Source of the DNA: Candidatus Eisenbacteria bacterium
Lineage (GTDB): Bacteria; Eisenbacteria; RBG-16-71-46; JAFGJU01
Direction: 5' to 3'
DNA: 64,000 nt
Assembly (NCBI GenBank): GCA_026388185.1
Contig: JAPLKG010000008.1
Coordinates: 470,863-534,862, forward strand
Shown: positions 1 through 64,000 of the stretch, piece by piece
How positions within the stretch are numbered: the stretch's first letter is position 1
Layout: the number at the start of each line of letters is the position of its first letter
Notes under the pieces: model-generated
Told to the model about the DNA's origin: nothing
Databases searched by the model: none
The model's input: only the letters and a program-made list of their open reading frames with translations
Program-made: the position numbers and the translations under genes

Positions 1-64
1 CATCCCCGAGGTGAGGGAGTTCTTGAACTTCGTAGAACAGTCCGAGAGGGGAATCTCCGGCTGA
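1..64 (+). CDS. lpxA: LpxA C-terminal end (UDP-GlcNAc acyltransferase), partial
   Basis: Only the last 20 codons are in the window, in frame from base 2 and ending at TGA 62-64. The residues end in the pattern VPEVxxFxxFxxxSxRG typical of the LpxA C-terminus (here IPEVREFLNFVEQSERGISG). LpxA adds the first acyl chain to UDP-GlcNAc in lipid A synthesis. The identification rests on this short tail plus the position directly before an oxidoreductase and lpxB, an order known from lipid A loci. The acyltransferase core is outside the window. Confidence 0.6.
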   Translation, partial: IPEVREFLNFVEQSERGISG

Positions 65-208
65 GGAGAAACACTCCACGAGACCCCGGAACCTCTCTGT
101 CGCTGAGAATGTGATGCCAGCCGAGAAGGGCCTTTGGTGCTTCACGGACGCGCCATTGGCCTTTTGTTCCAACCGACACTCGCTCGAGCTTGAAGAGGAC
201 CGAGAAAC
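65..208. other. Intergenic leader before the oxidoreductase
   Basis: 144 bases between the lpxA end and the next gene. I see no credible ORF, hairpin or clear -35/-10 pair here. An AGAGGA Shine-Dalgarno-like stretch lies about 10 bases before the ATG at 209. Transcription probably continues from lpxA. Confidence 0.4.
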
Positions 209-1222
209 ATGAACGAAAGAGCGCGCCTGAGAGTCGGAGTAGTGGGGGTGGGACACCTTGGTAAGGAGCACGCCCGCGTAATGGCTTCTTTGCCCGGCGC
301 CGAACTGGTCGGCGTGTACGACACCAGGCTCGACGTCGGACGCAAGGTGGCAAACGAACTCGGCACACGGGCGCTCGATTCGCTTGACCAGTTGCTCTCT
401 TGTGTCGAGGCCGTCAGCGTCGCCGTTCCCACGACTGCGCATTTCGAGGTTGCCTCGGCGTGCATAGCACGCGGGATCCACGTCATGGTCGAGAAGCCAC
501 TCGCGGCGACGATCGAAGAAGCGCGCGCGTTGGTGGATGCCTCTCGGACTCACTCGGTAATCGTGCAGACCGGTCACATCGAGAGATTCAACCCCATAGT
601 CCGGGCCGCCCTCTCCGTCGTCAAAGAGCCAAGATTCATCGAAAGCCACAGACTCTCGTCGTTCGTAGGTCGCAGCACCGACGTGGACGTGGTCCTGGAT
701 CTCATGATACACGACATCGATCTTGCACTGGCCACCGTTCAAAGCGAGATTCGATCGGTGGAGGCCACCGGCGTACCGATTCTCTCCCCGAACGTGGACA
801 TAGCAAATGCCAGACTCCTTTTCGCGAACGGCGCGGTGGCAAACCTGACCGCCAGCAGAGTGTCGAAGGAGAGGGTTCGTAAGATACGATTCTTTGCGAG
901 AGACTCCTACGTCTCCGTGGATTGTCTTGCGGGAAAGGCCGAGCTGTACAAGAAGGGCTTCGAGGCGAAGCGCGCCGGCGAAGAGCTGCCGTGGGAAGAA
1001 AGCCAGATAGCGCCGGGCATCGTCAGGCGCACGATTGTTGTGAGCGGGCAGGAGCCTCTGAGGCTCGAACTGGAGCACTTTGTAAAGTGTGTGTTGCACG
1101 GCGAGAGGCCGGCAGTTGACGGGGTGGCGGGCTTGAAAGCAATGGAGGCCGCTCTCAAGGTCAGCGAGAAGATAGCCGAGGGAATCGAGAGGTATCGCTT
1201 GCCGTCCGAGCGTCAGGAGTAG
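209..1222 (+). CDS. Gfo/Idh/MocA-family oxidoreductase, GnnA-like candidate
   Basis: A 337-aa NAD(P)-dependent dehydrogenase. The N-terminus has a Rossmann nucleotide-binding motif (VGVVGVGHLGKEHA, residues 9-22) and the family-typical EKPLA motif near residue 96. The C-terminal half fits the alpha/beta GFO/IDH domain. It sits between lpxA and lpxB, where Acidithiobacillus ferrooxidans carries gnnA and gnnB. GnnA oxidises UDP-GlcNAc at C3, and GnnB then aminates it to give amide-linked lipid A. No GnnB-type aminotransferase is adjacent here, so the GnnA role is only suggested by position. The ATG is preceded by AGAGGA. Confidence 0.8.
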   Translation: MNERARLRVGVVGVGHLGKEHARVMASLPGAELVGVYDTRLDVGRKVANELGTRALDSLDQLLSCVEAVSVAVPTTAHFEVASACIARGIHVMVEKPLAATIEEARALVDASRTHSVIVQTGHIERFNPIVRAALSVVKEPRFIESHRLSSFVGRSTDVDVVLDLMIHDIDLALATVQSEIRSVEATGVPILSPNVDIANARLLFANGAVANLTASRVSKERVRKIRFFARDSYVSVDCLAGKAELYKKGFEAKRAGEELPWEESQIAPGIVRRTIVVSGQEPLRLELEHFVKCVLHGERPAVDGVAGLKAMEAALKVSEKIAEGIERYRLPSERQE

Positions 1223-1230
1223 CGAGAGCG

Positions 1231-2367
1231 TTGAGAGAATCCAAGATCCTAATCGTGGCGGGAGACGTCTCGGGAGATCTTCATGCCTCGCGTCTGATTC
1301 AAGCGCTGAGGAAAGCGGCGCCGAACGTCCGGGTCTTCGCGGCGGGCGGCCCGATGATGCGTGCCGCGGGCGCCAACATGGTGGCGTCCCTCGAAGGGCT
1401 CAGTGTCATGGGGTTCACTGAAGTCCTCTCGAAATTGCCCGCCTTCTACAGCCTGATGCAACAGTTGAAGCGATTTATGCAACACGAGCAACCTCAGTTG
1501 GTTATAGCGATTGATTTTCCGGGTTTCAATCTCAGGCTCTGCAAAGAAGCGAAGAAGTTGGGGATTTCTGTGTTGTACTACATCGCACCGCAGATATGGG
1601 CCTGGGGCAAGAACAGGATCAATCTGATGGCCAAGGTCGTGGACAAGGTGGCCGTCGTGTTTCCCTTTGAGTTGGACATCTACAGGAAACGCGGGCTTGA
1701 CGCTTCGTTCGTGGGGCATCCGCTCTTGGAAGCGGTTTCGGTCGGAGGAGACAAGGGGGTCGTGAGACGGAGGTTGGGTCTCCCGACCGGCTTGCCGCTG
1801 GTGGCGCTTCTACCGGGGAGCAGGATTCATGAAGTGCGGCGGCTTCTGCCGCGGATGCTTGAGTCGGCGGATCTTCTGGCACAGAGAACAAGAATCACAC
1901 TGGCAGTAGGCGCGGCGAGTAGCGTTCCGGGAAGCGAGTTCGAAAGGATGACGAGAGGGTTCCGGCTGCCTGTGCGCGTTCTGCGGGGAGTCACTTCAGA
2001 GCTTCTTTACGTCTCTGACGTTGCGGTCGTTGCCTCCGGTTCGGCCACCCTGGAGGCCGCCATCGTCGGAACTCCGATGGTGATTCTGTATGGTGTTTCT
2101 CCGGTGTCGTGGTTCATCGCGCGGAAGCTAGTGGCGCTTGACTACGTGGGCATGGTAAACATTGTTGCGGGCCGGAAGATTGTTTCTGAATATCTCCAGA
2201 ACGAGATCGAGCCGGGAAAAATCTCGACTGAGCTTCACGAGCTAATCTTCAACGAGCGGAAACGCTCTGACTTGATCGCTCGACTTGCGTCGGTCAGAGA
2301 CTCACTGGGGGGTTCTGGCGCCTCTGAAAAGGTGGCAGCGATCGCCCTCGGCATGTTGCCCGGATAG
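1231..2367 (+). CDS. lpxB: Lipid-A-disaccharide synthase LpxB
   Basis: A 378-aa GT19-family enzyme that joins UDP-2,3-diacylglucosamine and lipid X into the lipid A disaccharide at the inner membrane. Recognisable motifs are AGDVSGDLHA near residue 10 (the family's GE.SGD motif), the APQIWAWG stretch, VGHPLLE and LLPGSR. Length matches the family. The start is TTG at 1231, nine bases after the previous stop and with AGGAG upstream at 1215-1219. It is embedded in a lipid A/Kdo operon. Confidence 0.95.
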   Translation: MRESKILIVAGDVSGDLHASRLIQALRKAAPNVRVFAAGGPMMRAAGANMVASLEGLSVMGFTEVLSKLPAFYSLMQQLKRFMQHEQPQLVIAIDFPGFNLRLCKEAKKLGISVLYYIAPQIWAWGKNRINLMAKVVDKVAVVFPFELDIYRKRGLDASFVGHPLLEAVSVGGDKGVVRRRLGLPTGLPLVALLPGSRIHEVRRLLPRMLESADLLAQRTRITLAVGAASSVPGSEFERMTRGFRLPVRVLRGVTSELLYVSDVAVVASGSATLEAAIVGTPMVILYGVSPVSWFIARKLVALDYVGMVNIVAGRKIVSEYLQNEIEPGKISTELHELIFNERKRSDLIARLASVRDSLGGSGASEKVAAIALGMLPG

Positions 2368-2440
2368 AGGAAGTCATGTCGTGTGGGCGAGGCCGCCTGA
2401 TCTGCTCACCGGGCATTCTCGTACTGGATGAAGTATCGCG

Positions 2441-3151
2441 GTGGGAAAGCTCTCCTTCATAGACCGGTTCGCAGCCACGTTGGTAGGTGCGGTTGGGTAC
2501 TTGATCATAGCGCTGGTATGGCGCACGTTGCGAATCGAGCAAATTGATACCGGCGACATCGAGCGATGCCCTGGAGAGACGAAGAGACGGATATTTGTGT
2601 TCTGGCACGGAGAGCTTCTGACCCTGGCATACGCTCACAGGAACGCGGGAATATGTGTCCTGGTGAGCCGGCACAGAGACGGCGAATCCATTGCGAAGGC
2701 TCTCCAGCGGCTTGGATTTCGTGTGGTTCGAGGCTCCTCCACCGGTGGGGGTCTCGAAGGGCTTTTCGAGATGTGTACGAGTGTGAGGGAGGGGCGGGAT
2801 CTTGCCATCGCGCCTGACGGACCCAGGGGGCCCAGGCACATGGTCCAGCCCGGGGTTCTCTACCTTGCACAGCGCGCGGGGGTCGTCGTCGTTCCTACGG
2901 CCTGTGCGACAGCGCGTCGGATAGTGCTAAATACTTGGGACAGATTCGAGATCCCTCTGCCGTTCTCCAGAGTGGTCGTTGCTCACGGCCGACCTCTGGA
3001 GGTTCCTCGCGACCTGGGCGTTTCGGCCACGGAGGAGCACACGCGACGGTTGGAGGAAGCTCTTGCGAAAGTGGGTGAGGAAGCCCGGACCCGCGTGCTG
3101 TCAACGGGGCGAGGAAGAGTCTCGAGGTCCCGAGCAAAGAGGCCGAGTTGA
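2441..3151 (+). CDS. DUF374 lysophospholipid acyltransferase-like protein
   Basis: A 236-aa protein of the DUF374 group of lysophospholipid-acyltransferase-like enzymes, often found in lipid A/Kdo gene clusters. Visible motifs are an N-terminal hydrophobic segment (LVGAVGYLIIALVWR), FWHGE, SRHRDGE and RGSSTGGG, followed by APDGPRGP. These correspond to the acyltransferase blocks of the family. It may acylate Kdo2-lipid IVA or a related lipid, but the substrate cannot be read from sequence. The start is GTG 2441. Its TGA overlaps the TTG start of kdtA by four bases (TTGA). Confidence 0.8.
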   Translation: MGKLSFIDRFAATLVGAVGYLIIALVWRTLRIEQIDTGDIERCPGETKRRIFVFWHGELLTLAYAHRNAGICVLVSRHRDGESIAKALQRLGFRVVRGSSTGGGLEGLFEMCTSVREGRDLAIAPDGPRGPRHMVQPGVLYLAQRAGVVVVPTACATARRIVLNTWDRFEIPLPFSRVVVAHGRPLEVPRDLGVSATEEHTRRLEEALAKVGEEARTRVLSTGRGRVSRSRAKRPS

Positions 3152-4476
3152 AGTTGCCCAGAATTCCCCTCGTCATACGGCTCTATGGCTTGGCGGTGAG
3201 TCTTATGTTTGTGATTGGCTCGCCCGTCTGGCTTGCCGGGCTGATCGCACGCCCGGAACGTTGGCGAAACAGGATAGGGTTTCTGCCCGGCGTCCCTGCG
3301 AGGGATTCTCGTGTCAGAGCCAGAGTGTGGGTTCATGCTTCTTCCGTGGGAGAAGTCAAGGCCGCGACCAGACTCGTCAGAGAGATGTCGAGTAGACTGG
3401 GTGTGGAGGTGGTCTTTTCCACAATGACTGCCGCGGGGCTTTCCGTCGCGAAGGCGGAGTTGTCTGAGCCGGTCTGTTTCTTTTACGTTCCTATCGACGT
3501 CCCGTTCATTCAGCGAAGAGCGGGCAGGCGGATCAAGGCCGACGTTCTGCTCCTGGTTGAGACCGAGCTCTGGCCCTCTCTCATTCTCGAGGCCAAGGCC
3601 AGAGGGACAAGAGTTGCCGTGGTGAACGGAAGGATCAGCGCAAGGGGATTCGATAGATACAAGAGGTTCGGGTGGCTTTTTGCGCCGACCTTGCGCCTTC
3701 TTGACGCAGTGGTCGCGCAAAGCGAGGTGCATGCCGGGCGCTACGAGGAACTCGGAGTGCCCGCCGAGAGAGTGATGATCGGTGGCAACACAAAACAGGA
3801 TTTGCAGATTGCTCTCGCCGAAGGAATCGGTCTCAGGGAGAGAGTCGGCTGGTCCTCATCCGACGTCGTCCTGGCGGCGGGGAGCACGAGGCCTGAAGAG
3901 GAGAAGATAATCTGCGAGGGTTTCGTTCGTGCAAGAGCTTCTTCCCGGGCGTTGAGACTTGTGCTGGCTCCCAGGCACCTGAGACGCGCGGCGGGCGTGG
4001 TAAAGATCGTCTCCTCATTCAATCTTAGGGCAGCGAGGTGGAGTGAGCTCAATGCCGGGGCTCTGTCCGGCGCAATACTGGGCGGCGGTCCGGTTCAGTC
4101 TGCGCAGGTCGATGTCTTGGTGTTGGACACGATAGGGGAACTGGTGGCCGCGTATCAGGAGTCGGACGTTGCCTTCATCGGCGGTACGCTGTCCGGGCAC
4201 GGCGGGCACAACGTGCTGGAGCCTGCCGCGGCAGGGTTGCCCATAATTGCGGGACCGTCGAGAGAGAATATTCATGACGATTGTGATGCTCTTGCGAGAA
4301 GGGGAGCCCTTCTGAGCGTCGACTGTGCGCGTGACGTTTCAGAGACGCTCACGGTGCTTGCAGCCTCGCGAGACGAAAGACTGCGGCGCGGGAAGGAAGC
4401 CCTGGCTTTTTACGATTCGAGACCTGTGGCCTCGCTCCTCACTTTGGAGTATCTGCGAAAGGCGTGCCTGCTGTGA
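3148..4476 (+). CDS. waaA: 3-deoxy-D-manno-octulosonic acid transferase (KdtA/WaaA)
   Basis: A 442-aa GT30-family Kdo transferase that attaches Kdo from CMP-Kdo to the lipid A precursor on the cytoplasmic face of the inner membrane. It has an N-terminal membrane anchor (about residues 5-27), the HASSVGEV block that carries the family's catalytic Glu, VETELWPSLI, and the C-terminal FIGGTLSGHGGHN donor-site motif. The TTG start at 3148 overlaps the preceding stop, indicating translational coupling. Its own stop lies inside the start region of lpxK. Confidence 0.95.
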   Translation: MKLPRIPLVIRLYGLAVSLMFVIGSPVWLAGLIARPERWRNRIGFLPGVPARDSRVRARVWVHASSVGEVKAATRLVREMSSRLGVEVVFSTMTAAGLSVAKAELSEPVCFFYVPIDVPFIQRRAGRRIKADVLLLVETELWPSLILEAKARGTRVAVVNGRISARGFDRYKRFGWLFAPTLRLLDAVVAQSEVHAGRYEELGVPAERVMIGGNTKQDLQIALAEGIGLRERVGWSSSDVVLAAGSTRPEEEKIICEGFVRARASSRALRLVLAPRHLRRAAGVVKIVSSFNLRAARWSELNAGALSGAILGGGPVQSAQVDVLVLDTIGELVAAYQESDVAFIGGTLSGHGGHNVLEPAAAGLPIIAGPSRENIHDDCDALARRGALLSVDCARDVSETLTVLAASRDERLRRGKEALAFYDSRPVASLLTLEYLRKACLL

Positions 4477-5576
4477 GAGATTCTCTGCAAGGGATTATGC
4501 AATACATTGAACAACACGAGCGTCACGCCTGGTTGAGGGTTGCGGCTTCTCCACTTCTTGCGCTTTCGTGGGTGTACGAAGTCGGACTCAATCTGAGATG
4601 GATTCTCCAGGAATTGAGGAACAAGGCGAGCGTCCCTTGCCCGGTCGTGTCTGTAGGAAACATGACAGTGGGGGGTACCGGCAAGACCCCCACCGTGGCC
4701 TGGGTCGCCGAGTTCTTGGTTCGAAACGGAATCAGGATCGCGATCGTGAGTCACGGATATGGCGGAGGCGGACGCTTCGTCTTGTTGAGGGATCAGGTGC
4801 CGCGCGCCGACATCGCCGCCATGGCGGGAGACGAAGCGGTGCTGCTCTCGCACACGTTGCCGGGCGTGCCGGTTGCTTCCGGGAGAAGAAAAGCGAGGGT
4901 GCTCTTGAGAGCTTGGAGACGACTCAGGCCGGACGTGATTGTTATTGACGACGGCTTTCAGTCCATCTCGATCCGAAGAGATCTCGACGTGGTTGCCGTG
5001 GACGCCACAAACCCCTGGGGCAGCGGACATCTTCTTCCCAGGGGGCGCCTCAGGGAGAAGAGGGAGAATCTTTCGCGAGCCGACGTGGTCGTTCTGACCC
5101 GGTGTAATCAGTGCGGTGATTTCTCGCTGCTTGTTGAAGAGATCAAGACACTGACCGATGCTCCGATCGTCAAGGCCGATCACGTCGTCAGGGGAGTGCG
5201 GAAGCTTGATACCGATGCGCAGGCCGAACCCAAGGTCTTGGCCGGCGCCGGCGTTTACGCTTTCTCGGCCATTGCCAATCCCGCTTCCTTTGAGCGAACA
5301 CTGCAGGACGCAGGCGCTTCCCTGGTAGGCGTCAGGAGATTTTCCGATCACCATTTCTTCTCCGCAGAGGACTTGGCGGAAGTTGAGAGCGAGGCAGTGT
5401 TCGCGAGGGCCAAGTTCCTGGTCACCACTGAGAAGGACGCGATGAGGCTGCCTTCAGCGTGGACTCTGAATCGCGGCATCCCACTCCTGGCGGTGGGGAT
5501 TTCGCTCAGCGTCACCGAAGGAAGGGAGATTCTCGAGAGTCTCCTCCTCGGCTTGTTCTCAAGGCGCGCCAATTGA
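4464..5576 (+). CDS. lpxK: Tetraacyldisaccharide 4'-kinase LpxK
   Basis: A 370-aa kinase that phosphorylates the 4'-position of the lipid A disaccharide. It has an N-terminal membrane-associated segment, the P-loop stretch SVGNMTVGGTGKTPT near residues 58-72, the SHGYGG motif and a DDGFQ motif. The start given is GTG 4464, overlapping kdtA by 13 bases. An in-frame ATG at 4497 is an alternative. The gene closes the Kdo/lipid A block. Confidence 0.95.
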   Translation: MPAVRDSLQGIMQYIEQHERHAWLRVAASPLLALSWVYEVGLNLRWILQELRNKASVPCPVVSVGNMTVGGTGKTPTVAWVAEFLVRNGIRIAIVSHGYGGGGRFVLLRDQVPRADIAAMAGDEAVLLSHTLPGVPVASGRRKARVLLRAWRRLRPDVIVIDDGFQSISIRRDLDVVAVDATNPWGSGHLLPRGRLREKRENLSRADVVVLTRCNQCGDFSLLVEEIKTLTDAPIVKADHVVRGVRKLDTDAQAEPKVLAGAGVYAFSAIANPASFERTLQDAGASLVGVRRFSDHHFFSAEDLAEVESEAVFARAKFLVTTEKDAMRLPSAWTLNRGIPLLAVGISLSVTEGREILESLLLGLFSRRAN

Positions 5577-5577
5577 A

Positions 5578-5606
5578 TTGAAGTATTGCGCGGGCGGTCA
5601 TATAGT
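5578..5606 (+). promoter_or_regulatory. Candidate sigma-70 promoter for nadB
   Basis: TTGAAG at 5578-5583 and TATAGT at 5601-5606 with exactly 17 bases between. It starts at the last bases of lpxK and lies about 110 bases before nadB, so nadB and the following genes may have their own transcript. Found by eye only. Confidence 0.5.
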
Positions 5607-5717
5607 GGGAAGTGAGACGGCCCCTTGCGCGAGTCGAGTGCGTGACGATTTAGGCGGCGAGAGACACAGCTCTGTGCCCGGCATCGCGGGACGAGAGCGA
5701 CCTGATGAGAAGAAATC

Positions 5718-7364
5718 ATGGCGACAACGACTAAGAGAAGCGACTTTCTCGTTCTAGGCAGCGGGATAGCCGGGCTGAGTTTCGCTCTGAAAGTGGCTGA
5801 CAGAGGCACCGTGACCATCGTCACGAAAAAGGAGAACTATGAGTCCAACACCAACTACGCTCAAGGTGGCATGGCGTGTGTGCTCTCTGACGATGACAGC
5901 TTTGATCTCCACGTGAAGGACACACTGCGTTGTGGCGTCGGTCTGAGCAAGAGGGAGGCCGTGGAACTACTGGCCAGTGAAGGCCCGAGACTTGTGAGGG
6001 AGCTGCTTGAACTCGGCGTCAAGTTCTCCACGGACGAACGAGTGCCGTGGGGGCTGGCGTTGGGCATGGAGGGAGGTCACTCGCGGCGGAGGATAGTACA
6101 CTCCAACGACCTCACGGGACGCGAGATCGAGAGGGCCCTGCTTGCGGCCGTACTTCGACACCCCGGAATCACTCTGATCGAACATTGCATCGGCGTGGAG
6201 CTCATAACTGAAGAATCGCGGCTGCCCGGCGGGAAGGGAAAGGCACCCGTCTGTTGGGGAGCTCGCGTTCTGAACACGCAGAGCGGCAAGTTCGCGTCTC
6301 TCACCGCGAGTCACACCCTGCTTGCGACCGGTGGTTGCGGAAAGGTTTATCTTTACACGTCCAATCCTGACATCGCGACGGGCGACGGGCTGGCCATGGC
6401 CTATCGGGCAGGGGCGGCCGTCGCCAATCTCGAATTCGTGCAATTTCACCCGACGTGTTTGTTTCACCCCGAGGCCAAGTCGTTTCTCATCTCGGAGGCC
6501 GTGCGCGGTGAAGGCGCCGTCGTCACGACCACGGACGGAAAGCCGTTTCTGGAGAGATACCACGAGCTTGGCAACCTCGCGCCACGCGATGTCGTTGCCA
6601 GGGCGATAGACAGAGAGATGAAACTCAGGGGGGACCAGCACGTCTTCTTGGACATGAGGCCGATCGGAAAGGAGAGAATCCCCGAGCGTTTCCCTCACAT
6701 TTATTCGAAACTCAAATCGTTGGGAATGGATCCCACCGAGGAACCCATTCCCGTCGTGCCTGCCGCCCACTACATGTGCGGCGGGGTGGTCACAGACCTG
6801 TCGGGGAGAACGACGGTAGGGAGGCTCTATGCGTGCGGAGAGGTAGCGTGCACGGGCGTTCACGGAGCCAACAGGCTGGCCAGCAACTCGCTTCCCGAGG
6901 CGTTGGTCTTCGCCGAAAGGGCGGCTCAATCGGCGCTTGCGCGCGCCTCCGCAGTGCCGCCCGAGGTACCTCCTTCGGATGCCGGTGCGGCCAAGAGGGT
7001 CGGTGAAGTCGTGGCGATAAAGCACGACTGGCAGGCGTTGAGAAAACTTATGTGGGATTACGTGGGAATCGTTCGGACCGACGAACGCCTGCGCGTGGCG
7101 TCCCGGCGACTCGCCGTGATGCGCGAGACGTTTGAGGACCACTGCACAGGATCGGGTCTCCACGCCGACCTCATCGAACTCAGAAACATAGGGCTGGTGG
7201 CGGAACTGATAGTCAGTTCCGCCATGTCGCGAAAAGAAAGCAGAGGCCTGCACTACAATCTTGACCATCCGAGGAGAAATGATAGAGAATGGAAGAAGGA
7301 CACGGTCATGTCCAGAGACGAAGGTCTCTCCTGCGTGCCTTCCTTCCTCGCGTGGGGAAGCTGA
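5718..7364 (+). CDS. nadB: L-aspartate oxidase NadB
   Basis: A 548-aa FAD enzyme that oxidises L-aspartate to iminoaspartate, the first step of de novo NAD synthesis. The FAD-binding motif (VLGSGIAGLSFA, about residues 11-22), EFVQFHPT, AAHYMCGGV and the HGANRLASNSL block are present. Length is normal. The partner gene nadA is not adjacent. It interrupts the envelope gene series and probably uses the promoter just upstream. Confidence 0.93.
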   Translation: MATTTKRSDFLVLGSGIAGLSFALKVADRGTVTIVTKKENYESNTNYAQGGMACVLSDDDSFDLHVKDTLRCGVGLSKREAVELLASEGPRLVRELLELGVKFSTDERVPWGLALGMEGGHSRRRIVHSNDLTGREIERALLAAVLRHPGITLIEHCIGVELITEESRLPGGKGKAPVCWGARVLNTQSGKFASLTASHTLLATGGCGKVYLYTSNPDIATGDGLAMAYRAGAAVANLEFVQFHPTCLFHPEAKSFLISEAVRGEGAVVTTTDGKPFLERYHELGNLAPRDVVARAIDREMKLRGDQHVFLDMRPIGKERIPERFPHIYSKLKSLGMDPTEEPIPVVPAAHYMCGGVVTDLSGRTTVGRLYACGEVACTGVHGANRLASNSLPEALVFAERAAQSALARASAVPPEVPPSDAGAAKRVGEVVAIKHDWQALRKLMWDYVGIVRTDERLRVASRRLAVMRETFEDHCTGSGLHADLIELRNIGLVAELIVSSAMSRKESRGLHYNLDHPRRNDREWKKDTVMSRDEGLSCVPSFLAWGS

Positions 7365-7424
7365 AGGCGAAACGTGCAGGGAAGTTCTGCCCCGGCGTCG
7401 TCGCCGAGCGACTGGTGAGAGAAA

Positions 7425-7793
7425 ATGGAACGCGATTCAGATTTTTACGAAAGAGTGGAGAGGATAGTCGAGAAGGACCCGCGCTACAAGGTCGCGGCCT
7501 ACGCTTTTGTCATGCTGGCGCTCAACTATACTCTTTCCAAGCTGGACAAACCGAGGCACGTCACGGGCAGGGAATTGCTCGCCGGCATAAGAGAGTTTAG
7601 CCTGACTCAGTATGGACCGATGACAAAGACGGTCTTCGACTACTGGGGAATTCGAGCCACGCGTGACTTTGGCGAGATCGTGTTCAATCTTGTCGAAAAC
7701 AAGCTCTTGGGCAAGACGGAAGAGGACAGAGTGGAGGATTTCGAGAACGTCTACGACTTCGAAGAGGAATTCGTTACTAAGTATCCCTGGTGA
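7425..7793 (+). CDS. Minf_1886-family conserved protein
   Basis: A 122-aa protein matching the pattern of the Minf_1886 family: a YKVAAYAFVMLALNYT segment, GRELLAGIREF, QYGPMTKTVFDYWG, then DFGEIVFNLVE and a C-terminal acidic VYDFEEEF tail. The family has no assigned function that I know of. No signal peptide or membrane segment is seen. It lies 60 bases after nadB and 21 bases before the ABC transporter, so it is probably co-transcribed. Confidence 0.75.
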   Translation: MERDSDFYERVERIVEKDPRYKVAAYAFVMLALNYTLSKLDKPRHVTGRELLAGIREFSLTQYGPMTKTVFDYWGIRATRDFGEIVFNLVENKLLGKTEEDRVEDFENVYDFEEEFVTKYPW

Positions 7794-7814
7794 CGTTCGG
7801 GAGGAGCGAGGAGC

Positions 7815-9695
7815 ATGGGGGTTTTCTTCAGACTTCTTGGGTACGTAAGACCGTATTGGCGCAAGCTCACTTTGGCGCTTGCATGCATGGTGATGTTCGC
7901 CTTCTTCAGCGGGTTCTCGATAGGCATGATCTCACCCTTCATTGAGGTTCTCTTCGAGCAGCCCACAGAACAGCAGAGGGCGGAACTGAGAGAGAACGTC
8001 TCTGTGAATAGTGTGACCCCGGGCGACCTCGCGCAGATCAAAGAATACATCAAGGTCCAGACTCAAAAATACCTCCTGTCGTCCAGACCTCTGGTCTCTC
8101 TGGAGCGAATTTGTTTCGTGATTCTGATAGTGATGCTTCTCAAGAATATCTTCAACTACTGCCAGACCTTTCTCATCGCCGCCGTTGAACAGAGGGTCAT
8201 AAAGGATCTGAGGGACCGTCTCTATTCTCATCTCTACAGGCTGCCGCTGTCCTTCTTTCATTCACAGATGACCGGGCGCCTCATATCGAGGATCACCAAT
8301 GACGTGAGCATGATAAGGGGAACCATTACCGGCGTTTTTAGCAACGTCGTGCGCGACTTGCTGCTTCTCTGTGTCTGCATATTCTGGGTTTTTTGGGCGA
8401 GCTGGAGATTGGCCTTCGTGTCGCTCATAGTGCTTCCCCCGAGCATGTTCCTCATCGTGACAATCAGTAAGAAGCTGAGAAGAGACAGCACTCTCATTCA
8501 GGAGAGGATGGGCGACATCACTTCCGTGCTCCAGGAGACGATATCGGGAATGAGGGTCGTAAAATCGTTCAGAATGGAGGAGTTCGAGAAGAACAAGTTC
8601 TTTCGTTTCACGAGGGCCCATCTTGCTTCTTTTCTGAGACTGACGAGGATTGGCGCCCTGGCATCGCCTCTGTCCGAATATCTTGGCGTGATGGTAGGAA
8701 CGGTGGTGCTCTGGTTTGGCGGCAGGCAGATTCTTCAAGAGCGCACGCTCGAGCCCAAGGCGTTCTGCGTGTTTCTGTTTGCCATGTTTTCCATCATGGC
8801 GCCGCTAAAGAGCCTCAGTCAGGTCAACACGAAAATCCAGGAAGGGCTGGCGGCGGCAAAGAGGGTGTTCAAGCTTCTGGATACCGAGCCTCCGATAGCG
8901 GACAGACCGAACGCCACGAGGATTCAGTGGCTCCGAGATTCGATCGAGTTTCGAAACGTGAGCTTCAGTTACGACGACGTGAAGGACGTTCTTGAGGACA
9001 TCAGTTTCAGCGTCAAGGTCGGCCAGGTGCTCGCGATAGTGGGACCCAGCGGGGCAGGGAAGTCCACCCTGGTCGATCTGCTGCCGAAATTCTACATCCC
9101 GACGTCGGGTGTCATCTGCTTTGATGGAAGAGACGCGCTTGACATTACCACGGATTCCTTGAGGGCACTCATGGGAATCGTGACCCAGGAAACGATTCTG
9201 TTCAACGACACGGTCAGGAACAACATCGCGTACGGTCTGCAAGACACCCCTGAAGAGGACGTCGTGCGGGCGGCGAAGACCGCCAACGCGCATCAGTTCA
9301 TAGAGACGATGCCTTCAGGTTATCAGACCGTGATCGGCGACAGGGGCGTGCGCCTCTCCGGAGGGCAGAGGCAGAGGATCGCGATCGCAAGGGCAATCCT
9401 CAAGAATCCTCCCGTGCTGATTTTCGATGAGGCCACTTCTGCCCTCGACACTGAATCCGAGCTTCTCGTCCAACAGGCCATAGAGAGGCTCATGGAGAAC
9501 AGAACCACCTTCGTCATCGCTCATAGACTTTCGACGATTCAGCGTGCGGATTTGATAGTAGTGCTGGACAGGGGCAGGATAGTCCAGCGGGGCACTCATG
9601 AGAGCTTGCTCTCGGAGGAAGGGTTGTACAAGAGGCTTTACGAGCTTCAGTTCGCATTCTCGGATTCCGTGCGAACGACCGAGGCCGTGCAGTGA
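7815..9695 (+). CDS. msbA: MsbA-like lipid A/lipid ABC exporter (fused permease-ATPase)
   Basis: A 626-aa half-transporter with an N-terminal six-helix membrane domain and a C-terminal ATPase. Walker A GPSGAGKST lies near residues 409-417, the signature LSGGQRQR near 514 and Walker B VLIFDEATSALD near 534. The first periplasmic loop is extended and polar (about residues 50-92). Its place between Kdo/lipid A and heptose genes makes lipid A-core flipping the best guess, but type IV exporters of this fold also move other lipids or drugs. Confidence 0.85.
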   Translation: MGVFFRLLGYVRPYWRKLTLALACMVMFAFFSGFSIGMISPFIEVLFEQPTEQQRAELRENVSVNSVTPGDLAQIKEYIKVQTQKYLLSSRPLVSLERICFVILIVMLLKNIFNYCQTFLIAAVEQRVIKDLRDRLYSHLYRLPLSFFHSQMTGRLISRITNDVSMIRGTITGVFSNVVRDLLLLCVCIFWVFWASWRLAFVSLIVLPPSMFLIVTISKKLRRDSTLIQERMGDITSVLQETISGMRVVKSFRMEEFEKNKFFRFTRAHLASFLRLTRIGALASPLSEYLGVMVGTVVLWFGGRQILQERTLEPKAFCVFLFAMFSIMAPLKSLSQVNTKIQEGLAAAKRVFKLLDTEPPIADRPNATRIQWLRDSIEFRNVSFSYDDVKDVLEDISFSVKVGQVLAIVGPSGAGKSTLVDLLPKFYIPTSGVICFDGRDALDITTDSLRALMGIVTQETILFNDTVRNNIAYGLQDTPEEDVVRAAKTANAHQFIETMPSGYQTVIGDRGVRLSGGQRQRIAIARAILKNPPVLIFDEATSALDTESELLVQQAIERLMENRTTFVIAHRLSTIQRADLIVVLDRGRIVQRGTHESLLSEEGLYKRLYELQFAFSDSVRTTEAVQ

Positions 9696-9758
9696 CTCTT
9701 GCCGGTCTCGAGCGAAAGGTTCCCCTTGACCTTACACACGTCCCGGCGTTCCTGTGAA

Positions 9759-11966
9759 ATGGGTGCCTCTCCCAGGATACTCGTGATCAGGCTTAGCTCG
9801 CTCGGAGACGTTGTTCTTGCCACCTCTGTGCCCGCTGTTCTCAAGAGCGAGTTTCCCGGCGCCCGCGTCGCCTTTCTCACAAAAGACGCCTTCGCTGAAG
9901 TCCTGGGCAACAACCCGAACATAGACCAGACGATTCCACTCACGGCGAGTGAGAGTTCTTTCTCCGGCCTTTTCAGAATCGCACGGAGGCTCAAGGTCGA
10001 ACGTTTTGACCTTGTGATTGATCTGCAGGCGAACCCGCGCACTATTCTCCTTTGCGCCCTCATCTCGCCCCGAAGATGCGTGAGAGCGGACAGAGATTCA
10101 CTCGTCAGGCACGGCGCCGTCAGGTTCAAGAGTCTATTACCCCGCCGCGGCAGGCACGTCGTTCAACGTTATCTTGCCCCCGTCCAGAAATTGCTCGGCC
10201 CGGTGCCCGCACTCAAGCCGCAGATGTTCGTCGCGGAGGGCGAGAAGGAATCCGCAAGGCAGTTTCTCCGCTGCGTCCAGGGCCCGTCGGCGCGCTCGGC
10301 TGACGGCCCGACTGTGGCCATTTGCCCCGGGGCGAGGTGGAAGACGAAGGTTTGGGGTGCCGGCAGCATGAGTCTTCTTGCCAAGGCACTCGTAAGAGCC
10401 GGCTACGGAGTACTGGTCCTCGGCGGCGAGGCTGACGAGGCAATTCTCCGGGAGATGAAGTCGCTCTGCGAGAACGAGAAGGCCGTGAGATTCCACACCG
10501 GCGGCCTCAGAACCATTGCGGCGTTGATGTCGCAGTGCGATTGCGTCGTCTCGAACGATTCCGGCCTCATGCACATGGCCTACGCGGTGGGGACGCCGGT
10601 CGTTGCGATCTTTGGTTCCACAACTCCCGAGTTCGGGTTCTACCCGCCTGATTCCAGGTCTACGGTCATATCGAAGTCTTTTCAATGTAAGCCGTGCGAC
10701 GTCCACGGCAAGAACGAATGTCCGAAGGGCGATTTTAGATGCATGAACTCGGTGGAAGTTTCGGAAGTCATGGACGTTGTCGACGCGACTCTCAAACGAG
10801 CGAGTGGACGTGGCGAGCGGACTCCACGGGGAGTCGTCTCTCGAGAGGCGCGTTCTCTCAGGATCGAGTCGCCTCGTTTTGTCCTCGGCGAAGGCGAACC
10901 CGCACCCTCCGGCAATGCCTGGGGCGGCGGCGGCGTGCCCTCCCAGGGTTCCATCGTTGTGCGGGTGCCGAACTGGGTGGGCGACGTCGTGATGGCGTAT
11001 CCGGCGCTCGGTGCACTGAGAAATTGCACTCGAGGGCTGAGAATAGTGGCAGTTGCGCACGAGCGTGTCGCGAGCCTTCTCGAGAGCGCGCCGTTCATGG
11101 ACGAGGTCCTTGTGATCAAGGGCAAAGGCGTGGTTGGTCCGGTCAGGACCGCCCGAGCACTCAGGGCCGGCAGGTTCGCTCTCGGAATCGTGATGCCGGA
11201 TTCGTTTTCTTCGGCTTTTCTTTTCCGGCTCGGCGGAGTGAAGAGGATTGTCGGATTCAGGGGCGAGATGAGGAACGCGTTTCTGCGCACCGGCGTGTCA
11301 AAGAAGAACTGGTGTCACCTCTCCGAGCAATACGCTCAGCTTCTCCCCAGAGGGTGCGAGATCGACCGCAAGGTAGGTTTGCAGGTGAGTCACGACGGCG
11401 TGAGTCGCGCCAGGAAAATCCTCGAGGAGGCAGGAGTCTGGGAGAACACGAAACTGGCGATCGTTGCCCCCGGCGCAAGCTACGGCGAGACGAAAAGGTG
11501 GCCGGAGGAGAGATACACCGATCTCGTCAGGCTGCTCGTGGAGAAGGCGCAGTTTCAGGTGATTTTGGTCGGAAACCTTGCGGACGAGGAGCTCTGCGCC
11601 AGGATCGCCCGGAAAGCCGGTCGTTCTACAGTGAACCTTTCCGGCCAAACTACTCTGCCTGACTTGGCGGCCATTGCTTCGATTGCATCCGTGTTCGTAG
11701 GGAACGACTCCGGTGCCGCTCACGTCGCGGCCGCCTCCGGCTGTCCCGTGGTGGTCGTCGTCGGCTCGTCGGATCCCTCGTGGACGGCTCCCAACGGTGA
11801 TATTGTCGACGTCATCTACGAGAGAGTGTCGTGTTCGCCTTGCTTTCTCAAAAAGTGCCCTTACGACTTGCGGTGTCTCTCACAAATCGATGCAGAGAGA
11901 GTATATCGTGCGGCGATCGGCGCCAGTAGAGAGAGGCGCTCAGACAGATATGGAGGAAACAGTTGA
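9759..11966 (+). CDS. Double heptosyltransferase: two fused GT9 domains
   Basis: Two complete glycosyltransferase family 9 domains lie in one chain. The first begins RILVIRLSSLGDVVLAT and contains SNDSGLMHMAYAVGTP. A proline/glycine-rich linker follows, and the second begins VVRVPNWVGDVVMAYPA and contains GNDSGAAHVAAASG and the CPYDLRC tail typical of heptosyltransferase II. GT9 enzymes add heptoses to Kdo-lipid A from ADP-heptose. The usual family length is about 340 aa, so this is twice that. I prefer the ATG at 9759 because GT9 homology begins just after it. A TTG at 9699 would add 20 unmatched residues. Confidence 0.88.
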   Translation: MGASPRILVIRLSSLGDVVLATSVPAVLKSEFPGARVAFLTKDAFAEVLGNNPNIDQTIPLTASESSFSGLFRIARRLKVERFDLVIDLQANPRTILLCALISPRRCVRADRDSLVRHGAVRFKSLLPRRGRHVVQRYLAPVQKLLGPVPALKPQMFVAEGEKESARQFLRCVQGPSARSADGPTVAICPGARWKTKVWGAGSMSLLAKALVRAGYGVLVLGGEADEAILREMKSLCENEKAVRFHTGGLRTIAALMSQCDCVVSNDSGLMHMAYAVGTPVVAIFGSTTPEFGFYPPDSRSTVISKSFQCKPCDVHGKNECPKGDFRCMNSVEVSEVMDVVDATLKRASGRGERTPRGVVSREARSLRIESPRFVLGEGEPAPSGNAWGGGGVPSQGSIVVRVPNWVGDVVMAYPALGALRNCTRGLRIVAVAHERVASLLESAPFMDEVLVIKGKGVVGPVRTARALRAGRFALGIVMPDSFSSAFLFRLGGVKRIVGFRGEMRNAFLRTGVSKKNWCHLSEQYAQLLPRGCEIDRKVGLQVSHDGVSRARKILEEAGVWENTKLAIVAPGASYGETKRWPEERYTDLVRLLVEKAQFQVILVGNLADEELCARIARKAGRSTVNLSGQTTLPDLAAIASIASVFVGNDSGAAHVAAASGCPVVVVVGSSDPSWTAPNGDIVDVIYERVSCSPCFLKKCPYDLRCLSQIDAERVYRAAIGASRERRSDRYGGNS

Positions 11967-12571
11967 ACGCAGGAAGATCGTCGAGTAAGGAGCAATCGAT
12001 TGAGTCGCGGTGGGCGGTCTTCGTGGATAGAGACGGGACGATAATAGACGAGACCGGTTATCTCTCCGATCCTGACGGGGTCAGAATTTTGCCGCATGCC
12101 TCCTCGGGCCTCAGAAAACTCAACCGGATTGGCATTCCGGTCATAGTTGTTTCAAATCAGTCCGGAATCGCGAGACGAATGTTCACGGCCGAAGACGTGG
12201 AGAGGGTAAACCAGAGGATGCGGGACTTGCTTGCGGCCGATGGCGCCCGCGTGGATGCAATCTATTTTTGTCCCCATCATCCCGACTACGACGTCGAATG
12301 CGATTGCAGAAAGCCTCGGCCCGGACTCCTTGTTGCGGCATCCAAGGAACGGGGAATATCGCTCAAGGAGAGTTTCATGGTCGGCGACAAGCTCATAGAT
12401 ATGCAGGCTGGAAGGGCGGCAGAGACGTCGACCGTTTTTGTGCGCACGGGTGATGGGCAAAAGGAGTTGCAGGCCGCCGGGGCCGAGATATCAGCGGTCG
12501 CGGACGCGGTTTGCGAGGATCTTTCCGAGGCCGTCGAATGGATACTGGAGCAGAGAAACCTCCGTCGCTAG
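11963..12571 (+). CDS. gmhB: D-glycero-D-manno-heptose 1,7-bisphosphate phosphatase GmhB
   Basis: A 202-aa HAD phosphatase. VFVDRDGTIID gives the nucleophile Asp22 and the acid/base Asp24. The zinc-binding block CPHHPDYDVECDCRKP is characteristic of GmhB. The enzyme removes the C7 phosphate during ADP-heptose synthesis and so supplies the upstream heptosyltransferase. The start is TTG 11963, overlapping the previous stop (TTGA). Confidence 0.93.
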   Translation: MNAGRSSSKEQSIESRWAVFVDRDGTIIDETGYLSDPDGVRILPHASSGLRKLNRIGIPVIVVSNQSGIARRMFTAEDVERVNQRMRDLLAADGARVDAIYFCPHHPDYDVECDCRKPRPGLLVAASKERGISLKESFMVGDKLIDMQAGRAAETSTVFVRTGDGQKELQAAGAEISAVADAVCEDLSEAVEWILEQRNLRR

Positions 12572-12620
12572 TCCGGATTCGAAAGATCTCTCGCGAGTCT
12601 TTTTGGGAATGGGGTGATTT

Positions 12621-13553
12621 GTGAGCACGATCAGACGGATCGTCGTCGTTGTTGCGGACCGGTTCTTTCTCCTGAGACCACTTGTGATGATGCCTGCGGT
12701 CACGTTCTTTCTTCTCGGGTATGGTGGGGCACGCGCGGGGCATGCGCGAGGCGACGGAAGGTTCTGGCTTGCCGTCATTGCGTACGCGATTCTCATGGGT
12801 TCCGTCTACGTCGTGAATCAGCTCACTGACGTGGAGAGCGACAGGGCGAACGACAAACTCTTTCTTCTGCCCGACGGGATCATCAAGAAGTCCGAAGCGC
12901 TTGCCCTGGCGGTTCTACTGGCTCTCTTCTCGATGGCCGCGGCTTTGAAAGTCGGGGGGACGACCCCGTGGCTCTTCGGGCTTTCCCTGGGAATGGGAAT
13001 TGCCTATTCTGTTCCTCCCCTCGCTCTGAAGAGACTCTTTCCGCTCGACATTGTTTGGAACGCCGTAGGCTATGGAGTCGTGGCCTACGCGACTGGGTGG
13101 TCCGTAGTGAGGACGCCCGGTCTGCCCGATCTCACGAACGCCTTGCCCTTCGCTCTCTGTGTGGCCGGAGTGTTCGTGCTGACGGCGTTGGTTGACAGGG
13201 AAGGGGACGAGCGCAGTGGTTTCAAATCCACCGGGGTGGCGCTCAGCTTGAAGCAGGGCGTGTGGCTTGCCCTCGTCCTCGTCGTTATGGCCCTGGTTCT
13301 CGCGGTTCTGGTAGAGAATCGCCTGGCCACTATCGGCTCCGCGTTGTCCCTGCCGCTCTTCGCAGGCGCGGCCCTCAGAGGAAACTCTCGATCCGCCAAG
13401 ATCGCTTACAGGTGTAGCTCGGCCGTATTCGTGTTAATGGTGGGAGTGATCAACCCTCTGTTTCTTGCGGTGGTGCTGGTGCTGTTGGGCCTGTCCAGGG
13501 TCTACTACTCAAAGAGGTTTTCGCTGGGATATCCATCGGTGCGGGGAAGGTAG
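12621..13553 (+). CDS. UbiA-family prenyltransferase
   Basis: A 310-aa polytopic membrane protein with the two Asp-rich motifs of UbiA enzymes: NQLTDVESDRAND near residues 66-78 and DREGDERSG near 190. These bind the prenyl diphosphate through Mg2+. The acceptor cannot be told from sequence; quinone, polyprenyl-phosphate sugar and lipid pathways are all possible. The start is GTG 12621. It ends five bases before the convergent DUF4388 gene, with no visible terminator. Confidence 0.8.
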   Translation: MSTIRRIVVVVADRFFLLRPLVMMPAVTFFLLGYGGARAGHARGDGRFWLAVIAYAILMGSVYVVNQLTDVESDRANDKLFLLPDGIIKKSEALALAVLLALFSMAAALKVGGTTPWLFGLSLGMGIAYSVPPLALKRLFPLDIVWNAVGYGVVAYATGWSVVRTPGLPDLTNALPFALCVAGVFVLTALVDREGDERSGFKSTGVALSLKQGVWLALVLVVMALVLAVLVENRLATIGSALSLPLFAGAALRGNSRSAKIAYRCSSAVFVLMVGVINPLFLAVVLVLLGLSRVYYSKRFSLGYPSVRGR

Positions 13554-13558
13554 GAGGA

Positions 13559-14611
13559 TCACTTTCCGTGCAGAATGTAACCTTCGCCGGACGTTGCGTA
13601 CTTGAAGCCTTCGATGCTTTTCGAGTCCACGAAGCCTCCTTCCACGAGATCGATCAGTCTCTCGGGGTACGCCGCACGCGTCGCCTTGTAGACTTCGAGG
13701 GCAAAACGCAGATTCTCGATGTTAGTGTTCTGTGATGGCTGCGAAACAGCCGCGGCAGAAGCCGGGGGCTCTGTTTTCGTGATGGCCCACCTCACGCCAA
13801 ACGAGGCCAACGCTATCAGTATGACGACGAAGACGATCCCGAAGGCCGGGACCAGATCCTTTCCTGTCGCGACGGGCTCCTGCGGCAGCGCCTCGACCGG
13901 CTCGGCAGGCCATTCTGCCACCTCGGCAAGGCCCGCGTCGATCAGATCGCTGATTACCTCGTAGGTTTCGAACTCGCCCATTCTGGATTTGGCAAGTATC
14001 TCGCGGATGGGCCTGCGTCCGTCCATGAGACCGAATACCCATCTTTCTTCCTCAGGAAGCTCCGGTTTCTGTGAAGACTCCTTGTGGCGAAGTATGAGCG
14101 ACGGAGAATAGAGTTGCTTGATTCTGGCGCTCTCGTCGAGCCTCCTCATACTCCCTATAAGAAGCGCTTCGGTCCTCATGGGCACTTTGAAGAAGAGCCT
14201 CGCGACGGTCTTGTCGTCACCGGAGAAGTGGTACTCTCCCTTCTTCCAGGCGAGGAGTTCGGGTAGCACTTCCTTGGCGTGCGCTTCCACGGCTTCGGAC
14301 AATTGCTTGGCGGCCATGTAGCCGCCGGTAAGGATGATTTCCAGAGAATCCTTCTTGCTCTGGGCGCGGATCGCACAGATTTGCTCTACCTGTTCGGCAG
14401 TGAGCCGCTCCGTACTGACGAAGAACTCGAGCAGGGGATCGCTTCTCTTCTCGCGCCTGTCGGTCACGGCGACGATGTTGCCCTTCTCAAAGAAAATGAC
14501 GGCGTTCGTCGTTTCGCCCGTCAACTTGAGGACGCCGGATTTTCTTTGCAGAGCGATCAGCTGGAGGATTTCGGCCAGGCTGAAATCCTCAAGGCTTCCC
14601 TGTAGTGCCAT
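13559..14611 (-). CDS. DUF4388 (PATAN-like) protein with membrane anchor
   Basis: A 350-aa protein. Residues 1-100 match the DUF4388 pattern (ALQGSLEDFSLAEILQLI, then SGVLKL, then VIFFEKGNIVAV), often linked to two-component or motility-like regulation. A middle part looks winged-helix-like. One membrane helix lies at about 236-256, and the C-terminus (NLRFALEVYKATRAAYPERL) resembles a pseudopilin-type globular tail. It overlaps the 3' end of the upstream TPR gene by 23 bases and must share its transcript. Function unknown. Confidence 0.75.
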   Translation of the reverse strand: MALQGSLEDFSLAEILQLIALQRKSGVLKLTGETTNAVIFFEKGNIVAVTDRREKRSDPLLEFFVSTERLTAEQVEQICAIRAQSKKDSLEIILTGGYMAAKQLSEAVEAHAKEVLPELLAWKKGEYHFSGDDKTVARLFFKVPMRTEALLIGSMRRLDESARIKQLYSPSLILRHKESSQKPELPEEERWVFGLMDGRRPIREILAKSRMGEFETYEVISDLIDAGLAEVAEWPAEPVEALPQEPVATGKDLVPAFGIVFVVILIALASFGVRWAITKTEPPASAAAVSQPSQNTNIENLRFALEVYKATRAAYPERLIDLVEGGFVDSKSIEGFKYATSGEGYILHGK

Positions 14612-16493
14612 CTTTCACCATCGTCTTCGCAGGTTGAGTCTTCACGAGTGTCAGCAAAACCGGTTGCGGCTCGGCCTTACGCGAGAGTCTGAACAGGGCC
14701 AGCGCGTGGAGGAGAGCCAGCGGAACAATCACCAAAACGTACTTGAGAAGATGCTCCTGTTGATATCTCAAAGAGGGAACAACGTCGATCAGGTAACCCG
14801 CGCCGTAGAGATAGACGGCGCCGAACGAAGAGAGGAGAAGGAATAGGAAACCCTTGACTGTGTCACCCTTTTGGACGAGCCTGAAGCCGGGCACGACGAT
14901 CCCCAAGAAAAGCGATGTCGATTTCGTCCTTCGAGCCTCAAGCCTTAGCTGATTGTTCAGCAGTAGCTGCGTGAACTCCTCGGACTTGAGCGCGCTGGCT
15001 GCCGCACCGCACTTGAGGCAAAACAGCTTCCGATGCACTCTGGTCAGGCACTTTCGGCAGACTATCCTGCCGCAATTACTGCAACTGTACGTGTAGAGAT
15101 TCCTGAAGGCAAGGAGGCCCCCGATCATGCTCAGAGCGAAGAAGAGCAAGATTGCGGCAATTCTTCGTCCCGTCCCGATTCCGAGGAGACGCAAGAGGGC
15201 GGGAGAAAGGACGAAAGGACTCGCACTCGCCCGCTCCTGCGTTCGTTCTTGAAGGAGGCTCTTCCAGAAAGTGGAAGCAACGGGATCCATGTCAATCACA
15301 CTTCTATTGAGCTGCTCCCGGCTGTTGAGGGAGAATCCATTCGTCAGGCGGGGGTTCGTCTCGTTTGCCGTCTTGAATTGCTCGTTCGCTTCCGCGAACA
15401 TCAGTTTCTTGGTGAAGACCTGGCCGAGATTGTAGTGAGGTTGAGCCAGGGAAGGATCCGCCGCCATTGCCCGCCGGTAGAGGTCCTCCGCGGCGGCAAG
15501 ATTGCTGAGGTTGAAATACACGTTGGCCAGATTGTTCAGAGACGCGGCGTCGTTTGGAGACAGCCGGACGGCCGCCTCGAGCTCCGCCCGTGCGATGCCG
15601 AGCTTGCCGGCCCTTCGTGCCACGGTGCCGTACGCAAAACGAACGAAAGGATTCTGTGAATCCGACTCCGTGTACCGTACCAGGGCGTTCTCGAGTTCCG
15701 GACTCCATCCGTTCCGGAGCGCCTCATAGGACACGTAGGTTGGCGACTGATCACCAAGGGGTGGAAACTTGGCAGGCATCTCGCGGGAGAGAAAAGGTGT
15801 GGCCGCGGCGATCGCCAGGAAAAGCAATCCGAAGAACCTCTCCCTTCGGTTCATGCACTTCCAGAGAGAGGCGCTGTAGCAGAGGATTGTCCCCGTCACT
15901 CCCAGACTCCAGATGATGGGCTGCAAGAGCACAAATAATCCCAGCCATCCTGCCGAGCTCGACGTCATCTCGGAGGCGAGGCGTTCCGAGATCGCGTGTT
16001 TCAGTCTGGCAATGTGCCTCACGGAAGCAAAGACCGTAAACAGTGCGAGGGCGATGAACAGCGTCAGGTAGCCCATAAAGGCAGCGTTCTTGAGCAGCAT
16101 GTACTGCGCGAAAAAATCCTCTCGGACTATTCGGACGACGGCGGAAAGTTCCGCCAGGGCCCTCACCGGGTCGTGAAAAAGATAGGCCCTGAAGAGGGAA
16201 AAGTGCGGATCAGGAAAATACGGATCGAGCTCGATGGCGGCCTTGAAGGCCTGGACGGCGCTCCGCGAGTCGCCGGCTCTTCTCTTTTCCACTCCGATCT
16301 TGTAGTAGGCATGGGCGTAGGAAGACAAGGATGTGATGCCGCTGTTCAGCCTCAGCTCCTTGAGGGCGGAGAGAGATTGTCCCGAGAGCGCGTCGGGCGT
16401 TCTCGCTACGTCAGATTGTCCGCCTGCCTGTGCCGCAATTGACACGAGCAACAGCGCCGTAAAAAAAAGGGCAACGACGCTCCCTTTTCTCAT
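14589..16493 (-). CDS. TPR-repeat membrane protein with B-box-like zinc ribbon
   Basis: 634 aa. A signal peptide or signal anchor (residues 1-23) is followed by a TPR around 57-100, three or four hydrophobic helices between 135 and 235, and a second TPR array around 290-380 (GIARAELEAAVRLSPNDAAS and the next two units). Another helix near 450 precedes a zinc-binding cluster CSNCGRIVCRKC...CLKCG near 482-506 and two more helices. I do not recognise a named family; it looks like a scaffold. An AAAGGAG Shine-Dalgarno precedes the ATG. Confidence 0.75.
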   Translation of the reverse strand: MRKGSVVALFFTALLLVSIAAQAGGQSDVARTPDALSGQSLSALKELRLNSGITSLSSYAHAYYKIGVEKRRAGDSRSAVQAFKAAIELDPYFPDPHFSLFRAYLFHDPVRALAELSAVVRIVREDFFAQYMLLKNAAFMGYLTLFIALALFTVFASVRHIARLKHAISERLASEMTSSSAGWLGLFVLLQPIIWSLGVTGTILCYSASLWKCMNRRERFFGLLFLAIAAATPFLSREMPAKFPPLGDQSPTYVSYEALRNGWSPELENALVRYTESDSQNPFVRFAYGTVARRAGKLGIARAELEAAVRLSPNDAASLNNLANVYFNLSNLAAAEDLYRRAMAADPSLAQPHYNLGQVFTKKLMFAEANEQFKTANETNPRLTNGFSLNSREQLNRSVIDMDPVASTFWKSLLQERTQERASASPFVLSPALLRLLGIGTGRRIAAILLFFALSMIGGLLAFRNLYTYSCSNCGRIVCRKCLTRVHRKLFCLKCGAAASALKSEEFTQLLLNNQLRLEARRTKSTSLFLGIVVPGFRLVQKGDTVKGFLFLLLSSFGAVYLYGAGYLIDVVPSLRYQQEHLLKYVLVIVPLALLHALALFRLSRKAEPQPVLLTLVKTQPAKTMVKDGTTGKP

Positions 16494-16526
16494 GGCACTC
16501 CTTTTGTTAACTTTGAGGGCAACACC

Positions 16527-16555
16527 AAGTTATGTTGTCGAAACCCTCGTGTCAA
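16527..16555 (-). promoter_or_regulatory. Candidate promoter for the TPR/DUF4388 unit
   Basis: Read on the minus strand: TTGACA (plus 16550-16555), 17 bases, TAACTT (plus 16527-16532). It lies about 35 bases upstream of the TPR start codon, facing it. Confidence 0.5.
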
Positions 16556-16605
16556 GAGGAAATGTGGGACGTTGAGACGTCCCGGACCCTGTGCTCACTT
16601 TTCGA

Positions 16606-16634
16606 TTGACGGAATGGAGCCCCGAAAGTACTCT
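16606..16634 (+). promoter_or_regulatory. Candidate promoter for asnS
   Basis: TTGACG at 16606-16611, 17-base spacer, TACTCT at 16629-16634, about 50 bases upstream of the asnS ATG. It is divergent from the promoter at 16527-16555. Confidence 0.45.
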
Positions 16635-16684
16635 CTTGAGAATCCGCGAATTCGTTCCGAGTCAATTAACGAGAGTGAGTAATC

Positions 16685-17974
16685 ATGCGAACTTACGTGA
16701 GCGAAATACCCAAGTTCGAGTCCCAGGACGTCGAGATACGAGGTTGGCTCTACAACAAGAGGTCGAGCGGGAAGGTCCATTTCCTTCTCGTGAGAGACGG
16801 GACAGGCATAATCCAGGTCATCGCGGAGCAGACGTCGGTCGGGCCGGAGACGTTTGCGCTTTGTGACCAGTTGACGCAGGAAAGCTCTCTCGTTGTGAGG
16901 GGCAAGGTGGGCAAGGAGGAGCGGGCCCTGGGCGGCTACGAAATCAGGCTTTCGAGCATCGAAGTGATCCAGCTTGCCAAGGACTATCCGCTCACTCCCA
17001 AGGAACACGGCGTCTCTTTCCTGATGGACAGACGGCATCTCTGGCTCCGCTCTTCGCGGCAGCACGCCATTCTTGCCGTGAGGGGCACGGTGGTGAAGGC
17101 CTGCAGGGATTTTTTCGATTCCAGGGGTTTTGTCGTGGTTGACGCGCCCATCCTCACGCCTGCCGCGTGCGAGGGCACCTCGACTTTGTTCGAGACCGAC
17201 TACTTCGGCACAAAGGCCTATCTCAGCCAGAGCGGCCAGCTCTACAACGAGGCCGCAGCGATGGCGTTCGGGAAGGTCTATTGCTTCGGTCCCACGTTCA
17301 GAGCAGAGAAGTCAAAAACCAGGCGACACCTGCTTGAATTCTGGATGATAGAGCCGGAGGTTGCTTTCGCAACTCTCGAGGACATCGTGTTGCTTGCCGA
17401 GGGCCTGGTCGCTTTCATCGTGGAGAGGGTTCTGGCAGAGAGAAGGCCTCAGTTGGAGAAGCTCGGCCGCTCCGTCGACGCGCTGGAGAAGGTTGTGCCT
17501 CCGTTTCCGAGACTCAAGTATGACGATGCGATCGAGATGCTGAAGGCCAAGGGTTCCGAGATCAAGTGGGGCGATGATTTCGGGGCGGTGGAGGAGACCG
17601 AACTTTCGCAGGCGTTCGACAAGCCGATTTTCGTCTGGGGATACCCTTCGCAGTGCAAGGCCTTCTACATGAAGGGTTCTTCCGAAGACCCGAGAATCAC
17701 TCTTTCGGCAGACCTGCTGGCGCCGGAGGGTTACGGAGAGATCGTGGGGGGTGGGCAGAGGGAAGACAGCCTGGAAGTGCTGGAAAGGAAGATAGACGAG
17801 ATGGGACTCCCGCGAGAGGCGTTCGAATGGTATCTCGACTTGAGAAGATATGGTACCGTCGAACACGGAGGGTTCGGCTTGGGTCTTGAGAGGACCGTTG
17901 CCTGGATATGCGGCATCGAGCACATCCGGGAGACAATTCCTTTTCCCAGAATGCTCAACAGATTTACGCCATAG
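16685..17974 (+). CDS. asnS: Asparaginyl-tRNA synthetase
   Basis: A 429-aa class IIb aminoacyl-tRNA synthetase. An N-terminal OB-fold ([23 protein letters not shown]) is followed by the catalytic core with [43 protein letters not shown] (motif 2) and [14 protein letters not shown] (motif 3). The [12 protein letters not shown] stretch points to AsnRS rather than AspRS. Length fits the shorter Bacillus/Thermus type. It is a single gene with its own promoter. Confidence 0.93.
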
Positions 17975-18038
17975 TGTTGCCTGGTCGCCGGGGCATTCAT
18001 GAGTCGGGTAACCTCTTCGAAGGCTTGAGAAACAAGCA

Positions 18039-18067
18039 TTGACAAGGCGTTTGGGGCAACTTAGACT
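18039..18067 (+). promoter_or_regulatory. Candidate promoter for the exbB-exbD-tonB operon
   Basis: TTGACA at 18039-18044, 17-base spacer, TAGACT at 18062-18067. It is followed by about 170 untranslated bases before exbB. The 265-base gap between asnS and exbB holds nothing else I can recognise. Confidence 0.6.
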
Positions 18068-18239
18068 ACAAAGTTGCTGCCGCCGTTGTGCTATTTCCCA
18101 AGAGACGAGACTGCCCTGCGGCGCAATTTTTTTGACTTACCAGAAGGGGCGAGGCCTAGCCGGCTGTCGGCATTGCTCGAGTCGTTAGGATACTCTGAAC
18201 GTTCTGGGTGTTGAGCTTTGGAAGGAAGGCGCCAGTACC

Positions 18240-18998
18240 ATGTCAAGTATGAGGGTTGCGCTTCTGCTGCTCGTGTGCGTCAGCGTTTTGACCGTGGCAT
18301 TTCCTTCATTCGCCGCCGGGGCCGCCGCAGGTACTGAGCCACAAGCGTGGTTGGATCATTTCAAGAGAAGCGGCCTCGTTGATTACTACGTCAGGGGCGG
18401 TGTGTTCATGCACCCCATCCTTCTCTGCTCCATTCTGGCACTGGCCGTCATAATAGAGAGACTCTACGTTCTGTCCAAGGCCCGGACTGACACCAGGGCC
18501 TTGATGAGCAAGCTTCTCTCCACCTACGAAACGAAGGGGATTGAAGCAGCCCGGGCGCAGCTCGAGATCACAAAGGGGCCCGTCGCCGCAGTGCTCCATG
18601 CAGGGCTCCTGAGGGTAGACAGGGGTACGGACGCGGTCGAGAAGTCTATCGTGAGCGCCGCCGCCATCGAGGTCACATTTCTTGAGAGAGGTCTTGTCTG
18701 GCTGTCCAGTGTCGCCAACATTGCGCCGTTGCTCGGATTCCTGGGAACTGTTTCCGGAATGATTCACGCTTTCGAGGCCATCGCCGCCGCCGAATACGTG
18801 AGCGCAAAGCTGGTGTCCGCGGGCATTGCTGAGGCGTTGATTACCACTGCCGCGGGCCTCATGGTCGCCATACCGGTGCAACTGGCTTATAACTATTTCG
18901 TGCAGACGATCGATAGATTCGTCGTCGAGATGGAAGAGTCGGCCGCAGATCTTCTCGATGCTCTCGCCCGTACCGTAGGTACCAAGGCGACCTCGTAG
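18240..18998 (+). CDS. exbB: MotA/TolQ/ExbB-family proton channel protein
   Basis: 252 aa with a cleavable-looking N-terminal hydrophobic segment and three membrane helices: about residues 56-78, 135-165 (LSSVANIAPLLGFLGTVSGM) and 190-215 (ITTAAGLMVAIPVQLAYN). These are the ExbB/TolQ signature. With ExbD it uses the proton gradient to power TonB. Two exbD genes and tonB follow directly. Confidence 0.9.
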   Translation: MSSMRVALLLLVCVSVLTVAFPSFAAGAAAGTEPQAWLDHFKRSGLVDYYVRGGVFMHPILLCSILALAVIIERLYVLSKARTDTRALMSKLLSTYETKGIEAARAQLEITKGPVAAVLHAGLLRVDRGTDAVEKSIVSAAAIEVTFLERGLVWLSSVANIAPLLGFLGTVSGMIHAFEAIAAAEYVSAKLVSAGIAEALITTAAGLMVAIPVQLAYNYFVQTIDRFVVEMEESAADLLDALARTVGTKATS

Positions 18999-19021
18999 AG
19001 CGGACAGAAAGGTGAGTTGCA

Positions 19022-19438
19022 ATGCAGTTTAGGAAAAGAGTGAAGGCCCCGCCGGACATTCCACAGGCTTCGACCGCCGACGTGGCATTCCTCCTTCTCA
19101 TATTTTTTATCTCGACGACCGTGTTTGACGTGAACCAGGCCTTGACGTTGATTCTGCCTGCCAAGGGCAAGGAACCCGTGAAGATCTCCGTGAGGAATGT
19201 GGCGAGGATTGTGGTGCACGATAAGGGGAGCATCACAATAGACGGGCAGCCCATTGCCCTCGATAAACTCAAACAAGAGGTGGCGGCAAGAATCGCCGCA
19301 AACGACAAGCTGATAGTGTCTCTCGAGACGGCTCCCAAGGCCCCTTACGGAAAGATGGTGAGTGCGTTGGACAAGATCAAGCTCGCGCAGGCCACCAGAA
19401 TCTCACTCGGGTTGTATACCGGGCAGGAGACGCCGTAG
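19022..19438 (+). CDS. exbD: ExbD/TolR biopolymer transport protein (first copy)
   Basis: 138 aa. A single N-terminal membrane helix preceded by TADVAFLLLIFFIST places the conserved Asp at the membrane entrance, as in ExbD. A periplasmic domain follows. It forms the proton channel with ExbB. It is 23 bases after exbB and 13 before the second exbD. Confidence 0.88.
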   Translation: MQFRKRVKAPPDIPQASTADVAFLLLIFFISTTVFDVNQALTLILPAKGKEPVKISVRNVARIVVHDKGSITIDGQPIALDKLKQEVAARIAANDKLIVSLETAPKAPYGKMVSALDKIKLAQATRISLGLYTGQETP

Positions 19439-19451
19439 CACCGAGAGGAAT

Positions 19452-19895
19452 GTGATCGAAGTGGAACAATGGTTGGGGAAAATAGGCGGGCCGAGGCTGA
19501 AGGTTTCCCCGTCTATTCCGACTTCTTCGACCGGCGACATTGCCATGCTTCTCATGATCTTCTTCATGTCGACGGTCATCTTCCGGGTGGAGCAGGGCAT
19601 ACCCATTGCGTTTCCTCGCGCGGAAGCGGGGCAAACGGTTCCCAGAGAGAACTCCGTCCGCATATGGATTGATGCCGGAGGCCGAGTGTCCATAGACGAC
19701 AACATGGTTTCCGTGTCGGACATCGAGCCGATAATCTCGCGGAAACTGCAAAGGAACCCCGCGCTCATCGTTCAGTTCAACGTGGACAGGAGAGCCAGGT
19801 ACGACCTTGTTTCTGAGGCGATTGACCGCCTCAAGAGTGCCAACGCGCTGCGGGTCGCTTTCACTGCTCCGCGCAGGGAGACAGAGGAGGAGTAG
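19452..19895 (+). CDS. exbD: ExbD/TolR biopolymer transport protein (second copy)
   Basis: 147 aa from GTG 19452, preceded by GAGAGGAA. The in-frame extension back to 19362 lies inside the first exbD and is not needed. The membrane entry motif SSTGDIAMLLMIFFMST carries the conserved Asp. It is divergent in sequence from the first copy, so the two may form a mixed dimer in the ExbBD channel. Its stop overlaps the GTG start of tonB. Confidence 0.87.
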   Translation: MIEVEQWLGKIGGPRLKVSPSIPTSSTGDIAMLLMIFFMSTVIFRVEQGIPIAFPRAEAGQTVPRENSVRIWIDAGGRVSIDDNMVSVSDIEPIISRKLQRNPALIVQFNVDRRARYDLVSEAIDRLKSANALRVAFTAPRRETEEE

Positions 19896-20542
19896 TGGGA
19901 GCAATAGCATTGCCTGAACTGAAGAGAAGAACGGCGTTCTTTCGAGTGAAGAAGAACTACGCCAAGGTTCTCGAAATCGGTTTTGTCGGCGCTGCGATCA
20001 TCCACGCCATGATTTTCTATTTCAGTCCGCCGTACGTGCCGCACCCTTACGTTTTGCCCGAGAAGAGGATCGAGGTTCTGAACCTTCCCGAGGACATTGG
20101 AGAGGTTCCGCCCCTTCCGGAAGAGATCGAACGACCGGTGGTGCCTGCCCAGGCCGAAATATCCGACGATGTGAGTTCGGACGCCACAATTGCACCTACG
20201 GAGTTCAATCCATTTTCGCCGCTGGCGATCCCTTCGAGCCCCGAGGCGTCCGAGGCTTTCTACGGTTACGACTCACCGCCCGAGGTCATCAGGAGTGTGA
20301 AGCCTGCGTACCCGGAGATTGCCAGGGAGACCGAGGCCGAGGGGCTGGTGCAAGTGGAGGTGACGATCGACGAGACGGGCCGAGTGATTGACGCCAAAGT
20401 CGTTGAGAGTGACACCATTCAGATCTTGAACAACGCGGCGCTCAAGGCCGCCAGGGAGTTTCTGTTCAGACCTGCGAAACAGATGAACGTCCCCGTGAAG
20501 TGCAGGATAGTCATTCCGTTCCGCTTCAGCCTGGGTGGCTAG
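19895..20542 (+). CDS. tonB: TonB-family energy transducer
   Basis: 215 aa with an N-terminal signal anchor (VLEIGFVGAAIIHAMIFYF), a proline/acid-rich periplasmic linker and a C-terminal TonB domain (IRSVKPAYPEIARE, GLVQVEVTIDETGRV and the AAREFLFRPA block). It transmits energy from ExbBD to outer-membrane receptors. The GTG start at 19895 overlaps the previous TAG and has GAGGAG upstream. No TonB-dependent receptor is in this window. Confidence 0.9.
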   Translation: MGAIALPELKRRTAFFRVKKNYAKVLEIGFVGAAIIHAMIFYFSPPYVPHPYVLPEKRIEVLNLPEDIGEVPPLPEEIERPVVPAQAEISDDVSSDATIAPTEFNPFSPLAIPSSPEASEAFYGYDSPPEVIRSVKPAYPEIARETEAEGLVQVEVTIDETGRVIDAKVVESDTIQILNNAALKAAREFLFRPAKQMNVPVKCRIVIPFRFSLGG

Positions 20543-20695
20543 GCGGACAGGCGCGCCGGCTGCCTCATGCCGGAGGCGCTGAGGGAACTTGTTTGAGGCA
20601 CGTTTCGATCCAGGAAGCTTGAGAGGCGATGTGCGCGCCGCACTGCCTGCTTGAGTTTAACTGATGGTGGTATAACTGCAAAGAAGGAGGCCATG

Positions 20696-21448
20696 ATGAG
20701 TGACTTGACCACGCCGAGCGTTGAAACCACAGAAAGGACCGGCTGGATGAACTCCCTTCGCAGGGTTGTTCGCGTTGTCTACGGCCCGGCTCAGGTTTTC
20801 GGGGAATTGGATCGCCGGCCGGACTGGCTCGTTCCTCTTATCATCTGTGTGCTGGTGGCCGCGATTGGCTCGTGGATTCTTCTTCCCACCGTAATCCTCC
20901 CCGCGCAGCGCGAAGTACTGGAAAGCCGCGGCCTGACCGAGGAACAGCTCGAGGCGGCTCGACCCTGGCTCGAGGGGAGCAGGCCGTTGTACGTCGGGCT
21001 CGCGACGGCGGTTGTATTCACGGCGCTCGGGCTCGTTGTGGTGGCCGGGATTCTTTATTTGATTTGCGCCATGCTTCTGGGCGGTGACGCCAACTTCGTC
21101 AGAACCTTTGCCGTGATAGTTTACTCTTCGGTCATCGTGGTGCCGGAGAGCCTGGTGAAGATCCCCATTCAGTTGATCACCAAGAGTGCGGAAGCCCACA
21201 CGAGCCTTGCTCTCATTCTGAGTTCGCCGGGCGCTTCCAGTGTCTTTGCGTATCGCTTCCTGTATCGTTTCCTCGACCAGGTAAGTGACATGTTCGCAAT
21301 CTGGAAGTTTATCCTGGTAGCTGTGGGGATCTCGGTGATGTTCAAGTTTCCGCGCCGGAAATCCTACTACGTGGTAGGCGCTCTCTGGCTGATTTGGGCT
21401 CTGGGTGTGGCAGTTGTTTCGGGACTAACGCACAGGCCTACCGGCTAG
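20696..21448 (+). CDS. Yip1-family membrane protein
   Basis: About 250 aa with five hydrophobic helices. The N-terminus VVYGPAQVFGELDRRPDWLVPLI is typical of bacterial Yip1-domain proteins, which have no clear function. Adjacent ATGs at 20693 and 20696 follow AAGGAGG; the second has the better spacing. A longer reading from 20651 has no ribosome binding site. Confidence 0.78.
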   Translation: MSDLTTPSVETTERTGWMNSLRRVVRVVYGPAQVFGELDRRPDWLVPLIICVLVAAIGSWILLPTVILPAQREVLESRGLTEEQLEAARPWLEGSRPLYVGLATAVVFTALGLVVVAGILYLICAMLLGGDANFVRTFAVIVYSSVIVVPESLVKIPIQLITKSAEAHTSLALILSSPGASSVFAYRFLYRFLDQVSDMFAIWKFILVAVGISVMFKFPRRKSYYVVGALWLIWALGVAVVSGLTHRPTG

Positions 21449-21556
21449 AGGCGCTCCGGAATAAGCTGGAACCACTTGGGCCGAAAATACGTATCTAGAG
21501 GCTGGAGGTGTAACCTGCGCAGAAGTCTCGCGCGAATGCTTCCAGGAGGGAGTTTG

Positions 21557-22921
21557 ATGTATTGGAAATTGCGTCGGTGCCTGTCTCTTGTGCTGTTCCT
21601 TGCCGTTTGTGGGATTGCGACCTTGCCGCTCCAGAGCGCTGCATCGCGTGCCAACCTTCCGGTCCTGCCGGAAGGGGCGCTCACTGTTTCCAAGTGCGTT
21701 GAGATTGCCATCGCGAGAAACTTCTCCGTTGTCAGCGCAAGCGAGAATGTGAACGAATCCATCGGCGCCCAGATCGCTGCAATAGGCGGACTCGCCCCGT
21801 CCGTCACGGCCGGTGCGGGCTTCGGCAGGCGTATCCAGGGGCCCACGGAGAGCTACTACCCGGAATATGACATCACGGTCTTGAGCTCCGGTAGCACCTC
21901 CGATTCCTACTACTACACCTTTCAGGCGACTCAGAACCTTATCAGCGTTCCTGACTGGGCACGATTTTCGAGCGCATCCCATTCCGTGCGTGCCTCGCGA
22001 CATTCGCTAGACGCTGCGAAGCAGAGCGCGGTCTACCAGGTCAAGTTACAGTTTTATGAGCTCCTCAAGTCCATGAAGCTCGCGGAGGTCAGCAAGACCG
22101 CGATGCAGTTGAGCCGTGACGAATTGGATCGGGCAAAGGCGCTGTACGAAGTGGGATCCGTCGCCAAGAGCGACGTGCTCAAGGCCGAGGTCAGGGTCTC
22201 ACAGAGCGAACTCTCACTCATCGCCGCAGACAACAAGGTGAAACTTGAGCGCTCGAGATTGGCTAAATTGCTGGGTCTACCCGTGGACAGTCCCATCAAC
22301 ATAGACGAGAACCTTGGGGAAGAGACACCGCAGGTGCAGGTTGAAGATTCGGTCCGCAAGGCGCTCGAACGGAGACCGGACCTCCTTGCGGTGAGGGAGA
22401 ACTTGAAGGGGGCCAAGGCGTCAGTCCTCGCTTCAAAGGCGGGCAGACTTCCGACTGCTTACACCAGCTTCTCGTACAATTGGTCTGATAACGAGTTTCC
22501 GAGGACCGAAGCGGCACGAGACAAGAATTACTACTGGTCCGTACGACTTGGTATCAGCGTGCCCTTGTTCGACGGCCTGGCGACGACGGCGAGCGTTCGA
22601 CAGGCGAGAGCTCGCGCAGCAATTGCAGACAACAACGTGCGTGACAGCGAGCTTCAGACTGCCCTTGACGTGAAAGAGGCAATGCTGGGACTCGATCAGG
22701 CGACGCAAACGATAAAGGCATCCAAGACCGGATTGGCCAGCGCGGAAGAAGACTACAGGCTTTCGCGCGAGAGGTACGACGTGGGATCGGGAACAATGCT
22801 GGAACTGCTGAACGCCGAGGTGAGCCTCTCCCAGGCGAGAAGCTCCTACGTCGAAGCTGTGGCAAGTTTGAGGGAAGCCGAGGCTCTATTTGAAAAGGCA
22901 ACGGGTCAGCCGGTGAAGTAA
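21557..22921 (+). CDS. TolC-family outer membrane efflux protein
   Basis: 454 aa from ATG 21557, which has GGAGGG upstream and begins a good signal peptide (WKLRRCLSLVLFLAVCGIA). The OEP fold shows as two similar halves with long helices, for example SQSELSLIAADNKVKLERSR and the C-terminal LNAEVSLSQARSSYVEA. It forms the outer-membrane channel for the MacA/MacB-type transporter that follows. Confidence 0.87.
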   Translation: MYWKLRRCLSLVLFLAVCGIATLPLQSAASRANLPVLPEGALTVSKCVEIAIARNFSVVSASENVNESIGAQIAAIGGLAPSVTAGAGFGRRIQGPTESYYPEYDITVLSSGSTSDSYYYTFQATQNLISVPDWARFSSASHSVRASRHSLDAAKQSAVYQVKLQFYELLKSMKLAEVSKTAMQLSRDELDRAKALYEVGSVAKSDVLKAEVRVSQSELSLIAADNKVKLERSRLAKLLGLPVDSPINIDENLGEETPQVQVEDSVRKALERRPDLLAVRENLKGAKASVLASKAGRLPTAYTSFSYNWSDNEFPRTEAARDKNYYWSVRLGISVPLFDGLATTASVRQARARAAIADNNVRDSELQTALDVKEAMLGLDQATQTIKASKTGLASAEEDYRLSRERYDVGSGTMLELLNAEVSLSQARSSYVEAVASLREAEALFEKATGQPVK

Positions 22922-22949
22922 TACCCGCGGCCACGGAGGAACAAAGCGA

Positions 22950-24419
22950 ATGAAGCTGGGACGAAAGAGAGTATTGATCGGGGCGGCCGTCGTGCTGGTG
23001 ATTTTGTTCATCATCGTCGGCAATCTGAGGCGCAGCTCGGAGAAGGCTCTCGGAGTACAAATCTCAAAGGTCACAAAAGGCACCATAACGTCTACCGTGA
23101 GAGCGCCCGGAAAAATAAGGCCCGAGACCAAGGTTGAGATTAGCGCGAGCTTGCCCGGTCAGATTGTGAATTTGCCGGTGCATGAGGGGCAGTGGGTTGA
23201 ACAGGGTCAGTTGCTTCTCCAGTTGGACAGGTCGGAGTACGTCGCCCAGGTGGAGCAGAGCAAGGCGGCGCTCGGGAACGCCAAGGCGAGTCTGAGCCTC
23301 GCTCAGGCGTCGCTTGCCCAGGCAAAGTCAGTGTACGAGAGAAAGAAGGTCCTCTCGGAGAAGAATCTTTCTTCTCCCGAGGAGCTCGAGAGTGCAAGAA
23401 CGCAGTACGACGTGCAGGGGGCCCAAGTTGAAGCAGCGAGACAGATGGTGGCCCAGGCGGCCGCCGCTCTCAATATCGCGCAGGACAATCTGAAGAAGAC
23501 GACGTTTCTTGCACCCCAGGCGGGCGTGGTGTCCGAACTCAACGTGGAAAAGGGTGAGATAGTCGTTGTCGGCACCATGAACATGGCGGGCACGGTGATA
23601 ATGACCGTGGCAGACCTTGCCCACATGCAGGTCGAGTGCGACGTGGACGAGACCGACGTCGTGAGCATAGAAAAGGGTCAACGGGCGAAGGTGTTCGTTG
23701 ACGCGTTTCCCGATACGGTGCTCGAGGGGACAGTTGTGGAAATAGGGAGCTCCGGACAGAAGGCGTCTGCCGCGTCCGACGCCTCCGCCACAGACTTCAC
23801 GGTGAAGTTGAGTCTGGAGCCTGGCTCCATGGGTCTTAAGCCGGACATGACCGCGGACGCAGAGATAACTACTGCGACCCACACCGATGCCTTGAGGCTT
23901 CCCATTCAGGCCATAGTCGTGCGCGACAAGAAGACCGTGGACAAATGGACGTCCAAGCGCAGCGAAGAGTCCAAGAAGGGCGTGAAAGGCAAAACCGCCA
24001 CGGTGAAGGGGCCGAAGAAGGAGAAGGGCGGGCAGAAAGCGGAGGAAACAACCAAAGTGGCAAGCGCAGCGAAGCCGGAGGGGAAGGTTGAGAAGGCGAG
24101 CGCAGCGAAGGCCGACAGCGCTGCACAGCGTGACACGTCCGCGTCGCCCGGCGCCTCGGGCACAGGCAAACCTGCCTCCGACGAAGTGACGGGTGTCTTT
24201 GTGGTGGACGGCCAGACTGTTAAGTTTGTGCCTGTAGAAACCGGCATCATGAGCGAAACCGACGTAGAAATCTTGAAGGGAATCTCTCAGGATGCGCGCA
24301 TCGTTACTGGGCCGTTCAGGGTCTTGAGGGACCTCAAGGACGGACAGAAAGTGAAAGAGGAGAAGAAGGAGAAGGAAGACGCGAACAGCAAGGGGAAGAA
24401 GCAGAAAGTGGCCGACTAG
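22950..24419 (+). CDS. MacA/HlyD-family periplasmic adaptor with K/E-rich insert
   Basis: 489 aa. An N-terminal membrane anchor (about 7-27) is followed by a barrel-sandwich/lipoyl half, a coiled-coil hairpin (about 85-165), the second lipoyl half (LAPQAGVVSELNVEKGEI) and a beta-barrel. It bridges an inner-membrane ABC transporter and TolC. Odd: residues from about 330 to 410 are a lysine/glutamate/alanine-rich, low-complexity insert between the beta-barrel and the membrane-proximal domain, and the C-terminus is also charged. Homologues are usually about 400 aa. Confidence 0.87.
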   Translation: MKLGRKRVLIGAAVVLVILFIIVGNLRRSSEKALGVQISKVTKGTITSTVRAPGKIRPETKVEISASLPGQIVNLPVHEGQWVEQGQLLLQLDRSEYVAQVEQSKAALGNAKASLSLAQASLAQAKSVYERKKVLSEKNLSSPEELESARTQYDVQGAQVEAARQMVAQAAAALNIAQDNLKKTTFLAPQAGVVSELNVEKGEIVVVGTMNMAGTVIMTVADLAHMQVECDVDETDVVSIEKGQRAKVFVDAFPDTVLEGTVVEIGSSGQKASAASDASATDFTVKLSLEPGSMGLKPDMTADAEITTATHTDALRLPIQAIVVRDKKTVDKWTSKRSEESKKGVKGKTATVKGPKKEKGGQKAEETTKVASAAKPEGKVEKASAAKADSAAQRDTSASPGASGTGKPASDEVTGVFVVDGQTVKFVPVETGIMSETDVEILKGISQDARIVTGPFRVLRDLKDGQKVKEEKKEKEDANSKGKKQKVAD

Positions 24420-24486
24420 CTTCCTCCGATATGACGTAGCAGGTCTGGCTGTGTGTCAGGCCCGCCGGTGCGACAGAGGAGAATGA

Positions 24487-25170
24487 ATGCCCAATCTGAT
24501 CGAGCTAAAACAGGTCAAGAAGGTGTACAACGTGGGCGCAGAAGACGTTCATGCGCTCGACGGGATCGACCTTGACATCGGTACGAACGACTACGTCGCC
24601 ATAATGGGGCCCTCCGGCTCCGGCAAGTCGACGTTGATGAACATCATAGGTTGTCTGGATACCCCCACGAGCGGCTCGTACCTGTTCGGCGGCCAGGAGG
24701 TCAAGGATCTCTCAGACGACGAGCTCGCGCGCATAAGAAATCGAAAGATAGGTTTTGTGTTCCAGACCTTCAATCTGCTTCCGCGCGCCGACACCACTCA
24801 CAACGTCGAGCTTCCTCTGATCTACGCGGGTGTTCAGCGGGCAGAACGGAAACGGCGGGTCGAAATGGCCCTCGAAGCCGTCGGACTTGTTGAGAGAGCC
24901 AAGCATCGCCCGGCAGAACTCTCCGGAGGTCAGCGCCAGCGTGCGGCCATAGCGCGTGCGCTCGTGAACGAGCCTTCCGTAATACTTGCGGACGAACCTA
25001 CAGGAAACCTGGACAGCAAAACGGGCGAGGAAATAATGCAGGCCTTCGAGAAGATCCACAAGGCCGGTAACGCCATCATTCTCGTCACACACGAAGAATA
25101 CATAGCAGAACACGCAGGACGTATCGTCAGGCTGAGGGACGGCCTGATCGAGTCCGACAAACTGCTCTGA
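24487..25170 (+). CDS. MacB/LolD-type ABC ATPase
   Basis: 227 aa. Walker [10 protein letters not shown] (about 41-49), the Q-loop FQTFNLLPR, signature [15 protein letters not shown] (about 140) and Walker [17 protein letters not shown]. These are typical of the MacB/LolD/FtsE subfamily, which works with FtsX-like permeases. Two such permeases follow, so it probably energises both. Confidence 0.92.
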
Positions 25171-25187
25171 CGGAGCGGGGGTACCTC

Positions 25188-26405
25188 TTGCAGGTTTCTG
25201 AGAGCTTCCGCATAGCGGTTTCGACCCTCAGGGCTCACAAGGTCAGATCCTTGTTGACTGTCCTGGGAACAGTGATAGGCGTCCTCTCCGTTGTGACCAT
25301 AGTGTCCATCATAGAGGGCATGAACAAGTACGTCTCCGAAAAGCTCGTGTCGGAGGGGTCCAACACCTTCTACGTGGACCAGTTCGGCATGATTACGAAC
25401 TATGAAGATTACCTGGAAGCCCTGAAGAGAAAGCCGCTCACGCTCGACGACGCCCGCGCGCTGGAGCGCCTTTCGCCGTCCGTAGAGGCCGCCGGGGCAG
25501 TTTCGACCAGCGTGAAGGAGGTTCGGTACAGATCCAAGACCGCCGCCGGAGTCAGCGTGCTCGGTGTCGACGAGAGCTACGAGTCCGTTCAGGAGGTCGA
25601 CGTGGAGTCGGGCAGGCTTCTCTCGCGCGAGGACGTCCTGCGAAGACGGCCTACTTGCGTTGTCGGTGCGGACGTCGTGAAGAAACTCTTCAGTGGCGTA
25701 GACCCGCTCGGCAAGGAAGTGCGCGTCGGCCGTCACACTTACAGAATCGTCGGGGTCGGCGAGAAGAAGGGTAGCCTTCTCGGCCAAAGCCAGGATAGCT
25801 ACGTTATGATGCCCATCACGTCGTTTCAGAAGGCGTTTGGCTCGAGGTCGCCCGTCACAATTGTGGCAAAGGCCAGAGATCAGGCCAGCCTGGAACTCGC
25901 GCAGGACGAGGCGAGGTCGATCATGAGGGCCAGAAGAAAAGTGCCTTTCTCCAAGCCGGACGACTTCAGCATCATGAGCGCCGAGACGTTCATGGAAATC
26001 TACAGGAAATTCACGTCCACGGCTTACCTGGTGACGGTGGGGATTGCGGCCATTTCCCTCGTGGTGGGTGGAATCGTGATCATGAACATAATGCTTGTCT
26101 CCGTGACGGAGAGGACGAAGGAGATAGGGATAAGAAAGGCGGTCGGAGGGACGAGCGGCGACATAATGGTACAGTTCCTCATAGAATCTCTGCTTCTTTC
26201 GGGCTCGGGTGGTGCGATAGGTGTTCTGTTCGGCGTTGCCATTGCCTTGCTGATATCCCACGTGACGCCTCTGCCGGCGACGATTCGTGCCTGGGCGATC
26301 ATCATGGGGCTCGTGGTCGCGTGCGGCGTCGGTGTCTTTTTCGGAATATACCCGGCTGCTCGGGCCGCAAAGCAGGATCCCATAGTCGCGCTACGGTATG
26401 AGTAG
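25188..26405 (+). CDS. MacB/FtsX-type ABC permease (first of two)
   Basis: 405 aa. One N-terminal helix, a large MacB-like periplasmic domain, and three C-terminal helices with the family motif NIMLVSVTERTKEIGIRKAV. MacB-type permeases act by mechanotransmission, driving substrates through the TolC channel from the periplasm. The start is TTG 25188, 17 bases after the ATPase gene. Confidence 0.9.
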   Translation: MQVSESFRIAVSTLRAHKVRSLLTVLGTVIGVLSVVTIVSIIEGMNKYVSEKLVSEGSNTFYVDQFGMITNYEDYLEALKRKPLTLDDARALERLSPSVEAAGAVSTSVKEVRYRSKTAAGVSVLGVDESYESVQEVDVESGRLLSREDVLRRRPTCVVGADVVKKLFSGVDPLGKEVRVGRHTYRIVGVGEKKGSLLGQSQDSYVMMPITSFQKAFGSRSPVTIVAKARDQASLELAQDEARSIMRARRKVPFSKPDDFSIMSAETFMEIYRKFTSTAYLVTVGIAAISLVVGGIVIMNIMLVSVTERTKEIGIRKAVGGTSGDIMVQFLIESLLLSGSGGAIGVLFGVAIALLISHVTPLPATIRAWAIIMGLVVACGVGVFFGIYPAARAAKQDPIVALRYE

Positions 26406-26485
26406 TCGCGGGAGGCGCGTACCGCGGTAGGCGTGGACGCGAGTGGGCGACACCCAGCGGCTTCTGCAAGTTGATCGGAGTCACG

Positions 26486-27721
26486 ATGCCTATCAGAACC
26501 GGATTGTTGAAAGAGACCGTGGGGATGGCGCTCTCTTCGCTGCGAACTCACAAACTTAGGGCCGGGCTCACGGTTCTGGGCGTCGTCATCGGCATCACCT
26601 CCCTCGTCGGGATGGTTTCCCTCGTTCAGGGCCTCAACCGCAGCATGGCACAACAAATCAGGTCTCTCGGCACCTCGGTCATATACGTCAGGAAATTCGA
26701 ACCCGGTCTCTTCGTCGGTGAGCTGCCGGATAGTCTCAGACACAGGCGGGACTTCAAAGTCGAGGACGCGGCGGCAATCCAGGCCCTGTGCCCGTCCGTG
26801 GTGGCGGCCGTGCCGTTGACATACACCATGGCCAAGCTCAAGTACAGGAACGCCGAGACCAACCTTGCCGAGATAGTGGGGAGCGACCCCGGCTATCTCG
26901 AAATTCATGAACTGGGAATCTCCGCGGGGAGATGTTTCACGCAGGAGGAACTGCTGCACAAGGCCGACGTTTGTCTTCTGGGCCAGAGCCTCCTCGAAAC
27001 GCTGTTCCCGAGCGGTCTGGCTCTGGGGCACTGGGTCTTGATAGGAGGAAAGCGTTTTCTCGTCGTGGGCGAACTCGAGAAGCGGGGGAATTTTCTCGGG
27101 CAGAATCAGGACAACTACGTGCTCATGCCGCACTCCACCTTGAAGAAAAGGTTCGGGAGCGAACTCGAAACATACATTGACGCAAAATCGGTGAGCGTCG
27201 AGGCGACCGATCAGGCGATCGACGAAATCACGGATCTGCTCAGGCGAAGGCGCGGCATCCCGGCCAACGGTTTCTCGGATTTCGGTGTGTTCACTGAAGA
27301 CGTGCTCATGGATCTCTATCACAAGATAACCGGAACCTTCTACATAGTCATGATAGCCATCTCTTCTATAGCCTTGATGGTCGGAGGCGTCGGAGTCACA
27401 AACATAATGTTCGTGTCGGTGACGGAGAGGACCCGAGAGATAGGACTGCGGATGGCCGTCGGTGCGCGCAGAAAGGACGTTCTGATTCAGTTCCTCACGG
27501 AGGCGGTCTTTCTTACGGCCACGGGAGGGGCGGTGGGGATTGCGCTCGGAGTGAGTGTGGGCTGGCTGGTTGAGAAGCTGGTACACATTCCGTCTGCGGC
27601 GCCGTTCTGGGCGCTCGCGCTGGGCTTTGCGTTCTCTTCGGCCGTGGGTCTCTTCTTCGGGATATATCCCGCTGTGAAGGCTGCAAGAATGGATCCCGTG
27701 GCGGCACTGCGGTACGAATAG
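26486..27721 (+). CDS. MacB/FtsX-type ABC permease (second of two)
   Basis: 411 aa from ATG 26486 (CGGAG upstream); the upstream TTG at 26471 is less likely. It has the same layout as the preceding permease, with NIMFVSVTERTREIGLRMAV and a C-terminal RMDPVAALRYE nearly identical to the end of its neighbour. The two may form a heterodimer with the single ATPase. Confidence 0.9.
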   Translation: MPIRTGLLKETVGMALSSLRTHKLRAGLTVLGVVIGITSLVGMVSLVQGLNRSMAQQIRSLGTSVIYVRKFEPGLFVGELPDSLRHRRDFKVEDAAAIQALCPSVVAAVPLTYTMAKLKYRNAETNLAEIVGSDPGYLEIHELGISAGRCFTQEELLHKADVCLLGQSLLETLFPSGLALGHWVLIGGKRFLVVGELEKRGNFLGQNQDNYVLMPHSTLKKRFGSELETYIDAKSVSVEATDQAIDEITDLLRRRRGIPANGFSDFGVFTEDVLMDLYHKITGTFYIVMIAISSIALMVGGVGVTNIMFVSVTERTREIGLRMAVGARRKDVLIQFLTEAVFLTATGGAVGIALGVSVGWLVEKLVHIPSAAPFWALALGFAFSSAVGLFFGIYPAVKAARMDPVAALRYE

Positions 27722-27737
27722 GGACTCTAGAAACAAG

Positions 27738-30700
27738 ATGAAGAAACCTACCTTACGGCTTGATATTGTGTTAGTTGTGGCGGCGCTGGTGGTCTTTGGA
27801 CTGACAAGTGGCGCTCCGGTCTTGAGCTACGGAGCGTTGGTAGATGAGGGGCCTGCTCTCGGGGGCGGGGGCACGGGTGCCAGCTTCCAGGCTGGCGGCG
27901 CGACCTTCTCGAACGAGGCCGCCACGGGTTCGACGGGGAAGGATGCGGGGATTCCTGGGGGCAAGGCGGCAGGCGGTTCCGGGAGTGCGGCTCTTGATTA
28001 CGCTGAGAAGCTGATACGCGAGGGCATGCTGGACGTCGGGGAGAATGAGCTACTGAGGTTCATGGAGACCGAACCCTCGCCGGCGTTGCGCCAGCGCGGC
28101 GCGCTTCTCCTCGGAGACATAAAGTTCTCCCAATCGAAGCTTGTTGAAGCCGCTACTCGCTACCTGCGCGCTTACGAGGCCAACCCGCAGGGTGAAGGCG
28201 CCTGCGACGCGCTCTACAAGGCCGGCCAATGTAGCTTACTCTCGTACAACTACGAGCAGGCGATCCTGATCTTTCGGAAGGTCGTCAAGCTCTTTCCGGA
28301 CTGTGCGCAGTCTTGCCCGGCCATGACGGCTCTTGGTAGAGCGTTCTTGGGATCGGGTGATTACGAAGAGGCGGCGAGGACGTTCGAGCAGGCGCTGGTC
28401 GCTTGCGGAGGCGCGGAGAAGAACGCGGAACTCCTCTATTGGCTGGGAAAAGCGGAGACGCAGATCAATCGCGACAGGGCGAGGGAGATTTTTCAAGACC
28501 TGCGACGTGCCCATCCGGGGACTGAGCCCGCCTTCAACGCTTCGCTGGAGCTCTCGAAGATTCTGTTCGACGACGGCGACACTCAGGGTTCCCTCGACGT
28601 TTTGGAGGACGCGCTTTCCTACAAGGTTGACAAGACGCTTCTGGCCAGGGCGTCCGCGAGGCGGGGGGAGCTGTTCGACCTGACGGGTAGGCCCAAGGAC
28701 GCTGCCAGAGAGTTTGCCGAATGTTTCAGCGCGTCACAGGATTCCGCACTCTGTGAGGCGTGCAACGTGAACGCGCAGACGGCGTATCTTTCGTGCGGCG
28801 ATTATCGCCAGGCAGACTCGATCGCGCAGAAACTATTGTCAGGCAAGTTCGCCGCGAGGGCGCGGCGCATGTCGCTTCTCACGCGGGCGCGGGCGAGCAG
28901 AGCCCAGGGGAAGAATCAAGACGCTCTCGATTTCATTTCCAGGTTGGGTTGCGGTACGGAGATTGACTCTCTATGTTGCTCCGCGAGCCTGGAAGAAGGT
29001 GAGATAAAGGAAGCGCTCACTCAATTTGGAGGCGCAACCGTATCGTACCTTCGAGCATTGACTCTCCCAGGCCCGGACAGTCTCCACGCCGCCGCACTCA
29101 TGCACCTCGGAGATTTGTGTGCCAAGCGCACGGGAGAGCCGGACAAGGCACTGGGATATTACAGTCTTCTTCTAGACCGCTACGCCGGTGATGAGACGAG
29201 CAGCCGCGCGCTCAATGAAATGGCGAGACTCTACGAGACGAAGGGTGAGTTCGCCAGGGCTTCGGACGTATATCGTAAGCTTGCCAAGGATTACCCGCTC
29301 GGCCCCTATGCGGACGAGGCACTGGAGCGAGCGGAATCGCTTGACTCTCTCTTCCCGAGCAAGATCGGAGAGCGTGAGCTCAAGAAAGTGACGACCCTCC
29401 TTCTTTCGGCGGCGTCAGGCTCCGCAGGTGGCGACACCCTGCTTGAACGGGCGGCGTCCCTCTTCGCCGGACAGTATCACTCGTTCGACGAGGCGAGAAT
29501 CATGCTGGAGCAAGCACTCGCCGTCGCGACTCCGGACAGAAGGCCCGTCTTGCTTCTACGCCTCAGTGACGTCCATTCGCGCCTTTCGAAAAAACTCGAG
29601 TTCGAGGGAAAGACAAGCGAGGCCTCCGCAGAGAAGAGTGCCGCCCTCAAATGCTTGACCAATCTTATCTCTCAGTACCCGGACGCCCCGGTCGCGGACG
29701 AAGCAGCGTTTCTCCTGATCCGGGACAGGTTGGAGGGACTCTCCTCGCCGGAGATGGAACGTACTGCCGCGTCGCTCTACACCGAGTTTCTCGGCCGCTA
29801 TCCGGAGACGCAGAGATTTGCCGACGCGCTCCTGGGAAGGGCCGAGGCGCTCACAAAACTCTCGCGAGCTCCCGGAGACGATTCCTACAACGAGGCCCTC
29901 GCCACTTACGACAAGCTCGTCGGCGAGATTCCGCAGAGCCCTCTCATCGCCCAGGCGCACTACTGGAAGGGGAGGGCGCTGGCCGGCGCCGGAAACGTGG
30001 ACGCGGCGGAGCAGGAATTTGGAATCGTGTTGGCGAGCTACCCTGCGAGTGCCGTGGCTGCCGACGCGGCGTACGAACTCGCGGAGTGTAAGCTCGCGAA
30101 AAGACAGCTCGACGAAGCGATCGCCCTATACGAATCGGCGTATGAGAAGACAAGAAACAGAAACCTCAGAGAGAGAGCCCTCGCGAGAAAGGGAGATTGC
30201 CTGCTCGTGCAGGGGAAGTTCGACGAGGCCATTCACGAGTACGAGTACATACTTGAGCGCGACCCCGGTGGAGCGTTCTCGGACGACTTGCTCGTCAAGG
30301 AGGCCGACGCTTACCTGGACCGCGGCATGCTGAAGAAGGCGTCCGAGAGCTTCGAGCGATTGGCCGCCCGGTTCCCCAAGAGCCCACTTCTTTCTGAATC
30401 ACTAAAGAGGAAGGCGGAGGCCGAGGCAGGAGCGGGTGATTTCAAGAAGGCCAGGGCCACGTACGAGCAGATTGTGGAGAGATTCCCCGAGTCCCGCTCG
30501 GACACAACTGTGATGATCGGCCTTGCGCGCGCGAGCTTCGAGGCCGGCGATTACAAGTCCAGCCTCGGGGCCTACGAGCAGGTGCTCAGACTCGACATGA
30601 GCGATGGCGGGCGGGCGGAAGCCGCTCGCGGGCAAATCCTCTCCCTGGCAAGAATGGGAGACGACGGGAAGGTTCAGAAGAGGCTCTCGTGGTACGGGAA

Positions 30701-31544
30701 GAATTTCCCGGGCGATACGACACTCGCCTCCGAAATCGACTTCGAGAGGGGCTTGAGCCTCTTCGACAAGAACCAATTTGAAGCAGCGTACGCAAGTCTC
30801 TCGCAGGCACAGGCGAAGTTGCCCGCGCAGTCGAGGATCAGAGCGCTCATCACGATGGGCATGTGCAAGCTCAAACTCCAAGACTTTCCGCAGGCATCGA
30901 GCCATTTTGAGGAGGCGCTCGCGCTCGGGCCCGCTGACGGCACTTTGGCGTTCACCGCGTACTTCAAGCTCGGCACCTCGCTCTATGCTCAGGCGAAGTA
31001 CGACGAAGCTTCGCGCGCTTATCTGAGCGCGGGGGCGGTGTCGCCGGACTCCTCTTCACGGTGCGAAGCGTGGTACAATGCTGGTCTGTGCATGGAGAGG
31101 ACCGAGAACTGGACGGAGGCCGCCTCCGTCTATGAAAAGGTTGCCGCCGCGTGCAAGGGCAAGCTGAGCCAGGACGCGGTCTTCAAGAGCGGCTACGCCT
31201 ATCTCAACGCCGGCCAGCGGCCGAAGGCGCTGGAGCGGCTCAAGGCTGCGTTGGAGAGCGGCGCCGATGACGAGAAGCCGGAGATCCAGTACTGGATAGG
31301 CGAAACGTACGCGGCGATGGGAGAGTTCGAAAGAGCCGCCTCTGAATTCTTGAAGGTGCCCCTCGTCTACGGCGAAGGCTCTCTCTGGGCAGTGACCGCT
31401 CGCTACAAAGCGGGTCTCGCATTTGAAGAGACCGGAAACGTCGAGGCCGCCGCCAAGCAATACAGACTCTTACTGGAAAGAGAAGGTGAAAACTCGGAGT
31501 GGGGAAGCATGGCAAAAGAGAGGCTGCAGAAGCTTTCCAAGTGA
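27738..31544 (+). CDS. Very large TPR-repeat protein, exported
   Basis: 1268 aa. An N-terminal signal-like segment ([20 protein letters not shown]) and a glycine-rich stretch are followed by tandem TPR/BamD-like helical repeats over the rest (for example [19 protein letters not shown] and [15 protein letters not shown]). No enzyme domain is visible. It is probably a periplasmic or outer-membrane-associated scaffold. Its stop overlaps the GTG start of uvrA by four bases. Confidence 0.82.
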
Positions 31545-34483
31545 AGGTTCCCTCCGGTCTCCAAGTGGAGGGTTCCTCCGGGTCGACGCCTGGTTTCATT
31601 TCGGTGAGAGGGGCGAGGGAGCACAACCTCAAGAACATAGACGTCGACATCCCGAGGAACTCGCTCATCGTTGTGACGGGCGTGAGCGGCTCCGGAAAAA
31701 GCTCACTCGCTTTCGACACGATCTACGCCGAGGGCCAGAGGCGCTACGTCGAGTCCCTCTCCGCCTACGCGCGGCAATTCCTGGGCCAGATGGAAAAGCC
31801 CGACGTGGATTCCATCGAGGGGCTCTCTCCCGCAATCTCCATCGAACAGCGCACCGCAGGCGCAAACCCCCGTTCCACCGTGGCCACGGTCACGGAGCTA
31901 TACGACTACCTGAGGCTCATCTTCTCCAGACTGGGAGTGCAGCACTGTCACAAATGTGGCGCCCTGATAGGCGCCCAGACGCCTTCTCAAATCGTCGACT
32001 CGCTCATCGAGGTGGCGAACGGCAAAACCGTCCAGGTGATGGCTCCCATCGTGAGGGGCCGCAAGGGCGAATACAAAAAGGAACTGGACGCGGCGAGGAG
32101 ACAAGGGTTCCTGCGAGCGCGAATAGACGGAGAACTGGTCGAACTCGAGAAAGTCGAGGCTCTCAAGAAAACCAAGAAACACACGATTGACATTCTCGTG
32201 GACAGGCTCACGGCGGATGCAAAGAACCAGTCGAGACTGGTGGACTCCGTCGAAACGGCGCTAAAGGCGGCCGGGGGAGTTGTGAGTGTTCTGGTGGGTG
32301 GGGGCGGTGGAGCCGGCGGGGTGGGCGGAAGCGGCAAGGAAGGTTCGGGTGCCACAGCTGGTCGCGGCGGTCCCGCGAAGGAACTGCTGTTCAGCGAGAA
32401 GAGGGCGTGCGTTCGGTGCGGAATCGGCTTCGACGACTTAAAGCCCCGCAATTTCTCTTTCAACAATCCCTACGGCGCATGCTCCACGTGCGACGGCCTC
32501 GGCACGCGGCTTGAGATAGACCCGTCACTGGTCGTTCCGAACCCGACGCTCTCCATCTCGAAGGGCGCAGTCGCGGCCTGGGGAGCCTCCAGCTCCGTGT
32601 GGTTCAACAGCCAGATGCGGGCCCTGGCGAAGCACTACGATTTCGACTTGGACATGCCGTTTCAGGAGCTGCCCGAGCGCGTAAAGGAAATCATCCTCTT
32701 TGGAGCCGGGCACGACGAAGTCGAGTTCACCTACAAGAGCAAGAACTTCACGATGAAAGGGAAGAGGAAATTCCCGGGAATCGTCCACGATCTGGCGAGA
32801 AGATACAGGGCCACGACCTCGGGGGCCGTGAGAGACTGGTTGGACGGCTTCATGGCTCGGGGGCAATGCCCGGTGTGTGAGGGGAAGCGGCTTAAGCCCG
32901 AGAGCCTCGCCGTCACACTCAAGGGGCGAAACATCGCCGAGTACGCGTCTCTCTCCGTCAAGGAAGCCAAAGCACTCTTCGAGAAAATGGAGTTCCGAGG
33001 AAGCGAAATCCCCATTGCCGAACCCATACTCAAAGAAATCGTACAGAGACTCAAGTTCCTCTGTGACGTCGGCCTCGACTACCTCACGCTCGACAGAAAC
33101 GCTGCCACGCTTGCAGGAGGCGAGGCACAGAGATTGAGGCTCGCCACGCAGATAGGATCTAGGCTCAGCGGAGTGCTCTACGTTCTCGACGAACCGAGCA
33201 TAGGACTCCACCATCGTGACCAAAGGAGACTCCTCGGCACACTCTGCGAACTGAGAGACATGGGCAACACCGTTCTCGTCGTCGAGCACGACAGGGACAC
33301 GATTCTCTCAGCCGACCATGTGGTCGACCTCGGCCCGGGCGCCGGAGAGAGAGGCGGCTGGCTCGTCGCCACCGGAAAGCCGGCGGAGATTGCACAAAAC
33401 AGCGCGTCGCTCACGGGCCTCTACCTTTCGGGCAAGAAAGACGTTGAAGTACCTCGGACGAGGAGACGCCCGCAGGGCGCGTGCCTCACCGTGAAGGGCG
33501 CCGCCGCAAACAACCTGAAATCAATCGACGTGTCCTTCCCGCTCGGACTCTTCGTGTGTGTGACCGGCGTCTCGGGCTCGGGCAAGAGCACGCTAATAAA
33601 CGACATCCTATACAGAGCGCTCGCGCGTCATTTCTATTCGTCCCCGGAATCGCCCGGAAAACACAGGGCAATAGAAGGACTCCAGCACATCGACAAAGTC
33701 GTGGACATAGACCAGTCGCCGATAGGGAGAACCCCTCGATCAAACGCAGCCACGTACGTGGGCGCCTTCGGCTTCATGAGGTCACTTTTCGCTCAATTGC
33801 CCGAGGCCAAAGTGCGGGGATACTTGCCGGGGAGATTCAGCTTCAACGTGCACGGCGGCCGCTGCGAGGCGTGCCAGGGCGACGGCGTCGTCAAGATAGA
33901 GATGCACTTTCTCCCCGACGTTTACGTGACATGCGACACGTGCAGGGGCAAGCGATACAACCGCGACACCCTCGAAGTCCTCTACAAGGGGAAAAGCATA
34001 GCCGACGTCCTGGACATGACCGTCGACGCGGCGCACCAGTTCTTCCTCCAGATACCGCCCGTTCGGCGAAAGCTCGAGGCGCTCAACAACGTGGGCCTGG
34101 GCTATCTCCGGCTCGGACAGCCCGCCACGAGACTCTCCGGAGGCGAGGCCCAGAGAGTGAAGCTCGCGACCGAGCTTTCCAAGGTCGCCACCGGGAAGAC
34201 GCTCTACATCCTCGACGAACCCACGACAGGCCTCCATTTTGATGACGTGAGACTGCTGCTCCACGTCCTGACCCGACTCGTGGCCGCAGGCAACACCGTA
34301 ATCGTGATCGAACACAACCTTGACGTCGTGAAAGCGGCGGATCACATCATTGACCTCGGCCCCGAAGGCGGAGATGACGGCGGCCGCGTGGTTGCCCTCG
34401 GCACGCCCGAAGAGCTGGCCTCTTGTGCCGCCTCGCATACGGGGAAGGCCCTGAGGGATGTGGTGGGGGTGGGGGGAAAGTAG
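31541..34483 (+). CDS. uvrA: Excinuclease ABC subunit A (UvrA) with glycine-rich insert
   Basis: 980 aa from GTG 31541 (GTGA overlap with the previous stop). It is the damage-sensing ATPase of nucleotide excision repair. Two ABC domains are present: Walker [14 protein letters not shown] and [13 protein letters not shown], and the signatures [12 protein letters not shown] and [12 protein letters not shown]. Zinc-binding CxxC pairs are [22 protein letters not shown] and CDTCRGKR. Odd: about nt 32270-32390 encodes a glycine-rich low-complexity stretch ([19 protein letters not shown]...) before the CVRCG pair, which the family normally lacks. Confidence 0.93.
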
Positions 34484-34806
34484 GGTGTCGGCGTGGTGGT
34501 GACGTCAGTGGGGACGTGTGGGGTGAGGTGTACCGGAAGGGGTTTCACAGGTCTCTCATGAGACCAGGCGACATAGGCTGAGAAGCATTCTCGCTCACAA
34601 GGTTCACTCCCCGGTCAGGTGTACCCAGAGGACATTTCTCGCACAGTCCTCTCTGCCAAACGACCGAGCTCAGCCGCGGTTGGGCGGGTTTCTGATTCAC
34701 TTATGATAACTATCGGTCCAAACGGGGCCTGGAGCGAATGGTTATGTGGGGCTACACGTGGACTAGTTGGGCCAGCATATGTACCAATTGATTGGCTGGG
34801 GAGCTG
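34484..34806. other. Non-coding junction between uvrA and the cassette array
   Basis: 323 bases with no credible gene. It holds a GGTCTC/GAGACC palindrome (34550-34565) without a T-run, a short pair of inverted R-like boxes (34655-34685), and an attC-like inverted repeat (34704-34747). It marks the lower edge of the integron cassette array. Confidence 0.5.
34704..34747 (-). repeat. Possible attC after the ATPase cassette
   Basis: Read on the minus strand it runs from ACATAAC to GTTATCA. Arms ATAACCATTCGCTCCA and ATAACTATCGGTCCA (the latter as reverse complement) pair with one extra base on the 5' side. At 44 bases it is short for an attC and R' departs from GTTRRRY, so this is tentative. It ends about 60 bases beyond the stop of the C-terminal ATPase fragment. 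Confidence 0.4.
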
Positions 34807-35138
34807 CTAGCCCTTCCCGTATCGCCAACGTATGCCTCCGCACTGGCACTGAACCAACTCGGAGCCTTCGGCGTCGGCGAACCAGATTCCTTTACCACAC
34901 GATGGGCATTTGAAAGACTCGAGGGCCTTCTCACAAGCATCTATGAGCTTGGTGGCCTCAGAGCAAACGACGTCGAAGGTGTGGGAGGCACGGTTGGCCC
35001 ATGACATGAGTAGCTTGTCCGCTTTGTCCAGGGCATCGATCGCCTCTGTGTGAGTGACGTAGTGATTGTCCTCTTTCTTCTGGAAGGAGGATCTCTTGCC
35101 ATTCGCTAACAAGCGCTCCAAGAAGTCATGGGCCATCC
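34807..35138 (-). pseudogene. C-terminal fragment of IS-interrupted Rad50-like ATPase (zinc ribbon)
   Basis: The open frame encodes 109 aa from an apparent ATG at 35136: a helical stretch with WANRASHTFD, then a CPSCGK...CQCG zinc ribbon and the stop. This looks like the NxxSH plus FxC...C end of large SMC-like ATPases. It is not an independent gene. Removing the IS and one ATCC copy joins it in frame with residue 677 of the ATPase at 36303-38390, giving a 786-aa protein. The apparent ATG is an internal Met codon. It would be translated only by chance initiation. Confidence 0.85.
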
Positions 35139-35165
35139 TGACCTTCCCCCCGAAAACTGGTCCAG
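35139..35165 (+). repeat. Left terminal inverted repeat of the IS
   Basis: It matches the right end (36332-36357, reversed): TGACCT, six C, a five-base variable part, then CTG[G/A]TCCAG, with one extra T on the left. Confidence 0.85.
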
Positions 35166-35213
35166 TTGAGGCCTCGATTTTGGGGTAGTATTACCCTTAA
35201 GGAGGGACTGGAC

Positions 35214-35480
35214 ATGAAGGGTTCCCGGTACAGCGAGGAGCAGATAATCGGGATCTTGAAGGAGGTGGAGGCGGGACTGAAGGTGACGGAGGCGTGCCGG
35301 AAGTACGGGATGAGTGAGTGGACGTTTTACACGTGGCGGAAGAGGTATCGGGGATTGACGGTACCTGATGTCAGGCGTTTGAAGGGGTTGGAGGAGGAGA
35401 ATCGTCGTTTGAAGACATTGCTGGCGGAGACGGTGTTGGATAATCGGGCGTTGAAGGATGTTTTGTCAAAAAAATGGTGA
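35214..35480 (+). CDS. IS407-type transposase OrfA (HTH)
   Basis: 88 aa from ATG 35214, with an AGGAGG ribosome binding site. RYSEEQIIGILKEVEAG and CRKYGMSEWTFYTWRKRY form the helix-turn-helix. A leucine-rich helix (EEENRRLKTLLAETVLDNRALKD) for multimerisation follows. It ends SKKW-stop inside the frameshift window shared with orfB. OrfA alone typically represses; the OrfAB fusion is the transposase. Confidence 0.92.
   Translation: MKGSRYSEEQIIGILKEVEAGLKVTEACRKYGMSEWTFYTWRKRYRGLTVPDVRRLKGLEEENRRLKTLLAETVLDNRALKDVLSKKW
35468..35474 (+). promoter_or_regulatory. -1 programmed frameshift site (A AAA AAA)
   Basis: Seven A residues placed as A AAA AAA in the orfA frame just before TGG TGA. Slipping back one base continues as AAA AAA ATG into orfB. 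This is the usual way IS3-family elements make OrfAB. Confidence 0.8.
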
Positions 35481-36343
35481 GGCCCGCCGCGAGACGTGAC
35501 GTGGTGGGCTATTTGCGGGGTGGGTATGGGATGAGCGAGCGGCGAGCGTGTAACTTGATGGAAGTGCATCGGTCGACGTGTCGTTATCGAGTGAGAGCGG
35601 ATCGTAACCGGGAACTTCGGGAGGTACTGAGAAGGTTGGCTGAAGAGCGTTTGCGCTGGGGGCAGGATCGGTTACACGTGCTGCTGCGTCGGCTGGGGTA
35701 TGTGGTGAACCACAAGAGGACGGAGCGGTTATATCGTGAGCTCGGGTTGTCGTTGCGGCTTCGCAGGCGGCCCAAGCGAGTCAGCAGGGTGAGAGTGGTC
35801 TCGGCCTTGCCGGCGCGGCCGAACGAGCGGTGGAGCATGGATGTCATTCATGATCAGTTTGTGGCGGGACGTCGGTTCAAATGTTTGACGTTGGTGGATG
35901 ACTGCACACGTGAGTCGCCGGCCATCTCGGTAAGCTTATCGATCACTGGAGAAGGGGTTGCGGAGGCACTGGATCGGGTCGGGACTGAACGGCCGTTGCC
36001 TGGAGAGATCGTATGTGACAACGCGCCTGAGTTCAATAGTGCTGCTCTTGATCGCTGGGCCTATGAGCACGGCGTCAAGCTCAGTTTTATCGAACCGGGC
36101 AAGCCTGTTCAGAATGCTTTCATTGAATCGTTCAACGGGAAGTTCCGGGACGAGTGTTTGAGTCAGCAGTTGTTCTTTGACCTGACTGATGCGAGGGAGA
36201 AGATCGAAGCGTGGAGGAGAGACTATAACGAGGTCCGACCGCATCAGTCGTTGAAGAACCAAACGCCGAGAGAGTTTGCGAAGAAGTACGACGAGCAGCT
36301 GTCTAAAGAGGGAGAAACCGTGAGGTCACCCCTGGATCAGTAA
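35474..36343 (+). CDS. IS407-type transposase OrfB (DDE integrase core)
   Basis: 289 aa. An HTH_21-like region (LRWGQDRLHVLLRRLG) is followed by the rve integrase core with DDE residues in WSMDVIHDQF, CDNAPEF and ESFNGKFRDECL. It is complete; its TAA stop lies in the right inverted repeat. It is produced mainly as the OrfAB fusion through the slippery A7. Confidence 0.93.
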   Translation: MVRPAARRDVVGYLRGGYGMSERRACNLMEVHRSTCRYRVRADRNRELREVLRRLAEERLRWGQDRLHVLLRRLGYVVNHKRTERLYRELGLSLRLRRRPKRVSRVRVVSALPARPNERWSMDVIHDQFVAGRRFKCLTLVDDCTRESPAISVSLSITGEGVAEALDRVGTERPLPGEIVCDNAPEFNSAALDRWAYEHGVKLSFIEPGKPVQNAFIESFNGKFRDECLSQQLFFDLTDAREKIEAWRRDYNEVRPHQSLKNQTPREFAKKYDEQLSKEGETVRSPLDQ

Positions 36344-38390
36344 GAGGGGGGAGGTCAATCCTCCTGTCATTCTTGTCGGCGCGCAGGAAGGGTAGCCTGA
36401 TGTGGAGGCGCTCTGCGATGAGTGATAGTTCGATGTCCATGATCTTCCGCGCGTCATTTCCTGCTGAGTCTGGGCGCTTTTTGAGGTGGGCGCGGGCATC
36501 ACCGAAGGTCGTAGTCTTGTGCGACCAGCGGATACCGATATCCGGGGTCTCGTAAGGCAAGAGCGCTCTAAAGGTCCAGTTCTTACTGTCAAGCTGCTGG
36601 CGGAGTTCAGCGTACCACTCCCGGTCATGGGTTAGAAGTAGCACCTGCCTCCCGCTGAATTCCTTGTCCAGTACCTCCGCGATCATGCCTCGGTGGTTCC
36701 GGTCGAGGCTGACGACCACGTCGTCGAGTATGAGTGGCCGATCCTTGTCCGCTTCTCGCTTGGCCATGGCCAGGAAAATGCAGAGACCAAGACTGTTACG
36801 GTAGCCTTCGGAGAGCGTCAGTCTTGGGGAATTCTGCTTGACGCCGTAGAACTTAAGCCCTATGTCGATCGCTTTTTCAGCGTCTTTCGGGACGTAGAGA
36901 CAGACGGCCTCAATTGACTCTCCCGGGTGCAGGATTGCCCACAACGCCTGTATGTCTGTCGAGATTTCGTCGATCACGGTCTGCGAGCGCAACCTGATTT
37001 CGTCCCGGACACCCTGTTCAAGGGAGCTGAGGAACGACGTGAGGGCATGGGCGCGCGCCGCAGAAAGAGCCAGTTCTTTGGCCTCAATCACGGCCTCAGC
37101 AACCTCGGCTATCCGCTTGTCCGCCGATAGCTGCTCGACATCAGGAGGGGCGTGCTTTGAGGCGACATCGGCAGCGGTGGTCAGTGGAAGGAGCTTCTTC
37201 TCGATTGTTCTTAGCTTCTCTTCCCCACATGACGTGCGAAGTGCCTCGCCGTTGATCTGATCGAGGTATGCTGAGTTCTTAGCCAGGGGGCCTTTGGAAA
37301 GTTCATCCCGCCACGACTTGACATCGGCCTTGGCAAGGAGGGTCTTGAGGGACTTAACGCTGTCGCACAGAGCTGCGATAGCCCCCTTGCGGGTGTTGAA
37401 TGTGTCAATGACATCTTGGAGCCGTCTCCGCTCGGCCTCAATATGCGCCCTAAAGTCGTCGACTGGAATGGACTGCCCGCAGGCTGGGCACTCCACCTCT
37501 TCCTCGTCTCCTAGTTTCTCGACGAATTCGTCTGTCGATTGCAGCACCTCTAACTTCTCGGCGATCAACGGCTCGACCGCCTCGGCGAGTTTGGCATTGG
37601 CCGCGCGTACAGCGCCGACATGGCCTTTCAGGCCAACGTCGGCTGCATCCCGAAGAGCAAAATATCGCTTCTGCTCTTTAGAGAACCGTTTGACCAGTGT
37701 GTCGATAGCTGTCTCCAATTGCTTGCAGTAGGACATGTGGTCTCGTGTGGCAGCCTTGTCCGGGCAATACCTCGAGTGGAGTTCTTCAATCTTTTTGAGT
37801 ATCTGCTCGTCGCCGTCGGCGCCGAAAGTGAGCCTCCGCTTTCTTTCCACTTCCTGGAGAACGCCCTTGATTTCCTTGAGCTTCGCCTGCTGCTCGACGG
37901 ATTTAACGAGTTGCCGCAAGTTCTCTGCTGCCACCTCCATTTTGTGCAGCCCCAGAAGAGGAAGTAGAGCGGAGTACTTTCCTCCCTTTGTATCGTGAAC
38001 GAATGCCGCGACCTCGTCTTGGCGCAGGACGAGGCGCTGGTAGTCCCAGGTACCCATCGCGATTGTCTCAGCTCCTGAACAGATGGAGGACCCATCTGGC
38101 TTGATCTCGATTCGTAGTGTCACGTCATCCTTGAATATGATTCTTAGCTCAGTCTTTCTATTCTTGGGCTTGTGGGTGTTGGGGATTGCCCTCTCCTGGT
38201 GCTTGCCGCTGTACTCGTGGGCGAGATGTCCGATTCTGCCGCTGTTGAGCACATACTCAATGGCATCCACAAAGCATGATTTTCCTGAACCATTCTCCCC
38301 ATAAACGACTATGGATTTGCAGTTCGTTTCCAGCAAGACAGGATCGGCTGCGCCGCGAAACCACGCCAGTTGGATGCTCTTTATCCTCAT
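36303..38390 (-). CDS. Rad50/SMC-like ATPase, 3' end cut off by IS insertion
   Basis: 677 native codons (38390 down to 36360) plus 18 codons read out of the IS end. Walker A GENGSGKS lies at 31-38 and a Q-loop LVLRQDEVAAF near 120. A central coiled coil carries a Rad50-like CPAC zinc hook (Cys301, Cys304). An ABC signature-like LSEGYRNSLGL is followed by Walker B RPLILDDVVVSLDRN near 545-560. The missing end, with a second zinc ribbon, is at 34807-35138. It overlaps the upstream 70-aa gene by ATGA, so the two form one cassette. The role is unknown; such ATPases occur in anti-phage and DNA-end-processing systems (inference). The truncated product keeps both ATP motifs. Confidence 0.8.
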   Translation of the reverse strand: MRIKSIQLAWFRGAADPVLLETNCKSIVVYGENGSGKSCFVDAIEYVLNSGRIGHLAHEYSGKHQERAIPNTHKPKNRKTELRIIFKDDVTLRIEIKPDGSSICSGAETIAMGTWDYQRLVLRQDEVAAFVHDTKGGKYSALLPLLGLHKMEVAAENLRQLVKSVEQQAKLKEIKGVLQEVERKRRLTFGADGDEQILKKIEELHSRYCPDKAATRDHMSYCKQLETAIDTLVKRFSKEQKRYFALRDAADVGLKGHVGAVRAANAKLAEAVEPLIAEKLEVLQSTDEFVEKLGDEEEVECPACGQSIPVDDFRAHIEAERRRLQDVIDTFNTRKGAIAALCDSVKSLKTLLAKADVKSWRDELSKGPLAKNSAYLDQINGEALRTSCGEEKLRTIEKKLLPLTTAADVASKHAPPDVEQLSADKRIAEVAEAVIEAKELALSAARAHALTSFLSSLEQGVRDEIRLRSQTVIDEISTDIQALWAILHPGESIEAVCLYVPKDAEKAIDIGLKFYGVKQNSPRLTLSEGYRNSLGLCIFLAMAKREADKDRPLILDDVVVSLDRNHRGMIAEVLDKEFSGRQVLLLTHDREWYAELRQQLDSKNWTFRALLPYETPDIGIRWSHKTTTFGDARAHLKKRPDSAGNDARKIMDIELSLIAERLHIRLPFLRADKNDRRIDLPPLTDPGVTSRFLPL
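36332..36357 (-). repeat. Right terminal inverted repeat of the IS
   Basis: Reverse complement begins TGACCTCCCCCC and ends CTGATCCAG, pairing with 35139-35165. It is followed by the ATCC target duplication at 36358-36361. Confidence 0.85.
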
Positions 38391-38599
38391 TGCTTCGGCT
38401 CCGTCTTGGGTGGGGTGGGGACCATGTCAGCGATGAGTGCCTTCGCGATGCTTGTCAGCTTTGTCAGAGACAGCGGCTGCTCGCTGAGCCCACCACTGAG
38501 CAACTTCTCCATTCTTGAGGCGACAGCCTCGATCACAGATGCATGACCTTTGCGTGCTTCGGCGATACGGGACCTAATCCAACGAACCTCATTTGGCAT
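38387..38599 (-). CDS. Small helical protein coupled to the Rad50-like ATPase
   Basis: 70 aa from ATG 38599 with a TGAGGAGAAACC leader. Predicted mostly helical (VRWIRSRIAEARKGHASVIEAVASRM), with a Pro/Lys tail and no membrane segment. Its TGA overlaps the ATPase ATG (ATGA), which argues for a real partner gene. I recognise no family. Confidence 0.65.
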   Translation of the reverse strand: MPNEVRWIRSRIAEARKGHASVIEAVASRMEKLLSGGLSEQPLSLTKLTSIAKALIADMVPTPPKTEPKQ

Positions 38600-38670
38600 T
38601 GGTTTCTCCTCAGGGAACGCCTAGGAATGCTGGATGTGGTTGAAAGTACTCCCATGCTAGGTAACGGTGT

Positions 38671-38718
38671 GGCTCAACGACGCGAAATCCCACCGCGGAT
38701 TTTGCGTACAGTGGAGCC
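38671..38718 (-). repeat. attC-like site after the cyclase-like gene
   Basis: Minus strand: GGCTCCACTGTACGCAAAATCC pairs with the reverse complement of its 3' arm, GGCTCAACGACGCGAAATCC. R'' is GCTCCAC and R' is GTTGAGC, which fits GTTRRRY. It is short (48 bases), and it overlaps the last codons of the cyclase-like gene. Confidence 0.5.
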
Positions 38719-39465
38719 GCTTGTTCGCCGTTCCTGTTTCTTGATTACTTTCACCGCGTCATCAAAGAATGCGATGGTGTTGTAATACTTGCACTCTGTC
38801 TCTCGGGGGACTTGGTGCATTGCAAGAAACTCTAGGAGTTTTTCTCTTGGTCTTTCCCCATCGCGGCACGGTGATATTGATGGCACGAAGAATACCTTGG
38901 GCCAATTCACAGCCTTGACGCGAACTATCTTGACGTTCTTAAGGGGGATGTCGTAATCCGGCATGACGTTGCCCTTTGTCGCGGAGTCATGCTCTAACCA
39001 TCGCTGGATCATGATTGTTGCATGTGGTGTCGCATGGACTCCGCCGATCCACTCCGCTTTGTCGTACCAAGCTGCTGCGTCCGTGACGGCTTGTCCCATG
39101 ACGGTGTTTGTTGGATCGTCTACATAGAAGGAGCCGATGGAGATCGAGCCTCTCAGAAGTATCCGGTGCTGCATGGAGTCGACGAGAAACTTCCTGAGGA
39201 TTGCGAAAAAGGAAGTGATGTCATTGAGTTCTGGCGCTCGTGATCCGCACTTGAGTATAACAAGAATCGTATCGTTGAACGTGAATGTCGTGACGCGGTC
39301 GGAAGCGATCCTGCCAAGCACACCTTCGGTTTTCTGGTTGAGGAGTCTGAGGACATAGGATCGTGATTACAAAAAGCGTTCGACCTCGGCATCGTTGTAA
39401 GTGGCCGCGCCGAGCGCATCGAGTATTGCTACGATCCCGTTTTGCTGTTCGATTGGAGTTTTCAT
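38674..39465 (-). pseudogene. Nucleotidyl-cyclase-like gene with in-frame TAA
   Basis: One frame of 263 codons, from ATG 39465 just after an attC core, to TGA at 38674. Codon 33 (39367-39369) is TAA; the frame continues on both sides without a shift. The N-terminal piece GIVAILDALGA holds the first metal-site Asp expected in class III cyclase folds. After the stop come TFNDTILVI, which may carry the second Asp, and RGSISIGSF with GQAVTDAAAWY, typical of cyclase-like domains. Restart at GTG 39321 would give 215 aa without the first Asp. It is therefore probably a recent nonsense allele. Exact enzyme activity is unknown. Confidence 0.65.
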
Positions 39466-39479
39466 CTGTTCATCTTCTC

Positions 39480-39547
39480 GGCGAACATCAACATGAGCCG
39501 TTCTGCGGAGCACAGTGAGCAGAATCGGCTCCATGTGATGGTTCGGT
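39480..39547 (-). repeat. attC site (cassette junction)
   Basis: Minus strand: R'' ACCGAAC, L'' CATGGAGCCG; L' CGGCTCATG, R' GTTCGCC. The L arms pair except for one extra G on the 5' side, the classical attC mark. 68 bases. The next gene starts 15 bases after R'. Confidence 0.8.
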
Positions 39548-39552
39548 CTTTG

Positions 39553-40521
39553 TCATGGTCTCCAGTAATATTTCGCATCTTTTACTGTAAATGTTCTGTT
39601 CAAATCTTCTGCATTGGAGATTTCAATTAGTTGTTTCTGTATGAGATAACCTATGAAACAATTCTTGAGCAATTCATATGTACTTGTCCGAAATAGTGGG
39701 AATCCTATATGGGCCAGTAAAGATTTCCATTTAGCTCTATTGCCAGCGATGAAATCAAAAGCATGAGATTCAGTAAATTTTCCTCGTTTGCAATCTTCCC
39801 ATGTGTAAACATAGGAAAGGTGATTCATGAAGTCGATGGAAAAGCGAGTCGAACAAACCTCTTGTACCCGTCTCCGGAGAAGGAGGTTTTCAATATATTG
39901 TTTTAGGGTTAAGAACAACATCGTCACGAAAAGTACAAAAAGAGTCATCTTGATGGTGGCTGGAGAAAAAGGCGAATACTGAGAGATGAAATCTGATGTC
40001 TCCTTGACCTTGTTCATCGCAGGCATAAGTGCACCGAGCATGAAGACGAGCCCGAGAGAAGCTAAGCTTCCTGGTGTCGGCTTATACAGCTTTTCGAGAT
40101 TTCGGCGCTCTTCTTGAAAGCGAGCATCTTCCTTTCTCTTGAGTTCATCTTTCAGTTGCTCGATCTCAAACTCACCGCATTCAATGCGGTGCTTAAGGCG
40201 CTCAATCTCCTTATTTGCCTCGTCAAGCTCGTGTTGTGTGAACACGTTGTCATAGATGGGCCTGTATAGCATTAATTCTGCGGGTGTTCTGCGAATTGCC
40301 TCATCTTGAATGAATCGGAACAGTTCTGGCATCAGTTCCTGCGCAGCCTTGAAGCGTGCTTCAGCGGTTTTCTTTGACTCCGCGTCAACAAACCTATCTG
40401 GATGAATGTGATGACAATATTCCCGGAGCCGCGAATGAAGTTCGATGGGGCTACATTCATCCCGCATGTTTAAGAGATCACGCACCCGTTGGATAATGCT
40501 CTTTTGAATGGAATTGTTCAT
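39553..40521 (-). CDS. J-domain-like membrane protein
   Basis: 322 aa from ATG 40521 (GGGAGAGAA upstream). A GTG at 40545 lies inside the attC and is not the start. An N-terminal J-like domain has the HPD motif at His40-Pro41-Asp42. A coiled coil spans about 85-150, with two membrane helices at about 158-176 and 190-210. A cytosolic C-terminal region of about 110 residues matches nothing I know. J-domains recruit DnaK/Hsp70. The DNA here is clearly more AT-rich than the core genes. Confidence 0.7.
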   Translation of the reverse strand: MNNSIQKSIIQRVRDLLNMRDECSPIELHSRLREYCHHIHPDRFVDAESKKTAEARFKAAQELMPELFRFIQDEAIRRTPAELMLYRPIYDNVFTQHELDEANKEIERLKHRIECGEFEIEQLKDELKRKEDARFQEERRNLEKLYKPTPGSLASLGLVFMLGALMPAMNKVKETSDFISQYSPFSPATIKMTLFVLFVTMLFLTLKQYIENLLLRRRVQEVCSTRFSIDFMNHLSYVYTWEDCKRGKFTESHAFDFIAGNRAKWKSLLAHIGFPLFRTSTYELLKNCFIGYLIQKQLIEISNAEDLNRTFTVKDAKYYWRP

Positions 40522-40533
40522 TCTTTCTCTCCC

Positions 40534-40590
40534 GCCGAACGTCACGGGCGAGCGGCAAGACTTTCCGTCCGCTCCAGCCGGAGATTCGGT
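40534..40590 (-). repeat. attC site (cassette junction)
   Basis: Minus strand: R'' ACCGAAT, L'' GGCTGGAGCGG; L' CCGCTCGCCC, R' GTTCGGC. The L arms differ by one extra base on the 5' side. 57 bases. Confidence 0.75.
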
Positions 40591-40593
40591 AGT

Positions 40594-41292
40594 TCATTTC
40601 TCTTTTGGTTGATCACCCTGTCTTGTCACCACATTGGGTGGAAACTGGGGTTTCTTAGTTGGCTCAGCGGGTTTCGTAGGTTGCTGTGGCACCTTTGGCT
40701 GATCTTCAGACATATTTCCTCCCGGGGGTTTCTCTGTTTGAGTGAAATTGACGGTCTCAATCCGTTGCACATCTCGGGGACGTCGCGCCTCGCTCACAGT
40801 GAATGGGACCGCGCTCAGAGCCATGAATATGACTCCAAGTACTAGACCTATATTTGCCCTGTACAGGAAGGCAGCTCTGGAGATGTTGTTCTCCATGTTG
40901 ACGCTTGCGGCTTCCGCATAACTTCGTTCGAGTTCATCTTCAAACTCTTTCTCAGCTTCTGACTCTGACCTGTTCAAAGCACGGTAATACGCCTTGTTGT
41001 TTGTGGAATACGCTAGCAGGTCGTTACAGGATGGTAGGACCAAATACTTGTAACGGTGCATGACTCGTACAATGTAGTAGAACGCTGCGATTAGGGCAAG
41101 AAAAGCTGCGAGCACACAGACAAGAAAGATGTAGGTCAAGTAGCCTGAAGAGTAGGCGAACAGTTTCACAAACGAAAAAGCTACCCCAGTGAGGCCAGTT
41201 AGCACCGCTATGGGTAGCGTAACTGCACCTTCGATCTGTTGTCTGCGGTTGAGCTCAAAGTAATATTGCTCTTTCATCAAATCAACGCTCAT
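40594..41292 (-). CDS. Three-helix membrane protein, SLATT-like layout
   Basis: 232 aa from ATG 41292 (ATG 41277 is an alternative; the GTG at 41316 falls in the attC). Two adjacent N-terminal helices (about 22-42 and 48-72), a charged helical middle (SESEAEKEFEDELERSYAEA), a third helix near 165-182 and a proline/lysine-rich tail. Paired N-terminal helices plus a coiled coil resemble small membrane effectors such as SLATT proteins, but I cannot assign a family. Confidence 0.65.
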   Translation of the reverse strand: MSVDLMKEQYYFELNRRQQIEGAVTLPIAVLTGLTGVAFSFVKLFAYSSGYLTYIFLVCVLAAFLALIAAFYYIVRVMHRYKYLVLPSCNDLLAYSTNNKAYYRALNRSESEAEKEFEDELERSYAEAASVNMENNISRAAFLYRANIGLVLGVIFMALSAVPFTVSEARRPRDVQRIETVNFTQTEKPPGGNMSEDQPKVPQQPTKPAEPTKKPQFPPNVVTRQGDQPKEK

Positions 41293-41314
41293 GGGATTTC
41301 GACCGCTTAGAATC

Positions 41315-41375
41315 ACCGAACGCCAGCAATAACCTGGCGCCGCGCAGCGACGCTCAGGTTATTGTCTTGTCCGCC
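41315..41375 (-). repeat. attC site overlapping the stop of the preceding gene
   Basis: Minus strand: R'' GGCGGAC (degenerate), L'' AATAACCTGAGCG; L' CGCCAGGTTATT, R' GTTCGGT. The arms contain perfect CAATAACCTG/CAGGTTATTG repeats with one extra A on the 5' side. The TAA of the 41359 gene lies inside the 5' arm. Confidence 0.7.
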
Positions 41376-42219
41376 CTTTTTCTCTCGATGAATCAAGAGA
41401 CTCGATCATCTTCGTGATCAACCTTGCCGTACAGGCGAGTTGTGCGCATGCCACTTTGGCCGAGAAATCTTGCCAGGTCGCAAGATTTCTGAAAACCCCA
41501 CCCTGATTCAGCGGAGAGTCTTGAACAAGAGAATAGAAAGTCTTAAGAATTCCCGCGTGTTCGCCGTTGATCACAGGGACTACCACGGGCTGTTTCCTCA
41601 GCGCATCAGCCATTCGTGTCGCATACACGTACTGGCGGATGAGTTGGTATGTGTCTTCCCAGTCTTTGAGGCTCTCCAGTTCTACGAACCCTGACACCTT
41701 CGCGTAGGATCTCATTCGGCGCATAGCACCGCTTTCCTTGCCGTTAGATCTATTTGTTTGTGCCTTCCAAGGTGATTGGCCGCCGTTGAGGTTTAGTTTG
41801 CACTCGACGAAAGCGACCTCGCCCTCGGTCACAAGCACAAGATCGGGCTCAGTCATAGTGCCCCTGAGTTGCCCGTCAACGGTTCTGATGAGGATGCTTA
41901 GGAGTTGCTGGATCTCACTATGCTTCTCAACATCACATCCCCAGAACAGGACGGATTCGACAGCTGAAAGACCGAGCACCTCAGATACCACTTGAAGGCC
42001 CCTTGGGCCTTCAATCTGGAGGCTGCGGAAGACGTTCCATGTCATGGCGTCTTCACTGTTGGCCACACCGAGGTAAGCCTTGCCTCCATCCTTTCCCGGC
42101 TTCCAGAGGCTCTCGCCTGCGAAGTGGTCACGCCATGCCTTCTGGATAAGTACGGGATTGTGCGGGTCGGCGATGAGATTTGTTCGAAAGTCATACTGCG
42201 CGAGGTGTTCCGGTATCAT
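41359..42219 (-). CDS. Possible PD-(D/E)XK nuclease-fold protein
   Basis: 286 aa from ATG 42219 (AGAGAAGAC upstream). An upstream GTG at 42255 lies in the attC. The stretch EPDLVLVTEGEVAFVECKLN has the D-x(n)-ExK spacing of PD-(D/E)XK nucleases. The rest is soluble, mixed alpha/beta. A nuclease role is inferred from this motif alone. Confidence 0.65.
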   Translation of the reverse strand: MIPEHLAQYDFRTNLIADPHNPVLIQKAWRDHFAGESLWKPGKDGGKAYLGVANSEDAMTWNVFRSLQIEGPRGLQVVSEVLGLSAVESVLFWGCDVEKHSEIQQLLSILIRTVDGQLRGTMTEPDLVLVTEGEVAFVECKLNLNGGQSPWKAQTNRSNGKESGAMRRMRSYAKVSGFVELESLKDWEDTYQLIRQYVYATRMADALRKQPVVVPVINGEHAGILKTFYSLVQDSPLNQGGVFRNLATWQDFSAKVACAQLACTARLITKMIESLDSSREKGRTRQ

Positions 42220-42236
42220 TTCTTTGTCTTCTCTCT

Positions 42237-42300
42237 GGTGAACGGTGGGGCTCACCCTCGGGATGCACAGCGGACTGGCGGGTGGAGCGGCTGGTTATGG
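42237..42300 (-). repeat. attC site (cassette junction)
   Basis: Minus strand: R'' CCATAAC, L'' GCTCCACCC; L' GGGTGAGC, R' GTTCACC. One extra C on the 5' side. The R boxes are degenerate relative to RYYYAAC/GTTRRRY. 64 bases. Confidence 0.6.
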
Positions 42301-42327
42301 CTCGTGACATAGATGCCCAATGCTGAC

Positions 42328-43518
42328 TCACCTCCGCCACCGAAAAGCGGCGAGCCTACGTACTTGTTTCGCACCATCCGGGCCAGTGATTGAAAGCGCC
42401 TGTCTCTGGGCATCGAGGAGCCACCTGGACATGGATGGGCGTATGACCTGTTTCCGGCTGGGGCGAGCAGCGACTCCCTGAATGAGAAACGAAAGAAGCG
42501 GTGCGGCCTGGCGGTCCAGGGCGAGACGAGATATCAGAGAAGTCAGCCACTGATAATCAAGCAAGAGCGGTTCGCGAAACTTAAACAAGAGACTATCCGC
42601 TACGATCCGCGTGAGATCATCCGTGGCTATGGAAGTCAGGGCCCTAGGATTCTGTGTCGTCCTGCGGAAGAAGGCTCGCTTGTGCGTCCTAGCATAGTCC
42701 CCTAGGGCGCGACCCCGACTTAAAGGGACGAGCAGGCGACCGACTGCCCGCATTGACTCGGGGCGTCGATCTCTCTCCAGCTGTGTCATCCGACCGATGA
42801 CATAATCCCACGGCTTGAGGTGACGCCGGGAGCCCCGCGAGCCGCCGGAGGATGAGGGCATGGATGTGCCGACGGGGGAACCAACCAACATGTGCCTGAC
42901 CGTCCTGCCCAAGGCAAAGATGTCACCCCTAGCATCGACAGATTGCGGATCCTGGGCTTGCTCGGGCGGGAGGTAGTATAGCGTGCCCAGCATGGAGTCC
43001 TCACCGCAAGTGAAAGTATGCCAATCCGCGATTCGGCACATCCCAAAGTCTGCGAGCTTGGGATGGCCATTGGTGGCAAAGAGGATGTTGGCAGGCTTGA
43101 TATCGCGGTGCACTATGCCTGTGTTGTGGGCATATTGCAGGGCCGAACATATGGGCCACAGTATATCCAGTACGGCTTGCTGTCTCATGGGCCCATTCTC
43201 AATCATCTTCTCGAGGGATCCGCCCCCGCAGAACTCCATGACATAATACGGATTGTCTGCGTTGACGTTGCAGTCGTATATGGGCACGATGCTCGGGTGG
43301 TTCAGCCTGATCATCGCCTGAACTTCGCGAATGAAGCGTTGCTTGTGTCGGTCCAACGACGCCTTGGCTGCAGGAGCTTCCTCGCGAAGTGGCCTGAGAG
43401 ACTTCAGTACGAGTCTCTGGCCAGACAGCCGATCGAGAACGAGGAACGTGACCGCTACCGAGCCCGATTCAACTTGCCGTATCACCTGATAGTGCTCGTC
43501 AATGAGTCTCTCTGCCAT
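42328..43518 (-). CDS. Ser/Thr protein kinase with unknown C-terminal domain
   Basis: 396 aa. The Hanks-type kinase domain (about 10-270) has ATP-binding Lys39 (VLK), HRDIKPAN with catalytic Asp139, and DFG with Asp157; an activation segment leads to YYLPPEQ. The glycine loop is weak (VESGSVAVTF). Residues 290-396 form a helical region I do not recognise, with no membrane helix, unlike housekeeping PknB-type kinases. ATG 43518 follows about 70 bases after the cassette start. Kinases in accessory islands can take part in phage defence (for example Stk2), but this is only a guess here. Confidence 0.88.
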   Translation of the reverse strand: MAERLIDEHYQVIRQVESGSVAVTFLVLDRLSGQRLVLKSLRPLREEAPAAKASLDRHKQRFIREVQAMIRLNHPSIVPIYDCNVNADNPYYVMEFCGGGSLEKMIENGPMRQQAVLDILWPICSALQYAHNTGIVHRDIKPANILFATNGHPKLADFGMCRIADWHTFTCGEDSMLGTLYYLPPEQAQDPQSVDARGDIFALGRTVRHMLVGSPVGTSMPSSSGGSRGSRRHLKPWDYVIGRMTQLERDRRPESMRAVGRLLVPLSRGRALGDYARTHKRAFFRRTTQNPRALTSIATDDLTRIVADSLLFKFREPLLLDYQWLTSLISRLALDRQAAPLLSFLIQGVAARPSRKQVIRPSMSRWLLDAQRQALSITGPDGAKQVRRLAAFRWRR

Positions 43519-43593
43519 CCTGATGTTCCCCCCTAGAGTGCTGCGAGGCGGCTCCGCATGCCCACTGGACCGTGCCGAAGCTCACCAGAGTAG

Positions 43594-43652
43594 CTGTAAC
43601 GTCGCAAATCAGCGGCGCGGTTTACCGCGTACGCTGGATCTGTCTGGCTCGG
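43594..43652 (-). repeat. attC-like site overlapping the end of the Macro-TIR gene
   Basis: Minus strand: R'' CCGAGCC, L'' AGATCCAGCG; L' CGCTGATTT, R' GTTACAG. The L arms pair with one extra C on the 5' side, and the central hairpin GCGGTAAACCGC supplies the variable stem. The TGA stop is part of L'. The R boxes are poor, so confidence is moderate. Confidence 0.5.
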
Positions 43653-44643
43653 CCGTTCCGTTCTTGTGGATCTTCTGCTTCACATACGTAGGTACCTCTC
43701 CTAGCTCCGGTTCCGTGTCGCAATCGAAAATGCACAGCACAAGTTCTTTGAGCCTTTCAGGATCTATGTCTGACTCTTTGCCCCAGTCAAAGGCGTACTT
43801 TGACTTCATATAAATTGGAAGGGCTTCATCGGCAGCATCTTCACGGATGATGGCAATGTACTTCCGTTTGTTATCGCCTTGAGCAAGCATGTCGCCTTGA
43901 ATGACCATTGTCTCCCAGCCCACCCCCCCTTTTCGGAAATCCGCCTTCTCCATGTAGTACTTGTCGCAGACAAGTAGCACCTTCTCCGCCATGATGACCT
44001 CATTTGCCATCCATTGTGGAAGGTCAAATCCGGGTTTCAAGTGAAATGCATCAAGACGTGCGTCCACCCCGTGTTCGCGTAACGCTGTGGCCAGCAACTT
44101 GACCCAAGATGCGTTGTTCTTGTTGGTTCCAGTGTAACTAATGAATACCCTTGGGTGAGGAATTGGCTTCTCTTCCGACGCGACCTTACGGGCGGCAGAG
44201 AGGTTCCGATATGCCTCACGCGTGAAGCAGAACACGTTGAAGATGATGTCCTTTTCTGCGGCAAGAATGGACCGGAGGGCCTCAAAGGAATCCACAGGTG
44301 TCATTCCTCCGGCACCCGATCCAAGGAGAGGGATATTGACTATTCTAATCTGATTCGCGGTCGCATAGCGGACAATTTCCCCTGCGATTTGGCTGATTGC
44401 CTCCGCTTCAGACGTGATCGTGTTCGCGTTGACCGATGCAGCGTATCCAATCGTACTGGCGAACTCATACCTTGACTCTCGGAAGTGAACCTTTCCATAT
44501 GGAATGTGGCCGACCATCGTGGGCAGACCGCGTTCGTGAAGGTTCGTGTATACCGAGTGAGTCACCCCCCCACCGCTGTCACACGGAACGATCAGGAGGT
44601 CGCATTTTGAGTCAAAGATGCTGCCATGAATGAGATGTATCAT
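43609..44643 (-). CDS. Macro domain-TIR domain fusion protein
   Basis: 344 aa. Residues 1-155 form a Macro domain (NAD-metabolite/ADP-ribose binding): LIVPCDSGGGVTHSV and the phosphate loop IPLLGSGAGGMTP. Residues 163-330 form a TIR/SEFIR-like domain: RVFISYTGTNKNNASWVKLL, LDAFHLKPGFDLPQWM and the GGVGWE block, with Glu244 about 81 residues into the domain, where NADase TIRs carry the catalytic Glu. Bacterial TIRs make NAD-derived signals, and in type II Thoeris the Macro and TIR domains are on separate proteins. ATG 44643 lies directly after the attC core. The 3' end carries a charged tail encoded within the attC. Confidence 0.88.
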   Translation of the reverse strand: MIHLIHGSIFDSKCDLLIVPCDSGGGVTHSVYTNLHERGLPTMVGHIPYGKVHFRESRYEFASTIGYAASVNANTITSEAEAISQIAGEIVRYATANQIRIVNIPLLGSGAGGMTPVDSFEALRSILAAEKDIIFNVFCFTREAYRNLSAARKVASEEKPIPHPRVFISYTGTNKNNASWVKLLATALREHGVDARLDAFHLKPGFDLPQWMANEVIMAEKVLLVCDKYYMEKADFRKGGVGWETMVIQGDMLAQGDNKRKYIAIIREDAADEALPIYMKSKYAFDWGKESDIDPERLKELVLCIFDCDTEPELGEVPTYVKQKIHKNGTAEPDRSSVRGKPRR

Positions 44644-44655
44644 CGATTTCCTCTT

Positions 44656-44716
44656 GCCGAACGTCGCCGTTCACCGGCTCGGCGAAGCCGAGTCCGTGTG
44701 CAGCGGCTGGTTCGGC
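44656..44716 (-). repeat. attC site (cassette junction), best preserved
   Basis: Minus strand: R'' GCCGAAC, 5' arm with GCCGCTGCACACGG, a palindromic tip CTCGGCTTCGCCGAG, L' CCGGTGAACGGC, R' GTTCGGC. R boxes are perfectly complementary. One unpaired G lies in the 5' L box. 61 bases. Confidence 0.88.
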
Positions 44717-44739
44717 ATGATGACTAGCTCATCCCGTGA

Positions 44740-45768
44740 TTAGTCTTCACTCCCAATGTCCATATGTAGCAACAGCACGGCAATATCGCCCTCGAAACTC
44801 ATCTCGACACTTCGTTCATCAACCGGGAAGTCAATCGCCCGTCCTAGGTTAGCGGTGCGAATCAAGCGAGTGGCGAAGGAGTCGACCTCTGGATTTGCGG
44901 TCGCCCCACGCCAACAAGTGAATTCCCCTATGTTGATCTGAGTCCACCCTCGGATGAAATCGTAGAGGTCGCGAGCGAAGTGGAGGTTGCCCAAGAAGGG
45001 GATGCCAAGCCCGACGCCTGGCCATGGAACGGGTCCGATTCTACGCATAACATCGCGAAGGATGAAGTAATACTCATCTGGGTCAAGACCCGGAAATGGA
45101 ACAGGTCCACTCGCGAAGCTTGACTGCAGTCCACCCTGCTGAAGAACACTTGGGAAACTCACGTCTGCCGGCTCCAGCGTCGAGCTCTGTGCCAAGAACT
45201 CTGCAAGGAGTGGTGCTGATGCGAAGATCATCTCGCCTGGTTCAGAGAGGAGCCCGAATGCTCCAAGACAACCAGTGGAATTCCGGAACACGACATCATC
45301 CATGCCGCGGAATATACCGCGATTGCCGGTGAAAGGCGGGAAGTTCTTGAGCAGGAACAATTGCTCTGCGTCTATGCCCCAATTCTGGTTCTTCGCCTTT
45401 TTGTTTTGGATAATACACACACGCTCAACAAGCCGGCGCTTTCCCGCCGTCACAATGGAGATCGCAACCATATCTCCTAGTTCTCTAGTAGTGGGCTTGT
45501 CGCGAAAGTTGAACTCGACGTACGAGCGCGGGCCATGGATCTTGTTTGCCGCTATGTGGATCAGTCTGCCATACGACTTCTCGTTAATCGCGGTGACGAG
45601 TCTCGTGATGATCGAAACTTCATTCTCAGCGGATGCATATGCTTGGCTGAGGGCATCGTAGGCGGCACGGACAACCCCGTTCTGGAAGTTGACAAAGTCG
45701 GTGTCATGGGCCAACTGTGCGGCAATTTCAAAGAACCTACGCATACTCGGTTTCCCTATTCTTCTCAT
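44740..45768 (-). CDS. Unknown cassette protein, possible PD-(D/E)XK fold
   Basis: 342 aa, soluble. ATG 45768 lies eight bases beyond the attC. TTRELGDMVAISIV followed by RVCIIQNKKAK has the GD...QxKK pattern seen in some PD-(D/E)XK-like nucleases; the remainder (NRGIFRGMDDVVFRNS, PDEYYFILRDVM) is unfamiliar. The next attC follows just after the stop at 44740. Function not assigned. Confidence 0.6.
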   Translation of the reverse strand: MRRIGKPSMRRFFEIAAQLAHDTDFVNFQNGVVRAAYDALSQAYASAENEVSIITRLVTAINEKSYGRLIHIAANKIHGPRSYVEFNFRDKPTTRELGDMVAISIVTAGKRRLVERVCIIQNKKAKNQNWGIDAEQLFLLKNFPPFTGNRGIFRGMDDVVFRNSTGCLGAFGLLSEPGEMIFASAPLLAEFLAQSSTLEPADVSFPSVLQQGGLQSSFASGPVPFPGLDPDEYYFILRDVMRRIGPVPWPGVGLGIPFLGNLHFARDLYDFIRGWTQINIGEFTCWRGATANPEVDSFATRLIRTANLGRAIDFPVDERSVEMSFEGDIAVLLLHMDIGSED

Positions 45769-45776
45769 TCTGTCGT

Positions 45777-45864
45777 GCCGAACGCGCGGGGTCAGCTGCG
45801 GCGCGGCTCGCGCCAGACGTTGTTATTGCCTCGGCGCCCCGGCCGCTGGAGCCCGAAGTTAGGC
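45777..45864 (-). repeat. attC site (cassette junction)
   Basis: Minus strand: R'' GCCTAAC (perfect RYYYAAC), L'' GGGCTCCAGC; L' GCTGACCCC, R' GTTCGGC. One extra base on the 5' L arm sets the orientation. 88 bases. Confidence 0.85.
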
Positions 45865-45871
45865 TTCAATC

Positions 45872-46303
45872 TCATACGTTACCTATGAGGGCCAAGGATA
45901 AGAACCAGAACACCATGAACATGATGTAGAGGCCCTTGGTCGCACGAAACATGAGGTTCGATCTAGGTCTCTCCTCCATGGTGTTGTACTGGAGGAGCCT
46001 CTCCAGCTCCCGGGCCTTCTCCTGATAGTAACGAATGAGCTGTTCGAGGCGCCGCTCGTAGCCGAAGAAGACGAAGGTAACGCCCAGCCCGATCACTCTG
46101 AATGCGATGAGCACGGAGTGCGTGACACCCTTCTCCGGCGAAATAAGTCCGAAGGCCGCTGAAACCGCGGCCGCTGAGACGGCAAAGTAAACAGAGACCA
46201 TGACAAAGCGAAGAGAACTGTAGTGGCGAAGATAGAGATTCGCTTCCGTGTACTCTTGATCCCGATGAGGTTGGATGGGTGTGTTCTGGAGAGTGCCCGA
46301 CAT
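45872..46303 (-). CDS. Small membrane protein, first cassette
   Basis: 143 aa from ATG 46303, which has a strong GGGAGAA site; an in-frame ATG at 46342 lies outside the cassette core. Two central helices (VMVSVYFAVSAAAVSAAFGL and VLIAFRVIGLGVTFVFFG), a charged coiled coil (RRLEQLIRYYQEKARELERL) and a C-terminal helix (LYIMFMVFWFLSLALIG). I recognise no family. Its stop is eight bases from the attC. Confidence 0.65.
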   Translation of the reverse strand: MSGTLQNTPIQPHRDQEYTEANLYLRHYSSLRFVMVSVYFAVSAAAVSAAFGLISPEKGVTHSVLIAFRVIGLGVTFVFFGYERRLEQLIRYYQEKARELERLLQYNTMEERPRSNLMFRATKGLYIMFMVFWFLSLALIGNV

Positions 46304-46325
46304 GGTTTCTCCCGAGTCTGATGAA

Positions 46326-46332
46326 GCCCAAC
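46326..46332 (-). repeat. Lone integron core site GTTGGGC
   Basis: GTTGGGC on the minus strand fits GTTRRRY exactly and sits 22 bases before the first cassette gene, where a cassette boundary is expected. I found no matching R'' or L arms within 150 bases upstream. It could be an attI-like core or the remnant of a lost attC. Confidence 0.45.
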
Positions 46333-46633
46333 TACTGGTCATGCCGTTTCGAGATAAGTACCTTTAGAACGTCTTCTCTTCCGGATAACACTCACGGTTT
46401 AGTGGTCTCTATCTATCTCGGCCTTATGCACCTATGCTCAATTGTGAGAACTGCCTCGGTCTTATGCGGGTTCCGTCCATAACCGGGTGTTTTGTCGTAG
46501 AATTCAATCCGTGACGGTCCTGCCCGTTGCCTTTTCATTCTCGGTACACTCGCCGGTGAAGACGTGTATTTTGCCTGAGCGCGCAACTGTTGGTTCTGCC
46601 GCTGCCGATGGAGCAGTCGCGTTCAACCTTTGA

Positions 46634-46662
46634 AAGATATCACACAATGTACATCATGTCAA
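46634..46662 (-). promoter_or_regulatory. Candidate promoter reading into the cassette array
   Basis: Minus strand: TTGACA (plus 46657-46662), 17 bases, TATCTT (plus 46634-46639), about 330 bases before the first cassette gene. Position and direction are those of an integron Pc promoter, but no intI is present. Confidence 0.5.
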
Positions 46663-46744
46663 TCGTTTAATCAGCCTTCATGTTGGCATGTCACGTACAT
46701 GGTTTGGTCACTGTTTTCTCGCGTCACAGGCACAAAATAACAAG

Positions 46745-46773
46745 TTGATTTGTAGAGGCGCCGTAGCTATATT
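46745..46773 (+). promoter_or_regulatory. Candidate promoter for the L,D-transpeptidase
   Basis: TTGATT at 46745-46750, 17 bases, TATATT at 46768-46773. The coding start follows about 180 bases later. Confidence 0.4.
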
Positions 46774-46950
46774 GTCGTTCTGGTAGAGCCACGCTTCCAA
46801 CGGGACGAGTGCAAGAACTTGAAGAAAATGATGGCTCGGACGCTCAGCGCCTTACCGCTAGGCGGAAGCGTCAATCTTCTTGTCTGAGAACGCAGGTGGG
46901 GATCTGTGCGGCGGTCCGGCTGACGCACCAGGATTGGGGTATTACAGGAA

Positions 46951-48093
46951 TTGACTAGTGTGATTGAACGGCGTCAACGGCTGGGGTTTCTGATTCTCAC
47001 CGTTTTCCTTGCCTTGAACCTGTTATCTATTGGCATGGCTGCAGCGCCGGTCCCTCCAGCGGAGGCCGAACCGCCTGCATCGGTGGCGTCGCGACCACCG
47101 GCAGAGTCTCTACGGGGAGCGCCATCCTTCTCATGCACCAGCGCGACTGCAGTGTCACCTGAACCCGCAACGTCCCCAGCATCGCCGTCGTCGCCACCTC
47201 CTGAAAAGCCGCTTCGGCTGGTGCCACCCTCACCTCCTGCAACCCCGCCTTCCCCGGAGCTGTCCCCATGGGGAGCGCCGTCCTTCGTGCCATCGCCTCG
47301 CATTGCCGGTGAGGCGCAAACGTGCACCCTCGCGGTTGGGGAGGGGCTGTACGCCGTGTGTCGGCAGCGCGGGCTCTCGCACTCGGCTGTTGCCCGCGCC
47401 AACCGCATCGCCGATCCCAATATTGTGCAGTTGGGCAAGGTGCTGATCCTCCCCACTCGATACATCTTACCTGCGGTGCGAGACGAAGGGGTGGTCGTCA
47501 ATATCCCCGAGTACCGCCTTTACCTGTTCCGTGGGGGAGCGCTTCGCGCAGTCTATCCAATCGCAGTCGGCCTGCCGACGTGGCAGACGCCGTTGGGTTC
47601 CTTTACCGTGACTTGCAAGGTGAAAAACCCGGCCTGGTACATGCCGCCGGAGTTGGCGGAGCGCGAGCACGTCAAGCGTGAAATCATACCGGCTGGACCG
47701 GAGAATCCTCTGGGAGACTTCTGGATCGGGATTTCCTTGAAACACGTCGGAATCCACAGCACGAACTCTCCCATGACGGTGGGGCGCGCGCTGAGTCACG
47801 GGTGCATGCGCCTGTACCCCGAGCACCTCGATGTGCTGAGCACGGAGGTCACGGTTGGCGAATCAGGCGAGATTCTCTACTTGCCTGTGAAAGTCGCCCT
47901 TGAGGGAGACGATGTGTTGGTGGAGGTTCATCCCGACGTTTATGGTCTTGTGCCTAACCTTGGCAAGGCAGCCCAGGAACGTCTCAAGGCTCTCGGTGTG
48001 TGGGAAAGGGTGGACATTGCACTTCTCCGTCGCGCAATCTTCGAGGCCCGAGGCATCCCCGTTGCTGTCAACGTTTCCGCCAACACGCAGTAG
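46951..48093 (+). CDS. LysM and YkuD L,D-transpeptidase
   Basis: 380 aa. An N-terminal signal sequence (FLILTVFLALNLLSIGMAA), a long proline/serine-rich linker (about 30-125), one LysM peptidoglycan-binding motif (about 128-175), and a YkuD catalytic domain with HVGIHST and the SHGCMRL active site Cys. It forms 3-3 cross-links in peptidoglycan or attaches proteins to it. Starts TTG 46951 and GTG 46960 are both possible. Confidence 0.88.
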   Translation: MTSVIERRQRLGFLILTVFLALNLLSIGMAAAPVPPAEAEPPASVASRPPAESLRGAPSFSCTSATAVSPEPATSPASPSSPPPEKPLRLVPPSPPATPPSPELSPWGAPSFVPSPRIAGEAQTCTLAVGEGLYAVCRQRGLSHSAVARANRIADPNIVQLGKVLILPTRYILPAVRDEGVVVNIPEYRLYLFRGGALRAVYPIAVGLPTWQTPLGSFTVTCKVKNPAWYMPPELAEREHVKREIIPAGPENPLGDFWIGISLKHVGIHSTNSPMTVGRALSHGCMRLYPEHLDVLSTEVTVGESGEILYLPVKVALEGDDVLVEVHPDVYGLVPNLGKAAQERLKALGVWERVDIALLRRAIFEARGIPVAVNVSANTQ

Positions 48094-48237
48094 CTGATCT
48101 GCAGGGCGAGGTTGACAGTTCTGAATCTTCGCCTCTGCATCATCCACTTTCAGCGGACCCCGCCAGTGCGAGATTGGCGCGTCTCATTCCGACTCAAGAT
48201 GGCGCCGGCTAGCGGCACTCTTCTGTTGTTCGCTTCC

Positions 48238-48266
48238 TTGCAGACCAGATGCGCGTGTGCTATTAT
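48238..48266 (+). promoter_or_regulatory. Candidate promoter for the gcv operon
   Basis: TTGCAG at 48238-48243, 17 bases, TATTAT at 48261-48266, 95 bases before gcvT. The 267-base gap between ldt and gcvT contains nothing else I can identify; in particular I see no glycine riboswitch core. Confidence 0.5.
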
Positions 48267-48360
48267 GCTACGCGTGTTTTTGGTCGCCTACGCTAGGTCG
48301 CATGGCCGAGGTCAGGTAGTAATAACGGGTGCAGACGCAGGGCAATAACAGAGGACTTTC

Positions 48361-49458
48361 ATGGTTAAAGAGATTCCTCTCGTTCAGACGCACCGCGAGC
48401 TTGGGGCACGCCTCGTCGAGTTCGCCGGCTGGCTCATGCCGATACAGTACGCGGGGCTCGTGGAAGAGCACAAGGCCGTAAGGGAGGCCGTCGGCCTTTT
48501 CGACGTCTCCCTCATGGGGGAGATATGGTTTCGGGGCCCGAGCGGCGTAGAGGCTGCAGACCGGCTTGTCACAAATGACGTTTCCTCGCTCGAGCCAGGC
48601 GCTTCTCTTTACTCGCCGATGTGCAATGAGCGCGGCGGGATCGTCGACGACGTCCTCGTCTACAGGGTGGGGGAAGACGTTCTCTTTGTCGTGAACGCCT
48701 CCAACACGGACAAGGATTTCGAGTGGATCCGTTCCCACTGCGATAAAGCCGTGCGGATCGAGAATCTCTCCGCCGAGACCGTTCAATTGGCCTTGCAGGG
48801 GCCCAAGACGGAGGAGGTTCTTGCGACGGTGGGGCTCGGCGGACTGGCGTCTGTCGGACACAACAGGCTCACGAACGTGAACTTCCAGGGGAAGGACGTG
48901 CTTGTTGCGAGGACAGGCTACACCGGCGAGGATGGATTCGAGTTCTATTACAAGAGAAATGGCGCTGACAGGATTTGGAAGGCGCTCTTCGATGCCGGGA
49001 GCCCCCTCGGGTTAAAGCCGATTGGATTGGGCGCGAGAGATACGCTCAGGCTCGAGATGGGATACTGTCTCTACGGGAATGATATTGATGATGCTACCAC
49101 TCCTCTCGAAGCAGGACTGGGGTGGACGGTCAAGCTTGGCAAGGCGGGCTTCATCGGAAAGGAAGCTCTTGTCGGGGAGAAGGCGAGCGGCCTCAAGAGA
49201 AAGCTCGTGGGGATGGAGATGCTGGAGAATGCGATTCCGCGCAAGGGCTGCCCCGTGGCAACCGATCCCGGGGCCAGAGAGATAGGCGTCGTGACGAGCG
49301 GGACATTCTCGCCGTCTCTCCACAAGGGACTTGCGATGGGATACGTACCGCCGGAGAAGTCCATCGTTGGAACGGAGCTATCCATTCTTGTGCGCGGAAA
49401 GGAATGCAAGGCGCGCGTCACGAAGCTGCCTTTCTACAAGTGTGGCAGTCGGAAATAA
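48361..49458 (+). CDS. gcvT: Glycine cleavage system T protein (aminomethyltransferase)
   Basis: 365 aa, full length. GcvT moves the aminomethyl carbon from the lipoyl arm of GcvH to tetrahydrofolate and releases ammonia. VEFAGWLMPIQY, LFDVSLMGEI, ARTGYTGEDGFEFY and the C-terminal barrel ending in RVTKLPFYK are typical. It is first gene of gcvT-gcvH-gcvPA-gcvPB. Confidence 0.95.
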   Translation: MVKEIPLVQTHRELGARLVEFAGWLMPIQYAGLVEEHKAVREAVGLFDVSLMGEIWFRGPSGVEAADRLVTNDVSSLEPGASLYSPMCNERGGIVDDVLVYRVGEDVLFVVNASNTDKDFEWIRSHCDKAVRIENLSAETVQLALQGPKTEEVLATVGLGGLASVGHNRLTNVNFQGKDVLVARTGYTGEDGFEFYYKRNGADRIWKALFDAGSPLGLKPIGLGARDTLRLEMGYCLYGNDIDDATTPLEAGLGWTVKLGKAGFIGKEALVGEKASGLKRKLVGMEMLENAIPRKGCPVATDPGAREIGVVTSGTFSPSLHKGLAMGYVPPEKSIVGTELSILVRGKECKARVTKLPFYKCGSRK

Positions 49459-49482
49459 CAACAGATAAGAGCGAGGAGAGAA

Positions 49483-49863
49483 ATGGTACCGGAGAACCTC
49501 AAATACACTGACCAGCATGAGTGGGTGCGCGTTGAAGGTGATACGGCGGTGGTCGGCATCACCGATTACGCGCAAGGCGAGCTCGGAGACATCGTGTACG
49601 TGGAGCTTCCGCTAGTGGGTTCATCCACCGCGGTCAAGAAGGCCTTCGGCGTCGTCGAGGCCGTGAAGACGGTCAGCGATCTTTACGCTCCTGTCTCGGG
49701 CCAAGTGACGGCCGTCAATGAAGGGCTCGCGACCGATGCTGTGGTAGTGAACAAGAGCCCTTACGACGAGGGCTGGATGATAAAGATCAAGATGTCTAAT
49801 CCTTCCGACGTTGATTCTCTCTTGAGCCCCGCCGAGTATAAGAAGCTTATAGGGAAGGAATAG
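49483..49863 (+). CDS. gcvH: Glycine cleavage system H protein
   Basis: 126 aa. The lipoyl carrier that shuttles intermediates between P, T and L proteins. The lipoylated lysine is Lys62 in VEAVKTV; TDQHEWVRVEG and GITDYAQGELGD are also characteristic. GAGGAG precedes the ATG. Confidence 0.96.
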   Translation: MVPENLKYTDQHEWVRVEGDTAVVGITDYAQGELGDIVYVELPLVGSSTAVKKAFGVVEAVKTVSDLYAPVSGQVTAVNEGLATDAVVVNKSPYDEGWMIKIKMSNPSDVDSLLSPAEYKKLIGKE

Positions 49864-49954
49864 ACAAATAGGAGCCGAGTACTGGCGGGCAGGCGGGGAA
49901 GTACAAATAGTTGGAACGGGCCCGGAATAGGTGACGAACGGGCGAGGATTCGTG

Positions 49955-51421
49955 ATGGCGACTTACGTGGGCCGAAGCGAGAACGAAAGACAGGAGATGT
50001 TGCGCACCGTCGGAGTGCGGGCGCTCGAGGATCTCTTGAGCTCTGTGCCTCCTGCTATCAGAGGGAAGGCACGAATTGCCCTTGAGGACGGCCTTTCCGA
50101 ATTCGACATGGCGGCGTCCATGTCGGAGCTTGCTTCAGAGAACGCTTCTTCGCGCGGCGCGGTCTGTTTTGCGGGCGCGGGCGTGTACGATCATTTTGTC
50201 CCGGCCGCGGTCCGGCAGTTGCTTCTGAGAAGTGAATTCTACACGTGCTACACGCCGTATCAGGCCGAGGTGAGCCAGGGCACGCTTCAGGCGATATTCG
50301 AGTTTCAGTCGTTGATGTGCAGGCTCACGGGAATGGACGTGTGCAACGCGTCCATGTACGACGCGGCGACTGCTCTGGCCGAAGCCGCCCTCCTCGCAGT
50401 CAACGCGACGGAAAAGAGGAGAGTCCTCGTTTCTGCGGGTGTTCACCCGAACTACAGAAAGGTGCTCAGCACTTATTGCGCTGCCGCCAAGATTGAAGTC
50501 GAGGAAATCCCTTTGGACGGCGGTACTACTGATGTCACTAAATTGGCGGCGGCCCTGGAAGAGGTCGCACCGAGAGGAGCCGCCCTCGAAGGAGGAGCAG
50601 CCCCGAAACAGGGAGCACCCCCAACACACGGAGCGGCTCTGAAAGGTGGAGTCGCCTGCTTCATACATCAGCAGCCAAATTTCTACGGCGTGGTGGAGGA
50701 CACGAGCCGGTTGGGGGAAGTGCTATCCGGAAATCCTGCCTTGCTTGTGTCCTGCGTGGATCCGCTTTCGCTTTCGGTCCTGGAGCCGCCTGGGAGCTAC
50801 GGTGCTGACGTGGTCGTGGGGGAGGGGCAGGCGTTAGGGAGCGCGATGAATTTCGGGGGGCCTCTGGTTGGCTTTTTTGCGTCGCGCAGTGAATACGTGA
50901 GGCGCCTACCTGGGCGCATCGTGGGAATGACGACCGACAATTCCGGAAGGCGCGGCTTCGTTCTCACACTTCAGACGAGAGAGCAACACATAAGACGTGC
51001 CAAGGCGACGTCCAACATCTGTACTAACGAAGCTCTGGTAGCGCTCACCGCCACCATCTACTTGGCTCTGGTGGGCGAGAGAGGACTCAAGGAATTGGCG
51101 TCGCAATGCCTGGCAAAGAGTCACTACGCGGCGGAGAAACTAGCGGGCCTTGACGGATTCTCTCTCGCGTTCGAACAGCCGTTCTTCAAAGAGTTTGTTC
51201 TGAGGTGCCCGGTTCCGGCGGAGGCTCTGGTCGAGGGGGTTCTCTCGAAGGGTATGCTGGCCGGCGTGCCGCTTTCTCGTTTTTCGGATAACGAGAAGCT
51301 TCTTCTCGTGGCAGTGACCGAGAAGAGAACAAAGAAGGAGATCGATGGTCTCTGCACAGCCGTGGATGAAGTAGCGAAGGGGCTCCGGCTGAGTGGGGGG
51401 AGTAAGTCCAAACATGGATAA
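49955..51421 (+). CDS. gcvPA: Glycine dehydrogenase (decarboxylating) subunit 1
   Basis: 488 aa from ATG 49955 (GAGG upstream; GTG 49931 is less likely). N-terminal half of the two-subunit P protein. YTPYQAEVSQGTLQAIFEFQ and ICTNEALVAL are family blocks. An alanine/glycine/proline-rich insert (about nt 50575-50650; GAALEGGAAPKQGAPPTHGA) is unusual and probably an exposed loop. Its last bases overlap gcvPB. Confidence 0.93.
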   Translation: MATYVGRSENERQEMLRTVGVRALEDLLSSVPPAIRGKARIALEDGLSEFDMAASMSELASENASSRGAVCFAGAGVYDHFVPAAVRQLLLRSEFYTCYTPYQAEVSQGTLQAIFEFQSLMCRLTGMDVCNASMYDAATALAEAALLAVNATEKRRVLVSAGVHPNYRKVLSTYCAAAKIEVEEIPLDGGTTDVTKLAAALEEVAPRGAALEGGAAPKQGAPPTHGAALKGGVACFIHQQPNFYGVVEDTSRLGEVLSGNPALLVSCVDPLSLSVLEPPGSYGADVVVGEGQALGSAMNFGGPLVGFFASRSEYVRRLPGRIVGMTTDNSGRRGFVLTLQTREQHIRRAKATSNICTNEALVALTATIYLALVGERGLKELASQCLAKSHYAAEKLAGLDGFSLAFEQPFFKEFVLRCPVPAEALVEGVLSKGMLAGVPLSRFSDNEKLLLVAVTEKRTKKEIDGLCTAVDEVAKGLRLSGGSKSKHG

Positions 51422-52895
51422 AGACAAGTGTTGCGAAACCGCTGCACAGCCGCGCGTCGTGGAGCCTCTCGTTTTTGAGCTTCACTGCGAGGGGCACAAC
51501 TCGTTCTCGCCTCCGCGGCTTGATGTGCCGAGTGCCGCCATTGCAGATTTGATACCTCACCATCTCCTGCGCAATAAGGGTGCCGAACTGCCCGAAGTCA
51601 GCGAGCCTGAGGTCGTGAGACATTTCACGAGGCTCTCCTCACTGAACTACCACGTGGACAAGGGCATGTATCCTCTCGGTTCGTGCACGATGAAATACAA
51701 TCCGAAGGTGAACGAGGAAGTCGCTGCTCTGCCTGGGTTCAAGGACCTCCATCCGCTCTGTCCTCCGGCGGCAGCGCAGGGAGCGCTACGGCTCATGCAT
51801 CTTCTTGCGGACGCTCTTTGCAGGATAACCGGCATGAGAGAGTTCTGTCTCCACCCTGCCGCAGGAGCGCACGGCGAGCTTACCGGAATGATGATCGCGG
51901 CGGCCTATCATCGCGACAAGAAAAACCGGAAGGACACGGTCCTCATACCCGACTCCGCGCACGGCACCAACCCGGCCAGCGTCAATCTCGCCGGATTCAA
52001 GGTCGTGGAGGTGAAATCCGGTAAGAATGGCTGCGTAAACGCCGAATCCCTGAAAGCGGTCATGGGTGACAACGTGGCCGCCTTGATGCTCACAAATCCG
52101 AACACGCTGGGTCTTTTCGAAGAAGACGTGCTTGAGCTGGCGCAGATTGTTCACTCCGTGGACGGCCTCATGTATCTTGACGGCGCAAACATGAATGCTC
52201 TGATGGGCGTGGCGAAGCCGGCGGACATGGGCTTTGACATAATGCACTTGAACCTCCACAAGACTTTTTCCACGCCTCACGGTGGTGGAGGGCCTGGCTC
52301 CGGGCCGGTCGGCGTGAGCGAGAAGTTGCGAGCGTTTCTCCCCGTGCCTCGGATAGTAGGGGAAGAGACCAGCTTTACCCTCGACTACGACGCGCCGAAG
52401 AGCATCGGGATGATACACAGCTTCTACGGGAATTTCGCCGTGATGGTCAAGGCCTACGCGTACATACTTTCGCTGGGCGGAAAGGGGCTCGAGGAAGTGT
52501 CGAGGGAAGCGATCCTCAACGCAAACTATCTTAAGGCGCTTCTTTCGCCGTACTTGGACGTTCCATACGACAAACCCTGCATGCACGAATTCGTGCTGTC
52601 CGGGAAGAGGCAGAAGGCGTTGGGCGTGAGGACTCTCGACATTGCGAAGAGGCTCCTGGACCTTGGGTTTCACGCTCCTACCGTCTATTTCCCGCTCATC
52701 GTCGAAGAAGCCCTGATGATAGAGCCGACGGAGACCGAGACCAAGCGAGAGCTGGATAGGTTCGCTGGCGCCATGAGGACGATCGTCGAGGAGGTGGAAA
52801 AGAATCCCGACCTGGTGAAACAGGCGCCTTCCACCACGCCTGTCGGCAGACTCGATGAGGGTAAGGCGGCGCGCGAGCTGAGGCTCAAGTGGTGA
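51414..52895 (+). CDS. gcvPB: Glycine dehydrogenase (decarboxylating) subunit 2
   Basis: 493 aa from ATG 51414 (GGGGGGAG upstream), overlapping gcvPA by eight bases. The PLP-bearing half of the P protein: the Schiff-base lysine is Lys283 in NLHKTFSTPHGGGGPG. YPLGSCTMKYNPK and DSAHGTNPASV are also conserved. It decarboxylates glycine and loads GcvH. The L protein gene is not in the window. Confidence 0.95.
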   Translation: MDKDKCCETAAQPRVVEPLVFELHCEGHNSFSPPRLDVPSAAIADLIPHHLLRNKGAELPEVSEPEVVRHFTRLSSLNYHVDKGMYPLGSCTMKYNPKVNEEVAALPGFKDLHPLCPPAAAQGALRLMHLLADALCRITGMREFCLHPAAGAHGELTGMMIAAAYHRDKKNRKDTVLIPDSAHGTNPASVNLAGFKVVEVKSGKNGCVNAESLKAVMGDNVAALMLTNPNTLGLFEEDVLELAQIVHSVDGLMYLDGANMNALMGVAKPADMGFDIMHLNLHKTFSTPHGGGGPGSGPVGVSEKLRAFLPVPRIVGEETSFTLDYDAPKSIGMIHSFYGNFAVMVKAYAYILSLGGKGLEEVSREAILNANYLKALLSPYLDVPYDKPCMHEFVLSGKRQKALGVRTLDIAKRLLDLGFHAPTVYFPLIVEEALMIEPTETETKRELDRFAGAMRTIVEEVEKNPDLVKQAPSTTPVGRLDEGKAARELRLKW

Positions 52896-53353
52896 CGGAA
52901 TCCCCTGGTGCTTTCCCTGAGAAGTTGACCTGGTCCGTGAGACCGTGTACAATGGACCGAAAACGATGCGCGTGGGTGATAGCAGTCATCGTGCTGTTCG
53001 GTATCGGGGTCGTTCTTGTTCTGGGCGACCTCTTTGTTGCGGCGCTGTCAGTCGTCGTGCTCTTTGGCTCTCTGCACAGCTACTTCTTCACGGCATCGTA
53101 TTCGCTCAGCAATGAAGGCGTAGAAATAAAAGGTCCCTTCGGTACGCAGAAAAGGGAATGGGGCCGCTTCAAGAGCTTCTGGGTCGACGCCAACGGCCTA
53201 AGTTTGAGCCCGTTCACCAAGCGTTCGTGGCTCGAGCACTACAGGGGGATGAGGTTACTTTTCGGCCCTAACAGGGACGAAGTGGTGGAGTTCGTGACCA
53301 GGATAATGGGGAAGGAAGCTCGTCGTGGACAAAGGGTTACACCAGTTCCTTAA
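52889..53353 (+). CDS. Small membrane protein with PH-like domain
   Basis: Up to 154 aa. Two close hydrophobic helices (AWVIAVIVLFGIGVVLVLGD and VAALSVVVLFGSLHSYFF) are followed by YSLSNEGVEIKGPFGTQKREW, a pattern seen in bacterial PH-like membrane proteins. GTG 52889 overlaps the gcvPB stop; ATG 52952 is an equally plausible start just before the first helix. It overlaps the next gene by 29 bases. Confidence 0.65.
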   Translation: MVTESPGAFPEKLTWSVRPCTMDRKRCAWVIAVIVLFGIGVVLVLGDLFVAALSVVVLFGSLHSYFFTASYSLSNEGVEIKGPFGTQKREWGRFKSFWVDANGLSLSPFTKRSWLEHYRGMRLLFGPNRDEVVEFVTRIMGKEARRGQRVTPVP

Positions 53354-53720
53354 AGAAGACCTTAAAGGAGATTTCAAGGACGACGAGGCAATACTCGACA
53401 CCGTAGCCACCAAGATCACCCGAAGGGGGTTGGGCGTGGCCGCGATATTCTTTCTTGAATCCTCGAAGCCTTTGAGCTTTCTGGGGAGTCAGGTTCTGGT
53501 GTTCTTTGAGCCGTTCGTTAAGACTTTTTTCCAGGTCAAGAACTACGAACGATTCTGTCTTCTCCTGGAAAACAGGGAGAACGTCGAGAAGCTCATTCAG
53601 AAAATCGAGGATCAGGAAGAGAAGTTGAGCGAGGAGAAGAGGGAGGAGAAGAGGGTGAAGAAGGAGCAGAAAAGGGAGAAGACGAGGGAGAAGAAAGAGC
53701 ATGAGCATTCCAAGTCCTGA
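53325..53720 (+). CDS. Conserved-looking 131-aa protein of unknown function
   Basis: GTG 53325 start. The N-terminal part has a compact block (GLGVAAIFFLESSKPLSFLG, then SQVLVFFEPFVKTFF) and ENRENVEKLIQKIE. The last 40 residues are a Lys/Glu coiled coil. It is locked between overlapping neighbours (29 bases upstream, 20 downstream), so it is probably part of the GlmL-like unit. No function assigned. Confidence 0.65.
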   Translation: MDKGLHQFLKEDLKGDFKDDEAILDTVATKITRRGLGVAAIFFLESSKPLSFLGSQVLVFFEPFVKTFFQVKNYERFCLLLENRENVEKLIQKIEDQEEKLSEEKREEKRVKKEQKREKTREKKEHEHSKS

Positions 53721-55515
53721 TGGTGTGAATACGATTCTTGCGACCGATTGTGGAAGCACCACCACAAAGGCCATTTTCATAGAGAGAAAGGGAGACGAGT
53801 ACAGGCTCATAGTGCGTGGCGAAGCTCCCACGACCGTCGAGGCGCCGTTCGAGGACGTGACCAAGGGGGTCCTCAACGCCGTGAGGGAGGTTGAGGAACT
53901 CGCGGGCCGAAAGATCCTGGACGACGAGACCATCATGACTCCCGCCAGGAACGGAGAAGGTGTTGACCTTTACGTTTCCACTTCGAGCGCCGGCGGCGGC
54001 CTGCAAATGATGGTGTTTGGCGTTGTGAAGACGATGACGGCCGAGAGCGCGCAGAGAGCGGCCCTGGGCGCGGGCGCCATCGTGATGGACGTGATAGCTT
54101 CGAACGACGGAAGGCTCCCTTACCAGAAGATAAAGCGCATCAGGCAACTTAGGCCCGACATGATCCTTCTCTCGGGAGGCATTGACGGCGGCACGACCGC
54201 GCACGTTGCGGAGCTTGCCGAGCTTCTTTCCGCCGCCGATCCCAAGGCCAGACTCGGCGCCGGTTATCTTCTGCCCGTCATATACGCGGGCAACAAGGAC
54301 GCGAGAGACATCGTGAGGGAGAGGTTGGAGAGCAAGACCGCTCTCGTCATTACCGATAACTTGAGACCGGTCCTCGAACGCGAGAACCTCGGACCTGCGA
54401 GAATGCAAATACATGATCTCTTCATGGAACACGTCATGGCCCACGCCCCCGGCTACAAGAAGTTGATGGAATGGACGCTCGTGCCGATCATGCCGACGCC
54501 CGCCGCGGTCGGCAGGATAATCGAGACGATCGCGCGAGAGGAGAGCATGCAGGTAATAGGGGTGGACATCGGCGGTGCGACCACGGACGTGTTTTCCGTG
54601 TTCCAGGGTGTCTTCAACAGAACTGTGAGCGCGAATCTCGGCATGAGTTACAGCATATCTAACGTCCTGGCCGAGACCGGCATCGAGAACATCATGAGGT
54701 GGGTGCCGTTCCACGTAGAGGACAAGGACCTGAGGAACAGAATAAAGAACAAGATGATCAGGCCCACCACGATTCCTCAGAGCCTCGATGAGCTGATGAT
54801 CGAACAGGGTATCGCGAGAGAGGCTTTGAGACTGGCGTTCGAACAACACAAATCTCTCGCCGTGGGGCTTAAGGGGGTGCAGCAGGAGCGGACGATCTCC
54901 GACACCTTCGACCAGACCGCGAGCGGTGAGACGCTCGTGAGCCTCAGGGAATTGAACATGCTCGTCGGCAGCGGAGGCGTGTTGTCGCACGCGCCGAGGA
55001 GGGTGCAGGCCGCTCTGATGTTGATAGACGCGTTTCTGCCGGAGTGCATCACGCATCTGGCCGTGGACAGTATTTTCATGATGCCTCAGTTGGGAGTTCT
55101 CTCCACCGTGCATCCGAAAGCGGCGACCGAGGTATTCAAGAAGGATTGTCTGATTCATCTCGGGACGTGCATCGCGCCAGTCGGCACCGGCAAGGAAAAC
55201 GCCGAGTGCGTCAAGGTGAGACTCGAAAGAGAAAAGGGTGGCTCCGAAGAGGTGTCCGTCGGTTTTGGCCACATGAAGGTACTGGCCCTGGGGGTTGCCG
55301 AGAGCGGTCGCGTGGTGATCAACCCCTCGAAGAACTTCGACGTAGGTGCAGGGCACGGGAAAACGTTCGAGACCAAGGTAGAGGGTGGAGTGGTCGGCCT
55401 CATAATCGACTGTAGGGGCCGGCGGCCTTTCCAACTGCCGTCCTCGGCAGAAGAAAGAGTCAGGAAGTTGAACGAATGGAACACCGCCCTCAACATGTAT
55501 CCTGAGAGAAAATAG
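53701..55515 (+). CDS. GlmL/MutL-type ASKHA ATPase (glutamate mutase L family)
   Basis: 604 aa. The actin-like ATPase phosphate motif ATDCGSTTTKAIF (about 13-25) and a second GVDIGGATTDVFSVF near 285 define the glutamate mutase L family. GlmL is found beside B12-dependent glutamate mutase in some clostridia and is thought to act as a chaperone or reactivase. No mutase subunits (glmS, glmE) are here, so the partner is unknown. This is not the DNA mismatch repair protein MutL. Confidence 0.85.
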   Translation: MSIPSPDGVNTILATDCGSTTTKAIFIERKGDEYRLIVRGEAPTTVEAPFEDVTKGVLNAVREVEELAGRKILDDETIMTPARNGEGVDLYVSTSSAGGGLQMMVFGVVKTMTAESAQRAALGAGAIVMDVIASNDGRLPYQKIKRIRQLRPDMILLSGGIDGGTTAHVAELAELLSAADPKARLGAGYLLPVIYAGNKDARDIVRERLESKTALVITDNLRPVLERENLGPARMQIHDLFMEHVMAHAPGYKKLMEWTLVPIMPTPAAVGRIIETIAREESMQVIGVDIGGATTDVFSVFQGVFNRTVSANLGMSYSISNVLAETGIENIMRWVPFHVEDKDLRNRIKNKMIRPTTIPQSLDELMIEQGIAREALRLAFEQHKSLAVGLKGVQQERTISDTFDQTASGETLVSLRELNMLVGSGGVLSHAPRRVQAALMLIDAFLPECITHLAVDSIFMMPQLGVLSTVHPKAATEVFKKDCLIHLGTCIAPVGTGKENAECVKVRLEREKGGSEEVSVGFGHMKVLALGVAESGRVVINPSKNFDVGAGHGKTFETKVEGGVVGLIIDCRGRRPFQLPSSAEERVRKLNEWNTALNMYPERK

Positions 55516-55552
55516 AGCGTACCCCGAGAGAAAGTAGGGAGGGAATAGAAGA

Positions 55553-56683
55553 GTGGCTCACGCATATACACCGGGCGTTACAGTAACGGCAAGGACAAAG
55601 CTTGTTAGAGAGAGAAGACTTCCCCTGGCCGGCACCGTGCTTGCCAAAGTGGGAGACCAGGTCAAGGCGGAGCAAGTCGTGGCTCGCACCGAGCTACCTG
55701 GTAACGTACAGACCGTGAACGTGGCCAACATCCTGAGCGTCCTGCCGGAGGACGTTGGATCTACATTGACCAAGCCCGTGGGATCACCGCTCAACGAGGG
55801 CGAGGTCTTCGCGATGAGCAAGGGTTTTTTCGGCCTCTTCACGTCGAAGTGCAAGAGTCCGATCAACGGCACTCTCGAGAGCATCTCCAACATCACGGGT
55901 CAGGCCATCTTGCGAGAGCCTCCGATTCCCGTCGAAGTCCACGCCTACGTTGATGGAAAAGTGATAGAGGCGATGGAAAGGGAAGGCGTCAAGGTCGAGA
56001 CGGAGTGCTCGTTCCTGCAGGGGATATTCGGAATCGGCGGGGAGACGTGGGGAGAGATAAAACTTCAGGTGGGCAAATCGGACGAACCGCTCGATGTCAA
56101 CTCCCTCGATGCAGGATGCGCCGGGAAGATCCTCGTCGGCGGTTCCAGGGTGGACAACGCTTTTCTCGAGAAGGCGGCGTCGTTGGGTGTGAGAGGGGTC
56201 GTGGTCGGCGGGATAGACGACAAGGACTTGAGGCAGTTTCTGGGCTACGATCTGGGCGTGGCAATCACAGGCTCGGAGGAAAAAGGGATATCGCTGATAA
56301 TCACCGAAGGATTTGGCGGGATGAGGATGGCGGAGAAGACGTTCTCACTTCTTCGTTCACTCGAGGGCAGAAAGGCTTCGATGAGCGGAGTGACTCAAAT
56401 CAGAGCCGGTGTGATGAGGCCGGAGGTCATAGTCTCGATGGACGGCAGAACGGGGCCCTCGGCGGGAAAGGGGAGCATTTTCTCGTCCTCGGGTCTCGAG
56501 GTCGGAAGCGCCATTCGGGTTATCAGAGAGCCGCACTTCGGGAGGCTTGGGCGCGTGGCCGATCTTCCTCCCGAGCTTCGCATGCTGGAAACGGAAGCCA
56601 AGGTGAGGGTGTTGGAGGTAGAGTTTGAGGACGGCACGAAGGCCGTGATGCCAAGGGCCAACGTCGAGATGATAGAAGGATAG
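55553..56683 (+). CDS. Uncharacterised 376-aa protein with lipoyl-like N-terminus
   Basis: GTG 55553 start. Residues 10-140 contain LPLAGTVLAKVGDQVKAEQV and SPINGTLESISNITG, which resemble the two halves of a biotinyl/lipoyl-like barrel without the modified lysine. The middle has alternating beta/alpha segments with GVRGVVVGGID; the C-terminus is a KOW-like barrel ending at a terminator. It follows the GlmL-like gene by 37 bases and probably works with it. I know no function. Confidence 0.7.
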   Translation: MAHAYTPGVTVTARTKLVRERRLPLAGTVLAKVGDQVKAEQVVARTELPGNVQTVNVANILSVLPEDVGSTLTKPVGSPLNEGEVFAMSKGFFGLFTSKCKSPINGTLESISNITGQAILREPPIPVEVHAYVDGKVIEAMEREGVKVETECSFLQGIFGIGGETWGEIKLQVGKSDEPLDVNSLDAGCAGKILVGGSRVDNAFLEKAASLGVRGVVVGGIDDKDLRQFLGYDLGVAITGSEEKGISLIITEGFGGMRMAEKTFSLLRSLEGRKASMSGVTQIRAGVMRPEVIVSMDGRTGPSAGKGSIFSSSGLEVGSAIRVIREPHFGRLGRVADLPPELRMLETEAKVRVLEVEFEDGTKAVMPRANVEMIEG

Positions 56684-56733
56684 GATCGCCGGGCAGTTCT
56701 GCCCTTGACCCTTTGAGTGTATCTAGTATCATG

Positions 56734-56767
56734 CCCTCGGAGAGCGACTCTCCGGGGGTTTTTCTTT
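56734..56767 (+). terminator. Rho-independent terminator of the gcv/glmL-like operon
   Basis: Stem CCCTCGGAGAG and CTCTCCGGGGG around a CGA loop, followed at once by TTTTTCTTT. It separates the operon ending at 56683 from the exopolysaccharide genes. Confidence 0.85.
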
Positions 56768-56786
56768 CATGGTCAAGGAAGAGGCG

Positions 56787-59700
56787 ATGAATAAGAGCAA
56801 TGTGAGGACGTGGGGATTTCTTCTTTTTCTTCTATTGCCTCTGCTGTTGCTTGTTCTTCCTCTTCATGCGTCCGCAGGGCCACGAGCGTCCGCCGCGCCG
56901 CATGCGTCGGCCGCGCCGCGAGTGCGAGTGAGATGCAGCGGCGAAGCCTTTGAGGTTCTGGAGCAGGGAAGATGGAAGCCTCTCTTTTTTAAGGGTGTGA
57001 ATCTCGGCTCGGCTCCGCCGGGGAAATTTCCGGGCGAATTCGCCATATCCAAGAAGCAATACGTCCATTGGCTAGACGAAGTCTCGGAGCTTGGCGCGAA
57101 CGCAATCCGCGTGTATACGCTTCATCCCCCGGCGTTGTACGAAGCCCTCCTCGAGCACAACGGGCGCGCCGATTCGCGGAAGATATGGCTCTTTCAAGGA
57201 GCATGGTTTGAATTGCCCGCGAGCCTCGACCTGTACGACGGTCCTTTCTCGGACGAGTTTCGGGCAGAGATTCGTTCGGTGGTGGATGCCCTGCACGGTT
57301 CCGTTTCGTTGCCGGAGCGGCGAGGGCACGCGTGGGGCGAGTATGCTGCGGACGTCTCGGATTGGGTGGCGGGTTACGTCCTCGGCCGGGAGTGCGAGCC
57401 TTACGCGGTGCTCAACACGGACAAGCTTCACTCGGACGTCGCGAGATTCAGCGGCAGGTGCCTCGGCGTCAAGAAAGGTAGTCCCACCGAGTGCTGGTTT
57501 GCCGGCATGTGTGACTTCCTCGCGACGTACGAACGTGACAAGTTCGGCTGGGAGCATCCCGTTTCGTTCACGAACTGGCCGACGCTCGATCCCATCAAGC
57601 ACCCCACGGAGACAGAACGTGGGGGGGCGAGGGCGTATCACGACGAAGACGCGGCAAGCGTGGATCCGTCCGTCATTCGCCCGTCGAAGGAGTTTGAAGC
57701 GGGCTTCTTCGCCACCTTTCATGCCTACCCCTACTATCCCGATTTCATGAACCTTGATCCCGGCTACAGCACTTACGCAGACGAACACGGGTTCTGCAAC
57801 TACGCAGGTTATCTGAGGGACTTGAAGGCGCACCTGCGAGGCATGCCGCTTCTCGTGGGAGAGACGGGGATTTCGACAAGCCGCGGCGTCGCACATTTTC
57901 AGCCGCAGGGTCTCAATCACGGTGGCGCGTCCGAGAAAGTGCAGGGCCTTCAGGACACAAGGCTGCTTGAGGACTGCTACAGAGAAGGCGCGGCGGGCGT
58001 GCTCGTCTTCGAGCTGTTTGACGAATGGTTCAAAGACAACTGGTTGGTGAAGGATTTCGAGGTTCCGGCGGATCGTGACATTCTGTGGCAGAACGTGCAG
58101 GACCCGGAGGAGTTCTTCGGTCTTCTGGCGGAGGAACCGGCGGTGCGGAATGAAGGCGCGCCCCAGGGAAAAGCCGAGCAGCGGCAGCAATCTGCGGTGG
58201 ACGAGAAGCCCGTGCGGCAGTCGGATTCTTCCTTCGTCGACTGGTCAAGAGTGGAAGCCTTCTACGTGGATCGGGAGGGGGATTCCTTGTACCTCCCTTG
58301 CAGGGACTTGACGGAACTTCGCGTGAGTTCCGACTCGCGGTACATCTATCTCAGGATAGCGTTCTCGAGCCTGGACTGCGACCACGATGGTAAGGCTGAC
58401 CTCGACAGTCTCGATTTGCTCGTAGGCTTTGACACAATTGACAGGCGGAGGGGCGACGCCAGGTTTCCCTTCGTCAGAAATGTGACTACCGAGGCTGGGA
58501 TGGAATTCGTGTTGCATATCTCCGGCGCCGACTCTGCGGTCGTGCTCATCGATTCCGGGTACAATTTTTCGAGGTATAGTCGAGTGCCTTCGGACGGGGG
58601 ATTCTCCACCTACCTGGCCCCCTTCAGATCAAAAGCCAACTCGGACGGGAAGTTCGAGCGCATGATAGTCGAGACGAATCGCGACCGGGTGGACGCCAAT
58701 GGGAGAGTATATCCCGCGATTGATCTGGACGTGGGGAGGTTGGCGTCTGCAAAGGAGGCGGGACGCGCAGACGTGGCGGTGGGTGATTGGCGGATCCACA
58801 CGGAGGAGAACTACATCGAGGCGCGGATTCCGTGGGCGATTCTGAACGTGACGGACCCTTCCTCCCGGCAGGTCCTCGATGACGTGGCCGGCACGCCTGA
58901 AATGGAAAGCTCAGAAACGGACGGGATAGTCCTGAGCGTGCTCTCGCTCGTCCCCGGGGAAGCCGAGTCGCAGGGCGCACCTACCGTAGAGCGCGAGGCG
59001 ACGGGCGACCTGGTTTCCTGGGGCGCCCCCGGCGAATCGGCTGTAGCGTGCGACGCGATGCCCGAGGTTGTTGCCGGCGATGCCTCCGAAGGCGCCCCGG
59101 AAGGGACTCAGGGAGACGGAGGCTACAAATTCAGCCTCACCAACCTCAAGGCCTTTGTCTGGCAGAAGTGGGACACCGCGAGCTACGTGGAACGAAGAAA
59201 AGCGTCGTTCGAGATTCTCTCTTCCGGCTTTTCCTCATTGCCCGATTCGCCTCTCGCTTCCGTCCGAGCCAGAGTCGCTACGTGGCCTGACGACAAGGAC
59301 GCCGCGATATCTGTGAGCTTCGACGACGGGACCGCCAACCAGGTGGACTACGCCTTGCCGATACTTGAAAGCCTCGGGATAAAGGCCACGTTTGGGCTTT
59401 GCGCGAGTTGGACCGGCGAGACTCGTAAGACGTTGGAACTGAGCAAGGGGTGCGTGCGAACGCAGCTTTCGATTGGAGATGCGAGGCGACTCGTTCGTCT
59501 TGATCACGAGATCGCATCACACGGTTTCCGGCACGTGTTTCTGGACACGTTGTCCGGTCTCGCGTTGGATCACGAGCTTAAGGACTCGAAGTCATTTCTC
59601 GAAAGGGCGCTGGGCGAAAACGTCTCAGTCCTGCACTATCCCTTTTCGCGGGTGAACGACAGAGTGAAGGAGGCGGCGCGGCGCGCGGGGTACACAGCCG

Positions 59701-60254
59701 CAAGAGGTCGGGGGCTAATCAATTCGGCCACGCCGGACGAGTTTCTTCTCCAGAGTGTGTCGATCGTCTCCGACACGCTTCCTTCTTCCGGCAGACTCGC
59801 GGAGCTGCTCACTGAGCTAAAGCGCAACAAGGGATGGCTCATCTTCACGTATCACAACGTGCTTCCTAGTGCGTCCCCGGAGGCCGGGTGCTACCGGAAG
59901 CTTTCCTCGGATGAACCCTACTACGTCACTCAGGCGGCGTTCAGAAGACAGATGGAAGAGCTGAAAGCAACCGGATTCTACATGGCGCGCGAGTCTGATG
60001 TGCTCAAATACATTAGGGCGAGAGACAACGTTAAGCTCATTGTCAGGGAAGAGAAGGACAAAGCAGTGATAAAGGTTCAAATGCTAAGTGCCGACATTAG
60101 TTATGAGAAGGGCATAAGCCTGATTCTTAACCTTCCCTGGGAAAAAGTGCGCGTCCAAGGGAGCTTGAGCGACTCGCACTACGCAGTCCACGGCGGCAGA
60201 CTCGCCGTCAAGGCGGCTGTCGGAAGCGAAGTGACCGTGTATCGTGAAAACTGA
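56787..60254 (+). CDS. Secreted glycosidase-like/polysaccharide deacetylase fusion (PgaB-like role)
   Basis: 1155 aa from ATG 56787 (AAGGAAGAGG upstream). A signal peptide (FLLFLLLPLLLLVLP) and an Ala/Pro stretch precede a TIM-barrel glycosidase-like region (about 45-430; FFKGVNLGSAPPG, ELGANAIRVYTLHPP, LVGETGIST). Next is a beta-sandwich/CBM-like part (about 470-690). A NodB polysaccharide deacetylase follows, with SFDDG near 843 and SHGFRH near 908-913. PgaB likewise joins deacetylase and glycosidase-like domains, in the opposite order. It probably trims and deacetylates the polymer in the periplasm. The exact glycosidase family is not clear. Confidence 0.8.
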   Translation: MNKSNVRTWGFLLFLLLPLLLLVLPLHASAGPRASAAPHASAAPRVRVRCSGEAFEVLEQGRWKPLFFKGVNLGSAPPGKFPGEFAISKKQYVHWLDEVSELGANAIRVYTLHPPALYEALLEHNGRADSRKIWLFQGAWFELPASLDLYDGPFSDEFRAEIRSVVDALHGSVSLPERRGHAWGEYAADVSDWVAGYVLGRECEPYAVLNTDKLHSDVARFSGRCLGVKKGSPTECWFAGMCDFLATYERDKFGWEHPVSFTNWPTLDPIKHPTETERGGARAYHDEDAASVDPSVIRPSKEFEAGFFATFHAYPYYPDFMNLDPGYSTYADEHGFCNYAGYLRDLKAHLRGMPLLVGETGISTSRGVAHFQPQGLNHGGASEKVQGLQDTRLLEDCYREGAAGVLVFELFDEWFKDNWLVKDFEVPADRDILWQNVQDPEEFFGLLAEEPAVRNEGAPQGKAEQRQQSAVDEKPVRQSDSSFVDWSRVEAFYVDREGDSLYLPCRDLTELRVSSDSRYIYLRIAFSSLDCDHDGKADLDSLDLLVGFDTIDRRRGDARFPFVRNVTTEAGMEFVLHISGADSAVVLIDSGYNFSRYSRVPSDGGFSTYLAPFRSKANSDGKFERMIVETNRDRVDANGRVYPAIDLDVGRLASAKEAGRADVAVGDWRIHTEENYIEARIPWAILNVTDPSSRQVLDDVAGTPEMESSETDGIVLSVLSLVPGEAESQGAPTVEREATGDLVSWGAPGESAVACDAMPEVVAGDASEGAPEGTQGDGGYKFSLTNLKAFVWQKWDTASYVERRKASFEILSSGFSSLPDSPLASVRARVATWPDDKDAAISVSFDDGTANQVDYALPILESLGIKATFGLCASWTGETRKTLELSKGCVRTQLSIGDARRLVRLDHEIASHGFRHVFLDTLSGLALDHELKDSKSFLERALGENVSVLHYPFSRVNDRVKEAARRAGYTAARGRGLINSATPDEFLLQSVSIVSDTLPSSGRLAELLTELKRNKGWLIFTYHNVLPSASPEAGCYRKLSSDEPYYVTQAAFRRQMEELKATGFYMARESDVLKYIRARDNVKLIVREEKDKAVIKVQMLSADISYEKGISLILNLPWEKVRVQGSLSDSHYAVHGGRLAVKAAVGSEVTVYREN

Positions 60255-60267
60255 GGGGGAAGCGCGA

Positions 60268-61845
60268 ATGAAAGAACGTTGGAAGATCGTTTCCTGTATG
60301 TTGGCCGTGCTGGTGGCGATCTCTCTACTTGCGGCAGCGGCGGCGTTTGCCCGCGCGTATGAAGACCCGCGACTAGTCGAGGCCCGCACGCTCATCTATG
60401 ACGGCAAGTACACCGAAGGGCTGGCCATTCTGGACAAGGTTCTCGAAGAGCAGCCTGGACACAGGGACGCCCTCTTTCTCAAGGCCCTGGCGTACGAGTG
60501 GCAGGGCCGGCTCGAGGAGGCGCTCACAGTATACAGGACCATAGTCTCGGTGCACGACGAGGACATCGACGCGTGGCTGGCAGTGGCAAAGCTCGAGGCG
60601 TGGCGGGAAAACTACGACGAGGCGATCTCGCTATACGGCACACTGATTTCCAAGTTCGGGCAAGAGCCACCCATCTTGATAGGACTCGCGAGAACTCTCA
60701 GTTGGGCCGACAGATTCGACGAGGCGCTTCAGTACTACGAAAGGGTTCTTCTTCAGGAGCCTGACAACGTCGAAGCGCTTGCCGGCAAGGCTCAGGTCCT
60801 AAGGTGGATGGGTGAGACGCACGAGGCAAGGAAGGTCATCCGCCAGGCGCAGCACCTCGATCCCGAGTTTCCGGACGTTCAGAAAGAGGGCCGTGAGATT
60901 GACCTCGCCCTGAGCCCCAGGGTCCTGACATCGTATTCTCAATCTCTCGAGAAAGATTATCTTCGCTCCGGAGACACGTACAACTACAACCTCGGCAACA
61001 GGACGTGGCGTTCCACCGTGACGTTTTCTCCGGACCTGATAGAGGACCTCGGCTTCAGCTTGTGGACCTCACGCGACTGGGAGCTGGACAAAACCCTGGA
61101 CAAGCACAATTTTGAAATCACCTCGATCGGTTTCGCAGCCAATGTTGGCGTGAGACCCTGGGAGCCCGTGAAGGTCGGGGGCAATCTGAGGATCGCGCAA
61201 TACGGGAATCACGATGCGAATGTTCTCTTTGCCCTTCTGCCCGAAGAAGAGAGAGAGGAGAACTTTGACGTGTGGGCCTCTGCTCAACTTGGGACTTGGG
61301 GGGCGAACGTTGGCGTTGGGACGTATCCTTTCTTCGAGAAGACGAGCACGCCCTTGCTGGACAAGCTCGAGATTGGAAGGCAGACGGTGACGCGAATCGG
61401 CGTAACCAAGAGTTTTTCACGAATCACGGAAGCCCAGCTCGGCTACGAAGCCGGAAGCTACAGTGACGGAAATGACAGGAACAGAGTGCACGGCTCCGTT
61501 CGAGTGTCTCCGTCGAGTGCGCCGTGGTTCTCCTTGCTCTACAACATTCACTACCAGGACTACAAGACGATTTCGAGGAACTACTTCACACCGCTCGACG
61601 AGTTGAACCAGGGACTCGAGGCCGGCGTGAGGAAGACCAGCCCCAAGGCCTTCTTCGGCGCCGGTCTCAGGTTTGGCTTTTCAAGCTCTGAGAACTTCGG
61701 CAATATTTTCTCCGTGGGGGCATCCGGATCCTTGTCCAGAACAGTGACTGACAGACTCAGATTCGAAGGCAACGGGTCGGTCTCGTACGACGACAACAAG
61801 TATTTGATGCACGCTTTCTACGTTGGGCTCGAACTGAGGCTTTGA
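60268..61845 (+). CDS. TPR and YaiO/PgaA-like outer membrane beta-barrel protein
   Basis: 525 aa from ATG 60268 (GGGGGAAG upstream). A signal peptide ends near AFA (residue 29). TPRs (about 30-210; for example YTEGLAILDKVLEEQPGHRD) are followed by a beta-barrel of amphipathic strands ending in VGLELRL. This layout matches PgaA/YaiO-type exporters of polysaccharide. It lies between a deacetylase and a synthase, which supports export of the polymer. Confidence 0.82.
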   Translation: MKERWKIVSCMLAVLVAISLLAAAAAFARAYEDPRLVEARTLIYDGKYTEGLAILDKVLEEQPGHRDALFLKALAYEWQGRLEEALTVYRTIVSVHDEDIDAWLAVAKLEAWRENYDEAISLYGTLISKFGQEPPILIGLARTLSWADRFDEALQYYERVLLQEPDNVEALAGKAQVLRWMGETHEARKVIRQAQHLDPEFPDVQKEGREIDLALSPRVLTSYSQSLEKDYLRSGDTYNYNLGNRTWRSTVTFSPDLIEDLGFSLWTSRDWELDKTLDKHNFEITSIGFAANVGVRPWEPVKVGGNLRIAQYGNHDANVLFALLPEEEREENFDVWASAQLGTWGANVGVGTYPFFEKTSTPLLDKLEIGRQTVTRIGVTKSFSRITEAQLGYEAGSYSDGNDRNRVHGSVRVSPSSAPWFSLLYNIHYQDYKTISRNYFTPLDELNQGLEAGVRKTSPKAFFGAGLRFGFSSSENFGNIFSVGASGSLSRTVTDRLRFEGNGSVSYDDNKYLMHAFYVGLELRL

Positions 61846-61856
61846 GGGGAATCGAC

Positions 61857-62945
61857 GTGACCATTCCGCTCGACATACTGTACTTCATTTTCCTCGGCCT
61901 TGTTTGTCTTGTAGTTTCCGCATGGCTGGCAGCCGGCCTGAACAGAGCCTTTACGATCTCCAAGAGAAGGAGAGAAGAGGCGTTGAGGGCCAGGTGCCGA
62001 GGACTCCTGCTCATACTCGCACGCCAGACGGGAGAGCCCGGGGCGCGCGTACTGGCTGAGATTGAAGATATACTGACTCCCGAGACGGCGGAGTACGTCG
62101 CCGTGTCTCTGCCCAGGCTCGAAGCACACCTGAGGTCAGAGCTCACAAAACTCTTTCAAGAGACGGGTCTCGTTCATCATTTCGTGCGTCAACTGAAGAG
62201 CCAGCGCAAGTGGAAGAGGGCAAGGGCGGCCAAAATTCTGGGCGAGCTGAGTCTTCCCGCGGCTTCCGCGGCTCTCTACAGAGCCCTCGACGACCCCGAC
62301 CCGGACATCAGGAGCCTGGCGGCGAGAGGGCTCAGTAAGGTCAGACATCCCAGGGCACAGGCCGCCCTCATCGACATCCTCGGCAGACACGAGGAGCTGG
62401 TTTCCTCGCGTATCGCCGCCATGTTCATCGACGTCGGAACTCCGTCCGTGCCGCTCCTCGTGAAGAACATGCGGAACACCAACTGGCGGGCGCGATTCTG
62501 GACGGCCGAGATTCTGGGACAGGTTGCGGACAGACGAGCGGAAGGGGTGCTGGTTTCCGCGCTGAGCGATTCCTCCGCAGATGTGAGGGCAGCGGCGGCA
62601 AAGGCTCTGGGGAGAATCGGTAGCAAGAGCGCGGGTCTCGAGGTGATTCCTCTGCTCAAGGACCCGGCGTGGTTTGTGCGTTCGCACGCCGCCTGGACTC
62701 TGGGACAACTCGAAATGGTCGAGGCCATAGAAGAGCTGGTCGCCGCGTTGTGCGACAGGGCTTGGTGGGTAAGAAAAAGCTCGCTCGAGGCGTTGGCCAA
62801 CATAGGGGAAGCGGCTCTTCCCGCTCTCATGGCCGGCCTGGAAGTGGACGACAGATTCGCGAGGGAAAGCGCCGCGGAGGCGCTTCAGAGGCTCGGGGTG
62901 GAGGTTCCATCCCGAGGTACGGAAGGTAATAGGGGGCGGCGATGA
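61857..62945 (+). CDS. Membrane-anchored HEAT-repeat protein
   Basis: 362 aa from GTG 61857 (GAGGGGA upstream; a TTG at 61842 overlaps the previous stop). One N-terminal helix (ILYFIFLGLVCLVVSAWLAAG) is followed by HEAT/PBS-lyase-like repeats from about 115 to 355 (LYRALDDPDPDIRSLAARGL and four or five more units). It is a protein-binding scaffold on the cytoplasmic face. It lies in the same operon as the GT2, overlapping it by ATGA, so it may organise the synthase. Confidence 0.82.
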   Translation: MTIPLDILYFIFLGLVCLVVSAWLAAGLNRAFTISKRRREEALRARCRGLLLILARQTGEPGARVLAEIEDILTPETAEYVAVSLPRLEAHLRSELTKLFQETGLVHHFVRQLKSQRKWKRARAAKILGELSLPAASAALYRALDDPDPDIRSLAARGLSKVRHPRAQAALIDILGRHEELVSSRIAAMFIDVGTPSVPLLVKNMRNTNWRARFWTAEILGQVADRRAEGVLVSALSDSSADVRAAAAKALGRIGSKSAGLEVIPLLKDPAWFVRSHAAWTLGQLEMVEAIEELVAALCDRAWWVRKSSLEALANIGEAALPALMAGLEVDDRFARESAAEALQRLGVEVPSRGTEGNRGRR

Positions 62946-64000
62946 CATACTTGCACCTGATGGCTCTGCAACAGGCGCTCTACGTCGCAAGCCTGATCAT
63001 ACTCATCTATTTTGCTGCACTTCAGCTCGTGCTGTTGACTCTGACTCTGGTCTCCTTTCTCGACATGAGGCGGAGACTGAGACAGAACTACTACACCGAC
63101 TTTGAGTGCATGGCCAGGTCACACTTCACGATGCCCGTCTCGGTCGTCATCCCTGCACACAACGAGGCTTCGGTTATCGTCCAGTGCGTGCACTCGGTTT
63201 TGTCTCTGGACTATCCCGAGTTCGAGGTCCTGGTCGTGAACGACGGTTCGACGGACGACACTTTCGAGCTTCTCAGGGAAGAATTCAAGCTCGTCGAGCG
63301 TCGAGTCGTTTACAGAAAGAGCATCCCCACCGGCGAGATAGGTGCCATATACAAGTCAGTGACTAAGCCTAACCTCACGGTCGTGGACAAGGCCCACAGC
63401 GGAAAGAGCGACTCTCTCAACATCGGCATAAACCTTTCGCGCTACCATCTGTTTTGCAGCATAGACGCCGACTCCATCTTTCAATCGAACGCACTCTTGA
63501 GGATTGTGAGACCAATCCTGGAGAAGCCCGAGGAAGTTGTCGCCGTCGGCGGGCAGGTGCGCGTGGCGAACGGCTGCGTGGTGGAAGACGGGCGGGTGGT
63601 CACGCCGAGGATTCCGCGACGACTGATCGCGGCGTTCCAGGTGATCGAATACCTGAGAGCGTTCGTCGCGAGCAGAATCGGCCTCAGCCGGATAAACAAT
63701 CTCCTAATACTCTCGGGCGTGTTCGCGCTCTTCAAGAAGGACGTCGTGATCGAAGTGGGGGGCTACAAGCCGGAGACCGTCACCGAAGACATGGAGCTCG
63801 TGGTGAGGCTTCACAGACATCTGAGGAGAAAGAAAGAGCCCTATCGGGTGGTGTTTCTTCCCGACCCGATATGCTGGACGGAAGTCCCTGTTTCCGTGGG
63901 CAATCTTTCCCGCCAGAGGAACAGGTGGCACAGGGGTCTCATTCAATCTCTCACCCGCAACATGGGGATGCTCTTCAATCCGAGGTACGGAAGCGTCGGC
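62942..64000 (+). CDS. Family 2 glycosyltransferase (PgaC-like synthase), partial
   Basis: 353 codons, open to the window end. An N-terminal helix (about 9-40), then the processive GT2 core: VSVVIPAHNEA, VVNDGSTDDT, a DADS metal motif, TEDMEL (base) and QRNRWHRG (the QxxRW motif). These mark hyaluronan, cellulose and PNAG-type synthases. With the deacetylase and beta-barrel genes upstream, a PNAG-like product is likely (inference). The C-terminal membrane helices lie outside the window. Confidence 0.9.
   Translation, partial: MTYLHLMALQQALYVASLIILIYFAALQLVLLTLTLVSFLDMRRRLRQNYYTDFECMARSHFTMPVSVVIPAHNEASVIVQCVHSVLSLDYPEFEVLVVNDGSTDDTFELLREEFKLVERRVVYRKSIPTGEIGAIYKSVTKPNLTVVDKAHSGKSDSLNIGINLSRYHLFCSIDADSIFQSNALLRIVRPILEKPEEVVAVGGQVRVANGCVVEDGRVVTPRIPRRLIAAFQVIEYLRAFVASRIGLSRINNLLILSGVFALFKKDVVIEVGGYKPETVTEDMELVVRLHRHLRRKKEPYRVVFLPDPICWTEVPVSVGNLSRQRNRWHRGLIQSLTRNMGMLFNPRYGSVG

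Follow-up and report, generated by a model that had tools for sequence, protein, structure and literature searches.

The window analysed here is a stretch of 64,000 nucleotides from a MAG (2.62 Mb in 20 contigs, 97.86% complete) for which the closest genomes with a name are MAGs of Candidatus Eisenbacteria, in agreement with the original prediction that the host is not a proteobacterium. At 34655–46331 it holds a run of minus-strand genes arranged as nine cassettes, designated A to I, each closed by a predicted attC site; the array edges proposed earlier, 34655 and 46332, were right to within one base. The array has a GC content of 53%, compared with 58–59% in its flanks. In a related genome (L062, the bin56 chromosome), the order of a TPR gene, uvrA, gcvT, gcvH and gcvPA is kept with none of the cassette genes in place, so that the array represents an accessory region inserted after the divergence point of uvrA from the gcv genes in the gene order, with uvrA on one side and the gcv genes on the other. 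The right-flank gene at 46951–48093 was also considered as a marker of the empty site but proved too poorly conserved in the relatives, and uvrA and the gcv genes were used. The genes of cassettes C and E were absent from all 46 same-class relatives.

All cassette genes lie on the minus strand. Cassette A encodes a small membrane protein (45872–46304) with a weak 8xMP match below the cut-off (E 7.9e-5), for which the second ATG, right past the GTTGGGC box that opens the array, is the likelier start. The 342-aa product of cassette B (44740–45768) belongs to no family, and its AlphaFold model, made without an alignment, was uninformative (mean pLDDT 33). Cassette C (43609–44643) combines a macro-like N-terminus, sub-threshold, with a TIR/SEFIR region (Pfam TIR_2, 2.5e-12; PADLOC bSEFIR, 1.5e-49), and cassette D (42328–43518) encodes a Ser/Thr protein kinase (Pfam Pkinase, 8.6e-40; PADLOC PD-T4-6, 4.5e-52), kinase matches such as the latter not being specific. 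Cassette E (41359–42219, read from the ATG past R') carries the gene of a REase-ARP-like nuclease (Pfam REase-ARP, 1.1e-8, above the cut-off); neither B nor E had plasmid homologues at E <= 1e-5. The membrane protein of cassette F (40594–41292) is weakly PycTM-like (PADLOC, 9.8e-4), and the product of cassette G (39553–40521) is a probable coiled-coil and transmembrane protein with weak J-domain similarity, all matches being below the cut-off. The gene of cassette H (38674–39468) is likely broken, with one in-frame TAA in its translation, and had no family match in the profile scan; by eye, the frame resembles a nucleotidyl-cyclase-type protein.

Cassette I begins with a gene of 70 aa (38387–38599, from the open reading frame list), whose stop overlaps the start of the main gene (34807–38390). 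The latter encodes an SMC/RecN-like ATPase, with LmuB as its best PADLOC match, followed by a C-terminal zinc-ribbon-like part, and is interrupted by an IS3-family insertion on the plus strand (35139–36357; NCBIfam transpos_IS3, 6.9e-66) with an ATCC target duplication at 35135–35138 and 36358–36361. After discounting the IS and one 4-bp copy of the target, the two halves share one frame; the open reading frame at 34807–35136, previously taken for a separate gene or cassette, is the C-terminus of the gene at 36303–38390, split in frame by the IS3 element.

The profile scans gave no confident family for A, B, G or H and recognised no antibiotic-resistance cargo among the array genes. The cargo, expected to be mostly of unknown families, is not wholly so, as several genes resemble candidate defence families in Pfam and PADLOC. 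Judged by domain similarity, it tends towards candidate genes for phage defence.

The cassette ends were searched with a covariance model of our own (CM R1), distinct from the attC_4 model of IntegronFinder and trained on 15 attC sites from plasmid records, mostly class 1 integrons, and 11 attC sites from same-class genomes that carry IntI; none of the training sites came from the window. Within 34655–46331 the model matched the ends of all nine cassettes, every one on the minus, gene-sense strand, which bears out the eight or nine junctions claimed, eight in the gaps between cassettes and one past the last gene. When all 64 kb were searched on both strands with filters off, the top seven matches in the window were all cassette ends, at 16.6–33.8 bits, and the best match outside the array reached 10.5 bits. 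Since their scores exceed this background, seven sites are significant alone: site 1 (45777–45864, 33.8 bits), site 2 (44656–44716, 30.1 bits), site 5 (41315–41375, 28.5 bits), site 6 (40534–40590, 21.7 bits), site 7 (39480–39547, 33.2 bits), site 8 (38659–38729, 16.6 bits, overlapping the end of gene H) and site 9, the last (34655–34747, 22.3 bits, with the uvrA stop approximately 170 bp away). The two weakest ends, site 4 (42237–42300, 10.6 bits) and site 3 (43593–43653, 10.2 bits, overlapping the end of gene C), ranked eighth and eleventh, level with the background, and were accepted for their position, hairpin and matching boxes; site 4 scored 25.3 with the plasmid-trained PWM. The original prediction had staked its reading on at least two attC sites being detected by such a model, and seven clear the background.

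PWMs derived from the plasmid sites alone, or from the relatives alone, likewise gave several window junctions the highest scores. However, the PWM also yielded single high scores in some shuffled sequences, and the case therefore rests on the covariance model and on the box matching described below. Two simpler searches were discarded: a loose IUPAC pattern for L' and R' was useless genome-wide, since the reversed control matched more often, and a simple hairpin score based on AAC and GTT told just the best sites apart from shuffled sequence and was replaced by the PWM and covariance model trained on outside sites. A scan against Rfam gave no match at E <= 1, and a BLASTN search with site 2 against plasmids returned chance matches only.

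In gene sense, the junction boxes read, for example, GCCGAAC CAGCCGCTGCAC...GTGAACGGCGAC GTTCGGC, and the window sites follow the R''/L''/L'/R' layout with a conserved register and a hairpin. The shared architecture claimed earlier stands in these respects; as to its details, the extrahelical L'' base could be read in most of the site alignments but is absent from site 5, the R'' cores of sites 5 and 6 are GAC and AAT rather than AAC, and site 3 has a degenerate R'', GCCGAGC, at 43647–43653. The register of this last box involved judgement, as did the choice of the box opening cassette A. That box, an R'-type GTTGGGC on the minus strand at 46325–46331, forms the 5' end of cassette A and was picked after the fact; it pairs 4/4, with one wobble, with the R'' closing the cassette, GCCTAAC. 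The degenerate R'' of site 3 similarly pairs at 4/4 positions with the opening box of cassette C. Genes had been said to start with ATGs just past R', and this is so, at roughly 9–76 bp, when the likelier ATGs are used, but some open reading frame starts at a first GTG overlap R'.

IntI cuts between the G and the TT of R'. Given this cut (G^TT), the TTRRRY with which a cassette opens and the R'' at its tail come from one circle and should pair, and R'' and R' within one site need not pair past the core. In the window array, 29.5 of 36 head and tail box positions were paired, compared with 18.7 expected with shuffled partners (permutation, p 1e-4), and the matching persisted without cassette A, for which the head box had been picked post hoc (p 6e-4). 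Pairing of R'' with R' within the same site was no better than chance (17/36). Such head-tail matching is a mark of integrase-made cassettes and is not expected of an operon. Genes that are co-oriented and partly defence-like might otherwise have pointed to an ordinary defence island, or an operon, whose intergenic hairpins or terminators arose by chance, but this leaves the conserved register of the sites, the strand bias, the matches to independent models and the pairing of heads with tails without a cause. The operon reading was rejected on the basis of the PWM and covariance model results together with the box matching, and we regard it as extremely improbable.

The search for further attC sites in the rest of the genome, which had been proposed with the original prediction, yielded a second and larger integrase-less array of 15 attC sites on the plus strand (L124, G000:C14:72000-91999, at 5525–17465). 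Its boxes show the same head-tail matching (p 5e-5), and its cargo includes PIN and ParB-like matches, weak HNH and PD-(D/E)XK matches and many genes without a family. Smaller clusters comprise four sites (L128 on C17, 4217–7862) and two sites (L127 on C11, 17024–18780), and single attC sites lie at L125 7694, L126 6813 and L129 7944. In the model search, no attC precedes the first cassettes of L124 and L127, which begin at a box that matches the R'' of the same cassette; no exact opening box was found for the singles at L125, L126 and L129.

The claim that no intI is visible held when the search was extended to the whole genome, as had also been suggested. No IntI above the curated cut-off of TIGR02249 was found in the 2.62 Mb of assembled sequence, the best stretch scoring 94 bits versus 265. 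The best match to the IntI profile in the genome skips profile positions 168–237, where the IntI-specific patch lies, and none of the genome's seven tyrosine-recombinase domains comes near the IntI cut-off. The closest to the profile is a 301-aa tyrosine recombinase (L052, at approximately 3253–4053), without a match to the middle part, on a 14-kb contig (G000:C1) with two tyrosine recombinase genes. Beside the array, no IntI remnant was detected in 34000–47500 with five IntI sequences of relatives as queries. Next to the head of the array, upstream of cassette A at the place expected for intI and attI, lie 620 bp without a clear gene (46332–46950); reading the sequence here for boxes showed the opening GTTGGGC alone. 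No intI thus adjoins the array, as one would in a complete integron.

A CALIN is defined as a set of at least two attC sites with no intI next to them (PMC9024848). With nine attC sites and no IntI above the curated cut-off in the genome, the window array is a CALIN, as originally proposed, and the stretch at 34655–46331 is almost certainly made up of nine co-directed cassettes, each closed by an attC, that were joined by an IntI now absent from the genome. The enzyme would join cassettes one by one, recombining attC sites, folded in single-stranded form, at the G^TT of R'. We infer that capture was most likely the work of an IntI that either was lost after building the array or acted from elsewhere, whether from a since-lost locus or as a gene on a mobile element.

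A 2021 review describes three routes to a CALIN (PMC8618304): cassettes may be inserted by an IntI at another place, intI may be lost, or sequences may be rearranged. The loss of intI suits the present case because no intI was found, and an IntI at another place suits it because attC sites are spread over several loci. In the former variant, a complete sedentary integron would once have occupied the interval from uvrA to the gene at 46951, with intI deleted from 46332–46950. The sharp beginning of the array at GTTGGGC, adjoining 620 bp without a clear gene, agrees with this, as do the decay features, which fit a long absence of the integrase; yet neither a remnant of IntI in 34000–47500 nor an attI was recognised, and several separate attC loci are not simply explained by one lost integron. 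We give this variant a chance approaching even. In the latter, cassettes would have been put at secondary sites in trans by the IntI of another locus, a plasmid or a transient element. At least four clusters and three single attC sites in one genome without IntI speak for it, together with the mixed attC lengths and boxes and with the first cassettes of L124 and L127, which open without a preceding attC. On the other hand, the three singles lack an exact opening box and the genome contains no IntI source, and this variant is a serious candidate at somewhat below even chances.

Since the MAG is in 20 contigs and 97.9% complete, and arrays are hard to assemble, an intI may lie in an assembly gap, the integrase being present in the cell and missing from the assembly. 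With the array inside a 535-kb contig, no intI nearby and most of the genome assembled, this is quite unlikely. Whichever way the integrase went, the array built by it looks inactive and decaying, a reading based on the three altered R'' boxes, the IS insertion and the in-frame stop; single cassettes could still excise if an IntI arrived.

The source integron had been described as unknown, and this is now partly answered by similar attC sites in IntI-bearing integrons of the same class. Strong TIGR02249 matches (E <= 1e-40) occur in 14 of the 46 same-class relatives, above the cut-off in 13, and attC sites occur in at least 21 of the 47 genomes of the class, host included, a lower bound obtained with stricter filters and a limit on the number of candidates scored. 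One relative (L035, G029:C20) has an IntI together with a series of long attC sites, similar to one another, on the same contig, and at least 22 attC sites in its genome under strict filters. The list of integron carriers in a 2021 review omits Eisenbacteria (PMC8618304), and literature searches, mostly without subscription journals, returned no paper naming both Eisenbacteria and integrons. CALINs are already known as a kind of element; what is new is the lineage of the host and how many integrase-less clusters one genome holds. With these results, Eisenbacteria join the lineages that carry integrons and their cassettes, and a genome that has at least four attC clusters yet no integrase lends itself well to testing how CALINs form and persist. 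The cargo is in turn a source of candidate defence genes, in which several genes of unknown families accompany those of the TIR/SEFIR, kinase, nuclease and SMC-like types. A wider possibility, which we consider rather unlikely, is that Eisenbacteria are an unlisted integron lineage in which intI-less arrays persist at several chromosomal loci, are built and reshuffled by integrases from outside the genome, and serve as a shared store of candidate defence genes.

Compared with known systems, the window sites share with the cassettes of class 1 mobile integrons (L055–L060) the R''-5 nt-L''...L'-R' layout, the extrahelical base and the G^TT core, whereas the array is chromosomal, lacks IntI1 and has no recognised resistance cargo. 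Archaeal integrons, mostly CALINs in MAGs, are likewise integrase-less and far from Proteobacteria, but they belong to another domain and their attC recombination was tested, while the window sites are predicted from sequence (PMC9668308). The IntI-bearing integrons of the same class (for example L035, L039 and L048) have similar attC sites, with a GTTCGG-type R' in two of them; unlike the host, they keep an IntI match, and several have longer attC sites (95–116 nt in L035). CALIN elements as defined for IntegronFinder share with the window array the co-oriented accessory cassettes and the absence of an intI next to their two or more attC sites, of which almost 6 are reported per element on average (PMC9024848). 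The window array differs from these in its nine sites, in being one of several clusters in its genome and in its Eisenbacteria host.

Follow-up and report, generated by a model that had tools for sequence, protein, structure and literature searches.

What is a macro domain doing in the same polypeptide as a TIR-superfamily domain? The question is raised by a gene at positions 43609..44643 (-) of the 64,000-nucleotide stretch of Candidatus Eisenbacteria DNA analysed here (the window), which was originally predicted to join a macro domain to a TIR domain, perhaps as a rearranged form of type II Thoeris. Macro domains usually read or erase ADP-ribose, and the catalytic residue of TIR-type NADases is a glutamate. 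The proposed order of domains holds up: the frame is intact, encoding 344 amino acids from an ATG start with no internal stop, and both profiles and the predicted fold place a macro domain N-terminal to a TIR-superfamily domain. The macro domain occupies residues 1-152 (44188..44643 (-)) and includes the loops GSIFDxKCD, PC(N/D/S)xxGGV and NIPLLGxGAGG. It is followed by a linker of low predicted confidence (residues 153-163; 44155..44187 (-)), by a SEFIR domain (residues 164-326; 43666..44154 (-)) recognized through family models, the solved structure 5Y8E and the predicted fold, and by a variable C-terminal tail without conservation among relatives (residues 327-344; 43612..43665 (-)). The codon for the candidate catalytic Glu244, in the motif GVGWET, lies at 43912..43914 (-). 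In the two-domain AlphaFold2 model the N-terminal domain has a pLDDT of ~90; pTM is 0.58, and the arrangement of the domains is not fixed by the model.

Is the N-terminal half truly a macro domain? Pfam Macro is matched by 12 of the 12 aligned family members (best 1.5e-4), with the window protein (E 0.07, 13.5 bits versus a cut-off of 22) and the other full-length members scanned falling below the Pfam cut-off. A profile built from the family finds solved macro domains, namely PARP9 (1.4e-4), TTHA0132 (2.2e-4) and TARG1 (about 0.01), and the N-terminal AlphaFold2 model superimposes on TTHA0132 over 150 residues (Z 20.2, rmsd 2.2). Judged by profile and predicted fold, then, residues 1-152 are clearly a macro domain, and a divergent one. 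Many of its invariant residues fall in two segments that form ligand-binding loops, P20, C21 and G25 in one and N103, P105, L107, G108, G110 and G112 in the other. The pocket also has peculiarities. An invariant Ser8 replaces the Asp that contacts adenine in ThsA (D83) and other macro domains, and position 22, the Asn of the distal ribose site, varies among N, D and S in the family; because of these two changes, ADP-ribose in its usual pose may not be the ligand.

Does such a domain bind its ligand, or cleave it? DarG is among the nearest macro folds (Z 18.3), but the fusion comes without a DarT toxin, in all members aligned with a DarG-like protein the catalytic lysine of the DarG/TARG1 type is an Ala or Ser, and the Asn of the MacroD type is not conserved across the family. 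The absence of that lysine and the variability of that Asn lead us to favour a putative binding role over hydrolysis. These residues also bear on the idea that the chain carries its own brake in the macro domain, which would bind or clear the SEFIR product, or remove ADP-ribose from the protein, and so hold the NADase off until a phage interferes, a toxin-antitoxin logic within a single chain. Macro domains do pair with NAD-using toxins elsewhere, in DarTG and in sirtuin-macro systems (PMC9503650), and two relatives are weakly DarG-like in sequence (2.4e-6 and 1.1e-5). Against this, the stretch around the DarG/TARG1 lysine is GYAAS, GYSAS or a close variant in the family, and the MacroD-type Asn is again not kept. 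We consider the brake unlikely, and clearing of the product by the macro domain, which the original prediction had entertained, is weakened by the missing lysine.

The C-terminal half had been taken for a TIR domain, and here the identification has to be changed. Residues 150-324 match the PADLOC bSEFIR model at 1.5e-49, and the domain scores above the cut-off with both Pfam SEFIR (39 bits versus 23) and Pfam TIR_2 (47.8 bits). The closest solved structure is a prokaryotic SEFIR domain, 5Y8E/5Y8F (phmmer 2e-24; family profile 8e-54). By these sequence matches the domain belongs, within the TIR superfamily, with the SEFIR domains and not with the ThsB-type TIRs. Modelled alone it reaches a mean pLDDT of 92, and the model superimposes on 5Y8E (Z 16.6), on the SPARTA TIRs (Z 14-16, up to 15.9) and on the SARM1 TIR (Z 14.2). 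The model also matches the SEFIR domain of animal Act1 (9OT1) at Z 16.3, about as good as the bacterial and NADase matches.

Animal SEFIR domains, such as those of Act1 and IL-17R, are scaffolds. Might the SEFIR domain of the fusion also be a mere scaffold that recruits other SEFIR or TIR proteins, leaving the macro domain as the functional sensor or eraser? The match to the Act1 domain is what such a reading would lead one to expect, and possible partners are at hand, as TIR_2 also scores above its cut-off seven times elsewhere in the 2.6-Mb host genome, on contigs C8, C14, C19 and C20. Nevertheless, Glu244 is kept in 128 of the 128 diverse bacterial SEFIR domains aligned, the fusion gene travels alone, and SEFIR is listed among phage defences that deplete NAD+, cleaving it on activation (PMC12774641; PMC11559045). 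We regard the scaffold reading as quite improbable. The possibility had been raised beforehand that the C-terminal domain would prove to be a SEFIR or scaffold TIR lacking NADase geometry. SEFIR it is, but the lack of NADase geometry is not borne out, given the invariant Glu and the predicted likeness to the SPARTA and SARM1 TIRs.

Relatives were sought with a SEFIR alignment, which was run against 84,980 genomes, and in smaller scans. Of the best 80 loci, twelve align with the window protein over residues 1 to ~327 (44-85% identity), and the locus ranked after them reaches 40% identity, in the SEFIR part only. Two of the twelve (L052 and L053) carry the same fusion gene, and with two loci added (L134 and L139) there are 13 distinct full-length relatives. 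They come from Pseudomonadota, Verrucomicrobiota and Bacillota, with hosts that include Gallionellaceae, Zoogloea, another proteobacterial MAG, Verrucomicrobia, Lachnospiraceae and Oscillospiraceae. The gene is nonetheless rare, judging from the samples taken: it was present in 2 of 397 genomes of one family (the centre genome counted), in 3 of 399 genomes of one order (counting the centre genome and a decayed copy), in the centre genome only among 391 of a class, and in 1 of 47 genomes of the window's phylum, which is the window's own, with no second copy. The decayed copy, L140 (1486-2229), has lost the last part of the macro domain and the first part of the SEFIR domain through a natural in-frame internal deletion, so that the middle of the one now runs into the middle of the other; it is probably a relic. 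An HNH-like frame lies near it on the opposite strand.

Have the two halves shared a history? In a tree, a single branch (100% SH-aLRT) separates the SEFIR domains of the fusion from 76 other SEFIR domains. The fusion domains are marked by W211, E215 and W243, positions at which the others carry F/Y, mostly M/S, and mostly T/Y, respectively. Among 12 aligned members, the window protein included, macro and SEFIR distances correlate at r 0.81, a value reached in 0 of 5000 permutations, and we therefore conclude that the two halves have been passed on jointly. Evolution has been faster in the macro half, with a mean identity of 42% versus 57% for the SEFIR half. Because of this correlation and the 13 full-length relatives, the presence of macro and SEFIR domains in one chain is no chance join.

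Across the loci compared, no neighbouring gene recurs, save for the shared flank of the near-duplicates L052 and L053, and the fusion gene therefore appears to act alone. The small membrane proteins near the window gene, once thought to be linked to it, likewise recur at no other locus. The GC content of the window gene is 52.1%, versus 58.5% and 58.3% for its flanks, and in 10 of 12 relatives, too, the gene has less GC than either flank (only marginally in L056), the exceptions being L059 and L134. In Candidatus Ferrigenium straubiae (L050, 4599-8269) the fusion gene sits in a transposon-like cassette, between two inverted, 100% identical 1242-bp copies of an IS110-type element. AbiH is found near the fusion gene in L134, and an FRG-domain gene in L056. 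An empty site was sought in two genomes of the same family, where the flanking marker was absent. The family is a stand-alone one, and has been transferred horizontally.

We also looked for the gene among mobile elements. IMG/VR scans with the fusion and with the macro domain alone found no relatives, and an IMG/VR scan with a SEFIR alignment yielded SEFIR proteins, none of whose examined frames included a macro domain. In tblastn searches of plasmids and phages only the SEFIR part was matched; used by itself as the query, the macro domain gave no relative on plasmids. One longer match, from residue 113 onward, to an E. coli plasmid is not the fusion, as its N-terminal domain differs. Under macro-TIR names or as a macro-SEFIR fusion, no description was found in the open literature, in agreement with the prediction that the fusion was new, though most subscription papers were not covered and priority is unproven; on macro domain plus SEFIR, the open literature yielded a general review only. 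Macro-SEFIR is thus apparently an undescribed family of rare, recurrent and mobile single genes, of which both halves are known.

How does the fusion compare with known systems? The combination of a macro domain with a TIR-superfamily enzyme recalls type II (TM-macro) Thoeris, and the ThsA_Macro model gives faint matches (best 0.028) to six of 12 family macro domains. One could therefore picture ThsA and ThsB rearranged into one chain. In Thoeris, however, the two are separate proteins, ThsA is transmembrane and its macro domain is of another family, and ThsB has its own type of TIR, not a SEFIR. ThsA_Macro (PF20016) is not matched by the window protein, the weak family matches are far below its cut-off, and a search of the genome accepting E values up to 0.1 finds no ThsA_Macro. 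Nor were thsA and thsB found side by side, the window neighbours being of other families, and in the loci compared the fusion has no conserved partner. ThsA macro structures are absent among the 50 structural matches listed, an absence that is no evidence against likeness. All told, a rearranged Thoeris is very improbable.

Another likeness is to bSEFIR (PADLOC PDLC03957), also a single gene, with a homologous SEFIR domain and the invariant Glu. The SEFIR relatives found here mostly have an N-terminal SEFIR domain and a long C-terminal region, whereas the fusion has its SEFIR domain at the C-terminus behind the macro domain, in a clade apart; only positions 26-201 of the 412-position PADLOC model are matched. 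Present defence finders such as PADLOC would label the fusion a plain bSEFIR, and so miss the putative sensor. Four SEFIR proteins, L008, L009, L102 and L137 (the last from an E. coli plasmid), resemble the fusion in having the SEFIR domain behind an N-terminal module of ~145 residues, but that module is not a macro domain. Since related SEFIR proteins have a non-macro module at the same position, the input module is probably exchangeable, with the macro domain as one version among several.

What then might the fusion do? CARF, SAVED and STING domains gate TIR domains, and the CARF-TIR (Cat1), SAVED-TIR and STING-TIR proteins resemble the fusion in having a ligand-binding sensor joined to a TIR-superfamily NADase; they differ in sensing cyclic nucleotides, in lacking a macro domain, and in that their TIRs are not SEFIR domains. 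ThsA macro domains oligomerise upon binding ADPR or IAD, and TIR-type NADases need self-association (PMC11204291). By analogy, the fusion would be a single-chain, NAD+-depleting immune effector in which the macro domain is the ligand-binding gate of SEFIR assembly, our preferred reading, to which we give an even chance. The macro domain would bind an ADP-ribose-type or other nucleotide ligand that is formed or altered during infection, possibly the SEFIR domain's own product, and ligand binding would control assembly of the SEFIR domains; these, once oligomerised, would hydrolyse NAD+, and the loss of NAD+ would halt phage production. Starting from a macro domain and a SEFIR domain with its Glu, we infer every later step, including the NADase, the ligand and the antiphage activity. 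It is possible, and we offer this more tentatively, that what the macro domain recognizes is a novel signal, NAD-derived or otherwise and perhaps the SEFIR product itself, so that ligand-driven assembly and NAD+ destruction would form a positive feedback needing no separate signal-making enzyme. In any event, a macro domain has been fused to a domain that likely consumes NAD+, and the two have travelled together from phylum to phylum. Should the macro domain act as the gate of the enzyme, the fusion would be a compact model for the control of NADases by NAD-derived ligands, and its altered pocket may be a hint of a so far unrecognized ligand.

Several other features of these loci deserve mention. 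The gene downstream of the fusion is 99.8% identical in L052 and L053 while the upstream sequence is different; the two MAGs, both from rabbit samples, are assigned to two families, a situation that reflects either transfer or misbinning. The window gene itself lies in a lower-GC cassette of ~10 kb, bounded on one side by an IS3-type transposase adjoining uvrA and on the other by a YkuD-type gene and glycine-cleavage genes. It shares this cassette with a protein kinase, an SMC-like ATPase, membrane proteins and a REase-ARP-type nuclease, which have the look of defence-island cargo independent of the fusion. The ATPase (36303-38390 (-)) is SMC/RecF-like, with LmuB its best PADLOC match (3e-24). 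Two frames at 38674-39534 (-), 39534-39367 and 39321-38674, resemble by eye a Pycsar-type nucleotide cyclase that a frameshift has cut in two; the larger piece gave nothing significant in family scans. Near them a protein with two transmembrane segments (40594-41316 (-)) matches PycTM weakly (1e-3), and is a possible Pycsar effector. On the other side of the fusion gene, 44740-45768 (-) encodes a 342-residue protein of no known family, in which an IQNKK stretch might belong to a PD-(D/E)XK nuclease, and which may pair with the adjacent small membrane protein, weakly like 8xMP (45872-46342 (-)). The Ser/Thr kinase (42328-43518 (-)) is PD-T4-6-like and is followed by the REase-ARP-type nuclease (41359-42255 (-)), possibly as a two-gene unit. 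Outside the window, three of the seven TIR_2 matches of the host genome lie within 10 kb of one another on contig C8 (344-354 kb).
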